DNA of 41,040 nucleotides from NCBI GenBank assembly GCA_003218135.1, contig QHNQ01000167.1:1-41040 (forward strand), given 5' to 3'. A model generated the notes under the pieces. The model searched no databases. It saw only the letters and a list, made by a program, of their open reading frames with translations, and was not told the DNA's origin. How positions within the stretch are numbered: position 1 is the first letter of the stretch; every line of letters begins with the position of its first letter. The translations under genes were made by a program, and so were the position numbers. This DNA comes from Verrucomicrobiota bacterium. Lineage in GTDB: Bacteria; Verrucomicrobiota; Verrucomicrobiia; Chthoniobacterales; UBA10450. Below, one piece after another: positions 1 through 41,040 of the stretch.

Positions 1-2
1 CA

Positions 3-632
3 CAAAGGCCGGCACCGCTCGAAGGGAATCTGATCAAGCGCAGCGAGGTGCGCTACTACGGCGGAATTGCTCCCAGGACCGGCCAGCCGGACGAGAAGCT
101 GCCCGACACCTTCGACCGCAAGATCATTTCCGTCGATTGCGCCTTCAAGGATCTGGCCACTTCCGACTACGTGGCCGTCGTCGTCATCGGGGTCAAGGGT
201 CGCAAGCGATTCCTTCTCAACGTCGTCAACCAGCACCTGGACGCGGCGGCGACCGAAGCCGAGATTCGGCGGCAGCGGGACGCGCATCGCTGGGTCAATG
301 CCGTTCTCGTCGAGGACAAGGCGAACGGACCGGCCGTGGTCCAGCGCCTGAAGGTCAACCTCCCGGGCGTGATCGAAATCAACCCGCAGGGCGGAAAAAT
401 CGCACGCATGTTCGCCGCCGCCGAGTGGCAGGCGGGCGATTGGTTTGTAGACCGCAACGCCGCTTGGAGTGAGCCGTTCATCGAGCAGATCACCATGTTT
501 CCCAACGCCGCGCATGACGACATGGCGGACGCGATGTCGCAGGCCTCGGCGTGGCTGCTGCAGCATCGACGGAGGGGCTGGATGGTGACCGACGCCTTTA
601 CTGGCCGGGTGATTGACGACTTCACCTACTAG
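3..632 (+). CDS. Phage terminase large subunit, C-terminal nuclease part (partial at window edge)
   Basis: The reading frame is open from the first bases of the window, so the 5' part with the ATPase domain lies outside. The visible part is the RNase H-like nuclease domain that cuts concatemeric phage DNA during packaging. It shows the expected acidic residues in order: Asp in ISVDCAFKD, Asp in VEDKANGP, and the terminal HDDMADAMSQA motif. An internal GTG at 48 gives a 194-aa ORF, but homologous-looking residues (EGNLIKRSE) precede it, so 48 is not the true start. No head, portal or tail gene follows within the window; the next gene is a bacterial secreted protein, so this may be the edge of a prophage or an isolated remnant. 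Confidence 0.85.
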   Translation, partial: QRPAPLEGNLIKRSEVRYYGGIAPRTGQPDEKLPDTFDRKIISVDCAFKDLATSDYVAVVVIGVKGRKRFLLNVVNQHLDAAATEAEIRRQRDAHRWVNAVLVEDKANGPAVVQRLKVNLPGVIEINPQGGKIARMFAAAEWQAGDWFVDRNAAWSEPFIEQITMFPNAAHDDMADAMSQASAWLLQHRRRGWMVTDAFTGRVIDDFTY

Positions 633-734
633 AGGCTACGCACGAAGAACTAGGGAAAAAAGACGCACTTCTTTCTGCCTGCCAATTTGAGAGCGAATTG
701 TTACTTCGAAGCTACGGTCAGCTGAGCCTTCCTT

Positions 735-763
735 TTGACAGTCGCCTCTCAGGAGTCTACAGT
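735..763 (+). promoter_or_regulatory. Candidate sigma70 promoter for the propeller gene
   Basis: A perfect -35 hexamer TTGACA (735-740) is followed after 17 bp by TACAGT (758-763), 4 of 6 matches to the -10 consensus. It lies about 230 bp upstream of the ATG at 991 and reads toward it. The resulting leader would be long and would include the short ORF at 825. Prediction from sequence only. Confidence 0.5.
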
Positions 764-824
764 GACCGGCACGTAGGTCCCTGGGCACTATTTGAAAAAA
801 GCTAGACACACAGGGAGAATCTCT

Positions 825-884
825 ATGAATAAAGGGCCCTTCTCTGAGTCAGTCGATTTCGTGTTGCGCGCTTGCAGCGGGTAA
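825..884 (+). CDS. Possible 19-codon leader ORF
   Basis: An ATG preceded by AGGGAGA at suitable distance opens a 19-residue frame (MNKGPFSESVDFVLRACSG) ending in TAA, between the candidate promoter and the propeller gene. It could be a leader peptide or chance. There is no attenuator-like run of one amino acid, and I recognise no family. Confidence 0.2.
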   Translation: MNKGPFSESVDFVLRACSG

Positions 885-990
885 ACGCGCGAGCACCGCT
901 TCACTGAATCAGCAACATCCACGCGCCTGACGATTCAGTTCCAGCGGCGTAGGAACTCTCCATCTTTCCGGCTTCGGAGGAGGTCAAATT

Positions 991-2904
991 ATGAATCGAA
1001 AAGAGTTGTGGATTTGCATCCTATTCATTGAGGCCGCTTTTTCAGTGACTGCGTTGGCCCAAATCACCGTAAGCGTCAGCCCGAAGCTCGCAGAGGTGGT
1101 GGTGACAACTCAAAAGCAGCAGTTCCGGGCCACGGTGACAGGGGATCCTAACAATCTCGGCGTGACATGGACCGTAGACGGTGTCATCGGAGGGAATGCA
1201 ACTGTGGGAGAAATCTCTGCGGCAGGTCTGTACACTTCGCCAGCGAAGGCAGGGTCCCACGTGGTGACAGCTCACAGCATTGCCGATAACACAAAGAGTG
1301 GCTCGGCCACTATCAAGATTACCGATCTTAGTGGAGTGTTGACCTACCATAACAATCGTTCGCGAGATGGCGCGAATACGCGTGAATACGCCTTATCACC
1401 TCGGACTGTCAGTCAGACGACTTTCGGAAAGCGCTTTTCCTGCACTCTCGATGGCGCGGCCTATACGCAACCGCTATGGATGCCACACCTTAGCATCGGC
1501 GGGACCATCCGCAATCTTGTTTTTGTGGGTACCGAACACGACACTGCTTACGCGTTTGATGCCGATCACATTCCATGTTTAAAGATCTGGCACGTGAATT
1601 TACTGGACAACGCTCATGGCGGTACGGCGGCAGAAACGCCGGTGCCGGCCCCCGATGTAGAACCTTATCTGGTCATCCAACCGGAAATCGGAGTCACTGG
1701 CACGCCGGTTATTGATCCAGGCTCGAAAACGTTGTACATCGTTAGTACCTCGGAAGGTCCAACGGGCAGCTTTCACCAGCGATTGCATGCTCTCGACGTG
1801 ACCACTGGCGCCGAGAAATTCGGCGGCCCCATCACGATTTCAGCATCGCTACCCGGGGGTGGCTATGATTCTTCCGGTGGCACCATCCCGTTCAACCCGA
1901 AGACGCAGCTGCAAAGGTCGGCACTGGCTCTGGCCAACGGCGTCGTTTATGTCGCTTGGGCTTCTTACGGCGACAGAGATCCCTATCATGGTTGGATCAT
2001 CGGCTACAACGCGCGAACGCTTGTGCAAGTCGCGGCTTTCACTGACACTTCAGATGGGCAGAGAGGAGGCATTTGGATGTCCGGTGGTGCACCGGCGATC
2101 GATGCCAATGGCAATCTTTTTTTGGCTACAGGCAATGGCACCTTCGATGCGGATTCCAATACACCGCCGAACACGGATTTCGGAGACAGCGTTTTAAGGC
2201 TAAGCCCGGCGTCCAATCTTGCAGTAACAGACTGGTTCACCCCTTTCGATCAAGCCTTTCTCAACATGAATGATGGCGATTTAGGCTCAAGCGGAGTTCT
2301 GTTATTGCCCAATGAACCCTCTGCGCCCCAGCACCTCCTGGTGAGCGGTAGCAAAGAAGGGCGAATTTACCTGATAAACCGAGACTCCCTGGGACATTTC
2401 TGCGCTTCCTGTACGACAAAGGATATTAATGTCGTGCAGACGTTTGCGGCCAGTACCGGCTTTTTCTCTACACCTGCTTTTTGGCACAACGCACTTTACT
2501 TTGCCGGCAGCCTCCAAGGAGCCGGGCACGGGGATAAACTAAAGCGTTTACTGTTTAATCCTGCCACGGGGCTTTTCAGTCCGTCCCCGACTTCGCACTC
2601 TGCGTTCACCTTTAATTTCCCCGGAGCAACACCTTCTATTTCGTCTCAGGGATCCTCGAACGGTATCGTCTGGGCGGTTGATTCCAGCCACAGCGACCCG
2701 AACGTTGACTTTCTGCCCGGTCCAGCCGTTTTGTTCGCCTATGACGCGACAGATCTTTCAAAGAAACTTTGGGACAGCTCGCAAGCACCTAACAATCGAG
2801 ATCAGGCAGGAGTTGCAGTGAAGTTCATGGTGCCAACCGTCGCTAACGGCAAGGTCTATATTGGCACACGGACCGAACTAGACGTGTACGGGTTCCGTAT
2901 ATGA
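991..2904 (+). CDS. Secreted Ig-like plus PQQ-type beta-propeller protein
   Basis: This 637-aa protein starts at an ATG preceded by GGAGGAGG. Residues 1-24 form a signal peptide ending at ALAQ. Residues about 25-112 look like a bacterial Ig (BID_2-like) domain, with VTWTVDGV followed by GLYTSPA. The rest resembles a PQQ-like beta-propeller or pyrrolo-quinoline-quinone repeat protein, with blades such as LVFVGTEHDTAYAFDAD, YVAWASYGDRDPYHGWI and KVYIGTRTELDVYG. Such proteins are common and abundant in acidobacterial genomes and act outside the cytoplasmic membrane. Their substrate is unknown, and no quinone-dehydrogenase active site or cytochrome motif is evident, so enzymatic activity cannot be claimed. 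It appears monocistronic. Confidence 0.8.
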   Translation: MNRKELWICILFIEAAFSVTALAQITVSVSPKLAEVVVTTQKQQFRATVTGDPNNLGVTWTVDGVIGGNATVGEISAAGLYTSPAKAGSHVVTAHSIADNTKSGSATIKITDLSGVLTYHNNRSRDGANTREYALSPRTVSQTTFGKRFSCTLDGAAYTQPLWMPHLSIGGTIRNLVFVGTEHDTAYAFDADHIPCLKIWHVNLLDNAHGGTAAETPVPAPDVEPYLVIQPEIGVTGTPVIDPGSKTLYIVSTSEGPTGSFHQRLHALDVTTGAEKFGGPITISASLPGGGYDSSGGTIPFNPKTQLQRSALALANGVVYVAWASYGDRDPYHGWIIGYNARTLVQVAAFTDTSDGQRGGIWMSGGAPAIDANGNLFLATGNGTFDADSNTPPNTDFGDSVLRLSPASNLAVTDWFTPFDQAFLNMNDGDLGSSGVLLLPNEPSAPQHLLVSGSKEGRIYLINRDSLGHFCASCTTKDINVVQTFAASTGFFSTPAFWHNALYFAGSLQGAGHGDKLKRLLFNPATGLFSPSPTSHSAFTFNFPGATPSISSQGSSNGIVWAVDSSHSDPNVDFLPGPAVLFAYDATDLSKKLWDSSQAPNNRDQAGVAVKFMVPTVANGKVYIGTRTELDVYGFRI

Positions 2905-2966
2905 CAGTGTGGCGGCTCGCGAGCGCTCTCACATCCAGCGTTAATGTGTATGAAGTGACCGAGGAG

Positions 2967-3600
2967 TGCGCGCGGGTTATTGACCCTGACGGTAGCTTCT
3001 GCCTCGATAATTCGCCCACTGCCTTCGGAGGTCTGCCATGCCAATGCGTCGCAGGTCAAGGCTTCAGCAGCGGCACCTTGCCACACAAATCTCCAGACTG
3101 TTTCTTACTTTGGCTCGTTCGCCCGCTTGAATCCGGGCCGCCATCATCTCCAGTTCGTCCCAGGTTCTGGGGCGCCCGGTAACCATACGGTCGCAGAAGG
3201 TCGGTCCGGTAATAAAGAAGTCCGATACCGGCAGTCCGCGGCATGGCTAGCAGTCTGTTGTTGACGGTGTAGCTGGTCACTATCGCCGGGAACTGGGCGC
3301 AAACTTGGTCGGCGAAATACGGTTTGAGATCTACGAAGTATTCGCCCAGCATGCCCGGCCAGATTACACCGATTCCGTACACGTCAGGACCCGCGGCGCC
3401 TGTCCCGAGTAAACTCCCGCTACAATGCTAGCTGTTCCTGAGCCGACTCGGGAGAGGGAAGGAACTTGACGTGGATTCCTGTTTCCCGAGTGAATCGCTG
3501 CACCCGCTCTTCATCGTGGAACCTCTCAGCCGTCCACTGCTGATCCACAACAACAACCGTGACCGGTTCATGACCCCTGAATTCCCTGCGCGATCATCCC
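2967..3600 (-). pseudogene. Decayed ABC-transporter sugar-binding protein (family 1 solute-binding)
   Basis: The minus strand encodes pieces of one extracellular solute-binding protein split over three frames. The order is: EPVTVVVVDQQWTAERFHDE and ETGIHVKFLPSPESAQEQLA (around 3570-3425); an in-frame TAG and a frameshift; then LLGTGAAGPDVYGI, ILPGMLGEYFVDLKPYF-like text and LLYYRTDLLRPYGYRAP (to about 3170). Another shift gives RTWDELEMMAARIQAGERAK, and another gives FVWQGAAAEALTCDALAWQ to VNNPRA (ends about 2967). The arrangement fits trehalose/maltose-type binding proteins, whose usual length is about 400 aa; the C-terminal half is gone. No permease or ATPase gene is nearby. The identity is inferred from motifs; the inactivation is directly visible. 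Confidence 0.75.
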
Positions 3601-3915
3601 CTGACTTCTTATTATCATTGACTGCTTCTGAGACGATTCCGACATCCAGTTTTCTGATCAACGCGACGTCCGTTCTCCGTGCTTCTAGCTGCTACTCCGG
3701 GCGCGAAAAGTTCAGAGACTGAGGACGCTCCTGACGCTTATTGCCTAACCTAGCGGTCCTATCGAATTTCTTGGCCTAGAATCCACGTCTCCCATCGCCC
3801 GTTTGCGCGAGCTTCGGGCTAAGCTTGCGATGCAGCTGGGTTGCGCTTACACCACGTGAATCTTCCCATCTGCTGAGTGAATCTGGTATCAAGAGGGCGC
3901 AGGAGGAACATAGCA
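3601..3915. other. Spacer upstream of the rhodanese gene, nothing recognised
   Basis: About 315 bp between the solute-binding-protein pseudogene and the rhodanese ATG. It probably includes the eroded 5' end of the pseudogene, but no signal-peptide-coding stretch can be read confidently. The only clear element is the Shine-Dalgarno at 3901-3906. Confidence 0.4.
3901..3906 (+). promoter_or_regulatory. Ribosome binding site that decides the rhodanese start
   Basis: AGGAGG lies 9 nt before the ATG at 3916. The longer frame beginning at GTG 3877 has no such site, so 3916 is preferred. Confidence 0.6.
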
Positions 3916-4383
3916 ATGCTGCTGAGTCTGAGTGCTATTTGCGTTGCGATTGCGCTTCTGTCCATGCCAGCTGTCCTTCGGATGAAACGCATAAGGGACC
4001 AACGCGCGTTGGAGCAGCACAGCATCACGGCGGAGGAGCTCCACTCATTGTTGGCTTCGAACCAGGACGTACTTCTTTTTGATGTTCGCCAGCCGCTCGA
4101 CTTGTTGGCCTATCCTGAGATCATCCCTGGCGCACGGAGGATTCCGCCAAAAGAAGTGCTTGAGACGCCGTCACTGATCCCGAAAGAGAAAGAAGCGGTT
4201 GTTTACTGTACCTGTCCTGGTGATAAGACCAGCCGGGCAATTTTGCATCGAGCTCTGGCCATGCATTTTTCCCGGATTCAGTTCCTCAAGGGTGGGTTGG
4301 CGGCCTGGAAAGCGAAGGGCTATCCGGTCGAGCCATACCGAGAGGTCTTTCACCTCTATACTCCTACCTTGGCTCCACATTGA
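3916..4383 (+). CDS. Membrane-anchored rhodanese-like sulfurtransferase
   Basis: A 155-aa protein with one N-terminal hydrophobic segment (about residues 3-20), followed by a single rhodanese domain. Visible landmarks are ITAEELHSLL, the LLFDVRQP strand-loop and the active-site region YCTCPGDKTS. There Cys98 or Cys100 would carry the persulfide, with Cys100 at the usual loop position. The C-terminal FLKGGLAAWKAKGYPVE is the typical end of the fold. The family moves sulfane sulfur or serves as a redox/signalling module; the anchored domain should face the periplasm or the membrane surface. It stands alone, convergent with the acetate kinase array, and its 3' end overlaps the pirin-like remnant on the other strand. 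Confidence 0.8.
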   Translation: MLLSLSAICVAIALLSMPAVLRMKRIRDQRALEQHSITAEELHSLLASNQDVLLFDVRQPLDLLAYPEIIPGARRIPPKEVLETPSLIPKEKEAVVYCTCPGDKTSRAILHRALAMHFSRIQFLKGGLAAWKAKGYPVEPYREVFHLYTPTLAPH

Positions 4384-4478
4384 GCCATATAGTCGCCGAT
4401 TCCATAAGTCTGTCCTTGAAGTTCGGTGACTGCCTGTCGCAGCTGGTCCTGCGTATTCATCACGATTGCGCCATGCTC
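4356..4478 (-). pseudogene. Possible C-terminal remnant of a pirin-family protein
   Basis: Directly after the acetate kinase stop, the minus strand reads NEHGAIVMNTQDQLRQAVTELQ, then GQTYGIGDY, and ends at TAG (4356-4358). The IVMNT..(Q/E)(E/Q)LRQA pattern is characteristic of the C-terminal segment of pirins, iron-binding cupin proteins. Nothing of the cupin core is present: homology begins within a few bases of the ackA stop. So if the assignment is right, this is a deletion scar rather than a gene. It overlaps the rhodanese 3' end. The short length makes the family call tentative. Confidence 0.35.
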
Positions 4479-4479
4479 A

Positions 4480-5694
4480 TTAGGAGAACACCTGCGTGAG
4501 CTGCCAACACTCTTTCGCGATCGCCCAGTCTTCCTGGGCCCGAATTATCAAAATACGAACCGCCGAATCCGGCGTTGCGATGTCTGCATCAGGGGCGCGC
4601 TGCACGTTGGCGGCATCATCGAGTTTGAGGCCGAGAAAAATCAGCGGCTTGCAAACCGCAGCGCGCACTTCAGTCGAGTTCTCTCCGACACCGGCAGAGA
4701 ATACCAGCACGTCAATGCCTCCCAAAACGGCAACCATAGCGCCAATGCCGGCCTGCAGACGGTGCACGTAGATGTCGAATGCCAGCTTTGCTCGTGAATG
4801 GCCTCGTTTCACGGACGCCAGAATCTCACGCATGTCTCCCGAAATGCCCGAGATTCCCAGCAGGCCCGATTCTTTGTTTAGAACATCATCAATCTCCTGG
4901 GCCTGGAGCTGACCTTCGCGCATGAGGTAAGTGAGAATTCCCGGGTCAACCGAACCAGAGCGAGTACCCATCATGAGACCTTCTAACGGAGTAAAGCCCA
5001 TAGTCGTGTCGATGCTGTAGCCTTGATGAATCGCAGCCAGGGAACAACCGTTTCCTAGATGGCAAGTAACCAATTTCAACGAGTTCAGGTTTCGTCCTAG
5101 AAGGTGCGCGGCACGCGCCGCGCAATATTGATGATTGACGCCGTGAAATCCGTAGCGACGAATGCCGCTTTCGAACCATTGATAGGGCCCCGGATACACA
5201 GCCGCAGCCTGCGGCATTCTGCGATGAAACCCGGTATCGAAAACCGCGACTTGGGGAACCGCGCCTAGCAGCTTTTCAATGACCTCCATACCTTCGAGTT
5301 CAGCGCGATTGTGGAGCGGAGCGAAAGCAGAAACTTTAGCAATTCCCGCTTTCACCTCGGGAGTGAGCAGAACCGGTTCGGCGTATTTCGGGCCGCCATG
5401 CACGACGCGGTGTCCGACAACATCAATCTCAGCAGGGGACGTGACCGTACGCGGCTCGCCATTCCACAGAGTGCCCAGCAAATGCTCAACGGCTTTCTCC
5501 CGCGACGAGACTCTTACCTGGCCCTTTTGTACAACGCTGCCGGAATTTTTGACTTCAACTTCCGCAACCTCGTCACGCCACTCAATCTTGCCTTCCCATA
5601 GAGGAGCAGGCGAATCAACAGGAAGATTCTCGCCAATCTCGTACAGAGAGCTTTTCTGGCTGCTGGAACCCGAATTGAGCACGAGGATCTTCAC
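4480..5694 (-). CDS. ackA: Acetate kinase
   Basis: Converts acetyl phosphate and ADP to acetate and ATP in the cytoplasm. The 404-aa length is normal. ASKHA-fold landmarks are the N-terminal VLNSGSSSQK phosphate-binding loop, the GHRVVHGG motif, the conserved VFDTGFHRRMP, CHLGNGCSLAA, and GTRSGSVDPG, with GVGENS near the C terminus. The start is a GTG 3 nt after the phosphoketolase stop, so the two genes are almost certainly translationally coupled. The pairing is meaningful: phosphoketolase makes acetyl-P and this kinase recovers ATP from it. It is the last gene of the sugar array. Confidence 0.95.
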   Translation of the reverse strand: MKILVLNSGSSSQKSSLYEIGENLPVDSPAPLWEGKIEWRDEVAEVEVKNSGSVVQKGQVRVSSREKAVEHLLGTLWNGEPRTVTSPAEIDVVGHRVVHGGPKYAEPVLLTPEVKAGIAKVSAFAPLHNRAELEGMEVIEKLLGAVPQVAVFDTGFHRRMPQAAAVYPGPYQWFESGIRRYGFHGVNHQYCAARAAHLLGRNLNSLKLVTCHLGNGCSLAAIHQGYSIDTTMGFTPLEGLMMGTRSGSVDPGILTYLMREGQLQAQEIDDVLNKESGLLGISGISGDMREILASVKRGHSRAKLAFDIYVHRLQAGIGAMVAVLGGIDVLVFSAGVGENSTEVRAAVCKPLIFLGLKLDDAANVQRAPDADIATPDSAVRILIIRAQEDWAIAKECWQLTQVFS

Positions 5695-5697
5695 AGA

Positions 5698-8100
5698 TTA
5701 GTGAAGCCATTTCCAGTTCTTTACCTCCGGCATATCGTCGCCGTGCGCGCGCGTGTATTGCTTGTGCTCCACCAGTTTGTTGCGCAGGAATTGCTGGAAG
5801 TGGGCGCCGACGGGGTGCAACTTCGCAATGCGGTCCACCGCGTCGCCGGCGAGGTGAAAGCGATCCAGGTCATTCATCACGGTCATGTCAAAAGGAGTGG
5901 TGGTAGTGCCCTCTTCTTTATATCCGCGCACATGGAAATTGTCGTGACCATGACGGCGATAGCACAGCCGATGAACAAGCCATGGGTAACCGTGATAAGC
6001 GAAAATCACGGGTTTGTCGGTAGTGAAGATGGAATCGAATTCGCGATCGGAAAGACCGTGCGGATGTTCGCTCGGAGGCTGCAGGGTCATCAAGTCCACG
6101 ACGTTAACGACGCGGATCTTAAGATCGGGAAAGTGCTGGCGAAGAAGATCAACCGCCGCCAGCGTCTCCAGTGTTGGCACATCGCCGGCGCAAGCCATCA
6201 CAACGTCCGGCTCACTGTCCAGATCGGTGCTGGCCCAGGACCAGATACCTAGCCCGATTGTGCAGTGCGCTACGGCGGCATCCATGTCGAGCCACTGCAA
6301 CTCCGGCTGCTTCCCGGCCACGATCACGTTCACATAGTTGCGACTGCGTAAACAGTGGTCGGCGACGGAAAGCAAACAATTGGCATCGGGTGGCAGGTAC
6401 ACGCGAACCAGACCCGCCTTTTTGTTCATCACGAAATCGATGAAGCCTGGGTCCTGATGAGTGAAACCGTTGTGATCCTGGCGCCACACGTGAGAAGTGA
6501 GCAGATAATTCAGCGATGAAATCGGCCGCCGCCAGGGAATCTTGTGCGTAGCCTCCAGCCATTTCGCGTGTTGATTGAACATCGAATCGACAATGTGCAC
6601 AAATCCCTCATAGCACGAGAAAAATCCATGGCGCCCGGTGAGCAGATAGCCTTCCAGCCAGCCCTGACACATGTGCTCGCTCAGGATCTCCATTACCCGC
6701 CCGTCTGGAGACAAGTGTTCGTCTACCGGGAGAATCGGCTCCATCCAGATCTTGTCGGTCGCCTGATATACAGCATCAAGGCGGTTCGACGCAGTTTCAT
6801 CAGGGCCGAATACGCGGAAATTTGCGTGCTCCCGATTCCTCTTCATCACATCGCGCAGGAAGGTGCCTAGGACTTTGGTGGACTCCGCTGTCGCCGTGCC
6901 AGGCTTGGGAACCGAAACTGCATAGTCGCGAAAGTCCGGCATCAGCAAGTCTTTCACGAGCAGCCCGCCATTGGCATGCAGGTTCGAACCCATGCGCCGG
7001 TTTCCTTTAGGAGCTAGCTCCGAAAGTTCTCCGATTAACGTCCCGTTCTGATCGAACAACTCTTCCGGGTGATAACTCTTCATCCAGTCTTCGAGAATTG
7101 CTAAGTGCTCAGGTTTTGTATCCAGATCGGCTACCGGCACCTGATGCGCGCGCCACGTGCCCTCGACGGGCTTGCCGTCCACAAATTTCGGTCCGGTCCA
7201 GCCCTTCGGAGTGCGCATGACGATCATGGGCCAAACGGGAAGGCTCGGCGATCTCTTGCCGCGGGCTTCGCGCTGAATGGCGTGGATTTCCTCGATGATC
7301 GTGTCGAGCGTCGCCGCCATGAGTTGATGCATCGTTTCCGGCTCGTGCCCTTCGACGAAGTAAGGTTTATATCCGTAGCCATTGAACAGATGAGTTAACT
7401 CTTCGTCGCTGAGACGGCCAAGGACGGTAGGGTTGGCGATCTTGTATCCGTTCAGGTGTAGGATGGGCAGCACAGCGCCGTCACGTGCCGGATTAAGAAA
7501 TTTGTTGGAGTGCCAGCTCGTCGCAAGAGGCCCAGTTTCGGACTCGCCATCTCCCACTACGCAACAAGCGACAAGATCGGGATTGTCGAAAACCGCACCG
7601 TAAGCATGCGCCAGCGAATAGCCCAGTTCACCGCCTTCATGGATGGAGCCGGGTGTCTCAGGAGCGTCGTGGCTGGGTATGCCTCCGGGAAACGAGAATT
7701 GCTTGAACAGCTTTCTCATGCCTTCTTCGTTTCGTTGAATGCTGGAATACAGCTCGGTGTAGGTGCCTTCCAGATAGGTGTTCGCCACCATGCCAGGCCC
7801 ACCGTGTCCCGGACCGCAAATGTAAATAACGTTGAGATCGTATTTCTTGATCAGGCGGTTGAAATGCACATAAATAAAGTTCAGTCCGGGCGTTGTACCC
7901 CAATGACCGAGCAGCCGGGGCTTCACATGCTCAAGCTTCAGAGGCTCACGCAGCAGCGGGTTGGCGAACAGGTAGATTTGCCCAACCGAAAGATAATTGG
8001 CGGCGCGCCAATAGGCATCCATTTTGCGCAACTCTTCCGCGGAAAGGGGCTGAGTGGAAACGGAGACCTTGGCGGATTCCTCGGACGCTACCGGAGTCAT
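5698..8100 (-). CDS. xfp: Xylulose-5-phosphate/fructose-6-phosphate phosphoketolase
   Basis: A thiamine-diphosphate enzyme cleaving xylulose-5-P (and often fructose-6-P) with phosphate to acetyl-P plus glyceraldehyde-3-P (or erythrose-4-P). It is 800 aa, the standard length. The N-terminal part has GPGHGGPG and the signature [20 protein letters not shown]. This is followed by the ThDP-Mg motif [20 protein letters not shown] and the substrate-loop [10 protein letters not shown]. The C-terminal part contains [27 protein letters not shown] and [10 protein letters not shown]. The ATG has AAAGGA 6 nt upstream. It lies 73 nt downstream of transketolase and 3 nt upstream of ackA. Sequence alone does not settle whether it uses both substrates. 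Confidence 0.95.
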
Positions 8101-8173
8101 ATAGATTCCTTTCCTCTTTCCAAAATTCGCGCGATATGCAATTTTAAGCCGGCCCTAACCACGTGCCTGCAAC

Positions 8174-10261
8174 TTACTTCCTGCCTAGTTGCTGCTTCAC
8201 AGCCGCGACCACCTGGTCCGGTTCGAATCCGAACTTTCTCTGTAATTCCTTGAGCGGCGCCGAAGCTCCGAACGTCTTCATGCAGACCATATGACCAGAG
8301 GTGCCGACATATCTCTCCCACCCAAAGGTCGAGGCCTGCTCCACGGCGACCCGCGCCTTTACATTCGGTGGGAGAACGCTGTCCCGGTAGGCCTGCGTCT
8401 GTTGGTCAAAGATCTCCCACGAAGGCATCGACACTACGCGCGAGCGAATGCCTTCGCTGAGCAGGTTCTCGTGGGCCTGTACCGCGAGGCTAACTTCACT
8501 CCCGGTGGCGATGATGATTACCTCAGGATTTCCGCCGGGGGCGTCTGCGAGCACATAGGCGCCCTGCGCGACACCGGATGCGGGCGCGTACTTGCTGCGA
8601 TCGAGAGTGGGCAGGGGCTGCCGCGACAACGCCAGTGCTGCAGGTTGATGGCGCAGTTGCAGTACGCAGCGATATGCCTCGAGTACTTCGTTGGCATCCC
8701 CGGGACGCAAGGTGATCAGTCCCGGTATCGCTCGCAGAGATGCGAGGTGCTCGACGGGTTGGTGTGTAGGACCGTCCTCCCCATCGCCCATGGCGTCATG
8801 GGTAAAGACGAAGAGAGCTGGCAGCTCCATAAGCGCGGCCAGCCGAATCCGGGGCCGCGCGTAGTCGCTGAAAATGAAAAATGTGGCGCCGAAGGGCCGC
8901 AGCTTGGAGAGCGAGAGTCCGTTGGTAATCGCGGCCATCGCATGCTCGCGAATGCCAAAATGCAGATTCTTTCCTCCCGGACTGTCGGCCTGAAAATCGC
9001 CCGCACCTGCGAAGGTCAGGAGGGTCTTGTTCGAGGGACCGAGATCCGCGGAGCCGCCGAGGAACCAAGGGATGTTTTGTGCGAGGACGTTCAGCACTCT
9101 GCTTGACGCATCCCGCCCGGCAATACCTTTCGGATCGGCTGGAAACACTGGAAGGTTACGGTCCCATCCCGTCGGGAGCTCGCGTCGCTCGAGCAAGTCG
9201 ATCTCAACCGCGAGATCGGGGTATTCGACCCGGTACGCATCGAAGAGCTCCGTCCACTTGTGCCGGGCTTCAGCGCCACGTTTGCCAATGCCGGCCGCAA
9301 AGTGGTCGTACACACCTTCGGGAACGAGAAACTTTTCATCCTCGGGCCACCCGTAGCTGCGTTTGACTAACCGGACCTCTTCGTCGCCTAGCGGCTCGCC
9401 ATGAGCGGCCGCAGTGTCCTGCTTGTTTGGTGAGCCGTAGCCTATGTGGCTGTCCAACACGATGAACGTGGGGCGGCCCTTCGTCTTCCGAAAGATGTCT
9501 AGAGCATGTTCGATGCGATCGAGGTCGTTCGCATCGCCGACCCGCAAAACGTTCCAACCGTACGCCAGGAATCGTGTCTCGACGTCCTCAGTGAACGCCA
9601 CGCGCGTGCTGCCTTCAATCGTGATGTGGTTGTTATCGTAAACCCAGCAGAGATTGTCGAGACCAAGGTGTCCCGCCAGTGATGCCGCTTCTGACGCAAC
9701 GCCCTCCATCAGGCAGCCATCGCCGCAAACGGCATAAATGTTGTAATCGAAGATTTCGAAGCCCGGCCGATTGTAATGATGGGCAAGCCACTTCTGAGCG
9801 ATCGCCATGCCAACGCTCGTCGCGACACCTTGGCCAAGGGGGCCAGTAGTGGTCTCCACTCCTGAGACCCAGTGGTATTCAGGGTGGCCGGGAGCCTTGC
9901 TGTTGAGCTGGCGGAAACGACGGATATCGTCGAGCGTGACCGAGGGCTGTCCCAGCGTTTCGTAGTCGGCATTGACGGCCTGAGTGCCACTGAGATGGAG
10001 CGCGGACCAGAGCAACATTGAGGCATGGCCATTCGACAGCACGAAACGATCACGATTAGGCCAGATCGGGTTCTGTGGATCGAAGCGGAGAACGCGATTC
10101 CATATCGTATAGACGAGCGGCGCGAGCGCCATCGGCGTGCCGGGATGTCCGGATTTAGCCTGCTGCACTGCGTCAATCGAAAGCGTACGAATGGTATTCA
10201 CGCAAAGCTGATCAAGTTGTGCCGCTGTTAAGGTCTCAACAGCAGCTAGCGCGGTACTCAT
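8174..10261 (-). CDS. tkt: Transketolase
   Basis: Transfers two-carbon ketol units between sugar phosphates in the non-oxidative pentose phosphate pathway, with ThDP and Mg2+. Length is 695 aa. Landmarks are the N-terminal SGHPGTPMALAPLVY, the active-site ...LSNGHASMLLW, the ThDP motif GDGCLMEGVASEAASLAGH...YDNN, HSHIGYGSPNKQ-like text, and FVFTHDAMGDGEDGPTHQPVEHLASLR in the pyrimidine domain, with the RMSMPSWEIFD-like C-terminal domain. AAGGAGG lies 5 nt before the ATG. It supplies xylulose-5-P and fructose-6-P interconversion for the phosphoketolase encoded next. Confidence 0.95.
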   Translation of the reverse strand: MSTALAAVETLTAAQLDQLCVNTIRTLSIDAVQQAKSGHPGTPMALAPLVYTIWNRVLRFDPQNPIWPNRDRFVLSNGHASMLLWSALHLSGTQAVNADYETLGQPSVTLDDIRRFRQLNSKAPGHPEYHWVSGVETTTGPLGQGVATSVGMAIAQKWLAHHYNRPGFEIFDYNIYAVCGDGCLMEGVASEAASLAGHLGLDNLCWVYDNNHITIEGSTRVAFTEDVETRFLAYGWNVLRVGDANDLDRIEHALDIFRKTKGRPTFIVLDSHIGYGSPNKQDTAAAHGEPLGDEEVRLVKRSYGWPEDEKFLVPEGVYDHFAAGIGKRGAEARHKWTELFDAYRVEYPDLAVEIDLLERRELPTGWDRNLPVFPADPKGIAGRDASSRVLNVLAQNIPWFLGGSADLGPSNKTLLTFAGAGDFQADSPGGKNLHFGIREHAMAAITNGLSLSKLRPFGATFFIFSDYARPRIRLAALMELPALFVFTHDAMGDGEDGPTHQPVEHLASLRAIPGLITLRPGDANEVLEAYRCVLQLRHQPAALALSRQPLPTLDRSKYAPASGVAQGAYVLADAPGGNPEVIIIATGSEVSLAVQAHENLLSEGIRSRVVSMPSWEIFDQQTQAYRDSVLPPNVKARVAVEQASTFGWERYVGTSGHMVCMKTFGASAPLKELQRKFGFEPDQVVAAVKQQLGRK

Positions 10262-10375
10262 GACTGCCTCCTTGGCATGCGTTCAAGTCTTTTCTTGCTT
10301 GCACCACAGTTGCTCTTAATCGTGAACCTATTGGAAGAACAGGAGCACGGCGGGCGCACAGTGATGGCAGCAGCA

Positions 10376-10861
10376 CTACGCCGAAATCGCGGCCTCTCCT
10401 CCGACTTCACTGGTGGCTTTCGTTTCCAGTGCAGCGACTTTGCCCAAGCGGCGCAGGTGGCGCTCCGCCTGACTGAAATCGGCTGCTAGGAAAGTTTGGA
10501 GAAGGTCCCAGGCCACCATGGGCCCCATGACTCGACCACCCAAGCAGATGAGGTTCATGTGGTCATCCTCTACGCCTTGTCGCGCCGAGTAGTGATCGTT
10601 GATCAGGCCGGCGCGTACCCCGGGCACTTTGTTTGCGCAGACCGATGCGCCCACACCGCTGCCGCAAACGGCCACTCCGCGCTCCACTCTGCCTGCCGCG
10701 ACCGCCCGGGCAAGAGGAATAACAAAATCTGGGTAGTCGTCGTCTGAATCCAGCCTACGAGCGCCGAAGTCGACAATGTCATGACCTGCTGCAGCAAGTT
10801 GTCCGCGCAGATCCTCCTTCAAGGTAAAACCACCGTGATCGGCGGCGATACCGACGCGCAT
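10376..10861 (-). CDS. rpiB: Ribose-5-phosphate isomerase B
   Basis: Interconverts ribulose-5-P and ribose-5-P. At 161 aa it matches the RpiB/LacAB family (about 150 aa) with a short C-terminal tail. Visible residues are the N-terminal IAADHGGFTLKE, the catalytic-Cys loop VAVCGSGVGASVCANKVPGVRA, then a His/Arg-containing NDHYSARQ and NLICLGGRVMGP. The start has AAGGAGAG just upstream. It sits between the phosphogluconolactonase gene (69 nt upstream) and transketolase (114 nt downstream). No ribulose-phosphate epimerase gene is present in the array, so xylulose-5-P supply needs an rpe elsewhere. Confidence 0.9.
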   Translation of the reverse strand: MRVGIAADHGGFTLKEDLRGQLAAAGHDIVDFGARRLDSDDDYPDFVIPLARAVAAGRVERGVAVCGSGVGASVCANKVPGVRAGLINDHYSARQGVEDDHMNLICLGGRVMGPMVAWDLLQTFLAADFSQAERHLRRLGKVAALETKATSEVGGEAAISA

Positions 10862-10930
10862 ATGCTCTCCTTGTTATTAGCTCGGAAAACTAATCCGCAG
10901 CACATCACTCAGTATCGAATCCGCATCCAC

Positions 10931-11647
10931 TCAGGCCACTTCGGCTTTCGAATTGTTATCGAGTCGGCCCGCTGCCGCGCGATCCGCCATTACCAGGGCA
11001 TGATCCCCGCGAACCCGGCCGGCCGGAATCGAAGCATCTCCGGCACACAGACGGGCCAGCATCCCTGACTTCTCGCTTCCGGTCACGAGCCACAACACCC
11101 GCCGGGCGCGGTTGAGAATCGGATACGTCAGCGTCATCCGCCGCCTTCCCTGGTAGAGTCCGCTGACTGCGACATCCGCATCATTGACGTCGAGGACCGG
11201 GTCCCCAGGCACCAGCGAAGCAGTGTGCCCGTCCGGTCCGAGTCCCAGGTGAACAAGATCAAGCACCGGGGGCGAGCCGGCGATCGCCTGTAGAGTCTGC
11301 GCGTATTGCTTGCATGCCGCCTCCAAGTCGGGCGATTCCACCGGCATGGGATGAATCTGCTCGGGGCGCAAGGGAGCGTGCTCAAGCAGGCTCTCGCGTA
11401 AGTGCGTGAGATTTCTGTCAGGATCTCCTGCGGGCGCGACTCTCTCGTCTACCTGCGCCACATGCACCGCGTTCCATGGCACGCCTTCGAGTGCGAGAGC
11501 GCGAAGCATAAGCCAGGGGGTGTGGCCGCCGCTGACAGCCATCACAAAGGAGCCGCGAGCTGCGACCGCTGCCCGAGCGTCGCCAGCGATGAGCTTTGCA
11601 GCCTCGCCGGCGACCGAGTCGGCATCGGTAAAGATTTCAATTTTCAT
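10931..11647 (-). CDS. pgl: 6-phosphogluconolactonase (DevB type)
   Basis: Hydrolyses 6-phosphogluconolactone to 6-phosphogluconate, the second step of the oxidative pentose phosphate pathway. 238 aa, the normal length of the NagB-like DevB/SOL family. The sugar-phosphate loop SGGHTP (residues 39-44), the VDERVAP motif, and HLGLGPDGHTASLVPG with its catalytic-site His are all present. It follows zwf by 53 nt on the same strand, as expected for a lactonase handling the product of the preceding gene. Confidence 0.93.
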   Translation of the reverse strand: MKIEIFTDADSVAGEAAKLIAGDARAAVAARGSFVMAVSGGHTPWLMLRALALEGVPWNAVHVAQVDERVAPAGDPDRNLTHLRESLLEHAPLRPEQIHPMPVESPDLEAACKQYAQTLQAIAGSPPVLDLVHLGLGPDGHTASLVPGDPVLDVNDADVAVSGLYQGRRRMTLTYPILNRARRVLWLVTGSEKSGMLARLCAGDASIPAGRVRGDHALVMADRAAAGRLDNNSKAEVA

Positions 11648-11700
11648 CTCGCGCTTCTCTCAATCATGACCACTCCATAAGAATTTGGTCTGATCATTTC

Positions 11701-13104
11701 TCAGGCAGCCTGGCTCGCGACAGATAGTGCGTCCTGGCCGACGGTCGGATTGCTCCAGCCTCCAGCAGGCGTAACCCGCTCGACTTCACCAGGGCCCCAT
11801 ATATTGGAGGCGTACTGATAAATCGGCGTGTTCTTTTTCAGCACCGGATCCACGATGCGCCATGCCTCCTCGACGTAGTCCTCCCGCGCGAACAGAGTGG
11901 CGTCTCCTTCCATTGCGGCTCCCAACACCCGCTCGTACGCGTCCATCTCACCGCCACGCGGAGACCGGCTCGCTACCATTTCACCGGTTTGAAGCGAGAG
12001 TCCTTCACCTGGGGCCAGCGACATCATTCCCATGGCAATTGTGACCTCGGGACTGAGGCGGAGGCGAAGATGGTTCTCTGTCAAAACACTGTCAGGAATC
12101 AATGTAGGAGGTTTGCGAAACTTGCCGACAATTTCGGTGCAGGTTACGGGCAAACATTTGCCGGCCCGAATGTAGAAAGGAACTCCTTTCCAGCGCCAGG
12201 AATTAATCTCCAATTTCAAAGCGGCGAAGGTTTCGGTCTGCGAGTCCTTGGCTACTCCGTGCTCATCGCGATAGCCGCGGAACTGGCCGCGCACAAGGTT
12301 CTTCTCCTCGATGGGCGGAATTGCTTTCAGCACTTTCACTTTCTCGTCGCGCACGGACTCGCTGTCGGATCGGACCGGCGGCTCCATCGCCAAATTCGAC
12401 AACACCTGAAATAGGTGGTTCTGGATCACATCACAAATGGTTCCGGTCTGATCGTAGAAACCTCCGCGGCCCTGTACGCCGAAGTCCTCTGCCATGGTGA
12501 TCTGCACGCTCTCAATGTAGTTGCGATTCCAAAAGGCTTCCGCGAATGCGTTGGCGAAGCGGAAGACCAGCATGTTGTTCACCGGCCGCTTGCCGAGGTA
12601 GTGGTCAATACGGAAGATGTCTGCTTCGTCGAAGGCCCCAAGCAGGACCTTGTTCAGATCCCGGGCTGAGGTCAGATCATGCCCGAAGGGTTTTTCGACG
12701 ATGACCCGTGCACCGCTGGCACAATTCGATTTCGCCAGCTGTTCCACGACGGTTTCAAACAAAACAGGTGGAATCGCCAGGTAATGCGCTGGACGATGTG
12801 CGTCCTTTAGTTCTTTGCGGAGGGCCGCGAAAGTTGCCGGGTCCTGATAATCGCCATCAACGTAGCGCAGCAAGCCGGACAGCTTTTCGAACGCCGCAGT
12901 ATCCACTCCACCATGCTTCTCAAGACTGTCGTGCGCCCGCGCCCGAAGCTGATCGAGATTCCAACCAGCCTTGGCCACGCCGACGACGGGCACATTAAGA
13001 TGTCCGCGTTTCACCATCGCCTGCAACGCAGGGAATATTTTCTTGTAGGCCAGATCGCCGGTGGCGCCGAAGAAAACGAGCGCGTCTGAGTGGGAATTGG
13101 TCAT
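11701..13104 (-). CDS. zwf: Glucose-6-phosphate 1-dehydrogenase
   Basis: Oxidises glucose-6-P to 6-phosphogluconolactone and supplies NAD(P)H. The preferred ATG at 13104 gives 467 aa; the frame extends six codons to a TTG at 13122, but AAGGAAGG lies just before 13104. The Rossmann motif GATGDLAYKK is near the N terminus. The catalytic signature RIDHYLGKRPVNNMLV and EKPFGHDL are intact, as are the substrate-site elements EDFGVQGRGGFYDQTG and the C-terminal AYERVLGAAMEGD. It starts 14 nt after the gnd stop. Confidence 0.95.
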   Translation of the reverse strand: MTNSHSDALVFFGATGDLAYKKIFPALQAMVKRGHLNVPVVGVAKAGWNLDQLRARAHDSLEKHGGVDTAAFEKLSGLLRYVDGDYQDPATFAALRKELKDAHRPAHYLAIPPVLFETVVEQLAKSNCASGARVIVEKPFGHDLTSARDLNKVLLGAFDEADIFRIDHYLGKRPVNNMLVFRFANAFAEAFWNRNYIESVQITMAEDFGVQGRGGFYDQTGTICDVIQNHLFQVLSNLAMEPPVRSDSESVRDEKVKVLKAIPPIEEKNLVRGQFRGYRDEHGVAKDSQTETFAALKLEINSWRWKGVPFYIRAGKCLPVTCTEIVGKFRKPPTLIPDSVLTENHLRLRLSPEVTIAMGMMSLAPGEGLSLQTGEMVASRSPRGGEMDAYERVLGAAMEGDATLFAREDYVEEAWRIVDPVLKKNTPIYQYASNIWGPGEVERVTPAGGWSNPTVGQDALSVASQAA

Positions 13105-13118
13105 GGATAATCCTTCCT

Positions 13119-14150
13119 TCAAGCAGCCTCTGATTTCTCGGCTGGTTTCTCTACGTGTCCGCCGAATTCATAGCGCATCGCAGATAAGAGCTTATTCACA
13201 AAATCTGCTTCGCCACGCGAGCTGAAGCGCTCGTACAGCGAAGCGGTGAGAACTGGCGCTGGTACCGCCTCGTCAATCGCGGCTTTGATTGTCCAGCGGC
13301 CTTCGCCGGAGTCAGAAACTCGGCCTGCAAACTTCGAGAGGTTTGGATCCTGGAGCAAGGCGGCCGCGGTGAGATCCAGCAGCCACGAAGCGATGACACT
13401 GCCGCGCCGCCACACTTCGGCGACATCCCGCAGATTCAGGTCGTACTGGTAGTGCTCGGGGTCGCGCAACGGTGTAGTCTCAGCGTCAATCTTGCGCTCT
13501 TGCTTTCCAACATTGGCGGAACGCAGAACGCCCAAGCCTTCGGCGTAGGCTGCCATGATTCCGTACTCGATTCCGTTGTGGATCATCTTGACGAAGTGGC
13601 CGGCGCCATTGGGACCGCAGTGCAGATAGCCTTGTTCGGCGGTGCCATCGAGCTTCTCGCGACCGGGCGTGCGCGCTATGTCCCCCATGCCGGGCGCGAG
13701 TGTCGAGAAGATCGGGTCGAGGTGCTGAACCACATCCTTTTCCCCGCCAATCATCATGCAGTAACCGCGTTCCAGACCCCACACACCGCCGCTCGTGCCC
13801 ACGTCCACGTAGTGGATTTTTTTCTGTGCGAGTTCTTGTGCGCGGCGCATGTCGTCAACATAGTAAGAATTTCCGCCGTCAATGAGGATGTCGCCCGCCT
13901 CTAGGTCGGGCAGCAAGTCAGCGATTGTGTTGTCAACGACCGCTGCGGGCACCATCAGCCACACCGCCCGCGGTTTCTCGAGTTTTTTCACCAGGTCCGG
14001 AAGCGAAGCCGCACCCACCGCGTTCTCCTGGACCAATTCGCTTACGGTTTTTGGCGACCTGTCGAACACAACGCAGTCGTGTCCCTTCTTGATCAGCCGT
14101 CGCGCCATATTGGCGCCCATTCTTCCGAGCCCTATCATTCCAAGTTGCAT
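13119..14150 (-). CDS. gnd: 6-phosphogluconate dehydrogenase, short decarboxylating type
   Basis: Oxidatively decarboxylates 6-phosphogluconate to ribulose-5-P. At 343 aa it belongs to the short YqeC/GndA-like branch, not the ~470-aa enterobacterial type. The dinucleotide motif GLGRMG is at residues 7-12. The second strand ends in VVFDRSP, with Asp30 where NADP-specific enzymes have Asn-Arg, suggesting NAD preference (inference). The substrate motif [23 protein letters not shown] and the catalytic [20 protein letters not shown]-like segment are intact. The ATG has GAGGAGG upstream. It precedes zwf by 14 nt. Confidence 0.93.
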
Positions 14151-14261
14151 AAGCGCTCCTCCTCTGAAAATAATCGCAGAATCGTTTGGGTCATTGCGCT
14201 ACCTGGGTGTCACCACGGGGCCACACACCTGCCGCTTGAACTGCAAACCTCCATTACTGAT

Positions 14262-15194
14262 TCACGCAGCTCGGGTCTTACTGCGGGCATTCTCAAAAAT
14301 ATTCACAAATTCCAGGTAACGTCGGGCAATCTCCGCGACAGCTGCATCGCGCGTGATCTGCTTCGCCCGCAAGCTAACGAGCGGCCCCCAGAAACTAGTC
14401 CGGCCCACTGCAAAGCCGATGAAACCCGGCACGGTGGCGGCCGTAGTCAACCACTCGCGCACCTTCTGGTCGTTTTCTCCCCGGCCCAGGATGATGCAAC
14501 TGACTTTGTCGCGTCCACCCCGACGCGCAGCCGCAACCATCTTCTCGCAGTCCTCCCTGCGGTCGAGTCCCTCGATCTTCCAGACGTCCGGCTCAACTTG
14601 CGCATCCTGAAGTTGCTGGATGGTCTCGGCCATCAGCCGGGGGCGAATCTCTAGATCGTAGGCCTTCTTGTCTCCTTTGACCTGATCGAGGTGTGCCTTC
14701 TCCGGTGGTACCAGCAGTTCGAACATGAATCGGCTGCGGCCGTCATTGTGCAGGTATTCAGAGAGCCTTCGTAGACGGGCCGCTTGCCGCCGATTTAGAG
14801 CGCGATCCCCCTCTGGGTTATATCGCACCAGGACCTTGCAGAAAGTTGGGTTGAAAGCCTCGATGTGTTTGGCAAACTCTTCACCGTATTCGAAGTCAAA
14901 CTCCTCCTGGCCGCTCTTCTCGGCCGGGCAGGCACTCGTGTAGGAGTGCGCCGTGGCATCGCGAAGAATGGCAGCTCCGAACTGCTCGTCGACGAGGATG
15001 CCGGCCTTCTGCTTGGGCACGCCAGCTTTGACCGCCGCTTCAAAGCCGTCATATATCACCTGCTTGGTAGCGGCGATCTCAGCCGTCCGCTCTGGGCTGA
15101 GCGTGCCGCTCCACCCGAACATCTTGGTCTGGAATGATCCCCGGTGATCGAACGGCAGGATATATAAAGATTCATTAAAGCCAAGTGCTGTCAT
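14262..15194 (-). CDS. DUF2090-family aldolase-like protein
   Basis: This 310-aa protein matches the stand-alone DUF2090 family, related to the C-terminal domain fused to the IolC kinase in some bacteria and thought to have a TIM-barrel sugar-phosphate aldolase fold. Visible features are [10 protein letters not shown] near residues 13-22, VDEQFGAAI, the strand [21 protein letters not shown], and [16 protein letters not shown] final barrel strand is [11 protein letters not shown], reminiscent of a phosphate-binding loop. Its start overlaps the pgi stop by 4 nt (ATGA), with AAGGAGT upstream. This places it firmly in the glucose array, yet no standard PPP step lacks an enzyme that it would obviously supply. 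Substrate unknown. Confidence 0.75.
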
Positions 15195-16849
15195 AGCGAC
15201 TCCTTGTGTTTGCGGTAGCGACGAATCAAACTGTTGGTTGAACTGTCGTGGTTGAGTGCAGGTTCGAGATTGTTCTCAAGTTCCGGAATAATGCGCTGTG
15301 CCAGAACCTTGCCGAGTTCGACGCCCCACTGATCGAACGAATCAATGTTCCAGAGCACGCCCTGTGTGAAGACAGAGTGCTCGTAGAGCGCCACGAGCTT
15401 GCCCAGTGTGTCCGGCGTGAGCCGTTCAGCCAGGATCGTGTTCGACGGCCGATTGCCTTCGAAGACGCGGTGGGGGACGAGCCAGTCCGGCGTGCCCTCC
15501 GCCTTCACCTGCTCTGGTGTTTTGCCGAACGCAAGTGCCTCAGTCTGAGCGAAAACATTAGCTAGCAACATGTCATGATGCCGGCCAACCGGATTCAGCG
15601 GCTGGGCAAATGCAATGAAGTCGCAAGGGATGAGCCGTGTCCCTTGATGGATCAACTGGTAGAACGAGTGCTGCCCGTTTGTTCCCGGTTCTCCCCAGTA
15701 GATGGGGCCGGTATCGTGGGCGACTATTTCACCGTCAAGTGTGATGTGTTTTCCGTTGCTCTCCATCGTCAACTGCTGCAGATATGCCGGGAAACGCTTC
15801 AGATACTGCTCGTACGGCAAGACCGCGACAGTCTGTGCGCCGAAAAAGTCGTTGTACCAAACGGAGAGCAGGCCCATGAGAACCGGCAGGTTGACCTCGA
15901 AGGGGGTCGTGCGGAAATGCTCGTCCATCTGGTGGAAGCCATCCAGCATGCTGCGGAAATTATCCGGACCGATGGCGACCATGGTCGAAAGGCCGATTGC
16001 CGAATCCATTGAGTAGCGGCCACCGACCCAATCCCAGAATTCGAACATGTTAGCGGTGTCTATACCGAACTTCGCCACTTCCGCGGCATTTGTTGCCACC
16101 GCGACAAAATGTTTTGCCACCGAACTTGCATCGCCTCCCAGTCCCGCGAGTGACCAGGCACGGGCCGTATGGGCGTTCGTCATCGTCTCGAGCGTCGTAA
16201 AAGTTTTCGAAGAGACGACGAACAGGGTTTCCGACGGATCGAGGTCCCGTACCGCTTCAGCGAAGTCGGTTCCATCAATGTTGGAGACGAAGCGAAAACT
16301 CATGTCGCGCTCGGAGTAGTGCTTGAGCGCTTCGTAGGCCATGACCGGCCCGAGATCGGAGCCGCCAATCCCGATGTTGACGACGTTACGAATGCGTTTT
16401 CCGGTATGACCTTTCCACGCCCCGCTCCGCACCCTGTCGGAGAAATTAGCCATCTTGTCGAGCACCGAATGAACCTCGGGCACCACGTCCTTTCCATCAA
16501 CGAGAATCGAAGCCCCTCTAGGGGCGCGCAGGGCCACGTGCAAGACCGCCCGCTTCTCTGTGATATTGATCTTCTCGCCGCCGAACATGGCATCGATTCG
16601 CGCCTGAAGACCGGATTCTTCTGCGAGTTGAAGAAGGAGCCGGAGGGTTTGGTCGATAATGCGGTTCTTGGAGTAATCGAGGTACAAGCCTGCAGCCTCG
16701 ACTGCCATCCGCTCGCCGCGCTTCGGGTCGTCTCCGAAAAGCTGACGCAAATGCAGCTTTGAAACCTTCTTGTAGTGCGACGCGAGTGCGTCCCATGCTG
16801 GAGTTCTGGTGGCTGGCCGGTTTGCCAGGGGTTGAACGTGTGCTGCCAT
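15191..16849 (-). CDS. pgi: Glucose-6-phosphate isomerase
   Basis: Interconverts glucose-6-P and fructose-6-P. The ATG at 16849 has AAAGGAG 7 nt upstream; an ATG two codons earlier (16855) would be too close to it. 552 aa, of the E. coli-like long type. Both family signatures are present: [11 protein letters not shown] with the preceding TGKRIRNVV, and [10 protein letters not shown] near the C terminus. [14 protein letters not shown] and the active-site [12 protein letters not shown] loop are also intact. It follows transaldolase by about 60 nt and overlaps the DUF2090 gene by 4 nt. In this pathway it also allows fructose-6-P to re-enter the oxidative branch as a cycle. Confidence 0.95.
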
Positions 16850-16912
16850 GCTCATGCTCCTTTCGTCTCTACGTGCTTAGTCTGAACGAGCGTCATGCGG
16901 CTTGTTTCCTCT

Positions 16913-18016
16913 TTAACTGACTGCTTTCAGGGTGGCGCTTTTGTCAAGCGACGCACTCTTAGAAGAAATCACGCCCATCAAATCGTTCCACGACTTTACA
17001 AAGGACTCGGCTCCTTCATCCTGAAGCTGCGTGGCCAAAGCATCGACGTCCACGCCTGCTTTGGCGAACTGCCCCAGCACTTCATCGGAGTTCCCGCCGT
17101 CGGGCGGCAGCAACTCGCCCAATTCAGTGTGAGTAGCTAGGGCTTTCAATGTGGCCTCCGGCATGGTGTTCACAGTGAAGGGCGCAGCCAGGGACTTGAT
17201 GTAGAGGATGTCTGAAGCTTTTGGATCTTTGGTTCCCGTGCTGGCCCACAACAGCCGTTGCGGACGACCACCGAGGTTGTAAACGCGCTGCCAGCGCGGC
17301 GAGCTGAGAAGAGCGCTGGCTGCTTTGTAGGTGCGTTTAGCGATGGCGATGCCAAGTTGGTTGCGTAGTTCTTCAGGCACCTTGCTGGCAACAGCGGAAT
17401 CCCAGCGGCTGACAAACACCGATGCCACGGAACCGACATTGGGATTCAGGCCTGCCTCGATGCGCCTCTCAATGCCGCGCAAGAATGCTTCGGCCGCGGC
17501 CAAGTAGTGCTCACGGGAGAACAACAGAGTGACGTTAATTGGCACTCCGGCGAAGATCGCTTCTTCGATTGCGGGGACTCCTTGCTTGGTACCAGGAATC
17601 TTGATTAACAGGTTGGGACGATTCGCCCGGGCAAACAGTTCTTTGGCTGCGGCGAGCGTGCTGGCCGTGTCGTACGCAAGAAGTGGAGATACTTCCAGCG
17701 AAACCCATCCGTCCACTCCATTCGTCCTTTCATGAATTGGTCGAAAGAGATCTGCGGCCCGAGTGAGATCCTCCATGGCTAGCTCGAAGAAGAGCGCTTC
17801 GCCCGACTTGCCTTTGCTTAACTTCTCGCTGATCGCCGAGTCATACGTCGCGCTATTCTTGATGGCGTGGTCGAAGATCGTCGGATTCGAAGTGAGTCCG
17901 GTGACCGACAGGTCGTCAATGTATTGTTTAAGCGTACCGCTGTCCAGCAGTTCGCGGGTGATGTTATCTAGCCAGAGACTCTGGCCCTCGTCGTGTAGCA
18001 GTCGTGTTGCTTTCAT
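16913..18016 (-). CDS. tal: Transaldolase
   Basis: Transfers the dihydroxyacetone unit between sedoheptulose-7-P and glyceraldehyde-3-P through a lysine Schiff base. The true start is the ATG at 18016, preceded by GAGGTG and overlapping the upstream stop by 4 nt; the frame extends further only through the neighbouring gene. It is 367 aa, the long actinobacterial/cyanobacterial type. The Schiff-base lysine is Lys139 in LLIKIPGT. Other family segments are SLWLDNITRELL, GLTSNPTIF and INVTLLFSREHY. In many relatives tal and pgi are fused; here they are separate neighbours in the same order. Confidence 0.93.
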   Translation of the reverse strand: MKATRLLHDEGQSLWLDNITRELLDSGTLKQYIDDLSVTGLTSNPTIFDHAIKNSATYDSAISEKLSKGKSGEALFFELAMEDLTRAADLFRPIHERTNGVDGWVSLEVSPLLAYDTASTLAAAKELFARANRPNLLIKIPGTKQGVPAIEEAIFAGVPINVTLLFSREHYLAAAEAFLRGIERRIEAGLNPNVGSVASVFVSRWDSAVASKVPEELRNQLGIAIAKRTYKAASALLSSPRWQRVYNLGGRPQRLLWASTGTKDPKASDILYIKSLAAPFTVNTMPEATLKALATHTELGELLPPDGGNSDEVLGQFAKAGVDVDALATQLQDEGAESFVKSWNDLMGVISSKSASLDKSATLKAVS

Positions 18017-18672
18017 CGCGTCACCTCGTGGGTTGTAAGTTCGCACTCGTGAGCCGGCGAGCTTTCCTGTGAATTGGACGTGAGCACATGGTTGGTATCG
18101 TTCCACAGCCGGATCGCGGGCTGGGACGGGCTGTTCTCGTAACTCAGTGCGCTCAGGCTCGCCGTGCCCAGCACGAGAGATCTGCCGTTAATTGGCTCAA
18201 TCCCGATCCAGCGTGTGGCCAACACTCGGAGAAAATGTCCGCTGGAAAAAAGCAGAACATCTCCAGCCACCGCGCGCACGCGGCTCACTACGCGATCAGC
18301 CCGCGCAGCGACTTGCTGCGGCGATTCGCCGCCCGGGCAGCCGTCGCGGAACAACTGCCAGTCCGGACGTTCTCGCAGGATGTCAACCGTGAGGCGGCCT
18401 TCGTACTCGCCATAATCCCATTCGACCAAGTCTCGGCCAGTTTCAGCTACGGATCCGAACCCGGCCAGCGCACATGTCCGCATGGCGCGCTGCAAGGGGC
18501 TGGTGAACACTTTCGCAAACTTGAGTCCGCTCAGGCGTTCTCCCAGCCGTCGCGCATTGCGCTCCCCGCGGTCAGTGAGCGGCAGATCAGTAAGACCGGT
18601 GTGTTGACCGGTGACTGTCCAAGCCGTTTCGCCGTGTCGGGCCAGGTAGACGATAGGGAAGCTGTTGCTCAT
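18013..18672 (-). CDS. Histidine phosphatase family (phosphoglycerate-mutase-like) protein
   Basis: 219 aa. The N-terminal YLARHGETAW carries the phosphorylated His in the RHG motif, and a second His is in LLFSSGHFLRVLATRW. Other family features are GLTDLPLTDRGERNARRLGERL, FTSPLQRAMRTC, and the proton-donor Glu region LVEWDYGEYEG. Members are cofactor-independent phosphatases or mutases acting on phospho-sugars or phosphoglycerate. Its place between glucokinase (3 nt gap) and transaldolase (4-nt overlap) suggests a phospho-sugar substrate, perhaps relieving sugar-phosphate build-up. GpmB-like mutase activity cannot be excluded. The start has AAGGAG upstream. Confidence 0.8.
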   Translation of the reverse strand: MSNSFPIVYLARHGETAWTVTGQHTGLTDLPLTDRGERNARRLGERLSGLKFAKVFTSPLQRAMRTCALAGFGSVAETGRDLVEWDYGEYEGRLTVDILRERPDWQLFRDGCPGGESPQQVAARADRVVSRVRAVAGDVLLFSSGHFLRVLATRWIGIEPINGRSLVLGTASLSALSYENSPSQPAIRLWNDTNHVLTSNSQESSPAHECELTTHEVTR

Positions 18673-18675
18673 GTA

Positions 18676-19674
18676 CTACTCCTTATGGTTTTTCAGGTTC
18701 TCAAGTCCGTAGGTCGCAGCTCCTACCAACGCCGCGCGTGTCGTGATGACGTGAACGGGCATGCGTGCCATCAGGTCTTTGAAGCGGCCTTTTCTTGTAA
18801 ACGTCTGCATGAACTGCGATTCCTGCAGCGCGCTCAAAAGGTGCAGGGCGATGCCGCCAGCCATGTAGATACCGCCTGTCGCAAGAACCTTCAGCGCCAG
18901 ATTGCCCGCTTCGCTGGCGAGAATCGAAACCAACATCTCGACGGTCGCCCGGCACAATTCACTTGGATTGTGCGGGTCAACGGCGGCATTCACGATTGCT
19001 TTCGTATGATCTTTGGCGGACGCGATCGATTGAGCAACTTCGGGCCTTTCCGTTATTTTCTCTTCATCGCGAAGATATTCGTAAATGTTGGGAACGCCGA
19101 TTCCGGAACAGACACGCTCGACTCCGACGTGACCGAAACGCGGCAGCAGGTACTCAAGCAAACGAATTTGCCGCTCCTCTGTCGGCGCGAAATCACAGTG
19201 CCCACCCTCGGAGCTGTGCGCCACATACTGTGAGTCATCCCAGGTGAGAAAGGATTCACCCAGACCCGTCCCCGGCGCGATGATTGCGATGGGGCCGTTC
19301 AGAACTGCCTCTCCTTTATTTAGTGTAAGCAGGTCGAGTGCACGCAAGACGGGCACTGCCCGCGCCACCGCTTCCAGGTCGTTCATAAGGTGGACGGACT
19401 TGAGATTCAAGTCCCTGGCGAGCGAGCTTTCATCCATCACCCAGGGCAAGTTGGTTGTTTTCACGTGCCCGTCGATCACTGGACCGGCGACATCAAACGA
19501 GGCAACGTCGACCGACATTTTTGCCCGCGAGAGAAACTCTGCGACCATGGCCTGCAGGCTGGGATAGTCGGCGCTATGAACTTCGGTCTCAGCCAGTGGT
19601 GCGTGCGGCCCCGATTTGCTCGAGTAGATCGCCAAGTCTGTTTTTGTACCGCCGATGTCGCCTGCAATCAGCAT
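18676..19674 (-). CDS. glk: Glucokinase
   Basis: Phosphorylates intracellular glucose with ATP, committing it to the array. At 332 aa it is an E. coli Glk-type protein (about 320 aa), not a ROK-type one. Visible are the ATP-binding GDIGGTKTDLAIYS at the N terminus, VASFDVAGPV, LMNDLEAVARAVP with the catalytic Asp, APGTGLGESFL and SSEGGHCDFAPTEE. The C terminus has GGIYMAGGIALH. The ATG has AGGAG 6 nt upstream. It lies 14 nt downstream of the sugar transporter, which fits delivery of unphosphorylated sugar. Confidence 0.93.
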   Translation of the reverse strand: MLIAGDIGGTKTDLAIYSSKSGPHAPLAETEVHSADYPSLQAMVAEFLSRAKMSVDVASFDVAGPVIDGHVKTTNLPWVMDESSLARDLNLKSVHLMNDLEAVARAVPVLRALDLLTLNKGEAVLNGPIAIIAPGTGLGESFLTWDDSQYVAHSSEGGHCDFAPTEERQIRLLEYLLPRFGHVGVERVCSGIGVPNIYEYLRDEEKITERPEVAQSIASAKDHTKAIVNAAVDPHNPSELCRATVEMLVSILASEAGNLALKVLATGGIYMAGGIALHLLSALQESQFMQTFTRKGRFKDLMARMPVHVITTRAALVGAATYGLENLKNHKE

Positions 19675-19688
19675 CGCTAACTCCTAAG

Positions 19689-21011
19689 TCAGTTGTAAGC
19701 GCTGACGTAACGTTCACTGTTTGGTTTCGATCCGTTCAATGCATAGAACAAGATGTACAAGTAGCAGATCACGGGCACAAAGAATGCGTGGTGAATGCCG
19801 ATATGATCCGCAATCGCCCCTTGAATAAGCGGCAGAATTGCACCACCCACGATAGCCATATTCAGAATGCCGGATGCATTTCCCGTCAGAGGCCCAAGCT
19901 CGGCCACTCCAAGACTAAAGATGCTCGGGAACACGATGGAGTTGAAGAATCCAACTGCAAGAATGCTCCACATGGCGACGTGCCCGCTGGTTAACATGGA
20001 AATGACGACGAGGGCTGCCGTGCAGAGCGCACATATGGCCAGGAGGTGCCCGGTTTTAATCCTGCGCAAAACCGCCGCTCCGAGAAAGCGCCCTACCATG
20101 GCGCCGCCCCAGTAGAACGAGACGTAACCTGCCGCAGTCTTTGCGGACAAACCCGCAATGTCCGCTTGGCCGAAATAGTTCACCAGGAAGCTTCCGATGG
20201 AGACTTCTGCGCCCACGTACGCGAAGATTCCGAGTGCGCCGAAGATCAGATTTGGATGTCTCCAGACTGAATCTCTGACCTTTTCTCCTGGACGGTATTC
20301 CACATGTTGGATCTTCGGCAGCTTGGACGCCGCGATCAGAACGGCGAGCAGCAACAACGCGACACCGATTACGATGTATGGCATCTTCACCGAGGCAGCC
20401 TCCTGCACGCGGTACAGATGCAGCGCCTGCGGCGAAAGCTGGCGTAACTCTTCAATCGCGAGCGGCACCGCATTGAGGATCAGCAGCCCTCCCAGTTTTG
20501 GAGCGATCGTGGTGCCGAGCGAGTTAAAGGCTTGCGTCAGATCCAACCGGCTCGAGGCCGTTGCCGGTTTGCCGAGAACCACCACGTACGGGTTTGCCGC
20601 TACCTGCAGACCGGTGATGCCCGCTGCAAGAACAATGAGCGCCCCCAGAAACAGCGGGAACGACGCAAAGGACGCGGCCGGCAGAAACAAAAACGCACCC
20701 ACGGCCATGCTCAGCAAGCCAGCCACCATGGTCTTCTGATAACCAATCGCGTTCACGATCTTCGACCATGGAATCGAAAACAAAAAATACGCCGAGAAGA
20801 ACGCAAACTGGATCAGCATCACTCGCGCGTAACTGAGTTCAAAGATCGACTTCAGGTGCGGCACCAGAATGTCGTTCAGAGAAGTGATAAAACCCCACAT
20901 GAAAAACAATGTGGTGACGATAGCGAGTGGACGTGTGTAGTTTTCAGCAATCGTAACCGGCGAAGCATTTTGTATTGCCGATGAGCTCGTTGTCATTTCT
21001 GGACTCGCCAT
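19689..21011 (-). CDS. FHS-family sugar/proton symporter (FucP/GluP-like MFS)
   Basis: About 440 aa from the ATG at 21011, which has GAGGT upstream. A longer frame to 21326 exists, but that part is out-of-frame sequence of the adjacent porin remnant and has no membrane character. Twelve hydrophobic segments are apparent, beginning with PLAIVTTLFFMWGFITSLND, the FHS hallmark. Others include SAYFLFSIPWSKIV, GLQVAANPYV and LTQAFNSLGTTIAPKLGG. Family members import glucose, galactose or fucose with protons. With glucokinase 14 nt downstream, glucose is the likely substrate. It is the first intact gene of the array. Confidence 0.9.
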   Translation of the reverse strand: MASPEMTTSSSAIQNASPVTIAENYTRPLAIVTTLFFMWGFITSLNDILVPHLKSIFELSYARVMLIQFAFFSAYFLFSIPWSKIVNAIGYQKTMVAGLLSMAVGAFLFLPAASFASFPLFLGALIVLAAGITGLQVAANPYVVVLGKPATASSRLDLTQAFNSLGTTIAPKLGGLLILNAVPLAIEELRQLSPQALHLYRVQEAASVKMPYIVIGVALLLLAVLIAASKLPKIQHVEYRPGEKVRDSVWRHPNLIFGALGIFAYVGAEVSIGSFLVNYFGQADIAGLSAKTAAGYVSFYWGGAMVGRFLGAAVLRRIKTGHLLAICALCTAALVVISMLTSGHVAMWSILAVGFFNSIVFPSIFSLGVAELGPLTGNASGILNMAIVGGAILPLIQGAIADHIGIHHAFFVPVICYLYILFYALNGSKPNSERYVSAYN

Positions 21012-21028
21012 TTCTCTGACCTCTGGTT

Positions 21029-21420
21029 CTACCACCACGTTTCCGCTTGCACTCCATACGTAAGGCCGTCCGTCCGATTCTGGAAGGGAATCCCGCCCAC
21101 TAATCCGCGCAGTCCATCGGACCAATTCGCGTAAGTCAAGAATGCGCGGAGCACTGGGCGGCTGAAGAACTGGCGGCCAGCGCCAATTTGAGGCGCGATG
21201 GTGAATTTGCGCAGCCAGCCGTCGAATTGGCCAGTGCTGCTGTGAGTATGGTCGAAGCCTCCCTCGAACGCCAACGACAGATACTTGGTAAAGAAGACCT
21301 CCGGGCGCCCGCCGAACGATACCCACTGATCCCAGCCGTGTACCGGATTACCGTCCCGAGTCCGCTGATAGATAAAGATCGGCATTAAGGCGAACTTGTC
21401 ATGCAGGTGCCATCGCAGCC
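21029..21420 (-). pseudogene. C-terminal remnant of a LamB/maltoporin-type carbohydrate porin
   Basis: The minus strand encodes the last ~125 residues of an outer-membrane carbohydrate porin. Amphipathic beta-strands alternate in WVSFGGRPEVFFTKYLSLAF, EGGFDHTHSS, GWLRKFTIAPQIGAG and RPVLRAFLTYANW, and the chain ends in GLTYGVQAETWW, an aromatic terminus typical of LamB. Family members are about 400-450 aa with a signal peptide. Here the frame upstream loses porin character near 21400 and runs into LLQALDLGLRLLQEI-type sequence, so roughly the first two thirds are deleted. It lies 17 nt upstream of the sugar transporter and was probably the first gene of the array. Confidence 0.8.
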
Positions 21421-21489
21421 GACCTATGATCTCTTGCAGGAGGCGGAGACCAAGATCGAGGGCTTGGAGCAGCAATTAGGCGCTTCTAC

Positions 21490-22290
21490 TTAACGCGCAT
21501 CGTGGCCTGTCCTCTGCGTTCGTTCGAAATCGCTGATCTTTTTTTGCTGCTCGGGGCTTAGAATCTTGTAGATTTTGGATTGCATGCGAGCGTTGGCGAC
21601 GATCAATTTTCCCAACACAGTTGCTTCCGTGTCAGCCAGGCTCTTCATCTCGCTCTCGCTCATGCGCTCACTGCCGATTGCAAAAAACTTCTCTCGTGTA
21701 ATTCGAAACTGTGACATCAAAGGCTCAAGCCTATGTTGTTCCCGCACCATCACTTGCTGGATAGCGTCAATTTGGGATGGCGTCAAACCGAGGTACTCAG
21801 CCATGGAAGGGTTGAGTTGCAACGATGAAAAGGGCAACGCCACCACCACGGCTTCGTTTTCTTGCGTGAGATCCGGGCTGGCCTGAAGCGTTGGAATGTT
21901 CGCCGAATCCTGTTCCTCCATTTCACGCCACAGACTGACCAGTTCAAACTGCATTTGGACCAGCTGATATTGCTGTGCACTTATCTCTCTCCCCTGATCT
22001 GTGGTTAGTTCGCCACGTTTAATAGCGTCGGCAATAGCAGCAAGCGTGCCAGAGAACTTCTCCGTAATTGCAATCAATATAGAGTCAAAGTCCTGCGACG
22101 CTTGCTTCGGATCGTTCGCCAGAACACCGGGATCTGTTTGCACATTCGGGGACGCTGAGTCCTCAACGGGAGTAACAAGCAATTGACCGCTTCCAGTGTG
22201 AACATTCGTTTCGCCCTCGGCGCCAGCCGCAAGCGCACCTGGCACGACACTAACCAATACGAGTATCGAAACAAATAACTTCGTCTTCAT
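21490..22290 (-). CDS. Periplasmic LTxxQ-motif (Spy/CpxP-like) protein
   Basis: 266 aa from the ATG at 22290, chosen because it begins a clear signal peptide (KTKLFVSILVLVSVVPGALA) with AAAGG upstream; the frame extends 16 codons further to 22338. The mature protein is mostly helical. It contains LGLTPSQIDAIQQVM and, near the C terminus, KIYKILSPEQQKKISDF, the L(T/S)xxQ repeats seen in Spy/CpxP/heavy-metal-resistance proteins. Those act as periplasmic chaperones or stress sensors. The protein is longer than CpxP (about 165 aa), and its first 100 residues are unassigned. It follows a collapsed efflux locus, so it may have been associated with envelope stress. Confidence 0.6.
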   Translation of the reverse strand: MKTKLFVSILVLVSVVPGALAAGAEGETNVHTGSGQLLVTPVEDSASPNVQTDPGVLANDPKQASQDFDSILIAITEKFSGTLAAIADAIKRGELTTDQGREISAQQYQLVQMQFELVSLWREMEEQDSANIPTLQASPDLTQENEAVVVALPFSSLQLNPSMAEYLGLTPSQIDAIQQVMVREQHRLEPLMSQFRITREKFFAIGSERMSESEMKSLADTEATVLGKLIVANARMQSKIYKILSPEQQKKISDFERTQRTGHDAR

Positions 22291-22345
22291 TGTCAAACTG
22301 CCTTTCTTTACGTCTACCTCTCCAAAATCTTTTGTCATTTCGCCA

Positions 22346-22423
22346 CTACTGCTGCCATCCGCCGCCGAGAGCCTGGTAAAGCTGCACGAGTGCTAGGCGT
22401 TCGCTGAGCTGCGCCTCCGTCTG
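22346..22423 (-). pseudogene. C-terminal tail of a NodT-type outer-membrane efflux factor
   Basis: In the frame shifted relative to the upstream adaptor fragment, the minus strand reads QTEAQLSERLALVQLYQALG, followed by GGWQQ and a stop. The (A/V)xLYxALGGGW ending is the hallmark C terminus of RND outer-membrane lipoproteins (NodT/OprM family). Only the last 25 codons remain, joined directly to the truncated adaptor. Confidence 0.75.
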
Positions 22424-23160
22424 CCAGAATCATCTGCAACTGAATTCGCGAAGCGTGTGTCAACCAGTCCACGTTGTGCTGAGCGCCGCCATCCGCCATG
22501 CGCAGATATTCCTGTTCACTGATTGGAAAATAAACTTTGATCGGATTGACCTGTGAAACCGAGGTGAGCACCGCGGATGGGCCCACAAGATTGCCCACCT
22601 GCACCGTAGTGATTCCGGCGATTCCGTCGACCAGCGAAACGACTCTCGTGTAGCCCAAATTCAACTGAGCCTGTTCGACTGCCGCCTGATCGGCCTCGAC
22701 TGCTGCCTTCGCCCCGCGGAGCGACTGCGTGTCGGTATCAAGCTGACCCTGGGGGATGGCGTGAGCTTCCGCCTCCGGAATGTCGCGCTTTACGTTCAGG
22801 TCAGCGTTGGCCACCTGCGCCTCCTCCTGTGCCAGTTGCCCTTTAGCTTGATCGAGCGCTGCTTGGAATGGGCGGGGGTCGATCTCAAAAAGAACTCGAC
22901 CCTTCTTGACGTATGCCCCTTCCCGATAATCCTGACGAATCAGGTAACCGCTCACCTGAGGCTGAATCTGCGCGTTGACATATCCTTCAGTCGTTCCTAC
23001 CCACTCGCCTATAACGGGCACGGTCCGTTGAACGACAGGTGCGACTTCGACCACCGGCGGCGGAGGCGGGGCCGAAGCTCGCACCCTTACTGTTGTTGCA
23101 GCCCAGTACATTCAGCAGCAACACCGCACTCATTAATCCTGCACATGTCCGCTTTATCAT
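22424..23160 (-). pseudogene. Truncated, frameshifted RND efflux adaptor (AcrA/MFP) lipoprotein
   Basis: The original start is the ATG at 23160. It opens a lipoprotein signal peptide, MIKRTCAGLMSAVLLLNVLG with the lipobox Cys as residue 21. Around 23075-23085 the frame shifts: adaptor sequence resumes in another frame as SAPPPPPVVEVAPVVQRTVP. It continues with QPQVSGYLIRQDYREGAYVK, LFEIDPRPFQAALDQAKGQL, the hairpin, and VGNLVGPSAVLTSVSQVNPI. It stops being adaptor-like after QLQMILADGG, about 230 residues into a family of about 390. There it meets the outer-membrane-factor tail. The inner-membrane pump gene that should lie between is absent. Translation from internal starts could still give a soluble fragment. 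Confidence 0.8.
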
Positions 23161-23650
23161 TATTTTTCCCTGAATCGCTTCGCTGACGCGCCTGAGCCGT
23201 GACGCTGCTCGGCTAGTTGTGTATGTGGCCCGAAGGTCGTCCGCTCGTCAGGCGCGTCAGTCAGGCGATTCCATTTCCTTCGTTCCAATCCGTCATCTCC
23301 ACTAGGAAGGTGACCCATCTGCCATATTTCGCAAACGCAACTTGCATGCCAAAGCCGGGACGTTGCTAGACCTCGCCGAATGAACGACTTTTTCTGGCCG
23401 TCCGCCACGCACCATGTCGAAGAGGTCGAAAGTGTCGAGACAGCCGAATTACTCGACAGCCGAATTCGCTAAGAGAGTGGCGGGCATACGCCTAATCGCT
23501 TGAGAAAACGAAGAGAGGAACGAATCTCGGCGGTGAGATTTCTTGGCAAATGGATTGCGACATTCGAGTCGAGCGAACGAGCTGGCCGAGAGAAAGGGGC
23601 TGGGTTCGCCTGCGCTACGCCACGAAGTGGTCTGGTCAAAGGAATAGCGT
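23161..23650. other. Intergenic region with 9-bp repeats
   Basis: About 490 bp separate the divergent adaptor pseudogene and the small CxxC gene. It contains the degenerate 9-bp tandem repeat at 23413-23439. No convincing protein-coding frame, RNA gene or strong promoter was seen; any regulator that once sat upstream of the efflux adaptor is no longer recognisable. Confidence 0.4.
23413..23439 (+). repeat. Degenerate 9-bp tandem repeat, three units
   Basis: Units catgtcgaa, gaggtcgaa and agtgtcgag share the core GTCGAR at the same register. Related arrays are at 26767-26793 and 32659-32694, also in gene-free spacers. Confidence 0.55.
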
Positions 23651-23812
23651 GTGGAATTTAAAGAGTACGACTTTACACGGAATCCCGTCGTGAAGAATCA
23701 CGTCTTCTTCCTGGAATCGAAGTGTGCGTCCTGTGGTTTTTCGATTCTGGCACGCTCAATCGAAGAATTGGTCGAACTCGAAGAACTGCACCGAACGCAA
23801 TGTGCTGCTTGA
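23651..23812 (+). CDS. Small CxxC protein (53 aa)
   Basis: A GTG at 23651 with AAAGGA 7 nt upstream opens a 53-codon frame ending at TGA 23810-23812. The protein has an acidic, compact composition with SKCASCGFSILARSIEELVE, then LEELHRTQC, giving the pattern C-x2-C ... H-x3-C that would suit a single zinc-binding knuckle. I believe similar short proteins occur in Acidobacteria but can name no function. It ends 10 nt before the ATG of the secreted protein that follows, so the two may be co-transcribed. Confidence 0.6.
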   Translation: MEFKEYDFTRNPVVKNHVFFLESKCASCGFSILARSIEELVELEELHRTQCAA

Positions 23813-23822
23813 CAGGGCAAGC

Positions 23823-24470
23823 ATGGGAGCGAATGTGTTGAATTGCAGAATTGTGAACATACTCACATTTATTATGGTGATCATCCCGCGGCCTGAGCTG
23901 AGCCACGCTAATTTCGTGCACGTCTCCAGGTTGGCTGATGCGCGCATTCACGATTTCATGGACGATGTAGATCCCGACGATACTGAGGATTGCTTTTCAC
24001 TGGGCGAGCTCGATATTGACTTCCGTACCGATAACAATGGCCCACCCAATATAGGTGTGGTATTGACCGATCCTCGTGGACGCAGGATTGGCTTTGACCC
24101 GCTTACCAAACGCGCCTGGGATGCATTACCGGTGGCGCAAGGTTACGTCAATTGCGACGATCTGGGCGGTGCGGATACCTGCCGAGGAATACTCCAGGTA
24201 TGCGGGCCTGTGACCGGAACCTACAGGCTTGAAGTAATTGCCCAGCAAACAACAGCCTACAACGTGAGTGTCCTTGCCCGGAGTAGAGAAGTTCTTGACG
24301 GCAATAGGCTTCAGTCCCAGTTTTCGAAAACTGATTTGAACAATCTGGCAATTCGAAAGCGATCCCGAGAAATTGTCTTGCTCCACTATTCGCGTGATCC
24401 GCAAGAGAACGTAACCGCCCAGTTGCAGCAAGGCCATGAGTCGCTTACTCGTTTGTCATCATCTGATTAA
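23823..24470 (+). CDS. Secreted or membrane-anchored protein of unknown function
   Basis: 215 aa from the ATG at 23823, which has AGGG upstream; the frame continues upstream only as the shadow of the CxxC gene. Residues about 10-26 (IVNILTFIMVIIPRPEL) form a hydrophobic signal peptide or anchor. The mature part includes GVVLTDPRGRRIGFDPLTKR, and CRGILQVCGPVTGTYRLEV, which reads like a beta-sandwich segment of the type found in extracellular accessory domains. Cysteines in VNCDD, DTCRG and QVCGP may form disulfides. No catalytic motif is visible. It lies 31 nt upstream of the DACNV-like gene. Confidence 0.6.
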   Translation: MGANVLNCRIVNILTFIMVIIPRPELSHANFVHVSRLADARIHDFMDDVDPDDTEDCFSLGELDIDFRTDNNGPPNIGVVLTDPRGRRIGFDPLTKRAWDALPVAQGYVNCDDLGGADTCRGILQVCGPVTGTYRLEVIAQQTTAYNVSVLARSREVLDGNRLQSQFSKTDLNNLAIRKRSREIVLLHYSRDPQENVTAQLQQGHESLTRLSSSD

Positions 24471-24501
24471 GGAAATCATCCTGACTCGTCGGATCGTTCT
24501 C

Positions 24502-25851
24502 ATGCCAGAACGGACTCGTGCTCCTGCTTTTATCGATGGCCTCTACGGAAAACTCGTCGAAGGCGGAATCAATTACTTCTTTCCTTCGGCGAACTTGCAA
24601 GCGATCGAAACGGGTCTGGAGCCTGCCGCTTGCGGCATGACCAATAGTTCTGATCAGACCTCATTAGACTTGTGTTGGCTCGGATCTCGCTACTCCCTGA
24701 CTCGCAACGAACCCTTCTCCACTGAAGAACTAAAGTTGTTGAAAGGGATCGGAGCCGTCCTGGACTCTCGCTACAGGACGATCGCGGACACCGATCGCGT
24801 AGAAAAACGGTTCGAGCTTTTTCGTGGACTCCCGGAGGATCGATATGTTTCAGCTTGCATTGATGGCGATCCATACGCGCAGGAAATTTGGCAAGGGCCA
24901 GACCGGGTAGAAGATACGATTGAAGTTCTTCGGACCAGCTCTCTTAGCACATACGAAAACCGGCGTATCTCGACGGGCGCGCTGCTATTCGGCAAATACC
25001 CCGATCCGTGCCATGAGCCGCCGGTCACGCCTGTCGGCGCATTGCGCTATTCTCCCGCGGTCACCTCAATTCGCAGTTTCTATCGTCTCTGTGATGGGCT
25101 GCAGACACTCGCGCTGGTAGACCAGAATGGATTCCTCGCAGAAATCGTCGATGTCGAGGAATGGGCTCGCCCTTTCGCCGACACTAATCTTCCCGTCCCA
25201 CCACCGGCGAGGTATAAGACGCACGCGAGGGCGACCCTGTGCGGCGGACATGTTTGCATGATTCTTACTCCCAACGGAGAGATGAAGATCTTCGCTGACG
25301 GCGTTCAGGTTTTCCACTTCCTGGATGGCCGATGGAGACTTACAGACGCCCAGCGTAAATACGACCTTTGGAAGGAGGCCATCCGCGACACAGAACTGGC
25401 AGAACGTTTGTTTACTACCGCCTTGAATCTCGCAGAGGATCGTCGCGGTGGCTTGTTGGTTGTGCTGGACGACCCAGAGATGGCCGCAAGCCTTGTCTCG
25501 CGGACTGATTTACTTACGTCACTTCCCAATCATGGCCAACACGCGGTCGCAGGCGCAAAAGACCAATTTCATTACCTGTTGCACCAGAAGCGCATCATGG
25601 ATGTCCCGAGTGCCGTGCTGGAGACTGTGGCCAGGATCGACGGAGGAATCGTTCTGGATTCTCAATCCAACCTGCTCGCCTTCGGGGCCATCCTACGACA
25701 CCCGGACTTGACCGATGTGTTTCCCGAGACCATCGAGGGCGGTCGTACTACCGCGGCCATCTCTGCTTCACGATTTGGAAATGTACTCAAAATCAGTGAA
25801 GACGGACTAATTTCATTCTTTCAAAATGGCAGGTGCATCTGGGATATATAA
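24502..25851 (+). CDS. DACNV-like protein with a C-terminal diadenylate-cyclase-like domain
   Basis: 449 aa from the ATG at 24502; upstream in-frame codons to 24436 overlap the preceding gene, and the RBS is weak in either case. Residues 1 to about 330 resemble the putative sensor module named DACNV (VLRTSSLSTYENRRISTGAL is the best-conserved stretch). The last 70 residues look like a DisA_N/DAC fold: DGGIVLDSQSNLLAFGA corresponds to the DGA motif. EGGRTTAAISASRFGNVLKI then ISEDGLISFFQNG corresponds to the GTRHR helix and final strands. The catalytic/nucleotide-binding RHR is RTT here (residues 415-417), so c-di-AMP synthesis is doubtful and ligand binding or signalling is more likely. The family call is from motif memory. 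Confidence 0.6.
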   Translation: MPERTRAPAFIDGLYGKLVEGGINYFFPSANLQAIETGLEPAACGMTNSSDQTSLDLCWLGSRYSLTRNEPFSTEELKLLKGIGAVLDSRYRTIADTDRVEKRFELFRGLPEDRYVSACIDGDPYAQEIWQGPDRVEDTIEVLRTSSLSTYENRRISTGALLFGKYPDPCHEPPVTPVGALRYSPAVTSIRSFYRLCDGLQTLALVDQNGFLAEIVDVEEWARPFADTNLPVPPPARYKTHARATLCGGHVCMILTPNGEMKIFADGVQVFHFLDGRWRLTDAQRKYDLWKEAIRDTELAERLFTTALNLAEDRRGGLLVVLDDPEMAASLVSRTDLLTSLPNHGQHAVAGAKDQFHYLLHQKRIMDVPSAVLETVARIDGGIVLDSQSNLLAFGAILRHPDLTDVFPETIEGGRTTAAISASRFGNVLKISEDGLISFFQNGRCIWDI

Positions 25852-25870
25852 CGAAAAACGCTTATTATCT

Positions 25871-26059
25871 TTAGTCGAACCAGAGGAACGCTAGGCAGGC
25901 TATCAGGGCGATATCCAAGCAGACGCAGATCACAACTCCGTAATCGTTATTCCCCTCGTTCGGACATTGCGACTCAGGCTCAAGATAGCGAATCGCGGCA
26001 TATATCTCGACGTCGGTTAGGTCTTCGATATTCCAATCGGGCTCCTCATTTATCAACAT
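25871..26059 (-). CDS. Small tail-anchored protein, paralog A (62 aa)
   Basis: Start at the ATG at 26059. The N-terminal part is acidic and soluble (EPDWNIEDLTDVEIYAAIRY then LEPE) and the C-terminal ~20 residues form one membrane helix (VVICVCLDIALIACLAFLWF). It is clearly paralogous to the protein at 27337-27531: both have W-N-I-E-x-(L/M)-T-D-x-(E/D)-I-Y-x-A-I-x-Y-L-E-P-(E/D), a hydrophilic linker, and a C-terminal anchor containing VICxC. I recognise no named family. It is convergent with the DACNV-like gene and lies 87 nt downstream of the RsbW-like gene. Confidence 0.65.
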   Translation of the reverse strand: MLINEEPDWNIEDLTDVEIYAAIRYLEPESQCPNEGNNDYGVVICVCLDIALIACLAFLWFD

Positions 26060-26146
26060 AATGCACTCTCGTCGGTTTGTTAAGCACGCATACGAGGGCT
26101 CCGGCTCGAAGTATTGCATGCGCGAACCTTGAGAATGTCCTCGTCA

Positions 26147-26632
26147 TTATGGTTTCCTCTGTTCGGCTGAGCTTGCGTTAGATTTCTTCCGCATCATGAC
26201 AACCGCGCCGCCTTCTTCGAAAGAGACTTCGTCCATTAACGTCTTCATCAGGTAGATTCCGCGACCGTGCGTGAACATCCGGTTTTCTGGACTTGTGGGA
26301 TCCGGTATTGTCTCGCTGTTGAAGCCGTGTCCCTCGTCCCGAACTGTGATCGAGACTTCTCCGTCAACGTAGCAGCGGCACGTGACGTACACGCGCTTGC
26401 AAGAGTTCTCACCATTGCCGTGCATCACGGCATTTACTAGGGCCTCGTGCAGGGCCATCTCGATGTCGGTCTCACTTCCATCTGCGTTTCGAAACTTCAG
26501 AATGAAGCGCATGAGTTGATCCACGAATAGCGAGATGGCGGAAACTTGACTGGCAAGTGACTGTCGCAACTCGACGAAGGGAACAGAATGAGCATTTCGC
26601 GGCAGAGGCGACAGAGATCGAGTTTGAACCAT
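26147..26632 (-). CDS. RsbW/HATPase_c-type anti-sigma factor kinase
   Basis: A GHKL-fold serine kinase or anti-sigma domain without a sensor. From the ATG at 26632 (GGAG upstream) it is 161 aa; further in-frame starts at 26647 and 26665 are possible. The N box is ALHEALVNAVMHGN (Glu63, Asn67, His71), the G1 box is VRDEGHGF (Asp99, Gly103), and the G2 box is HGRGIYLMKTL (Gly123, Gly125). It is thus intact for ATP binding. Family members bind sigma factors or phosphorylate STAS anti-anti-sigma proteins in partner switching. A STAS/sigma-like pair lies 6 kb upstream on the same strand. Confidence 0.85.
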   Translation of the reverse strand: MVQTRSLSPLPRNAHSVPFVELRQSLASQVSAISLFVDQLMRFILKFRNADGSETDIEMALHEALVNAVMHGNGENSCKRVYVTCRCYVDGEVSITVRDEGHGFNSETIPDPTSPENRMFTHGRGIYLMKTLMDEVSFEEGGAVVMMRKKSNASSAEQRKP

Positions 26633-26766
26633 AGCTGCAATCTCCATTTGGAATTTCCGTGCCATCACTCATGGAGAAGGCAAGGCTCATGCCAAATATC
26701 ACTCTGAATTAAGTGATTGAGTTCTAGAGCGTGGAATGCAAAATCATCCGTCCCATGGCTGACGAA

Positions 26767-26793
26767 TGTGTTGAAAGTGTTGAAGTGGACGAG
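26767..26793 (+). repeat. Degenerate 9-bp tandem repeat, three units
   Basis: Units tgtgttgaa, agtgttgaa and gtggacgag keep the GTYGAA-like core of the arrays at 23413 and 32659. It sits in the ~220-bp spacer between the RsbW-like gene and the membrane protein gene. Confidence 0.4.
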
Positions 26794-26854
26794 AGACTGA
26801 CTTTGAGCACACATGGGGCGGAGGGCCTGAACGCGATTTCGTACCCAGAGCGCG

Positions 26855-27307
26855 TTATCGTAGTTGCTTTTGCATCGCCTCAAGTTCAGCCCGGCAGATA
26901 TTGCTGAACTCGCGCAAAGGATCCGCGCGCACGGCCACTCTGGACTGCATTTGGTCGGGAGTAAGGTTTGGCTCCGAATACGTACTAATAATGTGCTGAA
27001 TGACCCGTTCAGCGCTCGTGAGCACTTCCCTTGACGAGCTCAAACGTATTCGGCTTACAAGTGCGTAGGTAGGGATGAGCTTATTCGGGTCTTGAAAGCT
27101 ATGTTGGATGGCATCAGCAACGGCTCGCGCGCTTTCGCTGATGAAGTCTGAATACAGCTGCTCGCGGTGAAAAATTCTTTTGGCGAGGAGATCACGTCGA
27201 TCTTGGTGACGTTGGGTAATCCAGGTGCTCAAACTGGAAGCCAATGCGCCGGTAAGCGAGCCAAAGATGGCCGCTAGCGCCGAAATGCTTGCCGGGTTCA
27301 ATGTCAT
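26855..27307 (-). CDS. Conserved membrane-anchored protein of unknown function
   Basis: 150 aa from the ATG at 27307, chosen because it places a hydrophobic segment (ISALAAIFGSLTGALASSLS) at residues 6-25; the frame runs upstream through the neighbouring small gene only by overlap. The helix is followed by a strongly basic stop-transfer (TQRHQDRRDLLAKRIFHRE) and a long, probably helical cytoplasmic part with LYSDFISESARAVADAIQHS, ALVSRIRLSSS and NICRAELEAM. I believe similar hypothetical proteins recur across Acidobacteria and Proteobacteria, but no role is known to me. It starts 29 nt after the stop of paralog B. Confidence 0.65.
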   Translation of the reverse strand: MTLNPASISALAAIFGSLTGALASSLSTWITQRHQDRRDLLAKRIFHREQLYSDFISESARAVADAIQHSFQDPNKLIPTYALVSRIRLSSSREVLTSAERVIQHIISTYSEPNLTPDQMQSRVAVRADPLREFSNICRAELEAMQKQLR

Positions 27308-27336
27308 TTTCAAGTGTTGCCCGAAAACTGCCCCTC

Positions 27337-27531
27337 CTACCGGTAGTAAAGACACATAAACCCTAAGAGCCCCAACAGCAGGATCACCACGCAGAGGCAA
27401 ATCACAAAAGCGGTATCGTCATTGTGCTGCTTCCGGTATTGTGGATCCGGCTCAAGGTAGAGAATTGCGTCGTATATATCTGGGTCGGTCATTTCTTCGA
27501 TATTCCACTTCGATTCGTGTTTCTTTGCCAT
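27337..27531 (-). CDS. Small tail-anchored protein, paralog B (64 aa)
   Basis: Start at the ATG at 27531 with GAGG 5 nt upstream. A soluble N-terminal part (SKWNIEEMTDPDIYDAILYL then EPDPQ) precedes a charged linker and a C-terminal helix (FVICLCVVILLLGLLGFMCL). It is paralogous to the protein at 25871-26059, with about half the residues of the N-terminal motif identical by eye. It begins 10 nt after the efflux transporter stop, so it is likely co-transcribed with the efflux operon and with the membrane protein that follows. Confidence 0.65.
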   Translation of the reverse strand: MAKKHESKWNIEEMTDPDIYDAILYLEPDPQYRKQHNDDTAFVICLCVVILLLGLLGFMCLYYR

Positions 27532-27541
27532 CACGTCCTCG

Positions 27542-29134
27542 TTAATGCATTGCAACTTGACCGCCTGCACCCGGTTGGTTCTTAGCGAGCAAGAAAGACA
27601 AGAAAAACATCAATACGGAAACAATTGCCAGAAGCCAGTACACCTCAACGTAGGAAATGGCTTGGGCCTGTCCCATTAGCATGGCGTACATTCTGGCGAG
27701 CGCCTGCTGCTGCGCATAATGCGCGCCCAGCCCGACATGTGTCAGACGGGTCGCTAACGCCGTGACAGCCGCATTAAAGCGAGGAGTCCGCGTGTATTCG
27801 GCCAGTACGGACTGATGGTACTGACTTCGGCGTGCAATCAACGTAGTTACGGCCGACGTGCCTACGCTTTGCCCGATGTTACGCATGAAGTTCATCAGGC
27901 CGGCCGCAGCATTGCTTTTCTGCTTTGGAAGGCCAACGTAGCCGGCAGCCGTGAGGGGGACGAACAAAAATCCGACCGGCAGGTAACCCACAATGCGAAT
28001 CCACATAGCGGCCCGAAAACTTATAAGCAAATCAAGCTGCTTGCACGAGATATACATCCCTAGAGCCAGTGTGATCCACCCGAACGCCAGTAGGTAACGG
28101 GCCTGGAATCGCGCCAGCAGTCGGCCAACCAGCGGTAAAACGAACAAGAGGAGAATGGCTGCTCCAGACAGCACCATGCCCGCTGCTTCGGCCGTGTAGC
28201 CCATCAATGTTTGCAGAAATTGTGGGAGAAGCACGGTCGAGCTGAAGAGGACCACGCCAAGCACGAAGAACATCAAGTTGCTACTAGCGACATTGAAAAT
28301 CTTGAACAAACGGACGTCCACGATGGGTTCCTTCTGGAACCATTCCCAGATCACCAGGGAAACCAGACCCACCGCGGCAATGACGATCAACGTGGTGATG
28401 AAATGCGATCCGAACCAATCATCTTCTTGTCCTTTATCGAGCGCGACCTGGAGAGCCCCGACACCTATGGCGAGCAGAGCAAAGCCAATGTAGTCGAACC
28501 TTCCCGCTCCCTTTTTCTCGCGGAATAAATCAGGAGGATCTTGGAGCAACTGATAAACCAGCAGCACAGCCAGAATTCCCACGGGAGCATTGATGTAGAA
28601 AATCCAGCGCCAGGAATAGTTGTCAGTGATCCAGCCTCCGAATGTGGGACCAACGGCAGGCGCGCAGACAATAGTGATTCCATATAGCGCAAAGGCCAGG
28701 CCACGCTTCGCTGGAGGGAATGTGTCAGCGAGAATCGCCTGTGCCATGGGTTGGAGTCCGCCACCGAATGCGCCCTGCATTACGCGAAATAAAAGAAGCA
28801 AGCCGAGGCTCGGAGCGATACCGCATAAAAAGGAACTGGCAGTAAAGAACACAATGCACGTCAGGAAAAAGCGCTTGCGTCCCAGCCAGCTAACGAGAAA
28901 GCCGCTGATCGGAAGCACGATAGCATTGGATACGAGATAGGTCGTCAGCACCCACGTGCTTTCATCATTGCTTGCGCCGAGGTTGCCCGCGATGTGGGGG
29001 AGGGCCACATTTGCAATGCTGGTATCGAGCACTTCCATGAATGCAGCGAGCGAAACCGCCACGCCAATGATCCACGGGTTGACCTTCGGTTTCGACCCTG
29101 GCTGGTCGGCGGTGATGCCTTGCTCGTTGCTCAT
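27542..29134 (-). CDS. DHA2-family MFS drug exporter (EmrB-like)
   Basis: 530 aa with about 14 hydrophobic segments, the DHA2 topology. Motifs include the N-terminal AFMEVLDTSIANVALPHIAG (motif with Asp used for proton coupling), WVLTTYLVSNAIVLPISGFL, and the loop FLVSWLGRKRFFL (motif A). Also present are LLLFRVMQGAFGGGLQPMAQ and the antiporter motif around YGITIVCAPAVGPTFGGWIT. The start overlaps the adaptor stop by 4 nt (ATGA). It should form a tripartite pump with the adaptor and TolC-like protein of the same operon. Substrates of the family are drugs, uncouplers or fatty acids; none can be assigned here. Confidence 0.92.
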   Translation of the reverse strand: MSNEQGITADQPGSKPKVNPWIIGVAVSLAAFMEVLDTSIANVALPHIAGNLGASNDESTWVLTTYLVSNAIVLPISGFLVSWLGRKRFFLTCIVFFTASSFLCGIAPSLGLLLLFRVMQGAFGGGLQPMAQAILADTFPPAKRGLAFALYGITIVCAPAVGPTFGGWITDNYSWRWIFYINAPVGILAVLLVYQLLQDPPDLFREKKGAGRFDYIGFALLAIGVGALQVALDKGQEDDWFGSHFITTLIVIAAVGLVSLVIWEWFQKEPIVDVRLFKIFNVASSNLMFFVLGVVLFSSTVLLPQFLQTLMGYTAEAAGMVLSGAAILLLFVLPLVGRLLARFQARYLLAFGWITLALGMYISCKQLDLLISFRAAMWIRIVGYLPVGFLFVPLTAAGYVGLPKQKSNAAAGLMNFMRNIGQSVGTSAVTTLIARRSQYHQSVLAEYTRTPRFNAAVTALATRLTHVGLGAHYAQQQALARMYAMLMGQAQAISYVEVYWLLAIVSVLMFFLSFLLAKNQPGAGGQVAMH

Positions 29135-30429
29135 CTGACCCTCACGCTGGGCCCGACTGACAAGCCTGGTTTCAGTAGTCCTTCAGCGTTGAAGTCTTGT
29201 GTCGGAGAGCGGTCGAAATCGATTCGCACCGGCACCCGTTGCACGACCTTTACGTAGTTTCCGGTCGCGTTTTCCGGGGGCAGCAAGCTGAACACGGAAC
29301 CGGTCCCGCCGCCGAGGTTGGTTACGTGTGCTTTCCAGCTCCGGCCGTACGCATCGACCTTTATCTCGACTGGCTGACCCGCTCTCATGTGCTCAAGTTG
29401 CGTTTCTTTGAAGTTGGCTGTCACCCAGACATCGTCGAGGGGAACGACGTCCACGAGTTCTTGTCCGATGCTCACGTTCTGGCCGACTTCCGCAGTCTTT
29501 CTCCCAACAATTCCATTCACGGGAGAGCGGATCATGGTATAGCTGAGATCGAGTTCAGTCTGATCCAACTGGGCCTTGCGTTGATCTACCTGTGCGTTGG
29601 CAGCGTCGGCTTTGGCACGCACCACGGAAACCTGCTGCGGAGCAGTCTGGGCACTGCGAAGGTCGGCTTTCGCCTGCAAGAGCTTTCCTTCTGCCTGATG
29701 AAGGGCCTGCTCGTAGGACTGAACGGCCGCGGTGGCGGAAACAACAGCAGCGCGATTCGCCTTCGCCGCAGCTAAAGCTTGGTCGTATTGTTGCCGCGAA
29801 ATATCTTCCTTCGCGACGAGCTGCGCGTAACGAGCGAGGTCTGCGTCGCTTTTTTCGGCATTGGCTTCATCCTGTAAGAGCAAAGCTTTTGCTGACTCCA
29901 GATTCTGCTCAGCTGCTTTTACCCCAGCTCCCGCGTTGTCAATCGCCGTCTGTGAGGAATCAAGAGTGCTCCAGGCCGTTGCAGAGGTAACCGGCACGCT
30001 CCACATCGAACTGGCAGCAGTTGCTTCCGCGTCGGCCAGATTTGCCCTCGCTTGATTAACCGCGATCTTGTAGTCCTTCGGATCTATGACTACGAGTACA
30101 TCGCCGGCATGCACTAGCTGGCCCTCAATCACGCGCACTTCTTGCACCTGACCATTAATGCGGGCGCTAAGGGGCATTACGTGGCCATGTATTTGCGCAT
30201 CGTCTGTGTCTTCGTAGAGGAAGGCACTGCGAACGAAGTAATCTCCGATCACAGCAACAATGACGATTGCGATGGAGATCAGGAGCGTTTTCCTGCGGCG
30301 AGTGGTTGAAGGGTTCTGAAGACTCTCACTTGCTACGTCCGGTTTCATGACTTCAGGCTCGTGCTCCAAAAGCGCCGTAACGTCTTCTTCGCGCGCTTCC
30401 GTAGTTTGGTTTCCGATCTTGTTCGACAT
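29131..30429 (-). CDS. HlyD/EmrA-type membrane fusion protein
   Basis: 432 aa with one N-terminal membrane helix (about residues 48-65, TLLISIAIVIVAVIGDYFV), a biotinyl-lipoyl half motif (HVMPLSARINGQVQEVRVIE), and a long alpha-helical hairpin rich in Ala, Gln and Asp (about residues 110-270). The second lipoyl half follows (MIRSPVNGIVGRKTAEVGQN), then a beta-barrel region. It bridges the MFS exporter and the outer-membrane channel. It overlaps the TolC-like stop by one base (TAATG) and the exporter start by 4 nt, so the three are translationally coupled. Confidence 0.92.
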   Translation of the reverse strand: MSNKIGNQTTEAREEDVTALLEHEPEVMKPDVASESLQNPSTTRRRKTLLISIAIVIVAVIGDYFVRSAFLYEDTDDAQIHGHVMPLSARINGQVQEVRVIEGQLVHAGDVLVVIDPKDYKIAVNQARANLADAEATAASSMWSVPVTSATAWSTLDSSQTAIDNAGAGVKAAEQNLESAKALLLQDEANAEKSDADLARYAQLVAKEDISRQQYDQALAAAKANRAAVVSATAAVQSYEQALHQAEGKLLQAKADLRSAQTAPQQVSVVRAKADAANAQVDQRKAQLDQTELDLSYTMIRSPVNGIVGRKTAEVGQNVSIGQELVDVVPLDDVWVTANFKETQLEHMRAGQPVEIKVDAYGRSWKAHVTNLGGGTGSVFSLLPPENATGNYVKVVQRVPVRIDFDRSPTQDFNAEGLLKPGLSVGPSVRVR

Positions 30430-31580
30430 TACTTCCCTCCGAGGTACTGTTCATAGCTGGTGCGCGCAACTCCGAGAGCGCGAGCCAGTGAGAGCTTGGC
30501 GAGGCTGTGGTTGTAAAGACTGGTGATGTATTGATCGTTGGCGCTGGAGAGAGCCTGCTCGGCTTGCACCACCTCGACGGTGTCTGTCACGCCGGAAGTG
30601 AAGCGGTCTTTCGACCGGGCGAGGCTCTCATTGGCAAGTGCGACACTTTGCTTGGCCACTTCCACTTGCTCTTTCGCGGCATTCAGGTTGAGAAATGCAG
30701 TGCGTACGTCGTAGTCAATCTGGCCGCGAACGTTCTCGGCTTCGGCTTTGCGCTGTCGGAGTTGAGCTTCGGCTTGGGTTATGTCGCCTTTGATCCGGCC
30801 ACCGGTGAAAATGGGAATGTTCACGCCGGCTTGAAAAGTAAAATCACCATGCGAGTGCCCGAAGGTCGTCCCGATGTCGCCGTAATCAGCGTTGGCAGCG
30901 ATTACTGGAAAGCGTTCGCCTTTGGCGGCCGAAAGGCTCTGCGCGGCTGCTTTCTCGGAATCGAGTGTGGCGCGGAGGTCATTGCGCGACCTGTACGCTA
31001 GCTTCAGCGCGTCATCCACAGTAGGCGGATTGATCTCGGAATATGGAAGTTGGTCAGTAAGATTGAACTCTTGGCCTAGGGGCAAACCGATCGCGCGGCT
31101 CAGATCGAGTTTTGCGACGTCGAAATTATTGCGCGAAACGCTGAGATTGTATTCTTCGGTGTGCAGTTGAACTTCAGTCCGCGTAAGATCGATTCGTGGA
31201 GCAGTGCCGGCCTGCCCCTCATCGAGCGCCTGGTCGTACAGAGTGCGGGCATTACGCACCTGCGCCTGCTGCGCCTCAATACGCGAGCTAGCCGCAATGA
31301 CGTGCAGATATGCATTTCCAACCGCTAGCGTCACGACGTCAAGAACATCGTTGTAAGTGAGTTGTGCGGCCTGCTCGGCGGTGCGAGCAGCGCGAAAACG
31401 CTCGATAGATTCGAAACTGAAGAGCGTCTGACTTAGGTTTGCATCCACCGAGCTGTACGAGTACGGCCCAATCACCGCCGGAACGCCCGGCAATTTCAAG
31501 CCGAACGTAGCCAGGTTGATTTGCTCGACATGCTCTGAAACTCCGGCATTGACTTGAGGCAGGAGCTTACTTAAGGCCAT
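30429..31580 (-). CDS. TolC-family outer-membrane efflux protein, apparently 5'-truncated
   Basis: 383 aa from the only ordinary start codon, ATG 31580. The coiled-coil/beta-strand TolC repeats are clear (SLSAAKGERFPVIAANADYG, GVNIPIFTGGRIKGDITQAE, and the C-terminal LSLARALGVAR). However, the protein has no signal peptide and is 50-100 residues shorter than usual. Moreover, family-like residues (DYLATIESGENARIARGERL) are readable for about 29 codons upstream of the ATG without any start codon until a TAA near 31670. This indicates loss of the 5' end, including the secretion signal. Unless an unusual start is used, the product should not reach the outer membrane. Confidence 0.8.
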   Translation of the reverse strand: MALSKLLPQVNAGVSEHVEQINLATFGLKLPGVPAVIGPYSYSSVDANLSQTLFSFESIERFRAARTAEQAAQLTYNDVLDVVTLAVGNAYLHVIAASSRIEAQQAQVRNARTLYDQALDEGQAGTAPRIDLTRTEVQLHTEEYNLSVSRNNFDVAKLDLSRAIGLPLGQEFNLTDQLPYSEINPPTVDDALKLAYRSRNDLRATLDSEKAAAQSLSAAKGERFPVIAANADYGDIGTTFGHSHGDFTFQAGVNIPIFTGGRIKGDITQAEAQLRQRKAEAENVRGQIDYDVRTAFLNLNAAKEQVEVAKQSVALANESLARSKDRFTSGVTDTVEVVQAEQALSSANDQYITSLYNHSLAKLSLARALGVARTSYEQYLGGK

Positions 31581-31695
31581 AAGTCGCTCGCCGCGGGCTA
31601 TGCGTGCGTTTTCCCCGCTTTCAATTGTCGCCAGGTAATCGCCAGCACCGTTGCGTACAGGCGTGATTTAGTGAGATTCGGTTGGGCAGAATGAA

Positions 31696-32259
31696 TCACC
31701 TACTTCTCTCCTGTGTGAAAACTTCGTTGTGAACAAAGGCTATGTGGAGCGAGTCAATGAGCTTCTCCAAAGCGCGAGTGCGGGCCTCCCGAATTTCCAA
31801 AACCGAACAATCAAGAAAGAGCGCACAGTCGTGCTCGGAGTAGTGATCCAGGACGGACATTACGAAGACAAACCGCTCGAAATCTTCAAGCGCTAAAATG
31901 GCCTCGAGTTCGAAATGTCCGCCTGGAGGAGTCAACAGCCGGGCCCCGTAGGGGAAAACAATTGCAGACGAGTAGGAATGGGCGACCCGGGGTTGCGGAT
32001 TCACCTCATGAATTGCATTCTCGATTACGATCCGCTTCGCCCACGCATGGGCCCATTGATTGAACGCGCGGTTTCCTCTGATAAGATTTTTAAGACCGAC
32101 TACAAAGCATCTTTCTGCCCTTTCATGATCACGCGTTAGTAGAAACGAAAGCTGATATAACGAATTCAGATCTTCACTGGAGATCCTGCAAACGTCCTCG
32201 CCTCTCGCGTTTAGGTTTGCTTGCTGTTCACGAAATTGAATGTGCGCAGGTTCACTCAT
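31696..32259 (-). CDS. Divergent ECF sigma-70-like protein
   Basis: 187 aa. Residues about 32-85 (LYQLSFLLTRDHERAERCFV, WAHAWAKRIVIENAI) resemble sigma region 2, and about 130-178 (FVFVMSVLDHYSEHDCALFL, VLEIREARTRALEKL) resemble region 4 with its helix-turn-helix. The aromatic promoter-melting motif of region 2 is not obvious, and the linker is long, so DNA binding as a true sigma factor is uncertain. It overlaps the upstream STAS-domain gene by 4 nt, a coupling typical of a regulator and its partner. Confidence 0.6.
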   Translation of the reverse strand: MSEPAHIQFREQQANLNARGEDVCRISSEDLNSLYQLSFLLTRDHERAERCFVVGLKNLIRGNRAFNQWAHAWAKRIVIENAIHEVNPQPRVAHSYSSAIVFPYGARLLTPPGGHFELEAILALEDFERFVFVMSVLDHYSEHDCALFLDCSVLEIREARTRALEKLIDSLHIAFVHNEVFTQERSR

Positions 32260-32558
32260 TTCTTCATCTCCCGAAAATTGCCGACTGCGCGGCGGGTCAG
32301 TTGTTTCAGCACGCGTTTCGTGAATACGCCGTGGCCGCGAAATCTGATTCCCGCGTTTATCAATTCAAGGATTACGTTTTCGCCTTCCTGGCTGATCGTC
32401 GTTACGTGTTTTATTTCGACCACGAGACCGCGGCCACAAAGGTCTGCTCTCGCGTCTTCGCACGCACTCTTTAGCTCTGCTACCCAGGGTGCTATGAGCT
32501 TTCCCTCCACAATCAACCGACGCTGGGTACGACCATCAACGAGCGAGATCTTCAGCAT
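32256..32558 (-). CDS. STAS-domain-like (anti-anti-sigma type) protein
   Basis: 100 aa from the ATG at 32558 (GGGA upstream). The pattern is LKISLVDGRTQRRLIVEGKL, then WVAELKSACEDA, LVVEIKHVTTISQEGENVIL and ELINAGIRFRGHGVFTKRVL. It follows the STAS fold: beta strand, E/DGxL, helix, VxIDxxxxS/T followed by a helix. The switch position has THR-THR-ILE-SER (TTIS), giving possible phospho-acceptors. It is translationally coupled to the sigma-like gene, suggesting that it modulates it. The RsbW-like kinase at 26147 is a possible third partner. Confidence 0.65.
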   Translation of the reverse strand: MLKISLVDGRTQRRLIVEGKLIAPWVAELKSACEDARADLCGRGLVVEIKHVTTISQEGENVILELINAGIRFRGHGVFTKRVLKQLTRRAVGNFREMKK

Positions 32559-32658
32559 TGTTTTTTCCCACGCTTGCGATAAGGCAAGCCACACGCCAAA
32601 CTTGTGAGGGCGTAAATCGTTGAATTCTCGGGAGACGGCCGCCAGAACTTGATATGCC

Positions 32659-32694
32659 GAGGTCGAAGAGGTTGAAAGCGTCGAAAGTGTCGAG
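32659..32694 (+). repeat. Degenerate 9-bp tandem repeat, four units
   Basis: Four consecutive 9-mers, gaggtcgaa, gaggttgaa, agcgtcgaa and agtgtcgag, share GTYGAR in register. They are located between the STAS gene start and the sigma54-activator fragment. This is the longest of three related arrays in the window. Confidence 0.6.
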
Positions 32695-32732
32695 CTACGG
32701 GTGAGGGTTAGGAAAAAGAGGGGGAGTGTAGA

Positions 32733-33164
32733 TCAAGCATACTGCTTGGCATAGAGGCCGAACTTTTTCATGCGAGAAAGGAGAGTCGTGCGGTTCATTC
32801 CCAGGCGTGCGGCAGCACCGTCGGTACCACCCACACGTCCCTTACATGCAGTCAGCGCTCGAATGATCTCATCGCGCTGCTTTCTCTCGTATTCGTCAGC
32901 GATGCTGGTTTTGTCGTTTGGCGAATTTGTTCTTTCTCCGGCGACTTGATCAACTTCATGCTGATTGGCGTTCGGGAACTCGATAGTATTGGTCCTTTCC
33001 AGTTCTCGGAGCGGCGCCTCAAGCGATTTGCCGCGAGTGATTATCACCGCCCGCTCAATAAAGTTTTCCAGCTCACGGATGTTGCCAGGCCAGTCCCAAG
33101 CCGTAAGTCCCCTCATAGCCGTTGGAGAGATGGTTTTAAATTGGAGCATTAATCGCTTTGGCAA
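32733..33164 (-). pseudogene. C-terminal fragment of a sigma54-dependent activator
   Basis: Only the last part of the AAA+ domain (FKTISPTAMRGL, WDWPGNIRELENFIERAVII) and the Fis-type helix-turn-helix (ALTACKGRVGGTDGAAARLG then MNRTTLLSRMKKFGL) remain. Complete activators have the GAFTGA-containing ATPase and usually a receiver or GAF domain, about 450 aa; here all of that is missing. Family sequence starts at the very point (33140-33164) where the oppositely oriented RND pump fragment begins, and a TGA precedes the frame. A DNA-binding fragment could still be made from a TTG start, but it could not activate sigma54. Confidence 0.8.
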
Positions 33165-33547
33165 TCATGGGCACACCCTTTGGGTTCATGGCATTTCTTG
33201 GAGTAGCCAGCCTGATTGGAGTCATCGTAAGCCATGTCATCGTCCTTTTCGACTTCATTGAGGAGATGCACGAAAAGGGCGAGCCGCTGGAACGCGCTCT
33301 TCCGGATGCCGGCATTGAGCGCATTCGACCCGTGATGATCACCGTGGCCGCAACCATCCTGGCTCTGTTTCCTCTCGCCCTCGAAGGGGGCCCGCTCTGG
33401 AAACCCCTGTGCTATGCCCAGATCGGCGGACTCGCTGTGGCAACCTTCATTACCTTGCTCCTGGTCCCAGTCTTCTACTCGATTTTCGTACTCGATCTGA
33501 AATGGATCAAATGGGAAACGACAGAGGACCGACAGCGGCTCTCCTGA
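33140..33547 (+). pseudogene. C-terminal fragment of an RND efflux pump (AcrB/HAE1 or CzcA type)
   Basis: The frame begins right after a TAA and reads the last ~135 residues of an RND inner-membrane transporter: GTPFGFMAFLGVASLIGVIV, SHVIVLFDFIEEM, then IRPVMITVAATILALFPLAL, GGPLWKPLCYAQIGGLAVAT and LLVPVFYSIFVLDLKWI. RND pumps are about 1,040 aa, so about 87% is missing, including all proton-relay and porter domains of the N-terminal half. It abuts the sigma54-activator fragment head to head. A relation to the lost pump of the adaptor locus at 22.4 kb is possible but cannot be shown. Confidence 0.85.
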
Positions 33548-33605
33548 GGTAGATTCGACAACAACGTGACGACAAGAGGGCACGGGCTTTCTACAGGAGA
33601 ATGAC

Positions 33606-34400
33606 GTGGATCTAAAACTTACTGGCAAGATCGCGCTGGTGACGGGCTCGACGGCAGGAATCGGGTTTGCGATCGCCAAGTCGCTTGCGAGCGAAGGTGC
33701 GCATGTCTACGTGAACGGTCGTACACAAGAGCGCGTCGATGCGGCGACGGCGGCAATCCGATCGCATGCTGCAGCGGCCAAGGTTGGTGGCATCGTGGCG
33801 GACTTTTCTGGTTCAGCCGGCGCAGCGGCCGTGATTGCGAAACTCCCAGCGGTGGATGTACTGGTGAACAATGTGGGCATTTTCGAGCCCAAGCCGTTTG
33901 CAGAGATTCCCGATGCGGACTGGTACCGCCTCTTCGAGATAAACGTGATGAGCGGAGTGCGGCTCTCGCGACACTATCTCGCAGGGATGCTGGAACGGAA
34001 CTGGGGCAGTATCCTTTTCATATCGAGCGAATCGGGGGTTCAGATTCCGGCGGAAATGGTGCACTACGGAATGACCAAGACTGCGCAGATTGCCGTTGCG
34101 CGCGGGATCGCTGAGTTGGTGGCCGGAACGGGCGTGACGGTGAACAGCATTCTTGCTGGGCCGACAGAGTCGGAAGGCGTGGGAGCCTTTGTCGAGGCGA
34201 TGGCGAAGCAGGAAAACACATCGAAGGCAGAAGTAGAGAAGCAGTTCTTTGAGCATGTGCGGCCATCGTCCCTGCTTAAGCGCTTTGGCACCGTGGATGA
34301 AGTCGCAGCAATGGCGATCTACCTAGCTGGTGAGGTCTCTTCAGCGACGAACGGGGCAGCACTGCGAGTAGATGGCGGTGTCGTGAGGGCCATTCTCTAA
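33606..34400 (+). CDS. SDR-family NAD(P)-dependent oxidoreductase
   Basis: 264 aa from a GTG at 33606 with AGGAG 6 nt upstream. It is a classical short-chain dehydrogenase: cofactor motif TGSTAGIG (residues 13-20), VNNVG, catalytic Ser at 140-143 (SSESG) and Tyr154-x3-Lys158 (YGMTK). It ends with GEVSSATNGAALRVDGGVVR, the usual C terminus. Arg in the second strand (NGRTQERV) favours NADP. The substrate is not predictable; homologues are usually annotated as 3-oxoacyl-ACP-reductase-like. It follows the RND fragment by 58 nt and is not obviously in an operon. Confidence 0.88.
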   Translation: MDLKLTGKIALVTGSTAGIGFAIAKSLASEGAHVYVNGRTQERVDAATAAIRSHAAAAKVGGIVADFSGSAGAAAVIAKLPAVDVLVNNVGIFEPKPFAEIPDADWYRLFEINVMSGVRLSRHYLAGMLERNWGSILFISSESGVQIPAEMVHYGMTKTAQIAVARGIAELVAGTGVTVNSILAGPTESEGVGAFVEAMAKQENTSKAEVEKQFFEHVRPSSLLKRFGTVDEVAAMAIYLAGEVSSATNGAALRVDGGVVRAIL

Positions 34401-34452
34401 TGAGAGGTGGAAGTGGAAGCCTCTCAGAGGTTTGCCCAAGTTGATGTTCGCT

Positions 34453-34642
34453 ATGCCTTCTGCTCAAAAACTCGACACTCACCACAAAGCGCTTACCCTG
34501 AATCTCGATCCATCCACCTTCGGCTCTTTCGCCGAAATCGGCGCCGGACAGGAAGTCGCGCGTTGGTTCCTACTAGTGGGAGGGGCATCCGGTACTGTGG
34601 CCAAAACCATCTCCGCTTACGACAAGGAAGTCAGCGATGCGA
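34453..34642 (+). pseudogene. 5' fragment of a conserved protein commonly mislabelled TonB-dependent receptor
   Basis: About 63 codons are readable (HHKALTLNLDPSTFGSFAEI, GAGQEVARWFLLVGGASGTV, AKTISAYDKEVSDA). This is the strongly conserved N terminus of a soluble family of about 480 aa found in cyanobacteria and acidobacteria, whose database name is unreliable. After SDA the sequence switches without a gap into reverse-transcriptase C-terminal sequence. The long open frame through to 35157 is therefore chimeric. Alternative ATG at 34444. Confidence 0.55.
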
Positions 34643-34963
34643 TGCGCAGGCGGCTCCGCAGGAGCCTCACAGCGGTCGCCAAATGGTGCCAAAGAGCACC
34701 GACATGCACCAATGGACCAGCAGCAGAAGACCCTCAACGCCAAGCTCCGAGGCCACTACCAGTACTACGGCCGACCGACGAACTCTCAGAGCCTTCTGAA
34801 GTTCTATCGGGGTGTCGTAAGGATCTGGAGGAAGTGGCTCAATCGCCGCACGCGAGGGAACCGGATGACGTGGGAGAGATACAAACACCTCCTTCGTCGG
34901 TATCCTTTGCTGTCACCTCAGATTCGACATCCCTGGACGTACCCGGAGAGTCCTGCTTGAGGA
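34643..34963 (+). mobile_element. Group II intron reverse transcriptase/maturase, 3' remnant
   Basis: The sequence begins in one frame with RRRLRRSLTAVAKWCQ, shifts near 34690, and continues in another with EHRHAPMDQQQKTLNAKLRG, HYQYYGRPTNSQSLLKFYRG, RGNRMTWERYKHLLRRYPLL and IRHPWTYPESPA. This is the maturase/thumb C terminus of bacterial group II intron proteins (about 420-600 aa). The RT palm, the intron 5' end and RNA domains I-IV are absent, so it is immobile. It is joined at 34642 to the 5' fragment of a host gene. Confidence 0.8.
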
Positions 34964-34998
34964 ACCCGCTGCGGGAAATCTGCACGGTGGGGTCTGTG
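34959..34998 (+). ncRNA. Possible group II intron domain V remnant
   Basis: Directly after the maturase stop region is a hairpin-like segment with GAACCC ... GGGGTC outer arms, TGC/GCA inner pairing and a GGGAAATCT loop. It is in the position and general form of domain V (normally a 34-nt hairpin starting GAGC). Several consensus bases are changed, so it is likely degenerate. Confidence 0.4.
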
Positions 34999-35273
34999 AG
35001 GGAGGAGATCCCGGTGGTGCCATGGTGGACCTACACGGGCACGAAGCTGGAAACGGCGGACACAGCCAAGGAAAACCTACAGCCTATCGGGACTCCTCTA
35101 CTCGGAGAGAGGCGATCTTACGCCAACAATCTACCGACGTTGCCGCTTCTTCAATAACGAGGGCAAAGTTATGGGAATTAACTTCGCCATGGCGCGAGTT
35201 CGGCGGATCGAATTTCGCCATTCCAGTTGGTTACGGGAAGTCGCTTCTGAAACCTTAAAGCCGGTGCCGCTCA
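34999..35273. other. Region between intron remnant and EEP gene, nothing certain
   Basis: The plus strand has an open frame (35022-35258, 78 aa) without a recognisable domain. The missing 3' part of the interrupted host gene is not found here. No terminator is obvious between the convergent units. Confidence 0.3.
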
Positions 35274-36134
35274 TCAACTCGGGTAAGCCAACGCTGACTT
35301 CGCCCGACGTAGGTTGAATGATATTGGATAATGATCCGATGCCTGGATGAGACTGTGTACCTGCCCGCTGTCTGTTTGAATTGGACCCCGCACGAATGCC
35401 CAGTCGATTGAGCGACCCGCTTCGAAGAGACGCCGCGATGGCGTGGTAGGCGTGGGTGCCGCCTTTACGGCATTGCGGAACTCTGCGCGTGCCAGCGACT
35501 CCGCCGCGGCATTCTTCGAGACATTCAAATTCAGGTCTCCAGCCATCACCGCAAAGCAGTGCGGATCATAGCGTGCCGCATCAGATAAAACCTCGTCCAG
35601 TTGCGACAGACGCAACTCATCATTCGCGCGGCTTTCCAAATGAAGGTTATAGGTTATGAGCGTGCTTCCTGCGACATTAATCTCGGTGACCAGCGCGATT
35701 CGTCCTCCGAGTCTTTCTTGAAAAGGCTTAATGCGAGGCAAAAACCAACGGGGCTGCCAAAAATTCGACTGTTTTCGAAAACGGATCATACGCGGATTCG
35801 AAATAGGCCATCGTGAGAGAGTAGCCTGTCCGTGGTACGCGGGCGAAGCCCTGGACCCCTGGGTTAACTCCTCAAACTCTCGCCCGAACGCATAGTTCAT
35901 CTGCAACTTCCGGGCGATCTCTTCAGCGATGTTGAGGCGGTGAGTCCGGCGGGCATTAATGTCCACTTCCTGGAGGATCAGAACATCCGCGTTCATATCT
36001 TTCAGGAAATCTATGATCGCTGGCAGACGCAAGCCCCGGTCGATGTTCCAATCGACGATGCGCAAGGAACTGGGCGGCCACATTACCCATCGGAAAGGCG
36101 CGAAATTGCCGGTAATGATCTCTGGTATCGCCAC
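35274..36134 (-). CDS. Endonuclease/exonuclease/phosphatase (EEP) family protein
   Basis: 286 aa from a GTG at 36134, 2 nt after the previous stop; an internal ATG at 36083 is an alternative. EEP landmarks are LRIVDWNIDRG (metal Asn), DVLILQEVDIN (catalytic Glu), TYNLHLESR, VMAGDLNLN (Asp/Asn) and the C-terminal QASDHYPISF (catalytic Asp-His). The family includes Mg-dependent nucleases, sphingomyelinases, inositol phosphatases and other phosphodiesterases. No signal peptide is evident. As the last gene of an operon with a CDP-alcohol phosphotransferase, a phosphodiester lipid or a head-group phosphate is a likelier substrate than DNA (inference). Confidence 0.85.
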   Translation of the reverse strand: MAIPEIITGNFAPFRWVMWPPSSLRIVDWNIDRGLRLPAIIDFLKDMNADVLILQEVDINARRTHRLNIAEEIARKLQMNYAFGREFEELTQGSRASPAYHGQATLSRWPISNPRMIRFRKQSNFWQPRWFLPRIKPFQERLGGRIALVTEINVAGSTLITYNLHLESRANDELRLSQLDEVLSDAARYDPHCFAVMAGDLNLNVSKNAAAESLARAEFRNAVKAAPTPTTPSRRLFEAGRSIDWAFVRGPIQTDSGQVHSLIQASDHYPISFNLRRAKSALAYPS

Positions 36135-36136
36135 AT

Positions 36137-36880
36137 TCAGACTGTAGATGCCATAGCGAGATGCGGAAATATGTTCTGCTGGGCAAATGTCAGGTCGAAC
36201 GGATCATCGATTTCCGCCCACGGCAAACCGGCGGTTGTGGTGAATCCTATCTGCACACCCTCGTCGGCCAGTTCCTGTACAGCAGCATTGAAGAACTCGT
36301 TAACACGGCCCGCCACAATCAGGTTGTGAATCTTGCGAAAGAATTGCTCCTGGATGGCGTGGTCAAACACCGTGATGCCGATGTAGGTCGCGCTAAATTC
36401 TTTTTTCGATATTTTCTTGCTCATTCGGATCACGCGTCCATTCGAGATGATCACCTTCATGGTCTCATCCCGCCAGGAATGGTCTACGATCATAGATATG
36501 GGCGCATCCGCCCGCAACGCCGAATCAAGAATGTCGGGTTTCAAGACTACATCGGCGTTAAGGCAGACAAAACTGTCGCCACGCAACCAGTCGCGCGCCA
36601 GCCATAAAGAATAGATGTTGTTGGTTTCCGCGAATGCCGGGTTTTGAATGAAGTGGATGTTCAGCCTGCAGCGATCGAATCGCGATCTCGCGTGGCGGAT
36701 GATCTGCTGTTTCTCGTACCCCACTACGATGGCGATTTGGTCAATTCCTGCCATAGACAAGGCTTCTATTTGGTGGTCAAGAATGGTCTTGTCGTCGACC
36801 TGAATCAGACATTTTGGACGCTGGCCGTGGACGGCCCGGATCCGTGTGCCCTGCCCCGCAGCTAAGATCACCGCTTTCAT
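36137..36880 (-). CDS. Nucleotidyltransferase of the phosphocholine-cytidylyltransferase-like family
   Basis: 247 aa. The N-terminal signature ILAAGQGTRI ... RPKCLIQVDDKTILDHQI, with the catalytic Lys after RP, is intact. VCLNADVVL carries the metal-binding Asp, and the C-terminal WAEIDDPFDL is the second metal site. The family transfers NMP from CTP, UTP or another NTP to a phosphorylated small molecule; LicC-like members use phosphocholine and archaeal relatives use inositol-1-P. It sits 8 nt downstream of the CDP-alcohol phosphotransferase gene, so it probably makes that enzyme's CDP-activated donor. Substrate identity is unknown. Confidence 0.85.
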   Translation of the reverse strand: MKAVILAAGQGTRIRAVHGQRPKCLIQVDDKTILDHQIEALSMAGIDQIAIVVGYEKQQIIRHARSRFDRCRLNIHFIQNPAFAETNNIYSLWLARDWLRGDSFVCLNADVVLKPDILDSALRADAPISMIVDHSWRDETMKVIISNGRVIRMSKKISKKEFSATYIGITVFDHAIQEQFFRKIHNLIVAGRVNEFFNAAVQELADEGVQIGFTTTAGLPWAEIDDPFDLTFAQQNIFPHLAMASTV

Positions 36881-36888
36881 GATACCTC

Positions 36889-38130
36889 CTACACCGCCTT
36901 GATTCCTGCCATGCCCGTTGCCGGCTGCTTGAAGAATCGATGGTTGAAATAGAGCGCCAGAGTCCAGATGAGATGGCTGCCCAGTGTTGACAGATAAAAG
37001 AGCACCGGCAGCTCTCCAAGCAGGGTGAACAGGACTACGTAGATGATGAGCACGCCTCTTTTCTGGAAGGCCTGGAGATGTCGCACCATTTTTGAAATCC
37101 AGTTCGACGAATCATTCTCAAGTAATCGGTAGAAGCGACCCAGGTATTCGTTCGGCCGATCAGGAGTTGTGGCGCGCTTGCGCTGGAGAGAAGTAATAAT
37201 GACGGACAACAGAGTGCCTGTCAGTAGTACCGCGCCGATCCAGAGTTCGAAGCTGCCGTACTGCCGATAGAGCCCAACTGTGATTCCTCCGAACAGGAGC
37301 AGATAGCTCAAACCGTCAGCAAAACCTTCCAGCCAGGTCCCAAATGGTGAGTCGGCAAACTTGATACGGGCCAACATCCCGTCCATCTCGTCGAACAGGC
37401 CGGCGATGTAGAAGAGCAACGCCCCAGCGACATACGCCCAGTAAAATCCGCCCGCGAACGCGATCGCGGACAAGATCGATACGGCTACACCTCCGAAGGT
37501 CACGGCATTGGGCGTGATGCCCGTGTGCGAAAGCCACTTTACAAAGGGACGGCACAGGCGCCGGTTGAACGAGGTATGAATTCCATCTAGAACTTTTCCC
37601 GAGTGCACGACCAGGAACTGTTCCGCGGCCGCTGCAGTTTCTGGTGAGATGACCGCGATGCCCTCTACATTCCGGTGGGGGAGGGCCGTAGAGATCTCAC
37701 CGCGAGTCACCTCGTTTGTTGTAACGAAAGCTGGCCTGCTCCAGTCGACTGAATCCATGCCCACTAAAGGCAGGCGAACCAGCGACTGTTTGTTGGTGAC
37801 CCAGTTCCAAGGCAACCACATGAATTGGGTGTCGAAGCCATCCAGCACACTTACCCAACTCGACCGAGCGCGCGGATCGAAGTTCTTGACTCGGAGCAGT
37901 CTGACGGTGCCTGGTCCCCTGAGCAAAGGGGGCTGCATGTAAATGTCCGCAAGTTCAGTTGGTGCGTTTTCCGGCCAGACAAGCAGGACATCATCGGCGC
38001 CAGCGCGCACCGCCGTTGCCAGAGTTCTCAAGAGCAAAGGAACGCCGCAGACGGGCCGCATGAGCACTTTCGCATCCGTGTAGCAGTCCGCTACAGTTGC
38101 GAATTCTGGAACCACTACAACGAATTGCAT
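36889..38130 (-). CDS. CDP-alcohol phosphotransferase with N-terminal nucleotidyltransferase-like domain
   Basis: 413 aa from the ATG at 38130 (AAGGA 9 nt upstream), overlapping the previous gene by 16 nt; the frame further upstream is out-of-frame sequence of that gene. Residues 1 to about 170 resemble a nucleotidyltransferase fold (CGVPLLLRTLATAVRAGADD) but lack the GxGTR loop, so catalysis there is doubtful. Residues about 185-400 are a CDP-OH phosphotransferase with several membrane helices. The motif is D247-x2-D250-G-x2-A-R255-x8-G264-x3-E268-x3-D272: the third Asp is Glu. Archaeal inositol-phosphate cytidylyltransferase/DIPP synthase has the same domain order. It likely transfers a phospho-alcohol to or from a CDP donor in the inner membrane. 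Confidence 0.82.
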   Translation of the reverse strand: MQFVVVVPEFATVADCYTDAKVLMRPVCGVPLLLRTLATAVRAGADDVLLVWPENAPTELADIYMQPPLLRGPGTVRLLRVKNFDPRARSSWVSVLDGFDTQFMWLPWNWVTNKQSLVRLPLVGMDSVDWSRPAFVTTNEVTRGEISTALPHRNVEGIAVISPETAAAAEQFLVVHSGKVLDGIHTSFNRRLCRPFVKWLSHTGITPNAVTFGGVAVSILSAIAFAGGFYWAYVAGALLFYIAGLFDEMDGMLARIKFADSPFGTWLEGFADGLSYLLLFGGITVGLYRQYGSFELWIGAVLLTGTLLSVIITSLQRKRATTPDRPNEYLGRFYRLLENDSSNWISKMVRHLQAFQKRGVLIIYVVLFTLLGELPVLFYLSTLGSHLIWTLALYFNHRFFKQPATGMAGIKAV

Positions 38131-39116
38131 AAGGCCAATTCCTTCCCACCCGATTCGAGCGTCCGGTCGATTGATTTGTTCTGCTCCTTGGGGCGTTGTG
38201 ATCTCCAGGCCAGCCAGGCAAGACCTGCTGCGGCCCACAGAAGATCCCGCGTGCGCCGAGTCAGCGCCAGTGTCAGACCGAAGGCTGGTTGTAGTCCGAT
38301 TGCCATGAAAGCTGACATAGCTCCGCCTTCGTCGGCGCCCAGTCGCGCGGGAACCCATCCCGTCGCCATCTTGACCGCACGCGTAAAGCCCTCAATGGCA
38401 AGCACCGCTATAACGTGAATTGGCAGCCGTAACGCCCACAGGACCACCACCACTTCCGAAGCCATGAGGAACTGGCATGCCACGTCGATCCAGAACATGC
38501 GAGACACAACGGCGGGGTGTTGGACGCGATAGTCGCGCAGCGAGCCTTCAATCTTCTCGGCGCGTTTGAGCCACGCTGGGGACCTTCTCAAGCCTTGCGC
38601 GACGCTCGACAGGATTGGTTTGCGGCGGGTAATCAGCAGTAATGCCAACGCAAATATTGCGAAGAGTGCGGCCGCCGAAGTCAGATATCCACCATGCGCC
38701 ACCAGCAAGGCAATGCTGATACAGCCAGCCATTCCCAGCAGCGCAGACGTGAGCCAGTACACTCCGCTATCGAGAAACGTGGCTGTGATCGTAGGCGCGA
38801 CAGCGGTTCCCAGGAGTTGGATTTTCATCGGCTCCGACAACACCGGGCCCAGCACCGTGAGATAGCCCATGGACTGTGATGCCAAGCGGATTCCGACCAG
38901 ATCAGTGAGGGCAACCGTGATTCCTTCGGCTTTGAGCGCCGTCGACCAGGCAACTGTCTGTAGCAAGAGACGACACAGGCTGAGTGCAATCAGAATTGGC
39001 AACGCAAATCGCAACGCCTTGAGTTGCTGCAAAATCGCGGAGAGCCCCATGTGCTGGATAACCCACGCGAACAGCGCCGCACCGACCAACGCTGCGAGTA
39101 AGGCGGCTTTCCTCAT
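38115..39116 (-). CDS. UPF0104/HpnL-like integral membrane protein
   Basis: 333 aa with about eight hydrophobic helices, of the lysylphosphatidylglycerol-synthase TM-region family (UPF0104), which includes HpnL and MprF flippase-like domains. Typical segments are MGYLTVLGPVLSEPMKIQLL, FLDSGVYWLTSALLGMAG and FTRAVKMATGWVPARLGADE then GGAMSAFMAIGL, the last being the most conserved family region. Such proteins are thought to move lipids or lipid-linked intermediates across the inner membrane. It overlaps the LolA-like stop by 4 nt and the CDP-alcohol phosphotransferase start by 16 nt, so it is translationally embedded in the operon. Confidence 0.82.
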   Translation of the reverse strand: MRKAALLAALVGAALFAWVIQHMGLSAILQQLKALRFALPILIALSLCRLLLQTVAWSTALKAEGITVALTDLVGIRLASQSMGYLTVLGPVLSEPMKIQLLGTAVAPTITATFLDSGVYWLTSALLGMAGCISIALLVAHGGYLTSAAALFAIFALALLLITRRKPILSSVAQGLRRSPAWLKRAEKIEGSLRDYRVQHPAVVSRMFWIDVACQFLMASEVVVVLWALRLPIHVIAVLAIEGFTRAVKMATGWVPARLGADEGGAMSAFMAIGLQPAFGLTLALTRRTRDLLWAAAGLAWLAWRSQRPKEQNKSIDRTLESGGKELALCNSL

Positions 39117-39856
39117 TGGGACAGCCTCGCTTCGTGATTGCGATCATCGGCTGCATGGTCGGGTGGATTCAGCGAGTATTCAGAATTCTCGATCGTCAAT
39201 TCCGCCGGGCCAAAGATACGAATCTCACTCACGGAATGAGTCGAGGCTGCGAACCAGAAGGGGCCAACTTTTTCATAGGTGTGGACGAAGTGGACGTTGC
39301 GAGTCCAGAAGGACGGATTTCGCGCCGGACGCCCCTCAATCCGCACGATGGAGTAATCGGTGGCGTCGACCCAGATCTTGCCGGCGATCAGGTACTTGTT
39401 CTCGGCTTTCGGAATTAACGACAACACGTAGGCTGAACGCCCATCGATAATGTCTTGCCCCGCGCCCTGAAAGTCGTAGTTTGCGGGGATGATGCGGGTG
39501 CTGCTTCGAGTATCGCGGCGGGATGCCTCGGCCTCTTCCTTCAACATCTTGTACAACACGTGCTTGCGGATCCAGCGTGACCCTTCTTCGGACAGGGTCG
39601 CGAATTCTTTCACTCCGTCCTTGGTGCAGGTTATCCGCACCAACATCTCCGCTCGACGCTGTTTGTTGAAGGCAACATAATGACGGGTCGCGGTGTAGCC
39701 TTGGAGTTGAGTCTGGCGCCGGGCATCCAGTTGAATCATCCTTGCGACCACTTCGTCCGCGGTGGGAAGGACCTCGTTTGTCTGTGCGATCCCGAGCCTG
39801 GCTGTCAGGACCACAATCGAGAGGGTCAAAATCACGGAGTTCATCGCCATCTTCAT
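39113..39856 (-). CDS. LolA-like outer-membrane lipoprotein-sorting family protein
   Basis: 247 aa with a signal peptide (residues 1-24, ending GIAQ), therefore periplasmic. The mature part reads as an open beta-barrel like LolA/LolB: YTATRHYVAFNKQRRAEMLV, RIIPANYDFQGAG, YVLSLIPKAENKYLIAGKIW, VDATDYSIVRIEG and the C-terminal FGPAELTIENSEYSL. This branch is usually annotated as an outer-membrane lipoprotein-sorting protein but has no proven cargo; carrying a lipid-linked molecule to the outer membrane fits the operon. It lies 2 nt after the receptor gene stop. Confidence 0.72.
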   Translation of the reverse strand: MKMAMNSVILTLSIVVLTARLGIAQTNEVLPTADEVVARMIQLDARRQTQLQGYTATRHYVAFNKQRRAEMLVRITCTKDGVKEFATLSEEGSRWIRKHVLYKMLKEEAEASRRDTRSSTRIIPANYDFQGAGQDIIDGRSAYVLSLIPKAENKYLIAGKIWVDATDYSIVRIEGRPARNPSFWTRNVHFVHTYEKVGPFWFAASTHSVSEIRIFGPAELTIENSEYSLNPPDHAADDRNHEARLSQ

Positions 39857-39858
39857 AT

Positions 39859-41040
39859 CTAAAACTCCAAAACGAGCTTTGCGTGAAAGGTGCGGCCAGG
39901 TGGGTTGAAGAACTGGCCGAAACGGTTGCTGTCGATATCGTTTTGCACGTCGCGGGGATTGGAGCGATTGAAAATGTTGAACACTCCAAAGCCAACTCGT
40001 GCACGTTGCTCCCGAATGGGTAGCCGGATTTCCCGCAGAACCTGGAGGTCGGTCGAAATGAACCTGGGGAATCGTCGCTCATTGCGGAGTCCGACAAATT
40101 GGCGCGATTCGTTCACTACCGAGTACGGAAAACCGGTGTGCACATCTAACACTGGCGACACGGTCAATTTCCAGGGCGCGGCAATTTCGCCCCACGCCAG
40201 GAATCGGTTTGGGGCGTCGAAGGATAGGCGCCCAACTTGATTGGGTTGGATAACCGCTTGCGGATTATTTCCAAAGAATTGGTTGAAATCGTTCAGGTCC
40301 CCGTGAGCCTGAGAGCGGACATAGGAAGCGTTCAATGTATTGTGGCCTACTCGATACCGTGTCGTAACCTGAAACTCGCGATAAAAATCGCGCCCGCTGT
40401 TGGCAAGTGAGAGGAATCCCGATTCTCCGAGGGTCAGGGGCGTCAGCACAAAGCCGTGCACCGTGTTGCGCTGCTGGTACGAGACGCGCACCAGCAAGTT
40501 GTCGAGGAGCTGACGATCGAGCTCGAGATTCCACACCTCGCTGCGCGGATTTCGAAGCCCACCCGAGATGACGTTGGCGTAGGTGGTCGAGCTAAGAACC
40601 TGACGGAGAGGATCGAGTCCGATCACAGTGCGCCCGGGCAGATTGGGAAAGGCAGGAATATTCAGTGGGATGCGATCGTAGAAAAGGCCAGCGCCGCCTT
40701 TGAGCAGTGTTTTCCCATCGCCGGTCAGGGCCAACACAAAACCAGCGCGCGGCGCTGTGTTGATCGAGTCCGTGACCGAATCGCGGTCGAATCGCAGTCC
40801 CAGGTCAAAGGTGAGCCGGCCAGAGAGCGTCCACTTATCCCCGACAAACCATGCGGTCTCGTTCTGATCGATCGAGAAACTGGAGGCGGGGCCGAACTGA
40901 ATTCGCTGTAGGGGAAATCCCGCAACACCGACAATGTCTACGGGCAGAAACTGTTCGCGGCCATCGTAAGAGCTGTGGGCGAAACTGATTCCAGCTTTCA
41001 GTTCGTGCGATCCGTGGAATTGATGGGGACGCAATTGAAA
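39859..41040 (-). CDS. TonB-dependent receptor, C-terminal beta-barrel (partial at window edge)
   Basis: The frame is open to the last base of the window, so the signal peptide, carboxypeptidase-like domain and plug lie outside. The visible 393 residues are repeated amphipathic beta-strands: HELKAGISFAHSSYDG, LTFDLGLRFDRDSV, PRAGFVLALTGDGKTLLKGG, VWNLELDRQLLDNLLVRVSY, YRVGHNTLNASYVRSQAH, and VGFGVFNIFNRSNPRDVQND. The chain ends with FHAKLVLEF, the aromatic terminus recognised by the barrel-assembly machinery. It resembles the Oar-like receptors abundant in Acidobacteria. Being first in the operon, it may import or secrete the operon's product or substrate. Confidence 0.88.
   Translation of the reverse strand, partial: FQLRPHQFHGSHELKAGISFAHSSYDGREQFLPVDIVGVAGFPLQRIQFGPASSFSIDQNETAWFVGDKWTLSGRLTFDLGLRFDRDSVTDSINTAPRAGFVLALTGDGKTLLKGGAGLFYDRIPLNIPAFPNLPGRTVIGLDPLRQVLSSTTYANVISGGLRNPRSEVWNLELDRQLLDNLLVRVSYQQRNTVHGFVLTPLTLGESGFLSLANSGRDFYREFQVTTRYRVGHNTLNASYVRSQAHGDLNDFNQFFGNNPQAVIQPNQVGRLSFDAPNRFLAWGEIAAPWKLTVSPVLDVHTGFPYSVVNESRQFVGLRNERRFPRFISTDLQVLREIRLPIREQRARVGFGVFNIFNRSNPRDVQNDIDSNRFGQFFNPPGRTFHAKLVLEF

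Follow-up and report, generated by a model that had tools for sequence, protein, structure and literature searches.

Introduction

The closest solved relatives of the phosphotransferase considered here are Af2299 and DIPP synthase, which do not process lipids according to the extracts of PMC4634129; the same extracts link six membrane helices to soluble acceptors, and give enzymes with lipid acceptors three to four more. COG0392/UPF0104 membrane proteins have been proposed as flippases by homology to MprF (PMC5898192, in extract). At the outer membrane, import is the main role known for TonB-dependent receptors, and an Oar receptor is needed for export of a protein (both from the extracts of PMC6434023).

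We describe an operon that unites a head-group cassette, a flippase-like protein, a LolA-fold protein and a dedicated TonB-dependent receptor. How the outer membrane is supplied with lipids, lipopolysaccharide and lipoproteins excepted, is to our knowledge largely unexplained. Acidobacteria form a major group of soil bacteria, and the operon's genes give a way into the study of their envelope. Among open-access papers, searched by title and start of abstract, we found no description of the six-gene set.

Results

The window, a stretch of 41,040 nt, is a whole contig (QHNQ01000167.1), probably of acidobacterial origin and binned into the wrong genome. Reading its open frames confirmed six minus-strand genes at 35274-41040, spaced exactly as the preliminary description had proposed: a 2-nt gap between the receptor and LolA-fold genes, a 4-nt overlap of the LolA-fold and UPF0104 genes, a 16-nt overlap into the phosphotransferase gene (ATG at 38130), then gaps of 8 nt to the nucleotidyltransferase gene and 2 nt to the EEP gene. 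Because the contig ends at 41040, the receptor is truncated to its last 393 residues. Five of the six proteins match Pfam families above cut-off, the LolA-like protein being the exception. In the window, promoter-like sites (2, against 3.6 expected) and terminator-like sites (10, against 6.4 expected; sd 2.9) were not clear of chance.

The preliminary description had proposed a search for the six families together in Acidobacteriota, and its reading would have fallen had their genes rarely been neighbours. They recur as one conserved operon in at least 24 loci of at least 18 genomes, with all six genes detectable, in two orders, in 19 of these 24, and we therefore take the arrangement to be beyond chance; all 12 newly examined loci with an operon-type LolA gene carry the operon. 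The scan took in at least 586 stretches and used the best 80 of at least 361 relatives, and the genome searches sampled a species set covering about half of that in GTDB 232; 24 loci is accordingly a lower bound. The named genomes among the 18 are Acidobacteriota, from soil Acidobacteria.

Conserved in this phylum, the operon is nevertheless not general there but rare and patchy. Among 397 genomes of a single order, 12 have its type of LolA gene, or 14 if two five-gene copies are included; among 396 genomes drawn across the phylum one has it, and this is the search centre itself. Some genomes hold several copies; Edaphobacter modestus DSM 18101 has two of type A (see below), and types A and B seem to occur together in 2 of the 18 genomes. 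Two loci, L185 and L187, are without an operon-type LolA gene and have a LolA relative upstream. We rejected the LolA-like gene alone as an operon marker, as 204 of the 397 genomes of the order match it at E<=1e-40; the eight weaker LolA matches examined (L164-L171) stand without other operon genes. A search of 72,556 plasmid records gave 15 matches, none covering more than 80% of the query.

Any further family is confined to at most 4 of the 22 loci compared (some with short flanks), and the set conserved across them includes no glycosyltransferase, kinase, LicD-type, lipoprotein or further hopanoid gene. The missing glycosyltransferase and LicD-type genes weigh on the idea that the cassette adds a phospho-alcohol to a sugar on a polyprenol carrier, that the UPF0104 protein flips this lipid-linked sugar in the manner proposed for AglD-type proteins, and that the LolA-fold protein and receptor then serve surface glycan assembly. 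Archaeal UPF0104 proteins do go with glycosylation genes (PMC5898192, in extract), and LicC feeds head groups to glycans, as PntC is proposed to do (PMC6697681, in extract); we nonetheless consider such glycan decoration quite improbable.

Operon copies split into two types, A (that of the window), with a LicC-like nucleotidyltransferase, and B, with one resembling inositol-1-phosphate cytidylyltransferase. The two diverge in a modular way. Median A-B identity is 53.6, 42.3 and 52.1% for the receptor, LolA-fold protein and EEP, the common half, against 24.6, 26.9 and 26.3% for the HpnL-like protein, CDP-alcohol phosphotransferase and nucleotidyltransferase, the cassette; within types, medians are alike for both halves (47-72%). 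In type B the flippase-like protein and phosphotransferase form one open frame in 10 of the 11 copies holding both, and are separate in L163.

One copy, L187, is mixed. Its receptor is 61.6% identical to type A and 53.8% to type B, and its EEP 63.7% and 54.8%, while its nucleotidyltransferase is 28.1% identical to type A and 56.7% to type B. The L187 receptor is sister to that of the type-A copy L185 (tree support 100/99.6), and forcing it with type B was rejected (p-AU 0.0036; 0.0011 without L022 and L024). For the EEP, forcing with all B rows gave p-AU 0.024, and the test's own controls (0.092 without L022-L024; 0.076 with B alone) weaken it as proof of cassette exchange, so that this protein leaves the mixed origin of L187 less than certain. 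Since L187 pairs a type-B cassette with a receptor and EEP resembling those of type A, the half that would make the head group looks, by sequence, as if swapped between related copies; natural exchange of this kind would in itself allow one to test which half determines the product.

The type-A nucleotidyltransferase (36137-36880) keeps an intact G-x-G-T-R..PK signature. A profile of nine type-A sequences matched LicC (1jyk) at 72.9 bits over residues 1-111 and PntC (6pd1) at 54.5 bits over residues 2-243, with other sugar nucleotidyltransferases ranking between them. By signature and best match the window enzyme is of LicC/PntC type; phosphocholine or 2-aminoethylphosphonate activity is putative. 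A phosphonolipid product is unlikely, phosphoenolpyruvate mutase scoring over cut-off in 0 of 15 genomes (14 have weaker superfamily matches). The type-B enzyme aligns over its full length with the solved inositol-1-phosphate cytidylyltransferase, and from this likeness the type-B head group is probably inositol phosphate. Inositol-phosphate synthase was uninformative as a type-B marker, since 22 of 23 genomes have it (14 of 15 operon carriers and all 8 genomes lacking the operon in the LolA search).

The CDP-alcohol phosphotransferase (36889-38130) matches PF01066 at 35.5 bits (cut-off 22) and keeps 7 of the 8 conserved residues of the class I signature D-x2-D-G-x2-A-R-x8-G-x3-D-x3-D, making it a variant-signature homologue. 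Glu replaces the third Asp in L026 and in 12 of the 13 distinct motif strings of the operon, L160 having Asp, as do the 77 other distinct strings fitting the pattern; in this count the window copy is the L006 entry, and L185 and L187 lie outside it. Its predicted structure, of modest confidence (pLDDT 66.6), finds Af2299 (2e-6) and PIPS (4e-5) in Foldseek, and shows by eye about six long membrane helices. The preliminary description saw a fusion of this enzyme with a nucleotidyltransferase-like domain. The phosphotransferase stands; the N-terminal part (residues 1-175) has by eye lost the G-x-G-x-R signature and is probably non-catalytic. The protein thus falls outside IPCT-DIPPS, where an active nucleotidyltransferase domain is fused to the phosphotransferase.

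The six-helix look, and Af2299 and IPCT-DIPPS as nearest solved relatives, would suit a soluble osmolyte, for example a relative of di-inositol-phosphate, made beside unrelated envelope genes. Receptor, LolA-fold, flippase-like and synthesis genes are together in 19 of the at least 24 loci, across both cassette types. Because flippase-like and LolA-fold genes travel with the operon, the osmolyte that the preliminary description had allowed for is the least probable product we considered.

The UPF0104/LPG_synthase_TM protein (38115-39116), an HpnL-like homologue of the MprF flippase, matches PF03706 at 49.8 bits (cut-off 33.4) and falls below the cut-off of the HpnL model TIGR03476 (75.4 against 195.65). 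The putative periplasmic carrier (39113-39856) begins with a signal-like helix (by eye) and stays below cut-off for PF17131, LolA_like (21 against 30 bits; E 0.00028). Its AlphaFold2 model (pLDDT 82.4) has a LolA-like predicted fold, with Foldseek matches to LolA3 (5.6e-8), 3bk5, LolB, LprG and RseB, at TM-scores that are low (0.22-0.49) in the first 39 rows. The matches to LolA, LolB and LolA3 would fit a true lipoprotein carrier in an operon that modifies or sorts a lipoprotein. The operon conserves no further gene, and hence no lipoprotein gene; LprG, of the same fold superfamily as LolA, carries lipids, and HpnI-like hopanoid glycosyltransferase genes adjoin 5 of 8 stand-alone LolA relatives (3 of the 4 tested exceed NCBI's HpnI cut-off), a neighbourhood that we also count in favour of the lipid reading set out below. 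Lipoprotein handling is in our judgement very unlikely. Three radical SAM genes after the L020 operon were considered as hopanoid genes and found unsupported: the NCBIfam matches shown are all below cut-off, the best being of heme and peptide-maturase kinds, with HpnH at 33.9 against 225 for one of the three.

The receptor fragment (39859-41040) matches PF25183 at 69.6 bits and PF00593 at 27.2. Its full-length relatives, of about 816-870 aa, have a CarboxypepD_reg N-terminal domain, and Oar-type domains (PF13620 plus barrel) are seen in L019 and L185, the window receptor being cut; the L019 barrel is below cut-off for PF00593 and above it for PF25183, and the L185 plug scores 21.5 against a cut-off of 23.9. 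The EEP (Exo_endo_phos) phosphohydrolase (35274-36134) matches PF03372 at 57.6 bits (cut-off 24.5), and its motifs QE, HLE, GD.N and SDH, which we take to be those of the EEP family, are invariant in 7 of 7 sequences. By eye it has no signal-like N-terminus.

These two proteins bear on an uptake route, in which a phosphodiester or lipid from the environment enters through the receptor and is taken over in the periplasm by the LolA-fold protein. Inside the cell, its breakdown and the rebuilding of the head group would then fall to the EEP, nucleotidyltransferase and phosphotransferase. The importing habit of such receptors (PMC6434023, in extract) agrees with this route, as do the operon's patchiness, its several copies in some genomes, and an EEP that diverges with the receptor and LolA-fold protein, not with the cassette. 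The fusion of flippase-like protein and phosphotransferase suggests instead a product that leaves the cytosol, the EEP bears no export signal by eye, and an Oar receptor is required for protein export (same extracts); we regard uptake and reuse as unlikely.

Several observations count against the lipid-delivery reading discussed below: the six-helix look and non-lipid solved relatives of the phosphotransferase, its Glu for the third Asp, the usual importing role of receptors, L185 and L187 without an operon-type LolA, and the low TM-scores of the LolA-fold model.

Discussion

We lean, by a little, towards a two-part system: an exchangeable cassette for making and flipping a phospho-headed lipid, and a common half for its delivery to the outer membrane. 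The activities, lipid product and direction of transport that we infer are these. The nucleotidyltransferase would activate a phospho-alcohol with CTP, and the CDP-alcohol phosphotransferase would transfer the head group to a lipid alcohol, giving a phosphodiester-headed lipid at the inner membrane. The UPF0104 protein may then flip the product; the LolA-fold protein would carry it across the periplasm, and the dedicated Oar-type receptor would place it in, or move it through, the outer membrane. The EEP could act in the cytosol on an intermediate, as phosphatase or phosphodiesterase. From the preliminary description this retains the order of activation, condensation, flipping and carriage, which is sensible given the flippase-phosphotransferase frame of type B, and drops the soluble osmolyte.

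A bolder version, which we offer as speculation and would not ourselves expect to hold, is a modular outer-membrane lipid system whose cassettes supply differing heads (choline- or amino-alcohol-like in A, inositol-like in B), perhaps attached to a hopanoid or some other lipid not based on glycerol, with a constant LolA-fold and Oar-type route to the cell surface. If true, it would mean energised lipid export through a TonB-dependent receptor.

The known systems each resemble part of the operon. LicC is the closest match to the N-terminal half of the type-A nucleotidyltransferase, and PntC aligns with the whole of it; in contrast to the LicC and PntC pathways, the operon set has no kinase or LicD-type gene. 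The HpnL model of hopanoid loci matches the flippase-like gene, and stand-alone LolA relatives adjoin HpnI-like genes; unlike hopanoid loci, the operon has an HpnL match below the curated cut-off and lacks a further hopanoid gene. Af2299 and IPCT-DIPPS of Archaeoglobus fulgidus likewise fuse a cytidylyltransferase-like domain to a CDP-alcohol phosphotransferase; the window phosphotransferase matches them best in both sequence and fold, and the type-B nucleotidyltransferase is IPCT-like. In the operon, by contrast, the fused domain lacks the signature, the intact nucleotidyltransferase has a gene of its own, and Glu takes the place of the third motif Asp. We know of no flippase, LolA-fold or receptor partner in the Af2299 and IPCT-DIPPS systems.

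MprF, a lysyl-phosphatidylglycerol synthase plus flippase, similarly combines a head-group enzyme with a flippase domain of UPF0104 type, within one protein or operon (PMC5898192, in extract); the present operon differs in having a CDP-alcohol phosphotransferase in place of an aminoacyl-tRNA transferase, and in its additional outer-membrane half. That half recalls Oar of Myxococcus xanthus, whose domain architecture the full-length relatives of the window receptor appear to share (PMC6434023, in extract): Oar moves the protein PopC, whereas the cargo we propose for the operon receptor is a lipid.

Results

All six minus-strand genes of the preliminary description, with the spacings it gave, are present in the frames of the window; five exceed their Pfam cut-offs, while the LolA-like gene falls under. 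The window spans an entire contig (C62, 41,040 bases) of a 2.75 Mb draft genome, here the bin, so the receptor gene is truncated at the contig end and any genes preceding it are out of view. Two short frames, by eye a C-terminal RND-pump piece (33158-33547, plus strand) and a sigma-54-regulator C-terminus (32733-33164, minus strand), are possible gene remnants.

We scanned named genomes with a phosphotransferase alignment. The best 80 loci include at least five with all six genes: L019 from Edaphobacter modestus DSM 18101, L020 from an Acidobacteriota draft genome, and L021, L022 and L024 from Acidobacteriaceae draft genomes; L023 holds only the final two operon genes, at a contig end. In the E. 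modestus order, 204 of 397 genomes searched with a LolA profile contain a relative at E<=1e-40, and the scores form two groups. Among 20 loci fetched, all 12 at >=238 bits lie within the operon, confirming the six families as conserved neighbours, and other operon genes were found beside none of the 8 at <=232 bits; a LolA tree splits the operon group from the weaker-scoring group with support 99. Further copies are L117 in E. modestus and L118 and L119 in a Silvibacterium draft genome (G389). An EEP phosphohydrolase search (matches at E<=1e-25 in 10 of 298 genomes of the order) turned up the lone EEP gene L186 as well as L185 and L187, which have five of the genes; in these two the operon-type LolA is absent, though a LolA relative lies upstream. 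The total is at least 24 loci in 18 genomes. All six genes are detectable in 19, counting those with a cut or damaged receptor (the window, L020, L024, L154, L163) and a partial EEP (L154); contig ends truncate three others (L023, L119, L162), and two are the five-gene variants. Open frames of 22 loci, some with short flanks, revealed additional families in at most 4 loci each, so the unit seems limited to these six genes.

The operon is rare and patchy in distribution. Of 397 genomes in the order, 12 have operon-type LolA, and the two five-gene genomes from the same sample bring the number to 14. Within the genus operon-type LolA occurs in 2 of 62 genomes, one being E. modestus and the other G785, and among 396 sampled across the phylum it occurs once, in the search centre, G388. 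Multiple copies occur in E. modestus (two), G389 (three) and G785 (three). The E. modestus copies are ~76 kb apart on one contig (NZ_SHKW01000002.1, 492,591 bases), and a DDE transposase lies at L019:3622-4734. Downstream of the L020 operon lie three radical SAM genes (L020:6467-12630), of a family not common to other copies. Near the L185 operon (at L185:11602-13146, minus strand) are an MCE-family gene (TIGR00996 and MlaD matches both under cut-off) and a possible auxiliary lipoprotein gene identified by eye.

The copies form two types. Type A (the window, L019, L117, L020, L118, L119, L152, L155, L156, L157 and L185, with both E. modestus copies in this type) runs receptor, LolA (missing in L185), flippase-like UPF0104 protein, phosphotransferase, nucleotidyltransferase (NTase), EEP. 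Type B (L021, L022, L023, L024, L153, L154, L158-L163 and the cassette of L187) runs receptor, LolA (missing in L187), NTase, flippase-like protein, phosphotransferase, EEP. Of the 11 type-B copies with both the flippase-like and the phosphotransferase gene, 10 encode them in a single open frame; the L154 frame ends early, L163 has two separate genes, and L023 and L162 are truncated. In type A they are separate in all 9 loci checked, and also in the window. L154 additionally has a damaged receptor frame, and its genome has two other copies.

Divergence between the types is concentrated in the cassette of NTase, flippase-like protein and phosphotransferase. With L020, L185 and L187 excluded, the receptor, LolA and EEP have median A-B identities of 53.6%, 42.3% and 52.1%, against 24.6%, 26.9% and 26.3% in the flippase-like protein, phosphotransferase and NTase. 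Within types the medians are alike for both halves (59-72% in A, 47-59% in B), so the contrast is not a matter of rate. LicC is the nearest match of the type-A NTase (72.9 bits, over the N-terminal half), which also aligns along its full length with PntC (54.5 bits). Full-length alignments of the type-B NTase are to 4jd0 (108 bits) and to solved inositol-1-phosphate cytidylyltransferases, IPCT (100 and 98 bits). By these alignments the two NTases are members of different subfamilies. Both types occur together in G785 (L152 with L153 and L154) and in G389 (L021 with L118 and L119), a draft genome in which misbinning could account for the two-type content. The split is not wholly clean: in a first EEP tree the type-B L022, L023 and L024 group with A, several supports being low. 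A lone EEP gene, L186:6789-7673 (plus strand), which is not among the 24 loci, has median identities of 52% to type A and 51% to B; the 16 kb around it hold no other operon genes, and it is perhaps an operon leftover. A short contig bears a type-B-like cassette (NTase, HpnL-like protein, phosphotransferase) at L026:2422-5384 together with another HpnL-like gene; the available sequence has neither receptor nor LolA matches.

The five-gene copy L187 is mixed. Its receptor and EEP are closer to type A (median identities 61.6% versus 53.8% to B, and 63.7% versus 54.8%), while its NTase (28.1% to A versus 56.7% to B), flippase-like protein (22.6% versus 48.4%) and phosphotransferase (27.4% versus 50.7%) are closer to B. 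Its receptor is sister to that of type-A L185 (support 100/99.6), and constraining it with B receptors was rejected (p-AU 0.0036; 0.0011 without L022 and L024), the control of B alone not being rejected (p-AU 0.41); groups for the L187 tree tests were chosen after the matches were known. For EEP, too, L187 is closest to L185 (support 94/91.8). The test is weaker here, its p-AU shifting with the B rows used (0.024 with all; 0.092 without L022-L024; B alone 0.076), and EEP does not decide the matter. These sequence comparisons suggest that the cassette has been swapped between operon types, L187 mixing a type-A-like receptor with a B cassette.

Among solved proteins, both sequence comparison and a Foldseek search with a modest model (pLDDT 66.6) place the phosphotransferase nearest to Af2299, IPCT-DIPPS and phosphatidylinositol-phosphate synthases. 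Its N-terminal domain retains some nucleotidyltransferase shape (weak fold matches to YngB and IPCT, E 0.2-0.7) and lacks the nucleotidyltransferase signature. Where the catalytic signature has its third Asp, 12 of 13 distinct operon motif strings, across both types, carry Glu, as does the related L026; operon copy L160 and the 77 other distinct strings fitting the pattern carry Asp. In L018 (G341:C107, 731-3092, minus strand; 4.6-kb contig) a phosphotransferase is fused to a nucleotidyltransferase domain that looks intact, and a neighbouring gene resembles, by eye, inositol monophosphatase. Another contig of the bin (C154, L012, 1-16619) has four CDP-alcohol phosphotransferase matches, two with degenerate nucleotidyltransferase-like N-termini, and by eye a serine-palmitoyltransferase-kind aminotransferase, a GNAT-like gene, an SDR and an IPCT-like nucleotidyltransferase; it looks like a sphingolipid head-group locus.

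Best matches of the LolA-like model (pLDDT 82.4) are LolA3 from Porphyromonas gingivalis (5.6e-8), other LolA proteins, LolB, RseB and, from mycobacteria, the lipoprotein LprG; TM-scores are low. Stand-alone LolA relatives adjoin an HpnI-like hopanoid glycosyltransferase gene in 5 of 8 loci examined (L164, L166, L168, L169, L171); of four such genes tested, three pass the NCBI cut-off narrowly and one fails. These neighbours tie the carrier family, though not the operon itself, to lipid glycosylation, and suggest that Acidobacteria have a lipid-carrying LolA family that is independent of the operon. Full-length receptor relatives carry a CarboxypepD_reg domain, as in Oar-type receptors. Across seven genomes searched, identity to the window receptor is 55-73% for receptors from intact operons and 28-44% for the others; no further operon gene lies near one of these at 44% (G785:C21), and the damaged L154 receptor reaches 40% over one third of the query. 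EEP catalytic-type motifs are unchanged across all 7 sequences compared, and by eye the N-terminus lacks a signal-like stretch.

The window contig is probably misbinned acidobacterial DNA. Its transketolase is 67-68% identical to copies in Acidobacteriaceae genomes G387 and G390, 48-51% to other acidobacterial copies (second copies, G389) and 31% to that of G388, against 41-49% to six genomes drawn from the bin's family, order, class and phylum and 42-43% to a second transketolase within the bin. This gene belongs to a minus-strand run of central carbon genes (4480-21326), a phosphoketolase/pentose-phosphate cluster: acetate kinase, phosphoketolase, transketolase, 6-phosphogluconolactonase, zwf, gnd-type, pgi, transaldolase, glucokinase and a GluP-type transporter. 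In tetranucleotide profile the window is closer to seven acidobacterial operon loci (correlation 0.91-0.94) than to stretches of five other bin contigs (0.86-0.88), which correlate among themselves at 0.94-0.96 in the pairs listed. Transfer is a possible alternative; the scarcity of phosphotransferase matches in the bin's assigned phylum (E<=1e-10 in 2 of 387 genomes, one being the bin itself) fits a misbinned acidobacterial contig.

Discussion

We propose that the operon makes and exports a lipid. The NTase would provide a CDP-alcohol, which makes a small CDP-linked head group the probable donor and a lipid alcohol the probable acceptor. The fused flippase-phosphotransferase, LolA-fold protein and dedicated receptor point to a lipid product that leaves the inner membrane. 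In prokaryotic inositol-lipid pathways, phosphate must be removed following the phosphotransferase step, and EEP may strip phosphate from the product here. Its divergence with the constant half (receptor, LolA and EEP) suggests a substrate shared by both types. A flippase role for UPF0104 proteins is proposed from MprF homology (PMC5898192). A real objection to a lipid acceptor is the apparent six-helix form of the phosphotransferase, since PMC4634129 associates six helices with soluble acceptors; we speculate that the fused flippase domain might provide a lipid site.

Every part of the operon is a member of a known family or a divergent relative of one, and we found no account of this six-gene set in the open-access library searched. 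What seems new is head-group activation and transfer together with a flippase, coupled to a carrier and receptor, in exchangeable cassettes. In Myxococcus xanthus an Oar receptor is required to export a protein (PMC6434023), a precedent for outward transport via such a receptor.
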